Assembly (NCBI GenBank): GCA_947172415.1
Contig: OX359198.1
Coordinates: 1,829,401 to 1,893,400, forward strand
Source of the DNA: Chondrosia reniformis
Lineage: Eukaryota; Porifera; Demospongiae; Chondrillida; Chondrillidae
DNA length: 64,000 bases
Direction: 5' to 3'
Numbering within the stretch: the first letter of the stretch is position 1; every line of letters starts with the position of its first letter. A model generated the notes under the pieces. The model saw only the letters and a list, made by a program, of their open reading frames with translations. It ran no database searches and was not told the DNA's origin. The translations under genes were made by a program, and so were the position numbers. Below are positions 1-64,000 of the stretch, piece after piece.

Positions 1-3000
1 TGACACAAATGTTTAGCTTCATATCTATCCATTTGATGGAGTTACAGCCCTCAATGTACATTAACTTCTAGTATACAAAGTTAATGTATTGTGAGAGATA
101 GGGCAAATTTTAAGTTTCATCAAAATCTCAAAAACCTTTTGGTCATGTTGTATAGATGTCTGTGAATGCTGACAAAAAGATGTAGCTTCATATCTCTCCA
201 TTTGATGGAGTTACAGCCCTCAATGTACATTAAATTCTGGTATACAAAGTTAATGTATTGTGAGAGATAGGGCAAATTTTAAGTTTCATCAAAATTTCAA
301 AAACCCATTGGCCATGTTGTATAGATGTCTGTGAATGCTGACACAAATGTTTAGCTTCATATCTCTCCATTTGATGGAGTTACAGCCCTCAATGTACGTT
401 AACTTCTGGTATACAAAGTTAATGTATTGTGAGATAGGGCAAATTTTAAGTTTCATCAAAATTTCAAAAACCCATTGTGCATGTTGTATAGATGTCTGTG
501 AATGCTGACACAAATGTTTAGCTTCATATCTCTCCATTTGATGGAGTTACAGCCCTCAATGTACATTAAATTCTGGTATACAAAGTTAATGTATTGTGAG
601 AGATAGGGCAAATTTTAAGTTTCATCAAAATTTCAAAAACCTATTGGACATGTTGTAGAGATGTCTGTGAATGCTGACACAAATGTTTAGCTTCATATCT
701 CTCCATTTGATAGAGTTACAGCCCTCAATGTACATTAACTTCTGGTATACAAAGTTAATGTATTGTGAGAGATAGGGCAAATTTTAAGTTTCATCAAAAT
801 TTCAAAAACCTGTTGGTCATGTTGTATAGATGTCTGTGAATGCTGACAAAAAGATGTAGCTTCATATCTCTCCATTTGATGGAGTTACAGCCCTCAATGT
901 ACATTAACTTCTGGTATACAAAGTTAATGTATTGTGAGAGATATATAGTGCAAATTTTAAGTTTCATCAAAATTTCAAAAAACTTTTGGTCATGTTGTAT
1001 AGATGTCTGTGAATGTTGACACAAATGTTTAGCTTCATATCTCTCCATTTGATAGAGTTACAGCCCTCAATGTACATTAACTTCTGTTATACAAAGTTAA
1101 TGTATTGTGAGAGATAGGGCAAATTTTAAGTTTCATCAAAATTTCAATAACCCATTGTGCATGTTGTATAGATGTCTGTGAATGCTGACACAAATATGTA
1201 GCTTCATATCTCTCCATTTGATGGAGTTACAGCCCTAAAAGTACATTAAATTCTGGTATACAAAGTTAATGTATGGTGAGAGATAGGGCAAATTTTATGT
1301 TTCATCAAAATTTCAAAAAACCCATTGGCCATGTTGTATAGATGTTTGTGAATGCTAACAAAAAGATTTAGCTTCATATCTCATCATTTAATAGAGTGAC
1401 AGCCCTCAATGTACATTAACTTCTGGTATACAAAGTTAATGTATTGTGAGAGATAGTGCAAATTTTAAGTTTCATCAAAATTTCAAAAACCTTATGGTCA
1501 TGTTGTATAGATGTCTGTGAATGCTGACAAAAAGATTTAGCTTCATATCTCTCCATTTGATGGAGTTACAGCCCTCAATGTACATTAAATTCTGGTATAC
1601 AAAGTTAATGTATTGTGAGAGATAGGGCAAATTTTAAGTTTCAACCAAATTTCAAAAACCCATTGGCCATGTTGTATAGATGTCTGTGAATGCTGACACA
1701 AATGTTTAGCTTCATATCTCTCCATTTGATGGAGTTACAGCCCTCAATGTACGTTAACTTCTGGTATACAAAGTTAATGTATTGTGAGATAGGGCAAATT
1801 TTAAGTTTCATCAAAATTTCAAAAACCCATTGTGCATGTTGTATAGATGTCTGTGAATGCTGACACAAATGTTTAGCTTCATATCTCTCCATTTGATGGA
1901 GTTACAGCCCTCAATGTACATTAAATTCTGGTATACAAAGTTAATGTATTGTGAGAGATAGGGCAAATTTTAAGTTTCATCAAAATTTCAAAAACCTATT
2001 GGACATGTTGTAGAGATGTCTGTGAATGCTGACACAAATGTTTAGCTTCATATCTCTCCATTTGATAGAGTTACAGCCCTCAATGTACATTAACTTCTGG
2101 TATACAAAGTTAATGTATTGTGAGAGATAGGGCAAATTTTAAGTTTCATCAAAATTTCAAAAACCTGTTGGTCATGTTGTATAGATGTCTGTGAATGCTG
2201 ACAAAAAGATGTAGCTTCATATCTCTCCATTTGATGGAGTTACAGCCCTCAATGTACATTAACTTCTGGTATACAAAGTTAATGTATTGTGAGAGATATA
2301 TAGTGCAAATTTTAAGTTTCATCAAAATTTCAAAAAACTTTTGGTCATGTTGTATAAATGTCTGTGAATGTTGACACAAATGTTTAGCTTCATATCTCTC
2401 CATTTGATAGAGTTACAGCCCTCAATGTACATTAACTTCTGGTATACAAAGTTAATGTATTGTGAGAGATAGGGCAAATTTTAAGTTTCAACCAAATTTC
2501 AAAAACCCATTGTGCATGTTGTATGGATGTCTGTGAATGCTGACACAAATATGTAGCTTCATATCTCTCCATTTGATGGAGTTACAGCCCTAAAAGTACA
2601 TTAAATTCTGGTATACAAAGTTAATGTATGGTGAGAGATAGGGCAAATTTTATGTTTCATCAAAATTTCAAAAAACCCATTGGCCATGTTGTATAGATGT
2701 TTGTGAATGCTAACAAAAAGATTTAGCTTCATATCTCATCATTTCATAGAGTGACAGCCCTCAATGTACATTAACTTCTGGTATACAAAGTTAATGTATT
2801 GTGAGAGATAGTGCAAATTTTAAGTTTCATCAAAATTTCAAAAACCTTATGGTCATGTTGTATAGATGTCTGTGAATGCTGACAAAAAGATTTAGCTTCA
2901 TATATATCTCTCCATTTGATGGAGTTACAGCCCTCAATGAACATTAACTTCTGGTATACAAAGTTAATGTATTGTGAGAGATAGGGCAAATTTTAAGTTT

Positions 3001-6000
3001 CATCAAAATTTCAAAAACCTATTGGACATGTTGTAGAGATGTCTGTGAATGCTGACACAAATGTTTAGGTTCATATCTCTCCATTTGATAGAGTTACAGC
3101 CCTCAATGTACATTAACTTCTGGTATACAAAGTTAATGTATTGTGAGAGATAGGGCAAATTTTAAGTTTCATCAAAATTTCAAAAACCTGTTGGTCATGT
3201 TGTATAGATGTCTGTGAATGCTGACAAAAAGATTTAGCTTCATATCTCTCCATTTGATGGAGTTACAGCACTCAATGTACATTAAATTCTTGTATACAAA
3301 GTTAATGTATTGTGAGAGATATATAGTGCAAATTTTAAGTTTCATCAAAATTTCAAAAAACTTTTGGTCATGTTGTATAGATGTCTGTGAATGTTGACAC
3401 AAATGTTTAGCTTCATATCTCTCCATTTGATAGAGTTACAGCCCTCAATGTACATTAACTTCTGGTATACAAAGTTAATGTATTGTGAGAGATAGGGCAA
3501 ATTTTAAGTTTCATCAAAATTTCAAAAACCCATTGTGCATGTTGTATAGATGTCTGTGAATGCTGACACAAATATGTAGCTTCATATCTCTCCATTTGAT
3601 GGAGTTACAGCCCTAAAAGTACATTAAATTCTGGTATACAAAGTTAATGTATGGTGAGAGATAGGGCAAATTTTATGTTTCATCAAAATTTCAAAAAACC
3701 CAATGGCCATGTTGTATAGATGTTTGTGAATGCTAACAAAAAGATTTAGCTTCATATCTCATCATTTAATAGAGTGACAGCCCTCAATGTACATTAACTT
3801 CTGGTATACAAAGTTAATGTATTGTGAGAGATAGTGCAAATTTTAAGTTTCATCAAAATTTCAAAAACCTTATGGTCATGTTGTATAGATGTCTGTGAAT
3901 GCTGACAAAAAGATTTAGCTTCATATATATCTCTCCATTTGATGGAGTTACAGCCATCAATGAACATTAACTTCTGGTATACAAAGTTAATGTATTGTGA
4001 GAGATAGGGCAAATTTTAAGTTTCATCAAAATTTCAAAAACCCATTGTGCATGTTGTATAGATGTCTGTGAATGCTGACACAAATATGTAGCTTCATATC
4101 TCTCCATTTGATGGAGTTACAGCCCTAAAAGTACATTAAATTCTGGTATACAAAGTTAATGTATGGTGAGAGATAGGGCAAATTTTATGTTTCATCAAAA
4201 TTTCAAAAAACCCAATGGCCATGTTGTATAGATGTTTGTGAATGCTAACAAAAAGATTTAGCTTCATATCTCATCATTTAATAGAGTGACAGCCCTCAAT
4301 GTACATTAACTTCTGGTATACAAAGTTAATGTATTGTGAGAGATAGGGCAAATTTTAAGTTTCATCAAAATTTCAAAAACCTTATGGTAATGTTGTATAG
4401 ATGTCTGTGAATGCTGACAAAAAGATTTAGCTTCATATATATCTCTCCATTTGATGGAGTTACAGCCCTCAATGAACATTAACTTCTGGTATACAAAGTT
4501 AATGTATTGTGAGAGATAGGGCAAATTTTAAGTTTCATCAAAATTTCAAAAACCCAGTGGCCATGTTGTATAGATGTCTGTGAATGCTGACACTAATGTT
4601 TAGCTTCATATCTCTCCATTTGATAGAGTTACAGCCCTCAATGTACATTAACTTCTGTTATACAAAGTTAATGTATTGTGAGAGATATGGCAAATTTTAA
4701 GTTTCATCAAAATTTCAAAAACCCATTAGCCATGTTGTATAGATGTCTGTGAATGCTGGCACAAATGTTTAGCTTCATATCTCTCCATTTGATAGAGTTA
4801 CAGCCCTCAATGAACATTAACTTCTGGTATACAAAGTTAATGTATTGTGAGAGATAGGGCAAATTTTAAGTTTCATCAAAATTCAAAAACCCATTGTACA
4901 TGTTGTATAGATGTTTGTGAATGCTGACACAGATGTTTAGCTTCATATCTCTCCATTTGATGTAGTTACATCCCTCAATGTACATTAACTTCTGTTATAC
5001 AAAGTTAATGTATTGTGAGAGATAGGGCAAATTTTAAGTTTCATCAAAATTTCAAAAACCCAGTGGCCATGTTGTTTAGATGTCTGTGAATGCTGACACA
5101 AATGTTTAGCTTCATATCTCTCCATTTGATGGAGTTACAGCCCTCAATATACAATAAATTCTGGTATACAAAGTTTGTATTGTGAGAGATAGGGCAAATT
5201 TTAAGTTTCATCAAAATTTCAAAAACCCATTGGCCATGTTGTATAGATGTCTGTGAATGCTGACACAAATGTTTAGCTTCATATCTCTCCATTTGATGGA
5301 GTTACAGCCCTCAATGAACATTAACTTCTGGTATACAAAGTTAATGTATTGTGAGAGATAGGGCAAATTTTAAGTTTCAACAAAGTTCAACAACCCATTG
5401 GACATGTTGTATAGATGTCTGTGAATGCTGACACAGATGTTTAGCTTCATATCTCTCCATTTGATAGAGTTACAGCCCTCAATGTACATTAACATCTGGT
5501 ATACAAAGTTAATGTATTGTGAGAGATAAGGCAAATTTTAAGTTTCATCAAAATTTCAAAAACCCATTAGACATGTTGTATAGATGTCTGTGAATGCTGA
5601 CACAGATGTTTAGCTTCATATCTCTCCATTTGATAGAGTTACAGCCCTCAATGTACATTAACTTCTGGTATACAAAGTTAATGTATGGTGAGAGATAGGG
5701 CAAATTTTAAGTTTCATCAAAATTTCAAAAACCCATAGGCCATGTTGTATAGATGTTTGTGAATGCTGACACTAATGTTTAGCTTCATATCTCTCCATTT
5801 GATGGAGTTACTGCCCTCAATGTACAATAAATTCTGGTATACAAAGTTAATATATTGTGAGAGATAAGGCAAATTTTAAGTTTCATCAAAATTCAAAAAC
5901 CCATTGTACATGTTGTGTAGATGTTTTTGAATGCTGACACAGATGTTTAGGTTCATATCTCTCCATTTGATGGAGTTACATTGCTCAATGTACATTAAAT

Positions 6001-9000
6001 TCTGGTATACAAAGTTAATGTATTGTGAGAGATAGGGCAAATTTTAAGTTTCATCAAAATTCAAAAACACATTGGACATGTTGTATAGATGTCTGTGAAT
6101 GCTGACAAAAAGATGTAGCTTCATATCTCTCCATTTGATGGAGTTACAGCCCTCAATGTACATTAAATTCTGGTATACAAAGTTAATGTATTGTGAGAGA
6201 TAGGGCAAATTTTAAGTTCCAACAAAATTTCAAAAACCCATTGGCCATGTTGTAGAGATGTTTGTGAATGCTGACACAGATGTTTAGCTTCATATCTCTC
6301 CATTTGATGGAGTTACAGCCCTCAATGTACATTAACTTCTGGTATGCAAAGTTAATGTATTGTGAGAGATATGGCAAATTTTAAGTTTCATCAAAATTTC
6401 AAAAACCCAGTGGCCATGTTGTTTAGATGTCTGTGAATGCTGACACAAATGTTTAGCTTCATATCTCTCCATTTGATGGAGTTACAGCCCTCAATATACA
6501 TTAACTTCTAGTATACAAAGTTAATGTATTGTGAGAGATAGGGCAAATTTTAAGTTTCATCAAAATTTCAAAAACCCATTGGACATGTTGTATAGATGTC
6601 TGTGAATGCTGACAAAAAGATGTAGCTTCATATCTCTCCATTTGATGGAGTTACAGCCCTCAATGTACATTAAATTCTGGTATACAAAGTTAATGTATTG
6701 TGAGAGATAGGGAAAATTTTAAGTTCCAACAAAATTTCAAAAACCCATTGGCCATGTTGTAGAGATGTTTGTGAATGCTGACACAGATGTTTAGCTTCAT
6801 ATCTCTCCATTTGATGGAGTTACAGCCCTCAATGTACATTAACTTCTGGTACACAAAGTTAATGTATTGTGAGAGATATGGCAAATTTTAAGTTTCATCA
6901 AAATTTCAAAAACCCAGTGGCCATGTTGTTTAGATGTCTGTGAATGCTGACACAAATGTTTAGCTTCATATCTCTCCATTTGATGGAGTTACAGCCCTCA
7001 ATATACAATAAATTCTGGTATACAAAGTTTGTATTGTGAGAGATAGGGCAAATTTTAAGTTTCATCAAAATTTCAATAACCCATTAGCCATGTTGTATAG
7101 ATGTCTGTGAATGCTGACAAAAAGATGTAGCTTCATATCTCTCCATTTGATGGAGTTACAGCCCTCAATGTACATTAAATTCTGGTATACAAAGTTAATG
7201 TATTGTGAGAGATAAGGCAAATTTTAAGTTCCAACAAAATTTCAAAAACCCATTGTGCATGTTGTAGAGATGTTTGTGAATGCTGACACAGATGTTTAGC
7301 TTCATATCTCTCCATTTGATGGAGTTACAGCCCTCAATGTACATTAACTTCTGGTATGCAAAGTTAATGTATTGTTAGAGATATGGCAAATTTTAAGTTT
7401 CATCAAAATTTCAAAAACCCAGTGGCCATGTTGTTTAGATGTCTGTGAATGCTGACACAAATGTTTAGCTTCATATCTCTCCATTTGATGGAGTTACAGC
7501 CCTCAATATACATTAACTTCTAGTATACAAAGTTAATGTATTGTGAGAGATAGGGCAAATTTTAAGTTTCATCAAAATTTCAAAAACCCATTGGACATGT
7601 TGTAGAGATGTCTGTGAATGCTGACAAAAAGATGTAGCTTCATATCTCTCCATTTGATGGAGTTACAGCCCTCAATGTACATTAAATTCTGGTATACAAA
7701 GTTAATGTATTGTGAGAGATAGGGAAAATTTTAAGTTCCAACAAAATTTCAAAAACCCATTGGCCATGTTGTAGAGATGTTTGTGAATGCTGACACAGAT
7801 GTTTAGCTTCATATCTCTCCATTTGATGGAGTTACAGCCCTCAATGTACATTAACTTCTGGTACACAAAGTTAATGTATTGTGAGAGATATGGCAAATTT
7901 TAAGTTTCATCAAAATTTCAAAAACCCAGTGGCCATGTTGTTTAGATGTCTGTGAATGCTGACACAAATGTTTAGCTTCATATCTCTCCATTTGATGGAG
8001 TTACAGCCCTCAATATACAATAAATTCTGGTATACAAAGTTTGTATTGTGAGAGATAGGGCAAATTTTAAGTTTCATCAAAATTTCAATAACCCATTAGC
8101 CATGTTGTATAGATGTCTGTGAATGCTGACACAAATGTTTAGCTTCATATCTCTCCATTTGATGGAGTTACAGCCCTCAATGAACATTAACTTCTGATAT
8201 ACAAAGTTAATGTATTGTGAGAGATAGGGCAAATTTTAAGTTTCATCAAAATTCAACAACCCATTGGACATGTTGTATAGATGTCTGTGAATGCTGACAC
8301 AGATGTTTAGCTTCATATCTCTCCATTTGATGGAGTTACAGCCCTCAATGTACATTAACTTCTGATATACAAAGTTAATGTATTATGAGAGATAGGGCAA
8401 ATTTTAAGTTTCATCAAAATTTCAAAAACCCATTGGACATGTTGTATAGATGTCTGTGAATGCTGACACAGATGTTTAGCTTCATATCTCTCCATTTGAT
8501 AGAGTTACAGCCCTCAATGTACATTAACTTCTGGTATACAAAGTTAATGTATTGTGAGAGATAGGGCAAATTTTAAGTTTCATCAGAATTTCAAAAACCC
8601 ATTGGCCATGTTGTATAGATGTTTGTGAATGCTGACACTAATGTTTAGCTACATATCTCTCCATTTGATGGAGTTACTGCCCTCAATGTACAATAAATTC
8701 TGGTATACAAAGTTAATGTATTGTGAGAGATAAGGCAAATTTTAAGTTTCATCAAAATTCAAAAACCCATTGGCCATGTTGTGTAGATGTTTTTGAATGC
8801 TGACACAAATGTTTAGGTTCCTATCTCTCCATTTGATGGAGTTACATTCCTCAATGTACATAAAATTCTGGTATACAAAGTTAATGTATTGTGAGAGATA
8901 GGGCAAATCTTAAGTTTCATCAAAATTTCAAAAACCTTTTGGGCATGTTGTATAGATGTCTGTGAATGCTGACAAAAAGATTTAGCTTCATATCTCTCCA

Positions 9001-12000
9001 TTTGATGGAGTTACAGCCCTCAATGTACATTAACTTCTAGTATACAAAGTTAATGTATTGTGAGAGAAAGGGCAAATTTTAAGTTTCATCAAAATTTCAA
9101 AAACCTTATGGTCATGTTGTATAGATGTCTGTGAATGCTGACAAAAAGATTTAGCTTCATATTTCTCCATTTGATGGAGTTACAGCCCTCAATGTACATT
9201 AACTTCTGGTATACAAAGTTAATGTATTGTGAGAGATAGGGCAAATTTTAAGTTTCATCAAAATTTCAAAAACCTTTTGGTCATGTTGTATAGATGTCTG
9301 TGAATGCTGACAAAAAGATTTAGCTTCATATTTCTCCATTTGATGGAGTTACAGCCCTCAATGTACATTAACTTCTGGTATACAAAGTTAATGTATTGTG
9401 AGAGATAAGGCAAATTTTAAGTTTCATCAAAATTTCAAAAACCTTTTGGTCATGTTGTATAGATGTCTGTGAATGCTGACAAAAAGATGTAGCTTCATAT
9501 CTCTCCATTTGATGGAGTTACAGCCCTCAATGTACATTAACTTCTGGTATACAAAGTTAATGTATTGTGAGAGATAGGGCAAATTTTAAGTTTCATCAAA
9601 ATTTCAAAAACCTTTTGGTCATGTTGTATAGATGTCTGTGAATGCTGACAAAAAGATGTAGCTTCATATCTCTTCATTTTATGGAGTTACAGCCCTCAAT
9701 GTACATTAAATTCTGGTATACAAAGTTAATGTATTGTGAGAGATAGGGCAAATTTTAAGTTTCATCAAAATTTCAAAAACCTTATGGTCATGCTGTATAG
9801 ATGTCTGTGAATGCTGACAAAAAGATTTAGCTTCATATCTCTCCATTTGATGGAGTTACAGCCCTCAATGTACATTAAATTCTGGTATACAAAATTAATG
9901 TATTATGAGAGATAGGGCAAAATTTAAGTTTCATCAAAATTTCAAAAACCTTTTGGTCATGCTGTATAGATGTCTGTGAATGCTGACAAAAAGATGTAGC
10001 TTCATATCTCTCCATTTGATGGAGTGACAGCCCTCAATGTACATTAAATTCTGGTATGAAAAGTTAATGTATTGTGAGAGATAGGGCAAATTTTAAGTTT
10101 CAACAAAATTTCAAAAACCCATTGGCCATGTTGTAGAGATGTTTGTGAATGCTGACACAAATGTTTAGCTTCATATCTCTCCATTTGATGGAGTTACAGC
10201 CCTCAATGTACAATAAATTCTGGTATACAAAGTTAATGTATTGTGAGAGATAGGGCAAATTTTAAGTTTCATCAAAATTTCAAAAACCCTTTAGCCATGT
10301 TGTATAGATGTCTGTGAATGCTGACACAAATGTTTAGCTTCATATCTCTCCATTTGATGGAGTTACAGCCCTCAATGAACATTAACTTCTGGTATACAAA
10401 GTTAATGTATTGTGAGAGATAGGGCAAATTTTAAGTTTCATCAAAATTTCAAAAACCCAGTGGCCATGTTGTATAGATGTCTGTGAATGCTGACACTAAT
10501 CTTTAGCTTCATATCTCTCCATTTGATGGAGTTACAGCCCTCAATGTACATTAACTTCTGGTATACAAAGTTAATGTATTGTGAGAGATAGGGCAAATTT
10601 TAAGTTTCATCAAAATTTCAAAAACCCATTAGCCATGTTGTATAGATGTTTGTGAATGCTGACACAGATGTTTAGCTTCATATCTCTCCATTTGATGTAG
10701 TTACATCCCTCAATGTACATTAACTTCTGTTATACAAAGTTAATGTATTGTGAGAGATAGTGCAAATTTTAAGTTTCATCAAAATTTCAAAAACCCAGTG
10801 GCCATGTTGTATAGATGTCTGTGAATGCTGACACAACTGTTTAGCTTCATATCTCTCCATTTGATGGAGTTACAGCCCTCAATATACAATAAATTCTGGT
10901 ATACAAAGTTAATGTATTGTGAGAAATAGGGCAAATTTTAAGTTTCATCAAAATTCAAAAACCCATTGTACATGTTGTATAGATGTTTGTGAATGCTGAC
11001 ACAGATGTTTAGCTTCATATCTCTCCATTTGATGTAGTTACATCCCTCAATGTACATTAACTTCTGGTATACAAAGTTAATGTATTGTGAGAGATAGTGC
11101 AAATTTTAAGTTTCATCAAAATTTCAAAAACCCAGTGGCCATGTTGTATAGATGTCTGTGAATGCTGACACAACTGTTTAGCTTCATATCTCTCCATTTA
11201 ATGGAGTGACAGCCCTCAATGAACATTAACTTCTGGTATACAAAGTTAATGTATTGTGAGAGATAGTGCAAATTTTAAGTTTCATCAAAATTTCAAAAAC
11301 CCAGTGGCCATGTTGTATAGATGTCTGTGAATGCTGACACAAATATGTAGCTTCATATCTCTCCATTTGATGGAGTTACAGCCCTCAATGTACATTAACT
11401 TCTGGTATACAAAGTTAATGTATTGTGAGAAATAGGGCAAATTTTAAGTTTCATCAAAATTTCAAAAACCCATTGGACATGTTGTATAGATGTCTGTGAA
11501 TGCTGAAACAGATGGTTAGCTTCATATCTCTCCATTTGATGGAGTTACAGCCCTCAATGTACATTAACTTCTGATATACAAAGTTAATGTAATATGAGAG
11601 ATAGGGCAAATTTTAAGTTTCATCAAAATTTCAAAAACCCATTGGACATGTTGTATAGATGTCTGTGAATGCTGACACAATGTTTAGCTTCATATCTCTC
11701 CATTTGATATAGTTACAGCCCTCAATGTGTGATTACTTTGGTATATATAGAAAGTTAATGTATTATGAGAGATAGGGCAAATTTTAAGTTTCATCAAAAT
11801 TTCAAAAACCCATTGGCCATGTTGTATAGATGTTTGTGAATGCTGACAAAAAGATTTAGCTTCATATCTCATCATTTAATAGAGTGACAGCCCTAAATGT
11901 ACATTAACTTCTGGTATACAAAGTTAATGTATTGTGAGAGATAGGGCGAATTTTAAGTTTCATCAAAATTTCAAAAACCTTTTGGTCATGTTGTATAGAT

Positions 12001-12058
12001 GTCTGTGAATGCTGACAAAAAGATTTAGCTTCATATCTCGTCATTTGATAGAGTTACA
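1..12058. repeat. ~169-bp satellite array, about 71 monomers
   Basis: A head-to-tail satellite fills the start of the window and may continue beyond it. Landmarks recur every 167-173 bp (for example at 1, 170, 339 and 506). Every monomer contains a dyad, TACATTAAC, a 14-bp spacer, then GTTAATGTA; many copies carry TACATTAAA in the left arm, which weakens it. Larger periods are visible: 289-537 recurs at 1641-1892, a shift of 1352 bp (8 monomers); 2771-2989 recurs at 3794, a shift of 1023 bp (6 monomers), and again 512 bp later (3 monomers); 6690-6884 recurs at 7702. This points to expansion by unequal exchange of multimers. Short open frames on the minus strand are by-products, since 169 is not a multiple of three and the frame rotates. 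The last recognisable monomer ends near 12058. Confidence 0.97.
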
Positions 12059-12266
12059 GAACTACAGTTAAGTGTACTGTTTTGTTAGAGAAAATTGCGT
12101 AATACTATATATGGCCGACCGTTTGAAGGTATAATAAAGACAAAATTTAAAACTATATCTGAAAATCTAGAATACTTTCCAATTTTTTATACATAGGGAT
12201 ATGCACTTTGTAGTACTTGATTGTTATTGAAGTACTATCTATCCATATATTTTGATATGGATCTAG
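12059..12266. other. AT-rich spacer, nothing recognised
   Basis: This is the junction between the satellite and the first dispersed repeat. I see no open frame, RNA gene or repeat in it. Confidence 0.5.
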
Positions 12267-13067
12267 TTAAAGTGAAATTTCGTCAATCGACAGCCAACGA
12301 AACTCCAAAGAAAAAAAGTTGGACCATACCGAACGCTACCATCCACGACGCTCATAGGCCGGGATCGTTGGTAACGCTCTGCCGAGTTGAGCTTTGGGTG
12401 TCACTTGCGTGAGAAGAACCAGTTCTTCTCGATATGGCCGACTCATATGAATCCTTAAAGATATCAGATGCCAATCCCACATTACGTGGAACCCCCCCGA
12501 AATCCGGATTATTGGTGAGCACGTCTCTATGGCACCAACCGATTAGGAGACAGCTTCAGAGTCTAAGCGCTACCAACCTCTATGGGAACCGCAACCACCA
12601 TAGAGATGTGTCCAGGTAGGCCTACTTTATAAGGTTTTTCGCTTCTATTTATATGAAGTTTTGTCCAAAGAAAACGGTTGTGGTTGGGACCTTTTTTAAT
12701 ATATTTCTCGTTATTTCCAGATCAGTGAATTGTTTCAAGCACATTTAAAGACATAGGCAGTATTAGTGGTTCACCTGAAAACTGGGAAAAGCGATAAAAA
12801 TCCTGCAAGTGTCTTGATGGGCCGAGGAGAACGACTTTTCTGATCCCAATTATTTTCGAGAAATCGTCAAATTATTCCACTTTAATTCCAGACCAGTGAA
12901 TCGTTCCAAGCAATTTTACACACATACGCAGTATTTCCAATACATCTCAAAACTGTGGCAAATGGATAAAATTCTGTTTTTGTCTTGGTGGAGGGAGGAG
13001 AGCGACTTTTCATGATACAGAAAACTAGATATAGTGAGAGGTCCGATATTTATCGCCTGTACGATAT
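12267..13067. repeat. ~800-bp dispersed repeat, copy 1
   Basis: This block is nearly the same as 18139-18974, in the same orientation. The shared part starts near GTGAAATTTCGTCAATCGAC and ends near GATATTTATCGCCTGTAC. Copy 1 lacks about 35 bp that copy 2 has near 18248-18282. Both carry a small hairpin, CTCTATGG facing CCATAGAG (12581-12608 here). Copy 2 has a 124-residue open frame over the first 375 bp that is interrupted in copy 1. I recognise no protein family and see no terminal repeats, so the class of element is unknown. Confidence 0.8.
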
Positions 13068-13128
13068 TTATGTCTATGATCGATATTTCAACTAGCCGGT
13101 TCACAGGATATTTTATCCCTCGTGTATT

Positions 13129-13166
13129 TTATCCGCCCGGATAGTATAAACTATCCGAGCGGATAA
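13129..13166. repeat. Near-perfect 17-bp hairpin
   Basis: Arms TTATCCGCCCGGATAGT (13129-13145) and ACTATCCGAGCGGATAA (13150-13166) pair at 16 of 17 positions around a 4-base loop. It lies just outside the dispersed repeat, among other GGATA/TATCC motifs (13108-13117 and 13188-13195). Confidence 0.8.
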
Positions 13167-13287
13167 ACGATACCATATAGGAAATTTTATCCTACCCTAC
13201 GTTTTAAGCGTATCATCATGAAATGCTTTAGATACATGCATAAGAAGCAACCTTGGGCCGAAAGGGGGATGTGATTTTAGGATTTTG

Positions 13288-14005
13288 GGCATTTTTTCAT
13301 AAATAAATAAATAGATATTGGAACTGTTTAAATTGTGATTAACTTCTTTGTTTTACTGTATATAGTGCAGAATATCTCATCTTGTGAGGTGCTGAACATT
13401 ACAGTATATAACGGAACAGAGTCTAGTTATGTAAAGAGATGTTGCAAATGTGGAGTCAACTGGAGTGAGTATATATATGTCAGTACATTATGTGGTATGC
13501 ATGAGTGGACCACTGTTATTAGACACCCTTTTAATATATAGTATGGGCACATCTTGTATACGTTGTACCCATTTAGAGGTTGAGGTTGTTTACAAATAAA
13601 GTTCATTGCTGTGTTTTATAGCCAAATATATTGATGAAGAATCTATTTTTGTTAGTTAGTCTAATTTGCTGTATGCCAATCAGTGAACCAATAAATATAA
13701 TTTCTTTGAACTGGTCATTATTTAAATGGGAATCTACCAAATCCTATGTATTTCATAGTCAAATATTAGACTAGTCTGGCTGCCAACCTTTCAATCTTCC
13801 AATTGTGGTTGAGTAAGTAGAGCCTCATTGGATCTCTTACATTATCTGTGACTATCCACTCCTATTTAGCGGATGGTAGTGTAAAGACAACTTAATACAG
13901 TGTATACTTATTTCAGGTCATCCTGTTGGTTGACGTTCTACTCGCTCTGATAATCCAATTAACAGCCCCTTGGTTTATGCACCTGATACCATATTGGTGA
14001 GTCTC
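13288..14005 (+). pseudogene. Partial CLN3 copy: exons 3 and 4, inverted
   Basis: This region is an inverted copy of about 25120-25840, part of the CLN3 gene. A copy of exon 3 lies at 13371-13464, with an extra A relative to 25662-25754 (94 against 93 bp) that shifts the frame after KRCC. A copy of exon 4 lies at 13917-13996, the same 80 bp as the parent, with changes such as Cys to Phe after APW. Splice signals (CAG acceptors, GTGAGT donors) survive. The intron between them also matches. The frameshift and the missing remainder of the gene make it a pseudogene fragment. Its orientation is opposite to the adjoining copy of exons 1-2. Confidence 0.85.
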
Positions 14006-14239
14006 GCGATTGAACTCATCCATTCGTCTCTTCACTATGTTTTCTTTTTTTGTAATACACTTTGGATTTTTCTGTTGATATTTGTACTATATAAGCTTTA
14101 CTAATTGCAGTAAAGATTTGCTTCGCTCGGGAATACGCCTGCTTGGTGGGGTTCTTGCGCAAAAACCAGCAAAGCTCTTGCGCATTATCTGTCCTGTGTA
14201 TGAGCTTCTTCACCGGCGAGGCTAATTGCATTTCAATGT

Positions 14240-15018
14240 ATGCCCTAGTATATATACTCCAGGACCATATACAAAATACATGGATGTACATGCATATGTT
14301 GACAATGGAGTGCCACTCATGATCAGCCGTGATTGTATTCTTACATGCAAATCAGCTCTGTGTTCAATCTTCTGAACAATATCAAAAGCTGCACTCAACA
14401 TTATCATAAATGGAAAGTTATTGCAAAGCCCTATTATCCTGGCAATAGAGAAATGTGTTGGGAAATGATTTCAGTTGATAAATCATGAAGAGATTATACT
14501 ATAACAGTATTATTAGAAAACAGACAACCCCACAAACCTAAGGTATTTTGGGGCTGCATGCAAAAATTGGGGCTGGAGGGGTCAAATTAAAAATTTTCAA
14601 AATATAGGGGGTGGGGCAATGATGTGAAAGTGTAAAAGTAACTTCCTAAAATTCTAGGGGGGGCAATAGGGGGGATTCCCCCTCTGCCCCCCCTCTATAC
14701 AGCCCTTGACTTTTATATAAATTCTGATCTAACAATAAGCATATATTGTAAAGGGCGACTTTTTTTCCTATGGAAATATCCAAGATAGGAAGCGAAGTGA
14801 TTCCCAAGTTTGATGGTCTGAAATAACATGAATACATTCTCAAATGCATGGATTATATGTTTAATTTCTTTGAAAGTCAGCATCATTGATTTCTTAAGTA
14901 TCAGCATCCATGTGACAATAATGGTAATGTACTTATATGTACTTATATGTAATACATATGCCATTTTCTACATAATTAACTGATGTATTAAACTCGCCAA
15001 AATCCTATATTTCTCAAT
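14240..15018 (-). pseudogene. Partial CLN3 copy: end of exon 1 and exon 2
   Basis: This is a direct-orientation copy of about 26720-27505. The exon 2 copy, 14345-14438, keeps the parental 94 bp, the reading GLCNNFPF then MLSAAFDIV, and a GTAAGA donor. The last bases of exon 1 (the GFW codons) are present near 14998-15012, but the donor is GCGAGT instead of GTGAGT, and similarity stops before the ATG. With the inverted exon 3-4 copy at 13288-14005 it forms a rearranged 5' duplicate of CLN3. The roughly 235 bp between the two blocks (14005-14240) match neither side. Confidence 0.85.
14540..14705. repeat. G/C-run dispersed repeat within the CLN3 copy
   Basis: A stretch with runs of G and C (GGGGGTGGGGCAATG, then CTAGGGGGG, then a C-rich end reading CTCTGCCCCCC) is shared with 27010-27175. 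A partial relative is seen at 20925-21040 in the opposite orientation. It sits in CLN3 intron 1 and its copy. I recognise no coding content. Confidence 0.55.
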
Positions 15019-15619
15019 AATATTGAACCATCTCGAGCAGGGGTTAAATTAGCATAAATCTTCACCCCTCTCTTTAGTTTAATGTTTCAACTGAAATGAA
15101 TTTACCCGTTACTGCAGGATTTCTAATGGTCTCAATAAGCTTTTTGCCAAAATGGGAACGTATAGAAGATCTATGATTATGATTTTACCGGGAATCGTTG
15201 TATTACGCATGCACAGCCAGTCTCTAAAAACCACGTGAGCATATAAATTAACACGTAACTGGCGAATCACCATCCCAAGAAACACGAGCAAGAAGAGTCT
15301 TAAAAGTGAGTTGTAAACATTCTTGTCCCCTCGGGGCCTTCATTGTAATGAAGTAGGACGTTTCAAGGGAGGACTATAGGCATAAGGACGAGGATTAAAA
15401 TACAGTACAGTCTAGCAAGCCAGAGGCTATCCACTCTGAGTGATACCGAGTGGGGGAGAGAAAGAAACTGTGTGAAGTAGTTACACAGCTCTGGTAGATA
15501 TGGACATCACTGTCTATATCTTAAACATGTTTTTGCATTTTCCCTCAAGTTGTTAACTATAACCTAAGTTGAACTTTTGAAGACACACGTACTTTACCTC
15601 TCATGAAATTCTATTTCAG

Positions 15620-16407
15620 TTCGTTACAGAATTGCTGAGGTTGAGAAGGAAATGACTGAGGTTGAGAAGATTAGGAAAGATATTGCTGAGGTTAAGAATG
15701 AAATGGCTGAGGTCGAGAAGAAAATGGCTGAGGTTAAGAATGAAATGGCCGAAGTTGAGAAGAAAATGGGTGTGGTTGAGGAGAAAAAGGATAAGCTTCT
15801 TGCTGACATTAACAAGACGAAAGATTCCGAACTGTAAGATCTGTGTGTGTGTGTGTGTGTTTGCCATTCCATGGTTGTCTAGAGGGTCATTGGCATGCAA
15901 AAAATTAGGGGAATACACATGCAGCTATTTTGTCCATTTGTTAATTGCCAATCTGAGGTTACTGTTTAAACAACTTGACTCATTTGAGTCCTTTTCTGTA
16001 TCAGATTCCGTACAGTCATGTCCCAAAATCCTACCTCAGAAGATGAACCTGGTGAGACAAAACCTATAAGATTTCGGTTAGTTTTATAGTGTAATAGACC
16101 TGTAGCTGCCTTAGCTGTGTATAGATCTAAAAATGAGGATCGTTATTCTAGAGATGGACAGTGGAATGAGAATCGTTATTCTAGAGGTGGACGGTGGAAT
16201 GAGAATCGTTATTCTAGAGGTGGACGGTGGAATGAGGATTGTTATTCTAGAGGTGGATGGCGCAATGAAGTGAGCCAATATGCATTATATAATAGAGCGG
16301 TCCGTGTGGCAATAAATGTACGTGGGAATTCAAACATAGAAGAATGGCCGCGAGGAACGTTGGTTTCCAATGTTCTTTCCAAATTAGACAGAAGTCTTCC
16401 TTCTTGA
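15620..16407 (+). CDS. Putative 3' exons: coiled coil followed by RYSRGG repeats
   Basis: Three exons join in frame: 15620-15833 (acceptor TTTCAG, donor GTAAGA), 16005-16051 (donor GTGAGA) and 16115-16407, ending in TGA. The first encodes about 70 residues of heptads built on AEVKNEM and AEVEKKM, a strong coiled coil. The last starts with AVYRSKNEDRYSR and carries four 11-residue units, NENRYSRGGRW, then about 50 residues ending in DRSLPS. The family is not recognised. RGG/RYS-type repeats suggest nucleic-acid binding, but that is inference. The 5' end was not found; exon 1 shown here starts in phase 2, so upstream exons are required. An alternative acceptor before ATCTAAAAATG would give a hydrophobic repeat frame that stops sooner, so the exact splicing is uncertain. 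Confidence 0.45.
16135..16266 (+). repeat. 33-bp tandem repeat, 4 units
   Basis: Four units of 33 bp, each starting GAGAATCGTTATTCTAGAGG or a close variant, encode the NENRYSRGGRW units of the putative gene on the plus strand. Because the period is a multiple of three, gain or loss of units keeps the frame. Confidence 0.85.
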
Positions 16408-16690
16408 ACAGATAAGGGTCTTCTTCAGCAATGTAGGATATTCTGCTATTTGAAGTTTGTAATATATGTTCGTGCTCCAATGTAATTCGATTTATAAAAT
16501 TTGTGGGGCTGCAGGCCCTGTACTCGAGTTACTTATAACATTCATTATACTTTTTATATGTAGGTCAAACATTTATCACAATCATCCTACGTACCTGAGC
16601 CATTGTTATTAGACTATATATACATATAGGGGGACGATGATCGACCAGGTGTCCGCAATTTTATCAATATGTCATTCCTTTTTTAAACAA

Positions 16691-16980
16691 GTATATAAAA
16701 AAATTACAAAAATGATGTTAAAAGTAGGAGTGGCAGTGCATGTTCACTAATACATCTGCAAAAAGTATCGGAACAAGACATGTACAGTGATAATTATATG
16801 ATAAGGCTAATCATACAGAAGTTGCATACATATATACTGAAATTTAAGTAACTTAACCATACACTTCTGTGTTTGGGTGAAACTGAGCTGAAGTAGGAAT
16901 GGATACTTTTTGCAGATGTATAGTGAACACTGCCATTACTTCTAACATCATTTTTGTAAATGTTTTTTAATTTACTTTTT
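16691..16980. mobile_element. MITE-like element, copy 1
   Basis: Imperfect terminal inverted repeats of roughly 65 bp face each other: the left end runs ATTACAAAAATGATGTT and on to ACATCTGCAAAAAGTATC, and the right end is its complement, ending AACATCATTTTTGTAAATG. The interior has no open frame. A second copy with the same interior lies at 49550-49812. No transposase source is seen in the window. Confidence 0.75.
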
Positions 16981-17470
16981 ACTTTGAGAGTCAATGGAAG
17001 TGATCACATAAGCAAGTGACTACCTACATATATATATAGGAGAGGTAACCTTTTATATAGGTTATATTTACACATAGCTATACAGCTAACAGGCTATATA
17101 CATTATATAAAACTACGTGAACACTTGACAGACAACTGTTTCACGCTCCTTGGGGATTATCAGAGTGGTATATTATGGTGATGGGTTTGAATGACTGGCT
17201 GTAACTTGTCAATCTGGGGTCCATTACAAACAGTTGTAATAAATGAAAGAGGATACTATGATTAAAGCAAGATTAAGTGTGCAAGGCTGTATAAATGAAA
17301 TGTGGAAAATCATTTCAATAAGTCCAAAATAGTAGAACCTGCATACAAAGAACACCTTGTGACAAATGTACCACAACAATTCACATCACTCAAAAAATAG
17401 GATGTCAGCCATTTTATACATGCAACCTCATATAAACAAGTATTTCGACGATCATTTAAGAAAGATTCAC

Positions 17471-17726
17471 GATGGCACTCCTAAAGTATTTTAAAACCAC
17501 GCTACCGACTGCAAAAGAGACAGGAATCGGCTACGAAGGAAGCGAATGCTGCCGTATCACGATTAACAAGTTCACAGAGAGAAAATCGTAAACGGAAGGC
17601 TTATACGGCCTTCAGCGATGAACAGAGCTAGAGGTGCTATTAATTGGTCAGTATGTTGCTGAAAACAGCAATGCTGCAGCGCAATCTTTCAAATCGCATA
17701 ATTATAAAAAAAACGCATAAATTTTA
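17471..17726 (+). pseudogene. Fragment resembling a transposon-associated protein
   Basis: Translation in shifting frames gives MALLKYFKTTLPTAKETG at the start and ENRKRKAYTAFSDEQ further on, then stops. From memory, this LLKYF..TAKET..KRKAYT..DEQRA pattern occurs in a repetitive protein family of invertebrate mobile elements; a protein search would be needed to confirm it. It is frameshifted and lies inside the decayed receptor copy. Confidence 0.35.
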
Positions 17727-17959
17727 GAATGGTCCAAATATGCCAAAATCGCTTAATTTAATACCCGTATATATATGTATAAATTAAATAGAATTACGGT
17801 AATCAATGTCTTTAGAACAAGCTACGTACATACACATGTCTATTCTATATGATTACAAATCCTCATGTATGACTAAACATTATTATTATTATTATCTTAC
17901 AATGAGAGGGTGAAAATTAATAGGTAGATGAATAAATATTTATAGTAATTAAATGAAAA

Positions 17960-18110
17960 TTGACCCTGTCACTGACGATCAATAAGTGAGCCCATCAAGA
18001 ACAAATTCATCAATATAGGACTGGGAATTGAACCCAGCACAGATGCAGCATTCCCAACCTAAATGGCAACTGAGAGCTGTTGCAATAGGTAGGCATAGGA
18101 CTTGGACTCT
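17960..18110 (-). repeat. tRNA-derived SINE-like fragment
   Basis: On the minus strand 18021-18037 forms a perfect T-arm: CTGGG, a 7-base loop TTCAATT, then CCCAG, containing a B-box-like GGGTTCAATTCC. Upstream sequence has only a weak A-box, and no acceptor stem that pairs properly was found, so it is not a functional tRNA gene. A tRNA-derived retroposon or tRNA pseudogene is the best reading. Confidence 0.35.
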
Positions 18111-18138
18111 CCATTTGCCATTTTCAATCTCATTATTA

Positions 18139-18974
18139 TAAAGTGAAATTTCGTCAATCGACAGCCAACGAAACTCCAAAGAAAAAAAGTTGGGCCATAC
18201 CGAACGCTACCATCCACGACGCTCATAGGCCGGGATCGTTGGTAACATTCAGCTTATCGAATCTGCCGAAGCAAATTACTGCCGAGTTGAGCATTGGGTG
18301 TCACTTGCGTGAGAAGAACCAGCTCTTCTCGATATGGCCAACTCATATGAATCCTAAGATATCAGATGCCAATCCCACATTACGTGGAACCCCCCCGAAA
18401 TCCGGATTATTGGTGAGCATGTCTCTATGGCACCAACCGATTAGGAGACAGCTTCAGAGTCTAAGCGCTACCAACCTCTATGGGAACCGCAACCACCATA
18501 GAGATGTGTCCAGGTAGGCCTACTATATAAAGTTTTTCGCTTCTATTTATATGAAGTTTTGTCCAAAGAAAACTGTTGTGGTTGGGACCTTTTTAATATA
18601 TTTCTCATTATTCCAAATCAGTGAATTGTTTCAAGCACATTTAAAGGCATAGGCAGTATTAGTGGGTCACCTGAAAACTGGGAAAAGCGGAAAAAATCCA
18701 GTAAGTGTCTTGATGGGCCGAGGAGATCTAGAACCACTTTTCTGATCCCAATTATTTTCGAGAAATCGTCAATTTATTCCACTCTAAATCTAGACCAGTG
18801 TATCGTTCCAAGCAATTTTACACACATACGCAGCTGCAGTATTTCCAATACATCTCAAAACTGTAGCAAATGGATAAACCCCTGTATGTGTCTTGGTGGA
18901 GGGAGGAGAGCGACTTTTCAAGATACAGAAAACTAGAGATAGTACGCGGTCCGATATTTATCGCCTGTACTATT
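18139..18974. repeat. ~800-bp dispersed repeat, copy 2
   Basis: Direct copy of 12267-13067, inserted in the decayed receptor copy. It keeps the 124-residue open frame at 18143-18517 on the plus strand, starting MKFRQSTANETPKKK, with no family recognised. Small indels separate the copies, including about 35 bp present only here. Confidence 0.8.
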
Positions 18975-19920
18975 ATTTTTAAAGATTATTTGGAGCAGGT
19001 CAAAAAGGCTTAATACTAAGTAATTACCGTAATTGCAACAGTATAGAACCAGCCAGACTGTTATATTTTAAGACTGTTGGGAGGAGTACAATTTTGGAAT
19101 ATAATATATATAGAATATAATTTTTAGCTTGTGAAAAAATTAAAGGTATATACATAGCTTGGCTTGTGATGCCCTTCCACCATTTTGGGCACTTATTTGA
19201 GAGCAAAATGAACTAAAATTTACACAATAGCTTGAAAGTCATTACATTACATTATCATTTAGGCAGATTATACATATTGATAATTGAAGTGATAATCAAT
19301 CCAAAAGTAATCAATGGAGAACTTCATGGAAATTAAAAAAGAACAGTAACCTTATAGGAGCCACTTTATTTAAAAGCTATATCAATAGAGAGAATATTTG
19401 CATTAAGTTTAAAGTGATATGCGATTTTAAAAATTTGTTTTCTCTTAAAGTATTATCCATCATAGCAATATAGATTCACCGTTACTTGCACTGTTGTCTA
19501 AGTATATAGCTTGCATTGACATTGCTACGATTCGCCATATGTATAATTATACAGACAGAAACCGACCAAACCGGACCAACTTGGGCTATAAACGGAACAA
19601 GCCTAAAATATCCTTTCTTAGTTTGGAGATAAGTCGTCTTCATGATATCATTCTTAAGTTACCCTTGACTTGCATTGCATCTGTACTAGCAATAATTGAG
19701 GGTATTTTTGCGTTCATAATGAAAAGGTAGGTATAAATGTTTAACAGGCATAAAGATAAAGGTCCTTTAATTGTAACATTTTAGATATATTCAGTCTTCA
19801 GATTTTCAAGGCCGCTTATAACTGATATAATATGTCCTTGCAGGGCATTCCCATGCACTATATATATAGTATATTATAACTTGTACTGTATATATATATA
19901 TATGGTACAGAAAATATAAA

Positions 19921-22900
19921 TTAGCTTTCATAGCCCCAAGTGTTAGTGAGAGTAGTTATTTGAATGAAATGTATAAAGTTTGCACAAATGTAATTGTGCA
20001 CTACAATTGATAGGAATCCAGCCAGTGCCATACCAGTTATGTTACCAACACCTGCCAGACCCATGGAGAACTCCCTGTTCTCTGACTTCACCTATCAACA
20101 AGGATACGAGTATATTACAGATATGTAGCATGCTCACATGGCAAGTGATATGTATATATTCTAGAACTACTTCTCTTCATAATCACCCATATATTATATG
20201 TAAATTGTGATGTGCATATATACAGTAAACAGTACCTTTAAATTTGGGTTGGTTGTCCAGACCGGACATTGTAATCGGTAATTGTAAAAGGTTAGCGACG
20301 TATGCATGGTGACGTTGTTCTAAAGAAAGTTTGTTCAAATGTTATAGTCGCGAGTTACCAATTGCAACGTCCGGTCTGGACAACCGACCACTGTAACATT
20401 GTATATTGGAAAGCCGTGCAATGTTACATTTGACCTATTTTGAAATCAAAAATTGATTACTATTCTATTTCTTTACAGTGACAGTTGCTTCTTGTTATAA
20501 TGTACTCACCTCCTTTGTGATGTGGTAGAATGCATTAACATAAGTGGCTCCACCCAAGAGCCCTTCATACAGTACAAGTGCAATCATCAACCAGAAGGAG
20601 GGTAGAAACTGATATACAGCTTCACAGAAGAAGAAGGCAAAGTTACCAAGCTACACAAGAAGTAAAATAGAATTCCAAGGTTACATAAGTATGAAGTAAA
20701 GTAGATTTAGCAGTATATTTTCAAGAGTAATATGTATACAGATGGTCTGGGGGGAGGACCCTTGAGGTGGCTGTATAGCAATCCTTTTCGGAGCAGTGTG
20801 GTGATAATATTGATATATTGAAGCCTGCTCCCATAGAGTGAATTCTATGAATGAATATTATTGTTTCAAAAGTGATGATTATCTGTTAGAATAGAGTTCA
20901 TTTGGATAGAGTTATTCAGAACTTTACAGAGGGGGGCAAGGGGATTGATTTTGCCCCCCCCCCCCCTAGATTTTTGGAACCCCTAAACTGCTTTGACACC
21001 CTCATACCGTTGCCCCCTAAATTTTGAAAATTTTCATTTTATTGTACATTGTAGGACACAAATTATTTTATACCCTACTTGAAGAACAGCAAATATCCAG
21101 ACATGTCTGGTGGAGAAGATGTTAACAGAGGACCTGGAAAGGAAGACCCCTAGCTGATATACAGCCTGATACCACCTGTACTGGGCATTCTGATCGAAGC
21201 AGTCTGTACCAGCTCCTGTGGTGTTTGGATAGTAGATCAACTCAAACTGTATACATACACATAAACAGATTTGTAAATTAAGTATGTAAATTGTAAATAT
21301 GTAAATACTAATGTTTAATATGCTACGTACTTACATGTACAAAAGTGAAGTAATTCATATATGCATAAGTATATATTATAAATAAATACAAACACACATG
21401 TATTGATAAACAAGAATTTAAATTGGATAGGGCGGCCATGTTTTTTAGCCATCCCACTTAGAGAGTATACTGCCGTACTCTCTGATAATATACACACGAG
21501 TATACTGAGAGTCAAGCATTTGTACATATAGCTCAATGTCACATGACATAAGCACTTACGTACCAGTCCTTGATTGATGAGGTACTCTCCGACATACACT
21601 AAGAAGAGTGGTATCATGTACTTCAGTAGAGGCTACAATGAGATAATAACATACATACGTACATATGTATACAAGTGTATAGTGAATATATATATACATA
21701 GGTTACTCCTAATTATTGCATACATAATATTATGCATTCACATGTTGTAATTATAAGGTATGTAAATATGTAAAAAGGGCATAGGCTTCTCCAAACCTAT
21801 CTTTAGATGGTCCATTTTGAGCATCTAGAGTGGCTGAAGAAGATCACCAGGGTGGAAAAGTCCAATTCTTAAGAAACAGACTAGATGCTCAAAAGACTAA
21901 AGATGAACCATCTCATAGACTGTATTACATACTAAGTATGTCTGTACACATGCATAGGAGGGGTATGTAAGAAGGTACCATTGGATTTCTTCTGCTCAAT
22001 ATATTTAATAGACAAAATCTATACAAGACATCAATCATTGGTATAGTCTGGGAGCACTACATTGGTATAGTCTGGGAGTACTACATTGGTATAGTCTGGG
22101 AGTACTACATTGGTATAGTCTGGGAGCACTACATTGGTATAGTCTGGGAGCACTATATTGGTATGGAGCACTGCAATATATACGTAAATGGCTGTGAATT
22201 ATGCTAATTTCAAGTGCTAATAAAAAATGGAAGCTTACACTAGCATACTCACTGGGATCAGTTTTATATGATGAACAAACTCCAATCCTCTTTTCTTCAT
22301 AAAGCTAACTGCTTTATAGCCTTTTCTAACATGGCCTTGTTCCGTTCCATCGAGATCCTTCTTGTTATCCTGAACATTATCCTTCCTCTTATCCACAGCA
22401 TCGTCTTTTTCATTATCCTGAACACTATCCTTCCCTTTATCCACAGCATCGTCTTTTTCATTATCCTGAACACTATCCTTCTCGTTATCTATAGCACCAT
22501 CCATCTCTTTATCTAGAGGAGGGATTCTGTCTGATAACTGAGCTGTTGTGTCTTTGCGTTTTGAAACAAGATTGACTTTCTTCCCTGGCTTCTTCAATAT
22601 AAATAGAAAGCTGACAAATATAAGAAATAAGTTTTGTCATCTGTGCTATGATGAAGATATCTTTTAGGTAATTGGCTAAGAATATGATAATAGTCATACC
22701 TTATATATTATAATAGCTGTACTTCACACTACTATACAAGTCATACCTTAAGAATAGCACTATTGGTACAGCTGTCTGTATATACAGGGTCACATCGGTA
22801 GATAAGTTGGCAACTGTTGTGAGTAGAAGGTAAGTCATAGCTCCACCAATACCTGCAGCTCCTGGAGGTGAGGAAGGGGATGCAAGGGAGAACCCTTTAG

Positions 22901-25900
22901 AGACATGTAATGACTTTGCTATAAAAATTTCATTTAATTTTAATAATGTACCTAAGTAACTGTATATATCTGAATTATTTCATCAATTACACAAATGTAT
23001 GAGATATCCTGTACACACATTCACTCTCACCAGTCCCTAGCTACACACATTCACACTTACCAGTCCCTAGCTACACACATTCACACTCACCAGTCCCTAG
23101 CTACACACATTCACACTTAACAGCCCCTAGCTACACACATTCACACTCACCAGTCCCTAGCTACACACATTCACACTTACCAGTCCCTAGCTACACACAT
23201 TCACACTTACCAGTCCCTAGCTACACACATTCACACTTACCAGTCCCTAGCTACACACATTCACACTCACCAGTCCCTAGCTACATACATTCACACTTAC
23301 CAGTCCCTAGCTACACACATTCACACTTACCACTCCCTAGCTACACACATTCACACTTACCACTCCCTAGCTACACACATTCACACTTACCAGTCCCTAG
23401 CTACACACATTAATATTCACACTCACCAGTCCCTAGCTACACACATTCACTCTCACCAGTCCCTAGCTACACACATTCACCCTCACCAGTCCCTAGCTAC
23501 ACACATTCACACTTACCAGTCTCTAGCCACACACATTCACTCTCACCAGTCCCTAGCTACACACATTCACACTTACCAGTCCCTAGCTACACACATTCAC
23601 ACTTACCAGTCTCTAGCTACACACATTCACACTCACCAGTCCCTAGCTACACACATTCACACTCACCAGTCCCTAGCTACACACATTCACACTCACCAGT
23701 CCCTAGCTACACACATTCACACTCACCAGTCCCTAGCTACACACATTCACACTTACCAGTCCCTAGCTACACACATTCACACTTACCACTCCCTAGCTAC
23801 ACACATTCACACTTACCAGTCCCTAGCTACACACATTAATATTCACACTCACCAGTCCCTAGCTACACACATTCACACTCACCAGTCCCTAGCTACACAC
23901 ATTCACTCTCACCAGTCCCTAGCTACACACATTCACACTTACCAGTCCCTAGCTACACACATTCACTCTCACCAGTCCCTAGCTACACACATTCACCCTC
24001 ACCAGTCCCTAGCTACACACATTCACACTTACCAGTCTCTAGCTACACACATTCACTCTCACCAGTCCCTAGCTACATACATTCACACTCACCAGTCCCT
24101 AGCTACACACATTCACACTTACCAGTCCCTAGCTACACACATTCACACTTACCAGTCCCTAGCTACACACATTCACACTCACCAGTCTCTAGCTACACAC
24201 ATTCACACTTACCAGTCCCTAGCTACACACATTCACACTTACCAGTCCCTAGCTACACACATTCACACTTACCAGTCCCTAGCTACACACATTCACACTC
24301 ACCAGTCCCTAGCTACATACATTCACACTCACCAGTCCCTAGCTACACACATTCACCCTCACCAGTCCCTAGCTACACACATTCACACTCACCAGTCCCT
24401 AGCTACACACATTCACACTCACCAGTCCCTAGCTACACACATTCACACTTACCAGTCCCTAGCTACACACATTCACACTCACCAGTCCCTAGCTACACAC
24501 ATTCACACTCACCAGTCCCTAGCTACACACATTCACACTTACCAGTCCCTGACGACCAAGCTGATACAGTAGACTTGTCAAAATGAGAAGTGTAGCTCAG
24601 AAATACAATCTCTCCAAAACCAGATCCAATACTGGCACACACAACACCAAATATGACCAAAGCTTCAATAGAAGATGAAGCTACCAGAACAAAGCTGGAA
24701 ATAGATGCTACTGTACACACTAATATCCTAATCCTGCAAAGGAGACACCGAACAGAGAGAAAGACACACAATCTGTCATTCTGGAGCAATGGAAGGAGGA
24801 TCAGAGAGAAGAATTTTTTAAGCTTTCAGTTCTAGTGCCTGATAGGGGTCTGGTGATCTGATCCCAGGATCAATATTTGTACTGAGGGAGCTTGATTATC
24901 ATGCAATAAGAGTGACTGAACTGTCCTATATCCAGTAAAATAGACCCAGGGAAGAAAGTGAAAATGAGAGAGTATTTGGGAGGTGACTTAGGAGCATTTC
25001 CTTGTGTCTCTATTACCTAATATGCCTACTAGTATATACCATGATATTTTTACTGCAATTAGTAGTACAAATATCAACAGAAATCCAAATTGTATTACAA
25101 GAACAAATAGGCAAATGGACGAGCTGGAGACTCACCAATATGGTATCAGATGCATACACCAAGGGGCTGTTAATTGGATAATCAGAGTGGGTAGAACGTC
25201 TGCCAACAGAATGACCTGAAACAAGTATACACTGTATTAAGTTGTCTTTACACTATACCATCTGCTAAATAGGAGTGGATAGTCACTGATAATGTACGTA
25301 AGAGGTCCAATGAGGGGCTCTACTTACTCAACCACAATTGGCAGATTGAAAGGTTGGCAAACCAGACTAATGTAATATTAGATTATAAAATTTAGATTCC
25401 TATTTAAATAATGACCAGTTCAAAGAAATTTAATTTATTGGTTCACTAATTGGCATGCAGCAAATTAGACTAAATAATAAAAATAGATTCTTCATCAATA
25501 TACTTGGCTATAAAACACAGCAATGAACTTTATTTGTAAACAACCTCAACCTCTAAATGGGTACAACGTATACAAGATGTGCACATACTATTAAAAGGGT
25601 GTCTAATAACAGTGGCGACCCATACCACATAATGTGCTGAAGTGTAAGGACATGTACTCACTCCAGTTGACTCCACATTGCAACATCTCTTTACATAACT
25701 AGACTCTGTTCTGTTATCTACTGTAATGTTCAGCTCCTCACAAGATGAGATATTCTGGAATTCTAAACACTACAGCAAAACAAAGAAGTCAATCACAAAC
25801 AGTTCCAATATTTATTATTTATTTATGAAAAAATGCCCACTTTAACAACAGTTGATTTCCAACAGGTAAATCTGTTTGGCAATTTTATACAATACATTAC

Positions 25901-27525
25901 AGGATTCCCAAAGGACCAAAAAGAAGACAAGATTCTCAGGGTCTCTGCTAAAGGGTGGAATTACAAGAAACAGCTGGCACAGTGGCGATAAGAAAGTAGG
26001 AGACCTTTTCCTCACCCACTGCTCCCACTACATTTAGTTTCCTATAATAAGGCCCTTTATCCTAGAATAGATATAGCACATAGAAATTTAGTTATTCATT
26101 ATACATAAGGAATTGTATGCAGGTAATTGGGACCCCATTTGAGACTCAAAGAATGTTCTCATAATATAATTTTCCTCATTACAGGATTTTGATATACGTA
26201 TATACTGATTAGAAATGCTTGTATTCAAACAATACAAGTTTATCAAAAATAAAATTTCCATATTGCATATTACAAAATTAGTAATTACAAACCACAAAGC
26301 ATATATATACATACAGTAGATGTAGGAGATTGTAAAGCTGTTCTTTCAGTATATATTGGCACATAATGATTTATATCTACTTCGCGCATTAGCAGTCCAC
26401 ATTTAGGATTTAATTTTGGATTAGAAGAAACCTATCTTTGAGACATGGTTCATCTTTTAGTCTTTTGAGCATCTAAGTCAGTTACTGAAGAAGACCCCCA
26501 GGGCTGAAACTTCCAAATTCTGGAAGAACGAACTGCACGCTCAAAAGACTGTGAATGAACCATCTCAAAGATAAGTTTGGTGCATTTAGAAGAAATCCTT
26601 ATCACCTAGAAGAAAACTGCTGGTGAATTAAAAAGCACTTTGAAATTATTAAGTATTTATCACTGAAGTGTATATAGGAAGGGTTCCACTGTAGTTACTT
26701 ATATAATTACATTATATAATCTATATATACTACAGGACCGTATACAAAATACATGGTTGTACATGTACCCGTTGACAATAGAGTGTCACTCAGCCATGAT
26801 TGTATTCTTACATGAGAATCAGTGTTGTGTTCAATCTTCTGAACAATATCAAAAGCCGCACTCAACATTATCACAAATGGAAAGTTATTGCAAAGCCCAA
26901 TTATCCTGCAATAGAAATGTATTGGGAAATGATTTTCAGTTGATAAATCATGAAGACATTACTATACTAGTATTATTAGACAACAGACAACCCTACAAAC
27001 ATAAGGTATTTCAGGGCTACATGCAGAAATTGGGGCTAGGGGGGGGGAAATTAAAAATTTCTAAATTTAGGGGTGGGGCAATGGTGTGAGAGTGTGAAAG
27101 TAACTTCTTATAGGTCTAGGGGGGACAATATCAATCCTAGGGGGGATGCCCCCTCTGCCCCCCTCTATGTATTTTTATATGAATTCTGACCTCACAGTAA
27201 GCACATTACAAAGGGGGACTTATTTTGCTGTCGAAATATCCAGGGTAGGAAATGAAGTGATTCTTTAGTTTGATGGTCACTACTGAAATAACATGAATAC
27301 ATTGGCTATTCAGCTTATGACATACAGTCAGTCTCAAATGCATGAATCATATGCTTATGTCTTTGAAAGTCAGCATCATTGATTTCTTAAGGATCAGCGT
27401 CCATATCACAATTAATATGATAATAATGTACTTATATGTAATACATGTGCCATTTTACTACATAATTGACTGATGTATTAAACTCACCAAAATCCTATAA
27501 TATTTCTTAGTTTATTGGAAGTCAT
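19921..27525 (-). CDS. CLN3: CLN3 (battenin), lysosomal membrane protein, 11 exons
   Basis: Exons, 5' to 3': 27488-27525, 26812-26905, 25662-25754, 25136-25215, 24543-24733, 22747-22861, 22253-22610, 21564-21632, 21079-21246, 20510-20650 and 19921-20091. They sum to 1518 bp, that is 505 residues plus TAA, with GT..AG at every intron. Diagnostic CLN3 blocks in order: GFWIIGLCNNF and MLSAAFDIV (residues 11-34), LLADVLPT (78-85), FGEIVFLSYTSHF (near 140-152), WSSGTG then GAAG across the exon 5/6 junction, VYVGEYLINQGL (335-346), QYRWYQAVYQLGVFLSRSS (about 366-384), LVLYEGLLGGATYVNAF (near 427-443) and ENREFSMG near 453. Several NxS/T sites follow MLSAAFDIV, as expected for a luminal loop. CLN3 is a polytopic late-endosomal/lysosomal protein needed for clearance of glycerophosphodiesters (established knowledge). 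At 505 residues it is longer than the human protein (438), mainly because exon 7 adds a charged repeat loop. Intron 5 is an unusual splice-donor minisatellite. Confidence 0.95.
20247..20389. mobile_element. Small TIR element in CLN3 intron 10
   Basis: A 143-bp element ends in inverted repeats of about 35 bp. The left begins GGTTGGTTGTCCAGACC and the right is its complement, GGTCTGGACAACCGACC, with few mismatches. It has no coding capacity, so it is probably a MITE. Confidence 0.75.
21425..21500. repeat. Short dispersed repeat in CLN3 intron 8
   Basis: GGATAGGGCGGCCAT, a T-run, GCCAT, then CTTAGAGAGTA and CGTACTCTCTGATA are shared with 50270-50345 in intron 1 of receptor gene B. AGAGAGTA..TACTCTCT is an inverted repeat. 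The class is not known. Confidence 0.6.
21793..21916. mobile_element. Small TIR element with hammerhead-like core, copy 1
   Basis: About 124 bp in CLN3 intron 7. Ends CCTATCTTTAGATGG and CCATCTCATAG face each other, and inner arms GCATCTAG and CTAGATGC pair perfectly. Between them lie CTGAAGA (21834-21840), a CACC/GGTG mini-stem and GAAAA. It is related to 26428-26580. The core resembles a hammerhead ribozyme with a changed position 7, but is degenerate. Confidence 0.5.
22034..22165. repeat. 24-bp minisatellite in CLN3 intron 7
   Basis: About six units of TGGTATAGTCTGGGAGCACT plus ACAT. It lies about 90 bp from the exon 7 donor and, unlike the intron 5 array, does not contain a splice site. 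Confidence 0.9.
23012..24542 (-). repeat. ~51-copy 30-bp minisatellite of 5' splice donors, CLN3 intron 5
   Basis: The array starts at the exon 5 donor and fills about 1.53 kb of the 1.68-kb intron. On the gene strand each unit reads CTAGGGACTG then GTAAGTGTGAATGTGTGTAG. GGGACTG equals the last seven bases of exon 5 and GTAAGTGTG equals the true donor, so the unit was copied from the exon-intron junction. Most units have GTAAGT or GTGAGT; a few have GTGAGG; one (near 23121) has GTTAAG and is dead. Two units are 36 bp (23401 and 23827), 426 bp apart, showing later block duplication. Use of any downstream donor would put a TAG stop in frame seven codons past the normal junction (GKCECV then stop). 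Confidence 0.95.
25905..26100 (+). repeat. Degenerate 3' end of the second PLE family in CLN3 intron 2
   Basis: AAAGGGTGGAATTACAAGAA, then ACAGCTGGCACAGTGG and further similarity to 38555-38700 and 60410-60590 identify a diverged 3' terminus of the element at 36330-38690. The ribozyme core is damaged here: CTGCTAA instead of CTGATGA. Confidence 0.55.
26428..26580. mobile_element. Small TIR element with hammerhead-like core, copy 2
   Basis: About 153 bp in CLN3 intron 2. Ends AAACCTATCTTTGAGA and TCTCAAAGATAAGTTT pair, and inner arms TTTTGAGC and GCTCAAAA pair. The centre has CTGAAGA, a CCC/GGG stem and GAAAC, then a CTTCC/GGAAG hairpin. Sequence and order match the 21793-21916 element. Confidence 0.6.
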
Positions 27526-28221
27526 GTTTTTACATTTTCTTTTAAAATACTTTTTTACTACTCCCTTCTTCCCAGTTGCCACTCTGTTTTTCTTGTCCAT
27601 CTCATCCATACGAGTCACACCTAATGAGAGAGCAGAGAGAAAGAGAGGTCACTACAACAACCACAGACGCACTTAAAGTAGACCTTCAGCTTGATGAGTT
27701 ACAACAGCAAAGACGGAAAGGAAAGAAGGAGAATTCGTTCAACCAACAACTGTCTTGTGATATTAAGAAAAGTAACTCTAGAACACGTAGACAGTACAGT
27801 CTACATCAAATACGGGCAGAGTTAATAGTAACCTAATTTAAGATTTAAATAGTATCAACCAACAATAGTACCTACCCATAGGAGCCTCGTTATACTTGAA
27901 AGTGACTAGTATAAATCTAACTAGTAATAAAACATTCGATTGCTCTAGAAAGAGACCTTATTTATGACGAGCTAAAGGAAAGAATGAGAATCTGTTGTTT
28001 GGAGATGCATCAGTCTATAGCTGGATCAAGTATATACACGGAGTTAATCGTCGAGCTCACCGAGTGGTTTTCTTCTCTATTTACGTCCTGCAGTAGTCTT
28101 GCGCAGCTAGCTCGGCTCGGCTCCATATTGTTACGTCATCATATAAATATGGAGGCGAGGATAGCGTAAAAGACATTCTATACGTATATTTATTATTATT
28201 ATTATTATTATTAATATATAT

Positions 28222-28397
28222 ATTCCAGTTTCCTATTATCCTTTTTGGAATATGTTGGATGACTGTAGTCTCTGGTTGGGACATGACCTTGGCACAAGAC
28301 AAGGTCTTTTTGGTCGCATAGCTAGAGCTAAAGTTACAACATAAAATGTACAGACAATTCTATAAATTTGTGGAATATATATATAGGAAACTGGAAT
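28222..28397. mobile_element. MITE-like element
   Basis: ATTCCAGTTTCCTAT (28222-28236) and its exact complement (28383-28397) bound a 176-bp segment without an open frame, between CLN3 and receptor gene A. Confidence 0.6.
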
Positions 28398-28551
28398 AGT
28401 TACACCAAAATTAGTAAAAGAAGGATAATATTCGAAGTTAGATATTGATATTAGTGTGCACATAACAATTTATAGCATATAGCTATAATTTTATACTGAA
28501 GCCAGCTCATAAAAAATAGAAAAGCACAAAATTAGTAAATAATATTTCTTC

Positions 28552-31500
28552 TCAGTCCATTGACATGTATTCTTCCTCTACTGAAGGAGTTATGGAGCTT
28601 GCTGTGTCCTTAAGAGGATTAGTACAGTTCTTACTCATGTTTACATACTCTTTTTCATTCTGGATATGTGTTGCATCTTGTACAGGCTCTTCAGAAATAT
28701 TCATGTACTTTGCTTCTGCTTGCTCTGATCCAGGGGAGTCTATAACATATTCAGTGTCTTGGGGGTCTATGACATATTCGGTGTCTAGGGGGTCTATGAC
28801 ATATTCGGTGTCTTGGGGGTCTATGACATATTCGGTGTCTAGGGAGTCAATGACATATTCGGTGTCTTGGGGGTCTATGACATATTCGGTGTCTTGGGAG
28901 TCATTGACATATTCGGTGTCTTGGGGGTCTATGACATATTCGGTGTCTTGGGAGTCATTGACATATTCAGTGTCTAGGGAGTCAATGACATATTCGGTGT
29001 CTTGGGGGTCTAAGACATTTTCGATGTCTTGGGGGTCTATGACATATTCGGTGTCTAGGGAGTCAATGACATATTCGGTGTCTTGGGGGTCTATGACATA
29101 TTCAGTGTCTTGGGAGTCATTGACATATTCGGTGTCTTGGGGGTCTAAGACATTTTTGGTGTCTGGAGAGTCATTGACATATTCGGTGTCTAGGGAGTCA
29201 ATGACATATTCGGTGTCTAGGGAATCAATGACATATTCGGTGTCTAGGGAGTCAATGACATATTCGGTGTCTAGGGAATCAATGACATATTCGGTGTCTA
29301 GGGAATCAATGACATATTTGGTGTCTAGGGAGTCAATGACATATTCGGTGTCTTGGGGGTCTAAGACATTTTCGGTGTCTGGGGAGTCATTGACATATTC
29401 GGTGTCTAGGGAGTCATTGACATATTCGGTGTCTAGGGAGTCAATGACATATTCGGTGTCTAGGGAGTCATTGACATATTCGGTGTCTAGGGAATCAATG
29501 ACATATTCGGTGTCTAGGGAGTCAATGACATATTCGGTGTCTAGGGAATCAATGACATATTCGGTGTCTAGGGAATCAATGACATATTTGGTGTGTAGGG
29601 AGTCAATGACATATTCGGTGTCTTGGGGGTCTAAGACATTTTCGGTGTCTGGGGAGTCATTGACATATTCGGTGTCTAGGGAGTCATTGACATATTCGGT
29701 GTCTAGGGAATCAATGACATATTCGGTGTCTAGGGAGTCAATGACATATTCGGTGTCTAGGGAATCAATGACATATTCGGTGTCTAGGGAATCAATGACA
29801 TATTTGGTGTCTAGGGAGTCAATGACATATTCGGTGTCTAGGGAATCAATGACATATTCGGTGTCTTGGGAGTCAATGACATATTCGGTGTCTGTGCCTC
29901 CTATAGCAGTGGAGGTCATATCTTGTTTCTCATTTTGATTGCATCCAACTTCACCTTCCAACACATTAGAGGTGTAGCCAGGATTCTTTGACCATTCAAC
30001 TCTGGATCCATCATTGTCATAGAATGATATTTCAGGTGGCTCCTCGCATTCATCATACTCTTCATCAACCATTTTCTCATAAATTTGATCTTTCCTCGAT
30101 CCTTCTTTCTGTACAACATCTACAAGAATAACAAAATGTGTACATTGCAACACAACTCAACAGCAATCAAGCATGTAGTTGAGAGGAAGTTTATTGACAT
30201 TTCAAATGTCAATAAATTTCCAAATGTCATTATTTTTGGTGGACAATGTCATTTTGGAAGAACTGGAAAAGTGATAAGTGAGCCAGGGAAGGGCAATGTG
30301 TGTGAGCATGACATAATAGTTAAATACATGAGACTTCGGAAGTCTGCATTTACACGTACACTTTCAACAGACGGCTGTTTCACCCTCCCTAGGGAGCATC
30401 AGTGTGGTATATTTTGGTGGCGAGTTTAAATGACTGGCAGCAACTTATCAATCTGGGGTCCATCACAGTTAGGTGAAAACTTTGTGATAAATGAATGAGG
30501 AGGTTATATGATTAAAGCCAGATTGAATGCAATTGAACTTAAAGCATAAAACACATTTAAATGAAATGTGAAAAATCATTCTACACTTTGACAACTTAGT
30601 CCAATACAAAGGACTGGTTTTATATCCTCTATATAGAGGTTATATAAAATGGCTGACATCCTATTTTGGAGGTCAGTGTGGAGTCAGTGTTATGATCGTT
30701 TCATGGGAGGTCAATAGGTAAAGTATTAAATTCACAGAAAATACAGTTGTTACTTTTGAAACTCCTGTTATAAAGTTTATACCCATTAATAGAGGGTTCG
30801 GTTCATTGAACACTGATATATATTTAAATCAACGATAGTAATATCTTCATCTTTATCCTATTTTAAATGATATACGTATATATACGTATTATGTGTACTT
30901 AATTGATACAAATATAATAATTATTATATCAGGAACTAACAAGCAGAATATAGCGCTATATATAGCTACATGCACGTAAGGATGTGAAAGAGCTTACCCT
31001 GCATTTGAACATGCAGCACTTGCATTTGAGAGACGACATTCTCCACTTGTTGGTGAAGATCTTCCTTCTCTTTCTCGTGAGCCATTTTATCTTTCAATCT
31101 CTCCAATTCCACCCTTTTAGATTTCCTCCTCACATACCCACACACACAGCAGATAATAACAGTTATCAATATGGCTAACAGTATTAGAAATCCACCAACC
31201 ACTACTGGAACTATAATTATAATTAGATTAAGGGAAATATTAATTTCACCAATCAGTATAGGAACACCATCTCCAATTTGGACCTGCAAAGGATGAGATA
31301 TAACAAGTGAGTGTATACTAACTTTGGAGAGAGGTCATACTGTAAATAATTAGTATAATAATAAGCAAGCCACATACATACTATATGATCACAAATCCCT
31401 CATGTACGACTAAACATAATTATTATTATTATTTTTATTATTATTACTATTAACTTCAATGTGTTATAAAACATAGGATTATTATATATATATACATTAT

Positions 31501-34500
31501 CACTATAACTAAAATAAGATGCTGTTTATGTACGTATATACAGTTACACTTCCTCAACCGGCCATTTGTGTTATATATATACATGTGAATGTGACAATGA
31601 CAACTATGTAAAGATAATTTGGAGCGGTTAAGAGTCTTATTACTAAGTAATTACCATAATTGCAACAGTAGAACCAGCCTGACTGTTAAGACTGTCTGGA
31701 GGAGTACAAAATATTCTTGTATCTGTTAGACTCAAATCTGTACAAGGTTGTCCACTAACAGTGATGCTGTAATCTTCTTGCAAAACATTAAGAAATTTAT
31801 CACCCTAAAATGAATAATAATCAAAATTATAGTTTTGAAAAAATTAAAGGTTCATTGCTTGGCTTAATTTAGTTATTTAATTAATTTATGGTTAGACCTA
31901 CCCTCTCCATCATTTTGGGCACTTAATTGAGATTGCCTATATAGCAAGCTGGACTAACCTTAAACAATAGCTTGAATGTTTATTTGTATTACATTATCAT
32001 TTAGGCAGATTGAGTATGGATATTAGTGATAATCAATTGCAAACCACAATCAATTGAGAAAGCAAAATAGTTAATAATTGGAAATACATGCAACCAAGGA
32101 TAGCTGGTTTGCCACCTGCACTGACAATGACCACAGTAAAGCTCCATGTATATATGCCTCCCAATTAATTGAGCAGTACAAGCAAATTAATTGTTATTTA
32201 CTATAGGGTGGATATTTTAATTAAAGTCAGTCTTATCGGAATAACATATATGTATCTTTAATGTACATACAGTATGTACACATACGTACCTCAATAACAA
32301 TTTGTTCTCCACTTCCTGCAACATAGTCAATTGATACTGGAGTGAACACTGGATCAGCTACAGCTTCTAATGACTCAGTGTCCTGTAAGTTTGACAATGT
32401 CTCTCCATCAAGTCTGAGACTGTAATTGAACTGATCTCCAACATTGACACCAGTGAAGATTGGTACACGACAAATAACAACAACTTCAGATGATCTTACA
32501 ATGCAGTTCTATATATTCATGAGGTAAAGTAAAACTCATGCTCGATCAAGACAAATTTGCACATACAACATATAATCAAAAAACACTTACAACAACAATG
32601 TTGATGTTAGCACCAGTTTGTAGAGTAAGTTGTGGTACTAAAGCAGCATCAAGATTATCACCATTCAATATGACAGTCACTCCACCACTAAATAAGAGAG
32701 AGATGTAATTATTTAATTACTGAATTAAATAGAGAAATCACATGTACACAACATTAATAGGTAAGATAGGTAACATTTAATTGCACAATAATTCACTAAC
32801 ACTGAAGCTAACCTCACAATGATCCTCCCATCAGCACTGTTGTCAGGATCAAACAGTGAAGTGACCCTTGGTACTACATAGCTAAATTTCACATTGTTAC
32901 CTCCAGTGTATATATTCCCATCAATATTCATACTGACATTACCTTCATCTTCAGTGGAAGGTATTGTGGTACATGAGACATGCGTTGTATTGATCAAACT
33001 GATTGAGAGGAAAACAGAGACGTAATATAGAATATGCAACTACTTATGCAATATACAGACAAATTAACAAGAGAGAGTTAAAGCAATTATGCACAAATAA
33101 ATTTTGAGAGCTTAGCTTTTTTTATTGTACATGTTTATGTACATATGTATGTACGTATATGCATGTATCAAATTTCCAGCTTCAAATTAAATGCTTTGAA
33201 AATAGAAACTCACTTCAAACTCATACACACTTGTCCAACAACTGATGCTGCAGTTCTATCCATATTTCCAATACTTAAATTTGAACCAGAAATGTAAACT
33301 ATAGTAGATCCAGCTGTTGGACCTCGCACTGGGCAAATCCCTCTAAGTACTGGAGATGCATACATAAAGCTGCCAACCTCTGTATTAGACCCAGCTAGTG
33401 ATCTGATTATCATTATTGTTGTTGGACCAACAACATTAGCTGGAGGAACTCTACACATAAACTTCTTTCCAGAAATACTGTTTGCTCGATCAATTATACA
33501 GTTATTTTGACCAATTTTAATGATAACTCCTTCTCCATCAAGTACTCCAAGATTAATGCCAGTGATAGTTAAGAGAGTACCTCCTTCAAGAGGACCTGAC
33601 TTTGGAGTGTACTATTGAAAGGATATATGCATGAGATTATATTATTATTATATATTATGCCAAATGCCAACCAGTTCTGGTTAAGGGGCACAGGGCTATA
33701 CCGACACGACACGTATAAACCATTGCCACTTAAGGCTACCAGGCCGTCCACCCAGGTACATAGCCCGACTACCTGGGTGCATTAAGCCACCGCCACTTAA
33801 GGCTACCAGGCTGCACTTCCCAGACAGTCACATACACAAGCACCGAGTTCGGAGGTGGTGCATTATTTAGTTCAAGAGGCTAGGGTGAAGGGTAATTTAC
33901 AGAGTGGGTAATGTAGATAATGTAGGTGTATATATGTATACACAAAAGTAATAAGAAAGTAATAAAATATCCATAAAATATATAGGGGAGGGAGCCATGG
34001 GGTTATTATCCGACGTAGTTTCGTCTTTTCCACATTTTTAATATTAAAAACCCGATTTTAGTACTCCTGCAAGCCTCAGTCAATACCACTATCAGCTTTT
34101 CACTATCTAGTTTACTATCAAATTCAGCAACCCTCTCTCTTAACTCCTCAAACAAGCTACCTCTTTCATTACTAATCTTTTCACACCTAAGAATGAAGTG
34201 GTTACTGTCTTCTACTTCCTGTGATTCACAGTGCTGACACAAGCATCCACTCCTCTCTATTCTAGACCATCTACCCTCTTCTACTCTCAGTCTAGCTGTG
34301 TCTCCTTTTATCTTAGAAATAAGGCTTCTAACTTCTCTATTTCTAATATCAGTACTATAACTAGGTTCACTAATAGACAGTAGGCCAGCTAAGTCTTGCA
34401 ATTTAATTCATACGTATACATGATTTGAAATACTGAAGTTTAAAATGATCTATATATATATATATATACTCACTACTAATTACATGTAAAATTTGCAGGT

Positions 34501-37500
34501 ATAAAAGACTTACACTGTCAACCTCTGGTTCTCTACAAAGTGTAAAGTTTGGAGGTACCACAAATGTTCCACTACCACACTGTCCTCTTAAGACACAGTC
34601 GGAGAGGTCATTGCAGTATCCACAATTGAAATCTGAATCAACTGAGAGACAACTTGAACATCCAATTTCAAGTCTACTGCAATCGTAGAGTACAACTACA
34701 AGACAAATCAGTTGGAACTGAAAATATTTACAAACAATATATAGGTGATACAGGATTATTGTAGAAACTGTATATGTCATATTGTACTGTGTTTATACAA
34801 ACATGCTACAAACATATGAACATATAAAATGAATTTACAAAGTTGGTCAACCAATTTACCATTTAATACTCCTTGAGGTTGGTCAATGATAAAACTCTCA
34901 CTTCCATTTGTCCATACTAGGTCGATACTCACTTCCACTTGAGATTCATCTTGAGGAAGAAGATCAATTGGATTGTTTATCTGACAAGCTACAGACTGAC
35001 TGCTGTTATCAACCATAAGTGTTAATGTAACTGGAGGAGAACCAGCTCTTTGGATCACACATTCATATGAGTAGCCAGAAATCTATACAAACAGATAAAT
35101 ATTGTACATATTCTGTAGTCGAGAAATTAGATATTGTAAAAGAGTGTAAACTATTCTTGCATGTCTTTGTATATACAAAGATATATGTGTATAGATGTAG
35201 TATATCACATTATCTAATCACAAGACCCTAATTCAAAACAGTATATACAAACTTTACACTGACTACTCACTGGTGCCACTAGACTGTTTGCAGTTAGTTC
35301 TAAAGTGACATCTGGATTAGTCAGTCCTTCGTGAAGGTAGTACCTTCCATCCTCACTCATGTCATTTGGAAGGAACCTCGGACACATGTCAGGATCAACC
35401 TGTTATGGACACAAACACAATTATCAACACTAGATGAGGTTCAAAGATGCACAAGTAAGGTTACTTTAGCACTCACGTTAGATGTCATTCCAGTACAAGT
35501 GTCACCATTTGTTCTACATTCAGTATCCACTCCACACCACGTACAAGTGAATCTACCAGTACACGATGTACAACTGAAGGAAGAAGATACAAAACAATTA
35601 TATGACACACTCACCACAAACAAGTGGATAACTTAGTGAACTACAAAGTTACTCTAAGACATGAAGAGACGGCATATATAACTCACTTCATATGTACTGT
35701 ACAGTCATAGAATATAACTCCATCTTGTACTAGTCCAAAGTCAATACCAGAGACAGAAGACTTCAAAGTAAGGTTGACTGTCATTGAATCTACAAATTCA
35801 GAGATATCACATTACCACCGCCATAGCTACGATCAGGAGTGATTTAATAGTCAAAATGGATATATTAGCACTTTCAGTACAAATGATAGTCACTATATAG
35901 CAGTCTACATACATATGTACATAGTATACAAATGATATATGTACATATATATATATGTAGGTCTTTAATTAATTAATTAATTTACCCTTTACCGATTGTG
36001 AACCACTTTAGTGGCTGTATAAGTTCCCAGTCGCAAAGACGAAAAGTTATATAGTAATTTGTTCTGATACTTTTGCTAATATGAGTGTATGAAATAAAAA
36101 ATATTACAGTATTGCCTGTTTTTGGCAAGCTGCAATATTTTTTTAATTACAGTGTTTTTAGTCATTAATTATAAACTAACCTTTGAGGACACAAATGAAA
36201 CAATGCTCTTAGATTATTATCCAAATGTAAGGCCATATTTCATAGAAAATGTTTTTGTGCAGGCTTTAAGTTACATATATAGTATTGGTAAAGGTGGTTT
36301 CTAAATCCTTTCCGTTGGTTCAATATAAGTTAATTTTAAGCTAAAAAACTAGAAGCTCGAGTCATTTTATTCTACGTGGTGGCATGGCCTTTTTTCATGC
36401 ATTAGCACCTCTTTGTTTCCTCTTTACTTCTTTTGATGCCACAGCCTTGTAGCGTCATGCAGGAGCTGGCATTCATGCAAAGACATAACACCACAGCTAG
36501 TTACGCCAAACCTTAGATAGTAGCATGGAAGACCTATGATAGTAGCTTTTCATCGTTCCACACCCTGTTGTCCTGCAAAACTTACAGTTCACCGTGATAA
36601 TCAATCGAGGTGTCATGAAACTGAATGCTATGTTTTAACAGCTGACCTACGTATTGTTAGTAACCAAAAACTTAGAAAACTTCTTAAGAAGGACCAAAAT
36701 TTAGAGAACCTAATAACTTTAATTGGGTAACTGCTTTAAAAATGTGTAAGGAAGGTCTTAGAAAATATAAGATTACCTGGGCCCGTAGAGAAAATGTATC
36801 CACTTCTGTCTTTAGTGAGTGGGAAAATGCTGTACTTAATAAAATTAATGATACGATCTCTAAGCTGTCTAAATTGTATACCAAATCCTCAGTAGCCAAG
36901 AAGACCCTTACTTGCCCTAAAATTAAGAAATTCCTAGCAGACCTACATGATAAGTATGTTATAGCCCCTGCCGATAAGGCCTCTAATAATATAATATTTA
37001 TATTTAAGTCCTACTATAGACAAATTATTAATGAAGAACTAGGCAGTTCCTCCACTTATGCTAAATGTACAGTAGAACCCCAACAGCTAATTAGGAAACA
37101 CATAGATTTCTTAAAACTAGAGAACTTAGAACCTAAACCAGACTGGTGTAACCTTCCCTCTTTTTACTGGATGCCTAAGCTACATAAGAACCCTTACAGC
37201 TACAGATTCATAGCTGCCTCTCACAAATGTACTACCAAACCCCTTTCTAGATTTCTAAATTCGGCACTCAGACTAATTCTCAAACATTTTAGAGAATACT
37301 GCCTAGGTATATATAGGAATGCCTTTTGGATAGTTGAAAACTCACTAGAAGTCTTAGATAGTCTTAGGTCTATACCCACTAGAAACGCCCAGCTAGCTAG
37401 TTTTGATTTTCTACCTTATATACAGTGATCCCCCATAACCTACTTAAAGACAAGATTACTAACCTTATTCATAGTGCCTATACCTGTAGTAAGTCCCAAT

Positions 37501-40500
37501 ATATAGAAGTCTGTCAGGATAAAGCCTTTTGGTCTAACAATGTCTCCAATAAAGCAGTCACAGCTGTTCATTTAGTAGAGCTCTTTAACTACCTTATTGA
37601 CAACATTTATGTATGTGTAGATGGTTCTGTATTTAAGCAATGTGTAGGTATCCCTATGGGTACTGACTGTGCCCCTGTAGTTGCTAATCTTTTTCTGTTT
37701 GCCTATGAGTATGAGTTCATGAAAGGACTACTTAAGGATAACATCACCCTAGCTATTAAATTTTCCAATACTTATAGGTATATTGATGACCTTTTATGTA
37801 TTAACAACAAGGATTTTGAACTGTCAATTAGTGATATTTACCCCAAAGAACTTATTCTTAAAAAGACAAATACCAGCCCTAGGAAATCCCCCTTTTTAGA
37901 CTTAGATATATATAACCATTACTAACAATCAATTTATCACTAAAGTATATGATAAGCGAGAGGACTTTAACTTTGATATAGTAAATTTCCCCCATTTAGA
38001 TAGTAATATTCCTAATACCCCAGCCTATGATGTCTTTATTTCACAACTAATTAGGTATTCCAGAATATGTAGTGACTTCTCCAGTTTTCAGTGTAAAAGT
38101 TTGCAGTTATGTAGTAGGCTTATTAAACAGGGTTACAAATATTTTAAGCTAAAATCAACCTTTAAAACCTTCCTATCCCGGCAGCCTCTAGTTAGAATCA
38201 AGTATAAGCAAAAAGTAGCTAGTATGCTTAAGGACTGTCTTGTTTTACCCCATATTGTGTTACCCCACCTCCAAAGAAATGTTACTACTAGAAGACCTAA
38301 GGGTAGACTTATGTAATATGTCCTACTTGTGTCTATAGTTATGCTGAGTCTGTTTTACCTATAAGCAAGATTACTAATAGATAAGTTAATTGGACCTACA
38401 TTCCTTTCATAAAATTAAATTTCATCATGTGTCTTAGTTAATACCTTATTTAACTTTTGGTGCCAAAATAGTGTATATAAGGCCCCTAGATTTAGCATAG
38501 AGAGCCAAGGATTCACAGAAGATCAAGATAAAGAAAAAGACAAAGACTCCCAGGATCACTGATGAAGGGTGGAATTCCCAGAAACGGCTGTCTGACCCAG
38601 TGGAGAAGAAGATGAAAGAAGGGAAAAGAAGGAAGAAAAGACTCCTGTATCTTCATCTAAAGCTCTCTTTAGGTTTAGTTCCCCTATAGGCTCTTTTTAC
38701 AGAATAGGCATATAGCATGTAGGAAAATGGTATATTAGATTTTTCATGGACATATATACAAACATACATACATATGACGACTCAAGCACCACGATTATTG
38801 CCTCGCCTTTCAGCTCAACAATAATACACAATTCCTTATAAGGAAATAACCAACCTTCCTTATAAGGCAATGACCAACTTTCCTTATAAGGAAATGACCA
38901 ACCTTCCAGTTCTTGTGTAAACTGAGGTATATCAGGTACCTCACACGAGTACATGTCTCCAGATGTTAGAGTGAGATCACCAGATCCTACACCATCAAAC
39001 ACACACTGGTAGCTCTCACCAGACAACAGAGGAGGGAGATTGGCCACTATGATCTCCTGTACAAGTAGACAATAGAAGGTAGAAGATACAGACATGTAAA
39101 TAGTGGATGAAAGTAATATAAGAGAGTAAAGAATAAGCAAAACATATACTAAACAAACAATATAGTAATGATATACGTACGTACGTATGTATATATATAT
39201 ATATATATATATATACTGCATTGAGACAATTATGTAGGAACATCAAATTTTAATTACATACATATTCTTATTAACTCACAATCACACTAGTCTCTCTTGG
39301 AAAAGCTTTCTCATTTCCTGAAATACTCACAGCTGATGATATAGTTACACTTAGACATTCACTGTTCTCCTTAACCCAACGAAGAGGAGAACTACTGTTG
39401 GGACATCTGGACACTCTGGAGCACTTGTTCTCAACTGTACACCATCCACACAGTCTACCTCCTCCCATCACACAGGAACTGCAGTCTGTAAAGTTTGAAC
39501 ACTCTTCTACTGGAACACGATACACCTACAATCATGGAGATGAGAGACAATGAAGTAGAAACACTCTCCTAACATGATGACACAGACACTCTCTCCTAAC
39601 ATGATGACACAGACACTCTCTTCTAACATGATCACACAAACACTCTCTCCTAACATGATGACACAGACACTCACTTCATCTTCAGTCAGTCCATACACAT
39701 AATTAGATCCTCTTGCATACTCTAATGTTACCACTGGTTTGGTAGACACTTTCCATGTTTGTTCTGACATTGATGTGTCTGATACAGGAGTAGTCAAGTT
39801 TGGAGTAGTGAACTACACAATGAAGTATTGTTATATACAATTGAGAACATACATTAATATTCTTTTTATATACCTTTCTAACTTCTCCCATTTCTGTTCC
39901 AATAAATATCACTATTACATCATCAACTATAAACACTTTTGTTGAAGATACTGTGATTCCGTTGACTTTAAATAGAGGAGTTTTCTCATGAACTGGTCCA
40001 GCTGTGGGATTAGCTTGATCTTCAGTAGATAACCTTTGTGGTCCGCTATAAACACCAAATGCACTCCTTTTCTCCAAGTCACAAAACTCCTGATAGTGAG
40101 CAAATAAGAATGGAAAGACTCCAGAAACTGCATATAGATACCATTTGTATACACTTTGCTGTTAATACACATGTAGTTGAGTAGTCCAATAATAATAAGA
40201 AACTGTATACAGTACATATCAACTTACAATTGATTCCCCTGATACACATTGTTGCAATTCTGAGGTCCAAATTGGACTTAGATCAATGTTGGTAGATGTA
40301 CAAGTTGTAAGGGTTACATTAGCAGCAGAATCAATTGCAGAAATGGGAAAACTACAAATGTTCGTGTCTTGTGTATCTGTTGAGAATACTGAAACCACAA
40401 GTGTTGGCTCATCTACTCCATCTTCAACGAGTAAGAAGTTAGCACTGATCAGTGCATTGTCAAAATCATCTAAAGTTATAGAACTAGGATGTTTTTGTTG

Positions 40501-41247
40501 CTGTCCACAAAACAATCTAATTTCATACCAGCTGTCCCATGCATATCCATCACACAATCGAACAATTCTGACAGCATCAGTGGCGACTCTATCACTTCCA
40601 ACTAAATATACAAAGTTACCGACTCTTGCTCCTCCTCTGTATGTTCTAGTGAAGCCAATTGATTTATCTATTTGAGGACTATCTAAACCTTGGCTTCTTG
40701 AATCACTTCCACCAGAAAATGGATATTCTCCGTGATACAATCTGTTAGCTCCACCACTCCCATCCGGTCCACTTGTAGCTACAAAGAACGTCTCTCCTCC
40801 TTCAACGAAACCTCTACTTACTGAATATGAGCTTGTCGTTGGCATAGTAACAAGACGTCCCCTTAGAGTAAGTGTAGCTCTACCTAAATAGCCACTCAGA
40901 CTGAAATTAGAACTGTTGTGTATCACACAATAGGCATTCCCTTTGATAGAAGGTGTCCGACAGACGACAAGACGATCTTCCTCGACTGATAATACCATTC
41001 CCCTTGGAGTCGCATCTGTGTCCGAAAAGTCCCTCATCACGGTTGATAAATCTTCTGATAACATGTAGACAGCTCCTCCCGACTTTTCATCTAAAACGAA
41101 CACTGTCCCAGATTCAGCTACCACTAGTTTGCTGAGACTACCTGAAGGAAGACCTCCTCCAGAGCTAAGTTGAGCACTTGAGAACTGAGCAAAAGCTATA
41201 ATAATCCAGACAAAAAGTAACCTGCAATTGGAATTATAAGTACTCAT
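28552..41247 (-). CDS. Plexin-like receptor A with tyrosine-repeat tail, 17 exons
   Basis: Exons, 5' to 3': 40228-41247, 39874-40089, 39675-39812, 39280-39525, 38903-39056, 35687-35789, 35477-35573, 35271-35399, 34860-35082, 34514-34695, 33214-33611, 32813-32998, 32591-32687, 32290-32508, 31655-31804, 30998-31283 and 28552-30119. They total 5412 bp, that is 1803 residues plus stop. Layout: signal peptide (LLFVWIIIAFAQFSSA), sema domain to about residue 460, PSI 1 (CSNFTDCSSC), IPT, PSI 2 (CTSCTGRFTCTWC), IPT, PSI 3 (CSSCLSVDSDFNCGYC), several IPT (YTPKSGPLEGGTLLTITG), one membrane helix near 1205-1235 (IIIIVPVVVGGFLILLAIL) and a charged juxtamembrane coiled coil. This is the plexin ectodomain order, but no RasGAP follows. 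The last exon instead encodes 522 residues with IYEKM and EYMSM (YxxM), KYMN and EYVN (YxN) and 43 tandem units. Intron 5 holds a Penelope-family insertion and intron 10 a LINE fragment. Receptor tyrosine signalling is inferred. Confidence 0.92.
28732..29892 (-). repeat. 43 x 27-bp coding repeat, DTEYVIDSL units
   Basis: Exactly 43 units of 27 bp in the last exon of gene A encode nine-residue units. Thirty have tyrosine in EYVID/KYVID context, nine in EYVND, and four have asparagine in place of tyrosine (ENVLD or KNVLD; units 10, 20, 28 and 33). Unit ends vary between DSL, DSQ, DPQ and DSP. The ENVLDPQ unit recurring ten units apart shows block duplication of about 270 bp. Gene B has two equivalent units and the 54348 remnant has one. 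The antisense strand is also open through the array, a result of the repeat. Confidence 0.97.
33637..34430 (-). pseudogene. 5'-truncated non-LTR retrotransposon (LINE) in intron 10 of gene A
   Basis: 34006-34401 encodes the end of a non-LTR reverse-transcriptase ORF. A C-terminal zinc-knuckle-like pattern, CLCQHCESQEVEDSNHFILRC, is followed by a charged helix to the stop. A ~370-bp 3' untranslated tail ends in an ATAATAATAAT-rich stretch near 33637-33655. Gene B has only a 123-bp intron here (46712-46834), so the insertion is specific to A, whose intron 10 is 902 bp. The catalytic RT region is missing. The clade was not determined. Confidence 0.75.
36330..38690 (+). mobile_element. Decayed Penelope-family RT element in intron 5 of gene A
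   Basis: Broken open frames at 36536-36730, 36742-37428, 37425-37925 and 38101-38316 belong to one RT. PADKASNN is followed by FYWMPKLHKNPYSYRF, then SFDF; after a frameshift come GIPMGTDCAPVVANLF and RYIDD (the catalytic YxDD box), then KSPFLDLDI. Stops and shifts near 36730, 37420 and 37925 disable it. MPKLHK and RYIDD place it with Penelope-like RTs; no GIY-YIG domain is seen. The 3' end (38500-38690) contains a hammerhead-like motif. Gene B's intron 5 is only about 110 bp, so the element arrived after the A/B duplication, or B lost it. The exact ends were not fixed. Confidence 0.8.
38553..38598 (+). ncRNA. Hammerhead-like ribozyme, second PLE family
   Basis: Core CTGATGA at 38559-38565 and GAAAC at 38581-38585 enclose a GGG/CCC stem II. 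GGATCA before the core and TGACCC after it pair at 5 of 6 positions as stem I. A short stem III (AC..GU) would place cleavage after C38592. Penelope-like elements are known to carry type I hammerheads with very short stem III. Copies at 53112-53158 and 60414-60460 keep the core. Confidence 0.6.
38833..38902 (-). repeat. 24-bp minisatellite at the exon 5 donor of gene A
   Basis: About three units of 24 bp, each starting with GTTGGT and then CATTTCCTTATAAGGAA or a variant on the gene strand. The first GTTGGT is the exon 5 donor itself. Gene B has a single unit at the same place (about 48166-48189). Confidence 0.8.
39547..39674 (-). repeat. 27-bp minisatellite filling intron 3 of gene A
   Basis: About 4.5 units of 27 bp start exactly at the exon 3 donor: the first unit begins GTGAGTGTCTGTGTCATCAT, later units GAGAGTGTCTGTGTCATCAT. 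Because GT has become GA, later units are not donors. The array makes up most of the 149-bp intron. Confidence 0.85.
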
Positions 41248-41785
41248 TTTGTCCGACCTATTAAATCAAACCCATATAGCCTGAATTTCGCGATTTAATC
41301 TGCGGTCTCGCAGATAACTGCCAATTATTGCTAATATATGGACGTCGGCGGAGCTAAAGGGCACGTTCGAATTTCGTGAAACGAGTCGCGATCGACGTCA
41401 TGGCTTGCGAAGTATCTGAAGAGAAAAAGTGTAGGACGTGTACATTATAACGGATCGACAACGATACACATGTACACTGATAGTCATGCCATAGTTAATC
41501 TAGCATGCTGCCGCGACCTTCCTCACTTCTTTGTGTGGAGTAAGGTTGACTACACCTATAACCAGATTAACACGCGGACACGTTCACATAAAAAAAAACT
41601 AATTTAAAGTTACGGCTTGCTGCTTTGATATATGTGTTATAAAGATGCACTTTCAGACTGTATATATTAAGGAGTGAGATGATTGTTTGAGAGGTCAGAA
41701 TATAGAATATATCTACTGAAGCTAGCTCATACAAAAGAGATATTACAGTATAAATTCACACAAAATTAGTTAATAATATGTCTTC
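41248..41785. promoter_or_regulatory. Short intergenic region between receptor genes B and A
   Basis: This 538-bp gap separates the start of gene A from the stop of gene B. It must hold the 3' end of B and the promoter of A, since both are on the minus strand. 41340-41410 is richer in CG than the surroundings and contains a GACGTC palindrome twice, including CGACGTCATG, which resembles a CRE half-site. No further element can be assigned by eye. Confidence 0.35.
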
Positions 41786-44700
41786 TCAGTCCATTGACAT
41801 GTATTCTTCCTCTACTGGAGGAGTTATGGAGCTTGCTGTGTCCTTAAGAGGATTAGTACAGTTCTCACTTGTGTTAACATACTCTTTTTCTGTTTGGTCT
41901 TCAAAGGCAGCATTCCGGGTAAGTGTTGCATCTTGTACATTCATGTACTTTACTTCAGCTTGCTCAGATTCAATGACATATTCGGTGTCTAGGGAGTCAA
42001 TGACATTTTTGGTGTCTGTGCCTCCTATAGCAGTGGAGGTCATATCTTGTTTCTCATTTTGATTGTATCCAACTTCACCTTCCAACACATTAGAGGTGTA
42101 ACCAGGAGTTTTGGACCATTCAACTCCATCTTTGTCATAGAATGATATTTCAGGTGGATCCTCACATTCATCATACTCTTCGTCAACCATTTTCTCATAA
42201 ATGTTACCTTTCCTCGGTCCTTCTTCTTTCTGTACAACATCTACAAGAATAACAGAATGTATACATTGCAACACAATTCAATAGCAATCCTGTGTATATA
42301 AAGCATATATATTCAGTATAAAGTATACAGTACATACATATATGTACAGAATATATATAGAGCATTTTATTTACAGTGGAACCTGCCCAATATGGTCACC
42401 TATTGTATGGGACCTAGTTGGCCATTGCTGTACATGAGTGGTGACCATATTTTGATGTGATTGAAAAACATATATCTGCATATTAAATAATTTTTGGGAC
42501 TTAATGGAAGTACTAGCACTTTAAGCAAGTGACTGCCTAAGATAGGTAACCTTTCCGACAGGTTATAAATATAATATGCACATACGTAACTATATATATA
42601 AATGACAGCTAACTAGCTACATATATAACACTATATACTATATGTATATAAACATATATTACGTGTATACTTTCAAAAGACAACTGTTTCACCCTCCTTA
42701 GGGATTATCAGTGTGGTATATTTAGGTGGTGAGTTTAAATGACTGGCAGCAACTTATCAATCTGGGGTCCATCACAATTAAATGAAACACATTTGTAATA
42801 AATGAAATAAACGAAAGAGGAGGTTATAAACGTATATATATATAGTTTAAATGCTCACAATGAACAATTGCACAAAATCAGTGTAATTTAAAGGTACCCG
42901 GTAGTGATGAAATGTGAAAATTCATTCTAGAATCATTCAATGTAATCTCCATAGAGGTGGTATTAATGGCTGACATCCTATTTTGGAGGTGAGTGATTGG
43001 GATTGTTGCCGTACAGTGTATGGACAAACGTTTCATTGGCCATCATTGAGAGGTCACTAGCTATAGTACTGAATTCACAGAAATAGGTTTTGAAATTTCT
43101 GCTATATATGCCCATTAATAGAGGGTTCATTGAATACTGGTAATATAATTATAACTAATGATAGTATTATAACATATAGAAATTTATACATATTATATAC
43201 AAACTACTGTCTTCATAAACTCTATAAAACTCACAAACATTAATTAATGATTATCAGGAACTAACAAGTAGAATATATATATACTAGCACTATATATAGC
43301 TACATGCAGGCAGGGATGTACACACATGTACAATACTTGTGAAATAGCTTACCCTGTATTTGAACATGCAGTACTTGCATTTGAGTGACGACATTCTCCA
43401 CTTGTTGGTGAAGATCTTCCTTCTCCTTCTCATGAGACATCTTATCTTTCAATCTCTCCAATTCCACCCTTTTAGATTTCCTCCTCACATACCAACACAC
43501 ACAGCAGATAATAACAGTTATCAATATGGCTACCAGTATCAGAAATCCACCAACCACTACTGGAACTATAATTACAATTAGATTAAGGGAGATATTAATA
43601 TCACCAATCACTACAGGAACACTATCTCCAATTTGGACCTGCAAAGGATGAGATATAATAAGTGAGTGCATACATATTTAGGAGATGGGTCTGTACTGTA
43701 AATTATCAACATCTTTAGAACAAGCCATGCACATATATACACATGTCTATTCTATATATTATCACAAACCCTCATGTACGTATATATATGCCTATATTAT
43801 TATTAACTTCAATGTGTAATAATATATATAGACTAATATACCTTATCAGTATAAAACATGCATATATAATAATAAGATATACTTCCTCAGCAGGCTGCAG
43901 ACTGTTCATGTAACATATATACAGGTGAATATCACAGTAACTGAGTATATGTATACAAAGATTATTTGGAGCAGTCAAAAATCTTATTACTAAGTAATTA
44001 CCATAACTGCAGTAGTAGAACCAGCCTGATTGTTAAGACTGTCTGGAGGAGTACAGAATATTCTTGTATCTGTTATACTCAAATCTGTACAAGGTTGTCC
44101 ATTGACAGTGATGTTGTAATCTTCTTGCAAAACATTAAGAAAGTTTTCACCCTGAAATGAATGAAAACAATGTATAGCATATAATGTTTAGCCTGTGAAC
44201 ACATAGCCCGGCATATATAATTTACTTAATTAATCTATTGTGCAATTAAATTGTCCCTACCCTTCCATCATTTTGGGCACTTATTAATATTTAAGCAAAA
44301 TGAACTAAGCTTTACACAACAGCTTGAAAATCATTACAGTATTTATCATTTAGGTAGATTACATATTGATATCTGAAGTTATAATCAATCCAAAAGTAAT
44401 CAGTGGAGAACTTCATGAACAAGAAATAAAGAAAAGTAACATAAATAATGGGAATGTACAACAGGACAGCTGATTTTGACCACCATGCAGTGCTCTACCA
44501 TTGAGTTACAATGACCACATGCAGTGCTCTACCATTGCGTTACAATGACCACATGCAGTAATGTTCGATTTGTTTATTGAGAGTAAAGCATATGCATGGA
44601 ATAACACAATGAATGATTCAATTAATTTACAGAATACCCTCTACGCAGTAATGAGCCTCTACAGTACCATGTTCTATTTATGTATTCCAATTAATTGAGT

Positions 44701-47700
44701 ATTACAAACAAATTAATTGTTATTTTTTCTTAGTGGAGATCCATTTTAATTAAAGTCAGTTTATTTGAATATCCATGCACATACATACGTATACAATGTA
44801 GTTTATACGCATTCATTGGTAATATACTAATTCTGTATTATATATAATAAACATACACCTACTTTGCTAATATAAATCAATAATATATGTACACATACTT
44901 CAATAACAATTTGTTCTCCACTTCCCACAACATAGTCAATTGATACTGGATTGAACACCGGATCAGCTACAGCTTGTAATGACTCAGTGTCCTGTAAGTT
45001 TAACAATGTCTCTCCATCAAGTCTGAGACTGTAATTGAACCGATCTCCAACATTGACGCCAGTGAAGATTGGCACGCGACAAGCAACAACACTAGATGAT
45101 CTTACAGTGCAGTTCTATATACGTATGTGAAGAAAAATAAAAACTTGCGTAAAGACATATACATACGACATATAACCAAACAAACACTTACAACAACAAT
45201 GCTGAAGTTAGAACCAGTTTGTAGAGAAAGTTGTGGTAATAAAGCAGCATCAAGATTATTACCATTCAATATGACAGTCACTCCACCACTAAATAAGAAA
45301 GAGATGTAATTAATTAATTACCGAAATAAATAGAGAAATGTAAATACTGATTTCAAATTTATATATGCCTACATAAATTTAAATATCCAAGTATTTGACT
45401 AGTATGTACTTATGACTAGCATGATAATACAAACATCTGCTCACAATGTATACAAACATTTTAACTACAATCTTTCTGTATATTCACTTCCCTTACTAAC
45501 GCTTACAACGTACACACTTACTAAATATATTTATATACTTACCGAGAACATGCTCCCGTTGTATAGAAATATGTGGTTATTAAGTTTAAGTTACTCTTTG
45601 TGTTTATGTTTCGAAGGCAATTTGTGCATGAAAAGTCAGGGAAGGAGAAAACTTCAACTTTTGAGCTTATAAGGATGAAATTGATGTCAATGTTAGGATC
45701 ATTCTAGTATATAAAAACACTTATGCTGCAATGAGTCATAAAATGTATATATAATTGTAAGACTTTTAATTACTGTTTTGTTTCCCTTATTGCACAACAT
45801 GTAAGTACAAAGTAAGATAGGTAACATTTAATTGCACAATAATTCACACACACTGAAGCTAACCTCTTAATGATCCTCCCATCAGCACTGTTGTCAGGAT
45901 CAAACAGTGAAGTGACCCTTGGTACTACATAGCTAAATTTCACATTGCTACCTCCAGTGTATATATTCCCATCAATATTCATATTGACATTACCTTCTCT
46001 TTCAGTGGAAGGTATTGTGGTACATGAGACATGTGTTGTGTTGATCAAACTGATTGAGAGGAAACAGAGAAATAATATAGAATATGCAACTACTTATGCA
46101 ATTAACAAATAATTACACTAAAGTTTAAATTTAAGTTAAAGTTAGTTAAGGGTTAAAATACGTTACTAGAGGGTTAAATAATTACATACAAGTAAATATG
46201 GAACAGAAAGATTTGTCTTTTTAGTAACAGGGACTGTACATATAAGTACATGTACTGTATATGTATGTATCAATACAAATCTTTTTAAAAATGCTCTGAA
46301 AATAGAAACTCACTTCAAACTAATACAAATTTGTCCAACAATAGATGCTATAGTTCTCTCCATATTTCCAATATTTAAATTGGATCCAGAAATGTAAACT
46401 ACAGTAGATCCAGCTGTTGGACCTCGCACTGGGTAAATCCCTCCAATTACTGGAGATGCATATATAAAGCTGCCAATCTCCGTATTAGACCCAGCTAGTA
46501 ATCTGATTATCATTATTGTTGTCGGACCAATGGAAGTACCTGGAGGAACTCTACAGATAAACTTTTTTCCAGAAATACTGTTTGCTCGATCAATTGTACA
46601 GATATTTTGACCAATTTTAATGATAACTCCTTCTCCATCAAGTACTCCAAGATTAGTACCAGTGATAGTTACGAGAGTACCTCCTTCAAGAGGACCTGAC
46701 TCTGGAGTGTACTATTGAAAGGGTAATATGTAAGAGATTTGAAATGCTATAGTAAAATGATACTATATATATATCTCATTCAAAACTACATGAATGTACA
46801 ATCACAGATATATGTATGTATATAAAAGACTTACACTGTCAACCTCTGGTTCTCTACAAAGTGTAAAGTTTGGAGGTACCACAAATGTTCCACTACCACA
46901 CTGTCCTCTTAAGACACAGTCGGAGAGGTCATTGCAGTATCCACAATTGAAATCTAAACCAACTGAGAGACAACTGGAACATCCAATTCCAAGTCTACTG
47001 CAATCGTAGAGTACAACTACAAGACAAATCAGTTGAAACTGAAGATATTGACTAACAATAAGTGATACAGGATTATTGTAGAAACTGTATAATATGTGAT
47101 ACAAAATGATTTAACAAAGTTTCCATGGTGAATTTTCATAAAATAGACATACATTGGTCTAACAATTTACCAGTTAATGTTCCTTGAGGTTGGTCAATGA
47201 TAAAACTCTCACTTCCATTTGTCCACACTAGGTCGATACTCACTTCCACTTGAGATTCTCCTTGAAGAAGAAGATCAATTGGACTGTTTATCTGACAAGC
47301 TACAGACTGACTGCTGTTAGTAGCAGTAAGTGTAACTGGAGGAGAATCAGCTCTTTGGATCACACATTCATATGAGTAGCCAGAAATCTATACAAACATA
47401 TTGTACATATTTTGTAGTAGAGGAATTAGACATTGTAAAAGAGTGTGAACTATTCTTGTCTTTGTATATACAAGGATATATGTGTATAGATGTATTATCT
47501 TATTCTCTAATCACAAGACCCTAATTCAAAACAGTATATATAAACTTTATACTGTCTACTCACTGGTGCCACTAGACTGTTTGCAGTTAGTCCTAAAGTG
47601 ACATCTGGATTAGTCAGTCCTTCGTGAAGGTAGTACCTTCCATCCTCACTCATGTCATTTGGAAGGAACCTTGGACACATGTCAGGATCAACCTGTTATG

Positions 47701-50700
47701 GACACAAACACAATTATCAACACAAGATGAGGTTCAAAGATGCACAAGTAAGGTTACTTTAGCACTCATGTTAGATGTCATTCCAGTACAAGTGTCACCA
47801 TTTGTTCTACATTCAGTATCCACTCCACACCACGTACAAGTGAATCTACCAGTACACGATGTACAGCTGAAGAAAGAAGATACAAAATAATTGTATGACA
47901 CACTCACCACAAACAAGTGATAACTTAGTGCGCTACTAAGCACATATAAGACATGAAGAAGGCATACATAACTCACTTCACGTGTATTGAACAGTCATAG
48001 AATATAACTCCATCCTGTACTAGTCCAAAGTCAATACCAGAGACAGAAGACTTCAAAGTAAAGTTGACTGTCATTGAATCTAAGTATAATATTTAGTGTT
48101 TCCACACCTTAAAATATATAAGGCCCATCAAATGTATACCATTATTCATAGTCTAAACCTCTCACATTCCTTATAAAGAAATGACCAACCTTCCATTCCT
48201 TGTGAAAACTGAGGTATATTGGGTACTTCACACGAGTACATGTCTCCAGATATTAGAGTGAGATCACCAGATCCTACACTATCAAACACACACTGGTAGC
48301 TCTCCCCAGACAACAGAGGAGGGAGATTGGCCACTATCACATCCTGTATGTATAGGTATAATATAAGGTAAAAGATACATATTAATAGAAGATGAAAGTA
48401 ATATATATTAAGAGAGAGAATGGAAGAGAGAGGAGAAAGGAGGAGCTAAATATATAATAAATAATATATACGTATATGCATGTATATTTATAATATTGAG
48501 GCAATTATATTGGAATTTCTTCATATATGGAAGGAACATCAACTTTGAATTATATATGCATACATCTTCCTATTAACTCACAATCACACTAGTCTCTCTT
48601 GGATGAGCTTTTTCATTTCCTGAAATACTCACAGCTGATGATATAGTCACACTTAGACATTCACTGTTCTCCTTAACCCAACGAAGAGGAGAACTACTGT
48701 TGGAACATCTGGACACTCTGGAGCACTTGTTCTCAACTGTACACCAACCACACAGTCTACCTCCTCCCATCACACAGGAACTGCAGTCTGTAAAGTTGGA
48801 ACACTCTTCTACTGGAACACGATACACCTATAATCATGGAGAGGAGAGAAAATGATGTAGATACTCTCTCCTAACATGATGACACAGACACACTCTCCTA
48901 ACATGATGACACAGACACTCTCTCCTAACATGATGATACAGACACTCTCTCCTTACATGATGACACAGACACTCTCTCCTAGCATGATGACACAGACACT
49001 CTCTCCTAACATGATGACAGAGACACTCACTTCATCTTCAGTCAGTCCATACACATAATCAGATCCTCTTGCATACTCCAATGCTACTACTGGTTTGGTA
49101 GACACTTTCCATGTTTGTTCTGGCATTGATGTGTCTGATACAGGAGTAGTCAAATTTGAAGTAGTGAACTAAATGAGTGAAAAATACAATTGAATATATT
49201 GAAATTGTAAAGTAAACATTCTTTTTACCTTTCTAACTTCTCCCATTTCTGTTCCAATAAATATCACTGTTACATCATCAACTATAAACACTTTTGTTGA
49301 AGACACTGTCACTCCACTGACTTGGAATAGAGCAGTTTCCTCATGGACTGGTCCAGCTGTGGGATTAGATTGATCTTCAGTAGACAACCTTTGTGGTCCA
49401 CGAGTACCAAATGGACTACTTTTCTCCAAGTCACAAAATTCCTTAGTGAAATCAAAAATACATCAAAGTATGTGGAACTGCAACACAAAGTATTGACTAT
49501 ATGTTTACACTTTGCAGTCAAGAATGCAGTGGAATGTATACATACTACAAGTAAATAAAAAAAAACATTTACAAAAATGATGTTGGAAGTAGGAATAGCA
49601 GTGTTCACTAATACATCTGCAAAAAGTATCGAAACAAGACACTGATTATATGATAAGGCTAATCATACAGAAGTTGCATATATATATACTGAAATTTAAG
49701 TAACTTAACCATACACTTCTGTGTTTGGGCGAACCATTCCTACTTGAGGTTACTCAACAACATTGCTATTTCCTACTTCCAACATCATATTTGTAAATGT
49801 TTTTTATTTACTTGTATTACCCCTTTTTTCTTCTTAATATTACTTGTTTTAAATTGATTTGAAAATGTTCTTGGCGAAAATCTCGAAATAACGTCTCAGA
49901 CAAGAGAAATGTGCCAAAAACCATGATCTCTTATCTAAAAATGGCGGCCGAGAAGACGACACATTTTCGCTTTTCATAATTAACCTGTTTCCTGTAGAGC
50001 GCATTCGGACTTAGGGCTGTCTATTCCCTAGTTCGGAAACATTTATAACGATTTATAACTTGTACGTGCCCGCATAAGTTCGCATATTAGCGCTAGTCCA
50101 TTTGACAAAAGAAGAAGAAAAAGTGAATTTCGGGAATGGGCCTATTCTCCTGGTTAACCGTTAACGCTGTAGAGCGTCGAAAGACGTTTTGGCATTTTGA
50201 AAAGAGTGCATGAATGGCTGCGAATATATAACCGCTTCGTTGGCGATTTATAAGGTGTTAATCAGTAATACATTAGATAGGGCGGCCATCCTTTTTTTTC
50301 GGCCATTCCTACTTAGAGAGTACCGTACTCTCTGATAAATGGGTTTCCTGCACATTGACGTAATCCTGAGATCCAAATATATAGGACTAAAAAAGTATCT
50401 AAGACTGTAACTTGCACTGTACGTATACATATATACATGTCAACTTACTATTGACTCTCCTGATACACATTGTCGCAATTCTAAAGTCCATATAGGACTT
50501 AAATCAATGTTGGTAGATGTACAAGTTGTAAATGTTACATTAGCAGCAGAATCAATTGCAGAAATGGGAAAACTACAAATGTTAGTGTCTCCTGTATCTG
50601 AGGCAAGTACAGACATTACAAGTGTTGGCTCATCTATTCCATCTTCAACAAGTAAGAAGTTTGCACTGATAAATGCATTGTCAAAATCATCTAAAACAGA

Positions 50701-51444
50701 AGTAGGTGGTTGTCCACAGAACAATCTAACCTCATACCAGCTATCCCATTCACTTCCATCACACAATCGAACAATTCTGACAGTATCACGGGTAGTTTCA
50801 TCACTTCCAACTGAATACACAAAGTTACCGACTCTTGCTCCTCCTCTGTAAGTTCTAGAGAAGCCACTTGATGTATCTATTTGAGGACTATCTAAATCTC
50901 TTGCAGCACTTCCATCAGAAAATTGATATTCTCCGTGATACAATCTGTTAGCTCTGCTCCCATCTGGTCCACTTGTAGCTACAAAGAACGTCTCTCCTCC
51001 TTCAACGAAACCTCTACTAACAGAATATGAGCTAGTCAATGGCGTTCTAATATTAAGTCTCAATGGAGAAAGACGAGCTCTAGCTAACTCAGTCAGAGTA
51101 GAGCTGTCGTGTATCGTACAAAAGGCGTTCTCTTCACTAGAAGGTGTCCAACAAATGACAAGACGATCTTCCTCGACTGATAATACGATTCCTCGTGGAG
51201 TCGTACTTGTGTTCGAAGGGGACATCATCACGGTAGATAGATCTTCTGATAACATGTAGACAGCTCCTCCCGACTTTTCATCTAACACGAACACTCTCCC
51301 AGATTCAGCTACCACTAGTTTGTTGAGACTACCTGAAGGAAGACCTCCTCCAGAGCTAAGTTGAGCACCTGAGAACTGAGCAAAGGCTATAATTATCCAG
51401 AAAAAAAGTAACCTGCCATTGGGATTGTATACGTAGGTACCCAT
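41786..51444 (-). CDS. Plexin-like receptor B, short tyrosine tail, 17 exons
   Basis: Exons, 5' to 3': 50449-51444, 49229-49441, 49031-49168, 48582-48827, 48190-48343, 47977-48079, 47770-47866, 47564-47692, 47171-47387, 46835-47016, 46314-46711, 45864-46049, 45192-45288, 44899-45114, 44002-44151, 43353-43638 and 41786-42240. They total 4263 bp, that is 1420 residues plus stop. The start is the ATG before GTYVYNPN, aligned with gene A; an open frame runs further upstream. Domain order equals gene A: sema, PSI/IPT repeats, membrane helix, coiled coil, tyrosine tail. The tail keeps IYEKM, GYNQN, EYVIES, KYMNVQ, EYVNTS and EYMSMD, but only two repeat units, one with tyrosine. The exon 7 donor is ATGAGT rather than GTGAGT; a GTAACC 12 bases on would add four codons in frame (MSAK). 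Otherwise the gene looks intact. Confidence 0.88.
44486..44553 (-). repeat. 34-bp tandem pair with tRNA A-box-like sequence, intron 14 of gene B
   Basis: Two 34-bp units on the minus strand read TGTGGTCATTGTAAC then CAATGGTAGAGCACTGCA. TGGTAGAGCAC matches a tRNA D-arm/A-box, and GGTCAAAATCA just beyond is a poor B-box. This suggests a degraded tRNA-derived retroposon whose head was duplicated. Confidence 0.4.
48862..49030 (-). repeat. 27-bp minisatellite filling intron 3 of gene B
   Basis: About six units start at the exon 3 donor (GTGAGTGTCTCTGTCATCAT), followed by GAGAGTGTCTGTGTCATCAT units. It is the same array as in gene A intron 3, with more copies, so it predates the duplication and has changed length since. 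Confidence 0.85.
49550..49812. mobile_element. MITE-like element, copy 2, intron 1 of gene B
   Basis: Terminal inverted repeats of about 38 bp: CATTTACAAAAATGATGTTG plus GAAGTAGG at the left, and CCTACTTCCAACATCATATT to TTTATTTAC at the right. The interior (GTTCACTAATACATCTGC, then CAGAAGTTGCATA) matches the element at 16691-16980. The gene A intron 1 at this point is only 138 bp (40090-40227), so the element inserted in B only. Confidence 0.75.
50270..50345. repeat. Short dispersed repeat in intron 1 of gene B
   Basis: Second copy of the repeat at 21425-21500 (GATAGGGCGGCCAT, then AGAGAGTACCGTACTCTCT). The approximately 430 bp before it (49830-50260) have a higher CG content than neighbouring introns and no recognised gene. 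Confidence 0.6.
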
Positions 51445-52190
51445 TTTGTGCGACCTATAGCATAACGTATATGAATGATGGTGAAAACTAAAAAGCGGAC
51501 CTAACCAGAACTGGGTCCGCATCATGACTAAAAGACGGACAAACGCGACGGACCTAACCCACATTAATCGATAAAATTATTTGAGTTGTGTATTATCAAT
51601 CAATCAATCAATCAATATTAGAGTGCACCGTGCCCATTGGCACTAGGGCACAGATTGGCCCCATGCAGCACTGAACTTGCCTATACTATATATAAAAACG
51701 GTAAACATCGCCAGTTTAATAACAATCATGCACATGCATACGTATACGTACACATAACGTTATACATCGATCGCGAGTTAACAATATGGTAATAGAAGTT
51801 AATTATAAGATGAATGTAAAGTAAAAAGTAGTGACTACTAGTGAGTAGTGATTATATGATCGAGTCCGCCTTGTACTAATATACGCAGGCCCGTTCGAAG
51901 GGTTTTGAAAAAGGGGGTTACATTGTGAGAAAAAATTCGCAGCCACCCAATGACATCATAACAAAATGGAGGACAGTGTGGCATAAGTGTGCATAAGTGT
52001 GCACATATACACGAACCTACATTAGCATAAAATACAACTGTTCCTACTAAATAACAGATGGTATAATGCATACGATGGAACTTCACGAAGTTTTAACTTT
52101 AAGTGATGCTTCAGGTTCTGATCCTCAATAAGGTCTTGGACTGCTACAAAATGGTTAGGTTCTGATTTTTGTTTACCACAGGTACTGGAG

Positions 52191-52219
52191 GGGGGTTCGT
52201 GCGAACCCAACGAACCCCC
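52191..52219. repeat. Perfect 10-bp hairpin
   Basis: GGGGGTTCGT, a 9-base loop GCGAACCCA, then ACGAACCCCC. It is in the intergenic region upstream of gene B (51445-52334), which otherwise shows a (TCAA)n run at 51592-51615 and no gene. Confidence 0.7.
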
Positions 52220-52334
52220 GATACGGGCCTGATACGGACCTAAACACGTGATTTATATTAGCACTATGGGTCCGGGTGGTCCGGAAAATAGTCGAGCCAA
52301 TGAATGATCTTAATAGCGGTATTAATTGTTTCCG

Positions 52335-53270
52335 TATTGACAACATTTATGTATGTGTAGATGGTTCTGTATGTATCCCTATGGGTACTGACTGTGCCCC
52401 TGTAGTTGCTATAATCTTTTTCTGTTTGCCTATGAGTATGAGTTTATGAAAGGATAACATCACCCTAGCTATTAAATTTTCCAATACTTATAGGTATATT
52501 GATGACATATTATGTATTAACAACAAGGATTTTGAACTGTCAATTAGTGACATTTACCCCAAAGAACTTTAGATATATAGTAATATTCCTAATACCCCAG
52601 CCTATGGTGTCTTTATTTCACAACTAATTAGGTATTCCAGAATATGTACTGACTTCTCCAGTTTTTGGGCTAAAAGTAGTATTAAGCAGGGTTACAAATA
52701 CTTTAAGCTAAAATCAACCATTAAAACCTTCCTGACCTGGCAACCTCTATAGCTAGTTAGAATCAAGTATAAGCAAAAAGTAACTAGTATATTAAGGACT
52801 GTCTTGTGTTACCCCATATTGTGTTAACCCACCTCCAAAGAAATGTTACTACTGTAAGATCTAAGGGTAGACTTATGTAATATGTCCTACTTGTGTCTAT
52901 AGTTATGCTTAGTCTGTTTTGTCTGTACAAGCAAGATTACTAATAGATTTAATTCATAAAATTTAATTCAACTTATATTCCTTTCATAAAGTTAAATTTC
53001 ATCATGTGTCTTAGTTAACATCTTATTTAACTTTTGGTGCCAAAATAGTGTATATAAGACCCCTAGATTTAGCATAGAGAGCCAAGGATTCACAGGAGAT
53101 CAAGACTCCCAGTATCACTGATGAAGGATGGAATTCCCAGAAACGGCTGTCTGACCCAGTGAAGAAGATGAAAGAAGGGAAAAGAAGGAAGAAAAGACTC
53201 CTGTATCTTCATCCAAAGCTCTCTTCAGGTTTAGTTTCCCTATAGGTTCTTTTACAGAATAGAATTATTG
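52335..53270 (+). pseudogene. Fragment of the second Penelope-family element
   Basis: The sequence matches 37590-38690 with several internal deletions. GACAACATTTATGTATGTG starts the match, the RYIDD region is kept near 52490-52510, and the 3' end with the hammerhead-like motif is kept at 53040-53260. Multiple deletions and shifts make the RT non-functional. Confidence 0.8.
53112..53158 (+). ncRNA. Hammerhead-like ribozyme copy
   Basis: CTGATGA at 53118-53124 and GAAAC at 53140-53144, flanked by ATCA and TGAC as stem I. It is nearly the same as the 38553 motif, but stem II has GGA in place of GGG. Confidence 0.5.
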
Positions 53271-54347
53271 TCATAATTGAATTGAATCTGAATTTTCCTT
53301 TAAAGTCCTTGCTTAATTGGGAAATCCAGTTGGTACGTATATATACACTACATTCAACAATAATTACACTGCTTTCAAGAAGTCATCTTTTCGGCAATTG
53401 CAGTATGATCTGAATAGCATTATCACACATCCCTTCTATGTTTTGGCGTATCATATCCCTACTTCTACGTATATATATGCATGATGAGCCCAAACATTGT
53501 ATGGTTAAGTTTAATTTCAGTATGCCACTTCTGCATGGTTAGCCTTATAGCATATGATCACTGTCTTGTTTCGTTGCTTTTTCCAGATGTGCCAATCACT
53601 GTTGTATAAAGGCCCTGCCATCTTCATTTTTTGAATGTTTTTAACTTGTGTTTTAATAATTATAAAAATAATTACTGTGACACATGCTAAGCTGGGCCCA
53701 TGAGTCACTAATTATATATAGTCTAGGAGGTATAAATGTCTGTCTATATAATTCATAATTCTAGAGCTTCTTAATAATTACTAATTCTTTTATGTTGCAT
53801 GTTCAAATTCTTACTATAGGTATCTTTATATAGTATATATTTTAAAGTACATGAAGTCATATATAATGTTAAGTATAGGTCTGATGAGGATACAGGTGTG
53901 CCACATATGATTTTTTATTGAAGTCATCAGCCATATTACAGCCACATTTGATCATGCACACTTGACTCAAATGAATTCGAAGCTATATATGTGAGACCAC
54001 TTCTCAAAGCTCCTAGCTAAGACCTACGTATATAACACGTACACACAGGCAGCTGTATGGCCAACAAGAGGAGGATCAGGCCAGACTATATATTATGGCC
54101 AAGTTCTGACATAAGATCAGGTGGCTATGATGACTTAAAACCAAGAGAAAGAAAAGCAAAGCAAGAAAAATAAAATGACATCGATCAAGTGTTTGTATTT
54201 TGCATACATATTACACACACACATGTACAGATAATCATAAGGCCTATGTAGCTGTATCTACTGAAGTCAACCCATATTTCTATTTTTCTTTTCATATAAA
54301 ATAGAAATAGTGTAAATTCACACAAAATTAGTTAATAATATGTCTTC
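53271..54347. other. Intergenic, no gene recognised
   Basis: AT-rich sequence between the PLE fragment and the receptor remnant. Only short unsupported frames are visible on either strand. Confidence 0.4.
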
Positions 54348-55445
54348 TCAGTCCATTGACATGTATTCTTCCTCTACTGGAGGAGTTATGGAGCTTGCTG
54401 TGTCCTTAAGAGGATTAGTACAGTTCTCACTCGTGTTTACATACTCTTCTTCTGTTTGGTCTTCAAAGGCAGCATTCTGGATAGGTGTTGCATCTTGTAC
54501 AGGCTCTTCAGAGACATTCATGTACTTTGCTTCTGCTTGCTCAGATCCAATGACATATTCAGTGTCTGTACCTCCTATAGCAGTGGAGGTCATATCTGGT
54601 TTCTCATTTTGATAGTATCCAACTTCACCTTCCAACACATTAGAGGTGTAGCCAGGATTTTTGGACCATTCAACTCCATCTTTGTCATAAAATGATATTT
54701 CAGGTGGATCCTCACATTCATCATACTCTTCGTCAACCATTTTCTCATAAATGTTACCTTTCCTTGGTCCTTCTTCTTTCTGTACAACATCTACAAGAAT
54801 AACAGAATGTATACATTGCAACACAATTCAATAGCAATCCTGTGTATATTTATTAAAGGCATATATTCAGTATAAAGTATACAGTACATACATATACATA
54901 CGTAGTATATATATATAGAGCATTTTATTAATTTACAGTGGAACCTGCCTAATATAGTAACCTATTGTACTGGACCTAGTTAGCCATTGCTGCATATGAC
55001 TGGTAACCATATTTCCATGTGTTTGAAAAACATATTATATACCTACATATTAAATAAAATAGTGCCTATTTTTGGGACTTAATGGAAGTACTAGTCACTT
55101 TAAGCAAGTGACTGCCTAAGAGAGGTAACCTCTTGTACAGGTTATATGCACAGCTAACTGGCTACATATATGTACATATACTATATAAAAACACATATTA
55201 CATGTACATGTACACTTTTGACAGACAACTGTTTCACCCTCCTTAGGGAGCATCAGTGTGGTATATTTTGGTGGTGAGTTTAAATGACTGGCTATAACTT
55301 ATCAATCTGGGGTCCATCACAATTAAGTGAAGCATTAGTAGTAAATTAAAGAGGAGATAATTATTTAAACAAGATTGTGCAATTGAGAACAGAGAGACAT
55401 ACGTACTTGCACAAAACATTGTGAGATCTATTAGTACAAACTGCA
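54348..55445 (-). pseudogene. Receptor C remnant: tail exon plus part of intron 16
   Basis: 54348-54790 equals exon 17 of genes A and B (443 bp, same phase). It encodes IYEKM, EYDEC, GYYQN, a single EYVIGS unit, KYMN, EYVN and EYMSMD, then stop, and is still open throughout. 54791-55445 matches intron 16 of gene B and then similarity ends. No exon 16 or ectodomain is found to the right. It is therefore a truncated third copy, although its coding sequence is undamaged. Confidence 0.8.
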
Positions 55446-56444
55446 CATAGAAGCATATACATATACACTCCTCAGAATACAGGCTAGTTGACAGAATACT
55501 GGTTAGTGTTGGCTGTGGAGATATTAATCCTCCAATAAGGTCAAAGATTTGGCTTCCCCCTATATACGTAACTTGGCACTCCCCTTATAACTATCCACCC
55601 ATTCAGTACTGAGCAAGCTACAAGCAGTAATGCTCAAGTGCTACCAACTCACTGGGACTACATGAAACTGGTGTTATCTTTCGCCTTATCTCATTGGCAA
55701 TATCTCCCTTGTCAAGTATTGGGTTGCAGAAGATAATCCCAAGTGGGGCTCACTTCTACCCCATCCACCATCTTCTTGCCACCATCAATCCAAACCTTGA
55801 TGACCTTGTTAAGGTTATGAGCCAAGTTACGGGACATGGACACTTTCATCAGTATGGCTGTATTCTCCTGGCCAAGAAGAATGGTCAGTTCCTTCCATTT
55901 AGTCACCAATCTAGGCAATATAAGCACCGTCGAGACTGGGGGGTATGAATATACACTAACTGTGTATAGTGATACCAAATACTAACAAACACTGATCAAT
56001 TGATGCACATACACCATCCATGGCCAGTTAGTAGGTATCTTCCGTCGCCATTTTTGATCGCTTGGCTCTAAGGGAAAATCCCTTAGCTCACTACTACTAC
56101 ATACTACTACTTCAGTGGAGGGAAATCGAATGGCCGTGGTTGAATTTTGAAAAGCTGGATGTGTTCTCATTGGTGTCTGACTTGCCTATATTCTCTCTCA
56201 CACATGGCCAAATCCTGATCATCCCACTATAACACTAAAAGGAAGATTATAACCTTTCGACGTCGCCAAGCCCAATTTGAAAGGTTTAATTAAAGGGAAC
56301 AGGAATTGTTCCAATCATTAATAGTTGTTAGAAGATGATATGGTTAACCGCCCATCTAGTGCTGCCATCCTTTCAGAGTTGAAAAGGATTCCCAAACCTA
56401 ATATTTTAAGTCCCAAGGGAAGTTCCCTGAGCAAGTTGGAGAAG
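55446..56444. other. No supported gene; possible short exon at the end
   Basis: 55694-55978 is open on both strands, but nothing is recognised. 56324-56456 contains an open frame after an ATTAATAG acceptor, reading MVNRPSSAAILSELKR and ending EKKDFT at the PLE target site. It may belong to the helicase gene whose last exons lie beyond the element, but this is not proven. Confidence 0.3.
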
Positions 56445-56506
56445 AAAGATTTCACTATATCGGTACGATCGAGGGAACCACACTAGCCAAAATCAACTTA
56501 GAATAG

Positions 56507-56550
56507 ATTCCAAACGTTTCGGTCCAATCCAGGACCTTCATCAGTGGAAT
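56507..56550 (-). ncRNA. Type I hammerhead ribozyme, 3' end of PLE
   Basis: On the minus strand: ATTCCA (stem I), CTGATGA, GGTCC with a loop and GGACC (stem II, 5 bp), GAAACGTT, then TGGAAT closing stem I (6 bp). Stem III is only ACGU, which is palindromic; such minimal forms are thought to act as dimers. It has the same sense as the RT. Confidence 0.88.
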
Positions 56551-56753
56551 TAACACTTACAAAACTGAGATGGCAGACTTTATACACATGAAAAAAGCGG
56601 AAATAAGGTGTGAATAGATGTGTTGCTAGGGGATGACAGCTTGCATGCATGAGGTATAATTCCTGTTGTTTAACTGTGATGTGATATACTGGTATAATGG
56701 AATATATATAAAGTAACTGAAATATGCTAACATGCAGTGACACAGTCTAATAA

Positions 56754-57960
56754 TCAAGAGGGTGTGTAGAGGTGGATAAGTGGGTTGTACACCCCTGGCA
56801 ACGGGCCTTCATCTCGGTTAATCTTATGCCGTTCTGTTCGGATGTGCCAGGCTTCAAGGGTGCATCTCTGGCGGTACCGATGGTTGTGGTCCACCACTTC
56901 TGCATCCTCCCACTTGATGGTGTGGTCCTCCTCCATGGCATGCTCTGCCACCGCTGACTGGGCTGCCTCGCCTAACCTCAGGGCCCTCTTGTGCTCTGTG
57001 AGGCGGTGCTTCAGCGTCCTGCTGGTCTGACCGATGTAGACTTTGGGGCAGTTTCCACAAGGAATCCTGTAGACTACACCAGTTCTTTGCGGTGCCGGGG
57101 TTGGGTCCTTCACTCTGACCAGTGACTGTCGCAGTGTGCAGTGTGGTCGGAAGCATGTTCGAATTCCCAGTGGGCTGAGAATCCTCCGGATGCATTCCGA
57201 CAGATGGCGGATGTAGGGGAGGGTTACGGTGGCCTTCGGCACATCCTCGTCAGGGTTGCAAAGTGGGGAAGTTGAGGGGTGCCAGTCCCTAGCAACTAGG
57301 CTTCCAGGATAGCCATTGTTGTGGAGGGCCTGTGCAACGTGCTTCTTCTCCTTCTCTCTATCTGGTACATCAGTACAGATCTTCTCCACTCGATGGAGTA
57401 GAGTGCGTGCCACCGACACTTTGTGGGCCAAGGGGTGGTGCGATTGGAAGTCTAGGTACCTATCCGTGTGTGTGCTCTTACGAAATACAGTAGTTGTCAG
57501 TGAGCCGTCTATGTGGTGGGTGATCTTTGTGTCCAGAAATGGTAGGGTGTTGTCCGTCTCTTCTTCAACTGTAAACTGGATGGATGCTTCGATGGTGTTC
57601 AGATGTGAGTGGAAGGCTTTGACCTGGTCTTGGGGCAGGGCAGTTACTGTGTCGTCCACGTACCTCTTCCAGAAAGGGACTGGGGACTGGTACGTGGACA
57701 GTGCTCTCTCTTCTACACTCTCCATGACCAGGTTGGCCACTGTCACCGACACTGGGGAGCCCATGGCTGTGCCGAACGTCTGCTTGAAGAACTCTCTTCT
57801 GTATGCAAGGTAGGTCGCGTCCAGGCAGAATTGAAGGAGCTTCACTACCTGATCCGCTGAGAGTGCTGTTCGTTCAGATAGTGAGCTGTCCGCCTTGAGT
57901 CTCTCACCAGCCACACTTATTGCAAGGTCAGCAGGAACTCTCGTAAAGAGAGACACTACA
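56754..57960 (-). pseudogene. PLE reverse transcriptase C-half and GIY-YIG endonuclease
   Basis: This frame enters at FDVVSLFTRVP (RT motif A) and continues through GTAMGSPVSVTVANL (motif B) and YVDD (catalytic box, motif C), then LPFLDTKI. Near residue 300 come VVYRIPCGNC and VYIGQTSRTLKHRLTEHK, a GIY-YIG nuclease core, ending YNPLIHLYTPS. It is in a different frame from the N-terminal half: 57961 and 57956 are separated by a shift at the deletion point. The element is therefore probably not autonomous as it stands. Confidence 0.88.
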
Positions 57961-59028
57961 TCAAATGAATGTTGGGGAGTTCAAGAAGGACACAATTGGC
58001 CGAAGGGGGGTCTCCGGCTTGTGTATCTTAGGCAGTCCATACAAAAGAGGGACCTTTCCCGCTGAGCTGCGCAGTCGGTTGTACAAGGTGGTTGGGATTG
58101 CCCCCTCCCGTGTCAAGGAAAGGAGTAGGGCATTCATTTTCCTTTCCAGTGCTGGTGTAGGGTCTCTGGGCAGGGTCTTGTACGTGTCTGCGTCAGCCAA
58201 GAGGTTCCTGATCTTCCTATCATATGTTGTGCGATCCATCACCACGGTGGCGTTCCCTTTGTCTGCTGGGGTGATGATGATGTCTTCCGCTTGCTTTAGG
58301 CTTCTGATGGCTTTCTGTTCTGCTGGGGAAAGATTGGTAGGGGGAGGTCTCGCCTTGGCCAAGCACCCCGTTATTCTTGTCCTGGCCAGCTGTGCTTCTG
58401 CAGATCCTATCCTGCTGAGACCTCCTTCCACCGCTGCTACGATGTCCGGGACCGGGATTCTTCTGGGGGCCGGGGCAAAGTTCAGGCCCTTCGCCAGTAC
58501 ACTTTCTTCAGCTGTGGACAGGGGCCTGGACGAAAGGTTCACTACCCATTTGTCCTTAGAGCGACGTGCGCGTGCATCTCCCGTTCCGCGGTTGAGCAAC
58601 TTGTCGAACTTTCTCTTCTGTCTTTCTTTACACTTCGTTGTTTTCTCTCGGAAAGACCGCTCCCGTATCATCTCCATTGCTTCCGCGTCCGGGGGGTGCA
58701 AGTGGAACTGCAGTTGACGTCGCTGGAAGAGCAAGTCCAGCTCGAGGTTCCGCACGGTCCTAGCGTTCTGTGCGACCCGAGCCATCAGAAAGCGTCTGCT
58801 TGCTCGGTTCGCGATGTCTCTCCCTTCTTGGCTGTTGACGAGCGGGCGCACCCACAGGCTGCGGGGAAGCAATCCATAGCGTTTCAGTCTCAAATTGAAG
58901 GCGAGGTGTTGTCTGTGTGCTGCCGTCCTCTCCGCTGTACGTGTATATCGTCTTGCCATATCCAGTAGTGTAGGGTCATAGTTGTCGCGAATCATGTGAA
59001 GGACTTCTGCATGGCTAGGTTCTTGCAT
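57961..59028 (-). pseudogene. PLE reverse transcriptase N-half
   Basis: The likely start is the ATG of MQEPSHAEVLHM (59028); an open frame extends upstream into the inverted terminal copy. The frame carries a basic, helical N-terminal region and RT motifs IITPADKGNATVVMD and LLYGLPKIHKPETPLRPIVS, then NSPT. In the family about 40-50 residues normally follow before the FDVVSLF box; here NSPT is joined directly to the next block with a frameshift, so a deletion removed part of the RT palm. Confidence 0.85.
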
Positions 59029-59364
59029 ATCGGTACGATCGAGGGAACCAGAGATGCACCCTTGAAGCCTGGCACATCCGAACAGAACGGCATAAGATGA
59101 ACCGAGATGAAGGCCCGTTGCCAGGGGTGTACAACCCACTTATCCACCTCTACACACCCTCTTGATTATTAGACTGTGTCACTGCATGTTAGCATATTTC
59201 AGTTACTTTATATTCCATTATACCAGTATATCACATCACAGTTAAACAACAGGACTTATACCTCATACATGCAAGCTGTCATCCCCTAGCAACACATCTA
59301 TTCACACCTTATTTCCGCTTTTTTCATGTGTATAAAGTCTGCCATCTCAGTTTTGTAAGTGTTA

Positions 59365-59408
59365 ATTCCACTGATGAAGGTCCTGGATTGGACCGAAACG
59401 TTTGGAAT
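59365..59408 (+). ncRNA. Type I hammerhead ribozyme, inverted terminal copy of PLE
   Basis: Plus-strand copy of the 56507-56550 ribozyme with identical stems: ATTCCA at 59365, CTGATGA at 59371, GAAACG at 59395 and TGGAAT at 59403. Predicted cleavage is after U59402. It faces the other ribozyme and is antisense to the RT. Confidence 0.88.
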
Positions 59409-59552
59409 CTATTCTAAGTTGATTTTGGCTAGTGTGGTTCCCTCGATCGTACCGATATGCAAGAACCTAGCCACGCAGAAGTCCTTCACAAAGATTTCAC
59501 TGTTTAACTCAAATGCGTATCAAAATTTTATTTTAATTGTCTTTGGATGCAG

Positions 59553-60002
59553 GTACAGAATATGACTATGTAATTGTTTCCACAGTGAGATCATCACCTC
59601 AAAGTATTGAAAAGGTAACAGTTGATCGGAAATGGAGGAAAGCAAACCTAGGAATTCTAGATGATGAAAAGCACATGTGTGTTGCTCTTACCAGATGCAA
59701 AGACCGTCTATTCTTACTAGGTAATGCTTAAGTCAACTCCTAAACTCTTAGGCATCGGATATGTTAACTTATAAATGTAATCTTAAACTTATGTTTGCTA
59801 TTAATGTTTTCTATTATAACAATCTATACTGTTTTCTGACATAATTATAAATCACCCTAAATGCTGTATATATATAGGTGATAAAGAGCTTCTTTGTAAG
59901 AATAAGAAGTGGAATGACTTGTTGACCAAGCATATCCCAGGTTCCGACATCAAGAATTCCTCTGTAAACAGCAGTAAAGACATTTTCAAGCATGTAATTT
60001 AA
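59553..60002 (+). CDS. C-terminal exons of a UPF1/HELZ2-type SF1 helicase
   Basis: Two exons join in frame: 59553-59720 (acceptor GATGCAG, donor GTAATG) and 59878-60002, stop TAA. GTEYDYVIVSTVRS fits helicase motif V, and HMCVALTRCKDRLFLLG fits motif VI with its conserved ALTR. The ELLCKNKKWNDLLTKH tail is like that of HELZ2/ZNFX1-type superfamily-1 helicases. The walker motifs and the rest are not found to the left, where the Penelope-like element begins only about 60 bp upstream. The gene is either split by that insertion or a leftover; which member of the family it is cannot be told. Confidence 0.75.
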
Positions 60003-60394
60003 GTTACAGAATTCAAAGTTACTTCGTATTAATAATTATTAATATTATGCATTTTAATTATTCATATACGTACGTATATATGTACGTACGTACGTACATA
60101 ATGTTTACATTTCCCATAAGCCAATATTTACTTTAAATTTGGAATATTATACATTTAGTATGTTAGTCCTTTTTTCCATCTTTGTAAACTGAGTGTACAT
60201 GTCATCAGTATTATGCATATATATGTACATTTATATATTTTTGTTTTAATATTGTCCATCAATGGAAATATGCTTTATACGCTCAAAAGCAGTCTTCATA
60301 GCTGCTACACCCAGTTCCTGTAAAATGACTTGAACTTTCCAAATTGTAACTTTGAAGGACGACCTGCAGAGATATAAGGTATATACAAAAAGTT

Positions 60395-60600
60395 ATTTAG
60401 GACAAAGATTCCCAGGGTCACTGATGAAGGGTGGAATTACCAGAAACAGCTATCTGGCGCAGTGCAGCAAAAGAAGAAAGAGAAATCTCCTGTATCCAAA
60501 GCTTTCTCCAGGTTTAGTTTCATATTTAATTTGTTATAGAGTAGGCATAGCATGTAGTATTAGATTATTCATGAAATATACACAAACTTTTCTGTAAAAG
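60395..60600 (+). mobile_element. Solo 3' end of the second PLE family with hammerhead-like motif
   Basis: GGGTCA (60415-60420), CTGATGA (60421-60427), a stem with GGT..ACC, GAAAC (60443-60447) and TGGC (stem I, pairing with GTCA). The following sequence (AAGCTTTCTCCAGGTTTAGTTTC and the TAGGCATAGCATG end) matches 38660-38715. No RT sequence is attached. Confidence 0.65.
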
Positions 60601-60656
60601 GTACGTATATTAGATGAAGTACTTCTAAGAAGTATATACGTTAATTAGAAACTCAC

Positions 60657-61436
60657 TTAGCAGTACAAGTATCGAGCCACTTCTTAGATGAACAATATTC
60701 TCCCTTTTCAATACAGATCATTCCTAGTTCTAGTGCTGCAGCACCTATTCACAAAGGCAGATAGGTGCTTATTAAAACATGACATTTCCTTTTTCTTATA
60801 AAAGTATAATCTATACACACCACATTTAATGCAACTAAATTAAAGATAGTCAATTATTCATTAATACTGTACTGAAAAGTATCAGGAAATGAATTAGCTG
60901 ACAATATAACAGCAAGACATTTCTAGTAGGTGATTCATATTACACTACTTGGACTGATTGCTCTTAGCTAATGGTGCCAAGGGTACCTGTTAATAACAAA
61001 GAGATCACACACCTCAGCTTCGGCAAACATACTTTTCCAGACATCTTTGACATACACCTTCAAGTAGTGATATAGTAGACAAGCATTATCCACCGGTTTT
61101 GGGTCACTAAATCCATGACCTAAGTGGCAAAAGAATGGAGAAGCACTTATATATTATATACATTAATATTTAATAGGTAATGTAGATTTATCATCATTAT
61201 GATAATTAACAGTGAATCAATGTAATGCCATAAAGTCAAGTTTACAGAGTTTCTTAGCATTAGATCAGTAATTCACATGTGCTAAGGTCATTGTGAAATG
61301 AAGTTGCATTTACCATAGAAGTCTGACTCCTTAACCAGCAATTGCTCAGCCTGTATCATATCAGTTGCAGATGGACTTGAACAAGATCACTTTGCTTCTT
61401 CAAGATTTGGAAGATGTTCCAACCATAAAACAGCTC
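60657..61436 (-). pseudogene. Putative exons of a TPR-like protein, at least one stop
   Basis: Three exon-like blocks with GT..AG borders: 61314-61436, 61013-61119 and 60657-60744. The first two join in phase: SDFYG is completed across the junction and continues HGFSDPKPVDNACLLYHY. The third reads ALELGMICIEKGEYCSSKKW, which resembles a tetratricopeptide helix pair, perhaps of the TTC39/Iml2 kind. The first block has an in-frame TGA after NLEEAK, and the second and third do not join in frame, so either exons are missing or it is a pseudogene. Confidence 0.35.
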
Positions 61437-62390
61437 CTAATGAGGGAGGAAGAGAGAGCATGAAGTGGAGTAGACTGTTAATATAGGATAGGATGTAAAC
61501 ATCACTCTACAGTTCATTCTTCCTAGTGCCACCTTACACATATTCACTTCACTCACTGCTAAAGGCGTGGCTACGTACTCTCCCTTGATATACGTAACTC
61601 TGAGCTCTATATACAGCCAGCCTCTCTAATGGCAGGGTCTTACCCGCCACCCATTTCATGTGAGGGGAACCTCCCTATATTGGGTATTACATAATAAGGG
61701 TATATTGTGGATTGCAATGGAAAGATGGAGAGAAAACTTAAAATGGCATTACCAATATATTATGTCAATACGTAACATGTGCATAATAGGAAACGTACAG
61801 CATTAGATCCTGAATATGGTCCCAGGGAGGGTTGATCAGGATCAGTGCCAGATTTGGTGTAGAAGCGTGTGTCCTCTCGATACCACATTATCAGTAGAAG
61901 TGCCCAGAGGTAGAGGAAGATTGTCTTATGAAATAGAAGTGTAAAATGAAAGTAATTAATGTACATGCATATCTATGCATTAGTTAAATGTGGAAAGGGC
62001 TACCCACTAAACGTTAGTATATGAAACTATATATAAACAGTCCAGTACATATGTGCATATGTATATGTGAAACAGTTTCATAGAATAATAGCTATCCATA
62101 GATCATTGTCTACCTTACTATACAAAGTTGAAACTTACAATATATTTTATTGAGAATGCAGTACAGCAGTATATAGTTTTAGATTACCCATTGTACAGTT
62201 TATCCAGAATTGTAACTCCCTACCAATTTGTAAGCACACATTGCATTCTTCTCATGCTTTCCTCTTAGAGACATTAGAATATGGGATTGGTGGATGACTT
62301 TTCTTATTCCAGTACACTGGTACAATTACTTTTACAAGGCTTCTGATGTAAATACGGATGAGTACAAGCGACTTTGTGAGCTTACCATTT

Positions 62391-62512
62391 GAGCAGTCGT
62401 CCATCCGCCTGCCCAGCAAGATGGAGTACATGGAGTACATAGAGGCCAAGAGACCTCGAGCAGTCGTTCATTCGCCTGCCCACCAAGATGGAGGACAAAG
62501 AGGCCAAGAGAA
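62391..62512. repeat. ~60-bp tandem duplication
   Basis: GAGCAGTCGTCCATCCGCCT and GCCCAGCAAGATGGA to GAGGCCAAGAGA (62391-62457) are repeated with changes at 62458-62512. The second unit lacks 12 bp. It is open on both strands over a short distance, with no family recognised. Confidence 0.7.
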
Positions 62513-62599
62513 CTTGCTTCCTCCTTTCTTATTACATACTTCCATTGCTAAGTCTAGTGCAGCCAGACCATCTTGGAGGACATGCTAAATAGGAGAGAC

Positions 62600-63716
62600 A
62601 ACGAACAAGAATATAAATCTCAGCTACCTACGTATGTATAATTCAACATATGCACTGTTTATATGCAAATATATGCATGCCCTATGCTCCAGATATGTTT
62701 ATTATAAGAAATAGTATATAGAGGGTGGCATGGGGTACTAGGACAATAATGAAGCTTACATAATCAAAAGTCATGATTGCTTGACAAAATAGGATACTAG
62801 CTTTACTAGTTGCACAAATATTAGCTTTACTCCTAACAGGAAAAACAGGCAATTTTAGTTTCTGTTAGATGCCATATTTGTCTTGCCTTGTGTTTTATTC
62901 TCTTCTTTCTTTGCCTCTTTATGCAATGGCGATTTGGATTATTTATATAGGACCATATTGTAATTGTTTCAGTTATTGCAATACAATATGAATATTTCTG
63001 GTACAGCTGTCATTACATATTCATATAACAGTTGGTCACTTATTATATGATTTGATTGATGGTTGCTGCGTAATTGCAGGTTTGGCGTAAATTAGAATTC
63101 TGACAGTAATTATACCTTTCTTCTTTAGTGCTTGAAAATTGAAACTTGCAATGCCCGCATTGTAATATCGTATCATGTAACCAAGAGAAACCCTACAAGT
63201 GTATTAACACATGTTACATATTGACATAATATATTGGTAATACCATTTTTATTTTTGTCTCCATTTTTGTGATGTTCAATTTGGAATCAAAAAATTCAAG
63301 TTTAAGCACATACATTTTAAATATAATGCAGTTAAATTGCAAGTTCACTGTCAAAAAACATGTAATCCAACACAAGTAGACCAAGTCCAGTGTGTCAAGC
63401 TGTAGACTGCATTAAGCAGCTTTCATGCAGTTACTTGTCAAATGATTCAGCTAACACTGAATAAATAAATAAATAAAAATATTTAAAATCCAAATACAGC
63501 CAGCACATGCATGATACACCTATGTATATAACTAAAAATGCAATCTATAGCCTATATCGTACAGCTAGCTTAAAATTGCTAGAAATAACTAAAAAAATTA
63601 GCCTAGGAACAAAACAATCTAGACATACAACAGTATATACATAAAGATTACAGCTAAAGTACATTAATTAAGCTAAAAGGCTTTCTATTTCTCAAATTGT
63701 ATTATTGCACACTTAC
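62600..63716. other. No gene recognised
   Basis: AT-rich sequence with a short (AATA)n run near 63460-63476. I see no supported exon or repeat. Confidence 0.4.
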
Positions 63717-63862
63717 TACAAAATGAGATTGCCATCTCTCCACTTAGTGAGTGCAATGCAGCTGGTAAACTGAGGTTTAGCACTTTTTAGTTCCTTGAGC
63801 GAGATTAGTGGTCCATACAATGCAATCTTTGAAGTAGGGGAACTTGAATGAACTACAATAAC
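63717..63862 (-). CDS. Possible exon, unknown protein
   Basis: 146 bp between a TCCATTAG acceptor and a GTAAGT donor on the minus strand is open: VIVVHSSSPTSKIALYGPL onward to LTKWRDGNLIL. No family is recognised and no joining exon was identified, so this is only a candidate. Confidence 0.3.
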
Positions 63863-64000
63863 CTAATGGAGAGAAACAAGAATGCATTTATATGAATATT
63901 CCTTATGGTATACAAATTTGACAAATCTAGAACTGAACTCACTTTTAAGAATAATCACTTCTTTTTAGTTTGTACTCCTCTTTGTATCAACTTCCAACCA

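What the first reader, a model, noticed from the sequence alone, without database searches (positions are those of the whole stretch)
28552..30119. Plexin-type receptor with 39 tandem tyrosine motifs in its tail
The last exon of gene A encodes 43 exact 27-bp units (DTEYVIDSL type), 39 with tyrosine, where gene B has two units and the third copy one. Nine units read EYVND, an asparagine at +2 as in Grb2 SH2 sites; thirty read YVID. They are flanked by YxxM motifs (IYEKM, EYMSM), which bind PI3K p85 when phosphorylated. If kinases act on them, one receptor could recruit dozens of SH2 proteins, and the number would be tuned by unit gain or loss. Four units have Asn in place of Tyr. I know of no described plexin-family receptor with such an array. 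Phosphorylation is inference.
Basis: partly seen in the sequence, partly recalled or inferred. Interest (0 to 1): 0.88.

Follow-up and report, generated by a model that had tools for sequence, protein, structure and literature searches.

The report
GAP-less plexin with repeated tyrosine tail
An animal gene for a plexin-like cell-surface receptor seems to lack the usual plexin signalling domain and instead ends in a tail where one nine-residue motif, mostly with a tyrosine, is repeated 43 times; it could be a many-site docking tail or a largely neutral coding repeat.

Summary
Gene A's last exon (28552-30119, minus strand) holds 43 head-to-tail 27-bp units at 28732-29892 without indels or stops: 39 Tyr, 4 Asn, 9 YVND, 30 YVID. 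Gene B has two units (one Tyr), copy C one.

"Plexin-type" needs correcting. The ectodomain matches plexin A and MET structures, but no plexin RasGAP was found: in the model the transmembrane exon joins straight to the tyrosine tail, and only 538 bp separate gene B's stop from gene A's start. GAP-less plexins are known from the sponge Amphimedon (PMC6374515). New here: a tail with YxxM and YxN motifs in all three copies, plus the array.

The array's function is open. Unit variation does not differ from neutral (9 of 15 change types nonsynonymous, P = 0.21), and a 10-unit block pattern suggests recent amplification. An open frame is weak evidence: a 30-bp array of untested coding status is open for 476 codons.

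Most likely: a kinase-dependent docking tail in which the array adds valency while unit number drifts; a neutral passenger array is almost as likely. No transcript or phosphorylation data were available.

The parts
28552..30119 (-). last exon of gene A: cytoplasmic tail, 521 aa from the first whole codon, 46 Tyr
   Evidence: acceptor at 30119, in phase with the donor at 30998; stop ends at 28552
28732..29892 (-). 43-unit 27-bp coding array, consensus DTEYVIDSL; 39 Tyr, net charge -120 over 387 aa
29893..30119 (-). single-copy 5' part of the tail (in A: IYEKM, EEYDE, FYDND, GYTSN)
   Evidence: shared with B and C; dN/dS 0.37, 0.29, 0.18 for AB, AC, BC
28552..28731 (-). single-copy 3' part of the tail (KYMN, EYVN, EYMSMD)
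   Evidence: in frame downstream of the array and shared with B and C; little constraint measured
30998..31283 (-). exon 15 of the model: transmembrane segment, RRKSKR, coiled-coil-like stretch
   Evidence: topology read from the sequence
31655..41247 (-). gene A exons 1-14 of the model (signal-peptide-like start, Sema-like, PSI, IPT) with their introns
41786..51429 (-). gene B, paralogue: matches to all 15 upstream exons of A plus a tail exon with two units (first part of exon 2 not cleanly matched)
54348..54827 (-). copy C: ORF of the tail exon, one unit; no other exon seen in the window
   Evidence: exons 1-15 of A gave no match in 54828-64000 at E <= 0.01

Best explanation
Gene A encodes a single-pass receptor with a plexin-like ectodomain that lacks a detectable plexin RasGAP and carries an acidic tyrosine tail instead. 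Shown: the anatomy as a gene model, the paralogues, and the array in frame inside an exon whose both ends are shared with B and C. Inferred: on ligand-driven clustering, tyrosine kinases phosphorylate the tail; the YxxM and YxN sites present in all three copies recruit PI3K- and Grb2-type SH2 proteins; the array adds many further acceptor sites, nine of them YVN, raising valency and favouring clustering. The array arose recently from one DTEYVI-type motif, in part by blocks of about 10 units, and its copy number probably drifts rather than being finely tuned.
For: Array and counts; in-phase splice junction; plexin A1/A2/A4 and MET ectodomain matches, best E 6.5e-43; one PSI and the IPT domains above Pfam cut-offs; no RasGAP in the tail exon or in 7 of 9 non-exonic minus-strand ORFs of 45 aa or more between 28084 and 31399; gene A's start codon (41247) lies 538 bp beyond gene B's stop (41786); all seven non-array Tyr of A are present in B and C; 5' part of the tail dN/dS 0.18-0.37 against 0.62 for the upstream exons, A versus B. 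Precedents: GAP-less plexins in Amphimedon (PMC6374515); repeated tyrosine RM2 domains in Monosiga RTKB2, an RM2 being phosphorylated and bound by an SH2 domain (PMC3584944); pTyr valency controls nephrin clustering (PMC4238058); YxNM/pYxNx in DAP10 recruits p85 and Grb2 (PMC7226588).
Against: No transcript, proteomic or binding data. Unit variation does not differ from neutral. The first unit of B and four units of A lack Tyr. Tyr conservation in the flanks says little, as the copies are 87-90% identical to A there. The 3' part of the tail shows little constraint (dN/dS 0.69, 1.41, 0.39, on few changes). Thirty of 39 array Tyr (YVID) fit no motif of those checked. In the RTKB2 precedent no complex of the whole tail with MbSrc1 was detected by co-immunoprecipitation (PMC3584944).
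Confidence: 0.48

Rival explanations
1. Neutral coding minisatellite. The tail tolerates an acidic insert whose unit happens to hold a Tyr; signalling, if any, uses only the single-copy motifs.
For: 9 of 15 change types nonsynonymous against 72% expected, P = 0.21; 10-unit block pattern, permutation P = 0.0022; B and C do with 2 and 1 units; the window is rich in minisatellites, including 27-bp and 24-bp arrays placed in introns of gene A by the model; a 30-bp array at 23012-24550 of untested coding status is also open for 476 codons.
Against: Units are young, so power against mild constraint is low (0.46 at omega 0.4); no stop or indel in 1161 bp, and the exon end stays in frame.
Confidence: 0.4
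2. The array is not part of the mature protein, or its copy number is an assembly artefact (skipped by splicing, collapsed or over-extended in assembly).
For: All 53 AG dinucleotides in the array lie in phase with the upstream donor and the best score inside the range of the 15 used acceptors; no reads were available.
Against: Good predicted junction at 30998/30119; the downstream single-copy end stays in frame and is shared with B and C; 17 unit types give anchors for assembly.
Confidence: 0.05
3. The array acts as a charged spacer or kinase sink (net -120 over 387 aa), not as a docking platform.
For: Composition; most units are YVID, without a match among the motifs checked.
Against: Nine units read YVN; Tyr is kept in 39 of 43.
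Confidence: 0.07

Closest known systems
Amphimedon queenslandica Plexin-A1 to -A4 (Alves et al. 2019, PMC6374515; sections 7, 8 and passages read)
   Same: plexin ectodomain with an intracellular part that has no conserved domain
   Different: what I read does not mention tyrosine motifs or an array; those intracellular parts are called relatively short, gene A's tail is long; identity with those four genes was not tested
Monosiga brevicollis RTKB2 with six RM2 repeats (PMC3584944; abstract and passages read)
   Same: receptor tail with repeated tyrosine units; an RM2 domain is disordered, is phosphorylated and then binds the MbSrc1 SH2 domain
   Different: RM2 is about 80 aa, six copies, in a receptor with its own kinase; here 9 aa, 43 copies, no kinase found
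Nephrin and DAP10 tails (PMC4238058, PMC7226588; passages read)
   Same: membrane proteins that signal through pTyr motifs in their tails; valency matters for nephrin clustering
   Different: a few sites, not dozens; the ectodomains differ (recalled)
p130Cas substrate domain and CagA EPIYA repeats (recalled; papers seen as listings)
   Same: repeated tyrosine motifs for SH2 proteins
   Different: not receptors; the YxxP motif of Cas (recalled) is absent from the array units, where +3 is Asp

Membership tests
Plexin | ectodomain similar to plexins, with PSI and IPT domains | tested here: met
   phmmer to Plexin-A1 over residues 1-551 of the C-terminal ectodomain piece, E 6.5e-43; Plexin-A2 E 4.8e-23 for the N-terminal piece; PSI 28.5 bits and IPT 96.9 bits pass Pfam, a second PSI (20.7) does not
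Plexin | Sema beta-propeller | tested here: inconclusive
   Pfam Sema 18.5 bits, below cut-off 23.7; AlphaFold of exon 1 failed, mean pLDDT 36.0
Plexin | intracellular RasGAP domain | tested here: not met
   none in the tail exon or in 7 of 9 non-exonic minus-strand ORFs of 45 aa or more between 28084 and 31399; 538 bp between gene B's stop and gene A's start. Not scanned: 24600-28084 and gene B's own introns
GAP-less sponge plexins (PMC6374515) | plexin ectodomain, intracellular part without conserved domain | tested here: met
   on the tail the only Pfam family over its cut-off is PF08789 (64.5 bits), a 38-position model for which no single stretch passes and the best stretch is 13 residues, taken as a repeat artefact; no PDB match at E <= 1
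GAP-less sponge plexins (PMC6374515) | orthology or sponge origin | not tested
   no genome held for the window; no relatives in genome contigs or viral contigs
MET receptor kinases | intracellular tyrosine kinase | tested here: not met
   no kinase in the tail exon or in the 7 ORFs
Multivalent pTyr docking tail | phosphorylated tyrosines that bind SH2 domains | not testable with these tools
   motifs only

The most novel reading that the evidence does not exclude
A lineage of receptors kept the plexin ectodomain but exchanged the RasGAP for a phosphotyrosine docking tail, and one copy turned a single tyrosine site into a minisatellite, so that docking valency (46 tail tyrosines in this copy) changes by unit gain or loss between alleles, and possibly between transcripts, because every AG in the array is an in-phase potential splice acceptor.
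Probability: 0.25. Interest if true: 0.8.

Novelty: new variant of a known kind. Interest (0 to 1): 0.5.

Why it matters
If the array is phosphorylated, it is a natural experiment in receptor valency: one 64-kb window holds closely related tails with 1, 2 and 43 units. It would also suggest how a plexin ectodomain without its GAP can signal, a question raised by the known sponge plexins with truncated intracellular parts.

Tried and rejected
Own-genome search: none held. Relatives: exact 26-base unit pattern in genome contigs, 0 matches; copy C tail protein in viral contigs (4 stretches matched a pattern) and genome contigs (14), none confirmed; these collections hold viruses, bacteria and archaea, so absence says little about animals. 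My first unit parser stopped after 11 units and was replaced; the first automatic gene model had several poor exon ends and was replaced by sites chosen. AlphaFold of exon 1 with two sequences was unusable, so no fold search was run. Extracellular tyrosine sulfation of the array was set aside because RRKSKR follows the transmembrane segment (read from the sequence; topology not computed). ITIM and ITSM readings rejected: +3 is Asp. The open frame as evidence for selection was set aside after the 30-bp array comparison, with the caveat that the coding status of that array was not tested. The antisense ORF over the array (28520-29938 +) was taken as a by-product of the unit, untested. Paper searches that listed no description of such an array: (titles and abstract starts; one search listed no paper).

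Full report
Observation. The array is real and at the stated place. Tandem Repeats Finder gives 43.0 copies of 27 bp with 0% indels at 28734-29893. Read on the minus strand in the frame of the exon there are 43 units from 29892 to 28732, of 17 DNA types and 13 peptide types; 39 of 43 have Tyr and 4 Asn; 9 read YVND and 30 YVID. Gene B has two units, of which the first has Asn, and copy C has one.

Gene context. Using a simple splice-site matrix and the reading frame, I modelled gene A as 16 exons from 41247 to 28552. The junction before the tail pairs the best-scoring of the chosen donors (30998, score 5.9) with the acceptor at 30119, in phase. The exon 5/6 junction has no good donor in phase; a weak one at 38899 would restore phase. 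The ectodomain matches plexin A1, A2 and A4 and MET structures; Pfam gives one PSI and the IPT domains above cut-off, a second PSI and Sema below it. After the transmembrane segment come RRKSKR and a coiled-coil-like stretch, then the tail exon.

No RasGAP was found. The tail exon has none. Of 9 non-exonic minus-strand ORFs of 45 aa or more between 28084 and 31399, I scanned 7, without a GAP match. Gene B's stop (41786) is followed after 538 bp by gene A's start codon (41247). Not scanned: the stretch 24600-28084 below gene A, apart from what is listed, and gene B's introns. Gene B has matches to all 15 upstream exons of A, though the first part of exon 2 is not clean; copy C shows only the tail exon inside the window at E <= 0.01.

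Known relatives. Alves et al. 2019 (PMC6374515; I read the abstract, sections 7 and 8, and 12 of 24 places for five search terms) report six plexins in the sponge Amphimedon queenslandica, four of them with relatively short intracellular parts and no conserved domain. The genes here fit that description except for the length of A's tail. Whether they are those genes, or whether the organism is that sponge, was not tested. What I read does not mention tyrosine repeats in those tails.

The tail. Outside the array gene A has seven Tyr, and all seven are in B and C; in A they read IYEKM, EEYDE, FYDND, GYTSN, KYMN, EYVN and EYMSM. B and C have a further Tyr (GYNQN, GYYQN) where A has Cys. The copies are 87% and 90% identical to A, so this conservation is weak evidence by itself. 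dN/dS by Nei-Gojobori is 0.37 (AB), 0.29 (AC), 0.18 (BC) for the 5' part, and 0.69, 1.41, 0.39 for the 3' part, on few changes. For the 15 upstream exons, A versus B, it is 0.62 (dS 0.119, dN 0.073; exon 2 in part). So the 5' part of the tail is the better kept; the 3' part is not clearly constrained. YxNM and pYxNx are described as p85 and Grb2 sites in DAP10 (PMC7226588, passages).

Array history and selection. Units repeat best at a lag of 10 units (11 of 33 exact; permutation of unit order over lags 2-21, P = 0.0022), which points to block duplication. The four Asn units all end NVLDPQ, so Tyr was probably lost once in A and copied. Nine of 15 change types against the consensus are nonsynonymous, where 72% is expected without selection (P = 0.21); pN/pS between units is 0.68 over all units and 0.74 over distinct ones. 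Power is 0.90 for omega 0.2 and 0.46 for omega 0.4, treating change types as independent. The Tyr codon shows one change type. Strong purifying selection on units is therefore unlikely and mild selection is undecided. An open frame alone proves little: the 30-bp array at 23012-24550 is open for 476 codons in one plus-strand frame, though I did not test whether that array is coding.

Mechanism. The reading I favour is a docking tail. Monosiga RTKB2 is the nearest precedent that I found: six repeated tyrosine domains; an isolated RM2 is phosphorylated by the receptor kinase and then binds the MbSrc1 SH2 domain, although no complex of the whole tail with MbSrc1 was seen by co-immunoprecipitation (PMC3584944; abstract and passages). 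Nephrin shows that pTyr valency sets the threshold of clustering (PMC4238058; passages). The step from these to gene A is inference. Against it, 30 of 39 array Tyr are YVID, which fits none of the motifs tabulated in PMC7226588.

A further oddity. All 53 AG dinucleotides in the array lie in the phase of the last-exon acceptor. They score -3.2 to 1.1 on my simple matrix; the 15 used acceptors of gene A score -2.1 to 5.4. Use of such sites would give in-frame receptors with fewer units. There is no evidence that it happens, and the matrix separates used acceptors from background AGs only modestly (median used acceptor at the 86th percentile of 3777 AGs).

Verdict. Observation confirmed; interpretation partly supported; the plexin label is corrected to GAP-less plexin-like receptor. 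New variant of a known kind, with a near-even contest between docking valency and a neutral passenger array.

Noticed in passing
39557-39672 and 48859-49028: A 27-bp array with another unit begins at the donor of exon 3 in gene A and lies at the matching place in gene B; intronic by the model.
   Followed up: partly
38832-38907: A 24-bp array sits at the weak exon 5 donor of gene A.
   Followed up: partly
56457-59458: Penelope-like element (name recalled): reverse transcriptase and GIY-YIG matches below Pfam cut-off, flanked by 250-bp inverted arms 99% complementary.
   Followed up: partly
36688-37925: Plus-strand ORFs inside intron 5 of gene A; the second has a reverse transcriptase match below cut-off, the first no Pfam match.
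   Followed up: partly
38539-38763 and 60401-60587: A 225-column match of 70% identity between intron 5 of gene A and the region upstream of copy C.
   Followed up: no
1-12059: 169-bp satellite, about 71 copies, fills the left end of the window.
   Followed up: no
23012-24550: 30-bp array, about 51 copies, open for 476 codons in one plus-strand frame; used here as a comparison, coding status untested.
   Followed up: partly
28732-29892: Every AG in the array (53 of 53) is in the phase of the last-exon acceptor.
   Followed up: partly
40228-41247 and 50449-51429: Exon 1 (Sema region) is the fastest diverging of the 15 upstream exons between A and B (dS 0.233, dN 0.127).
   Followed up: no
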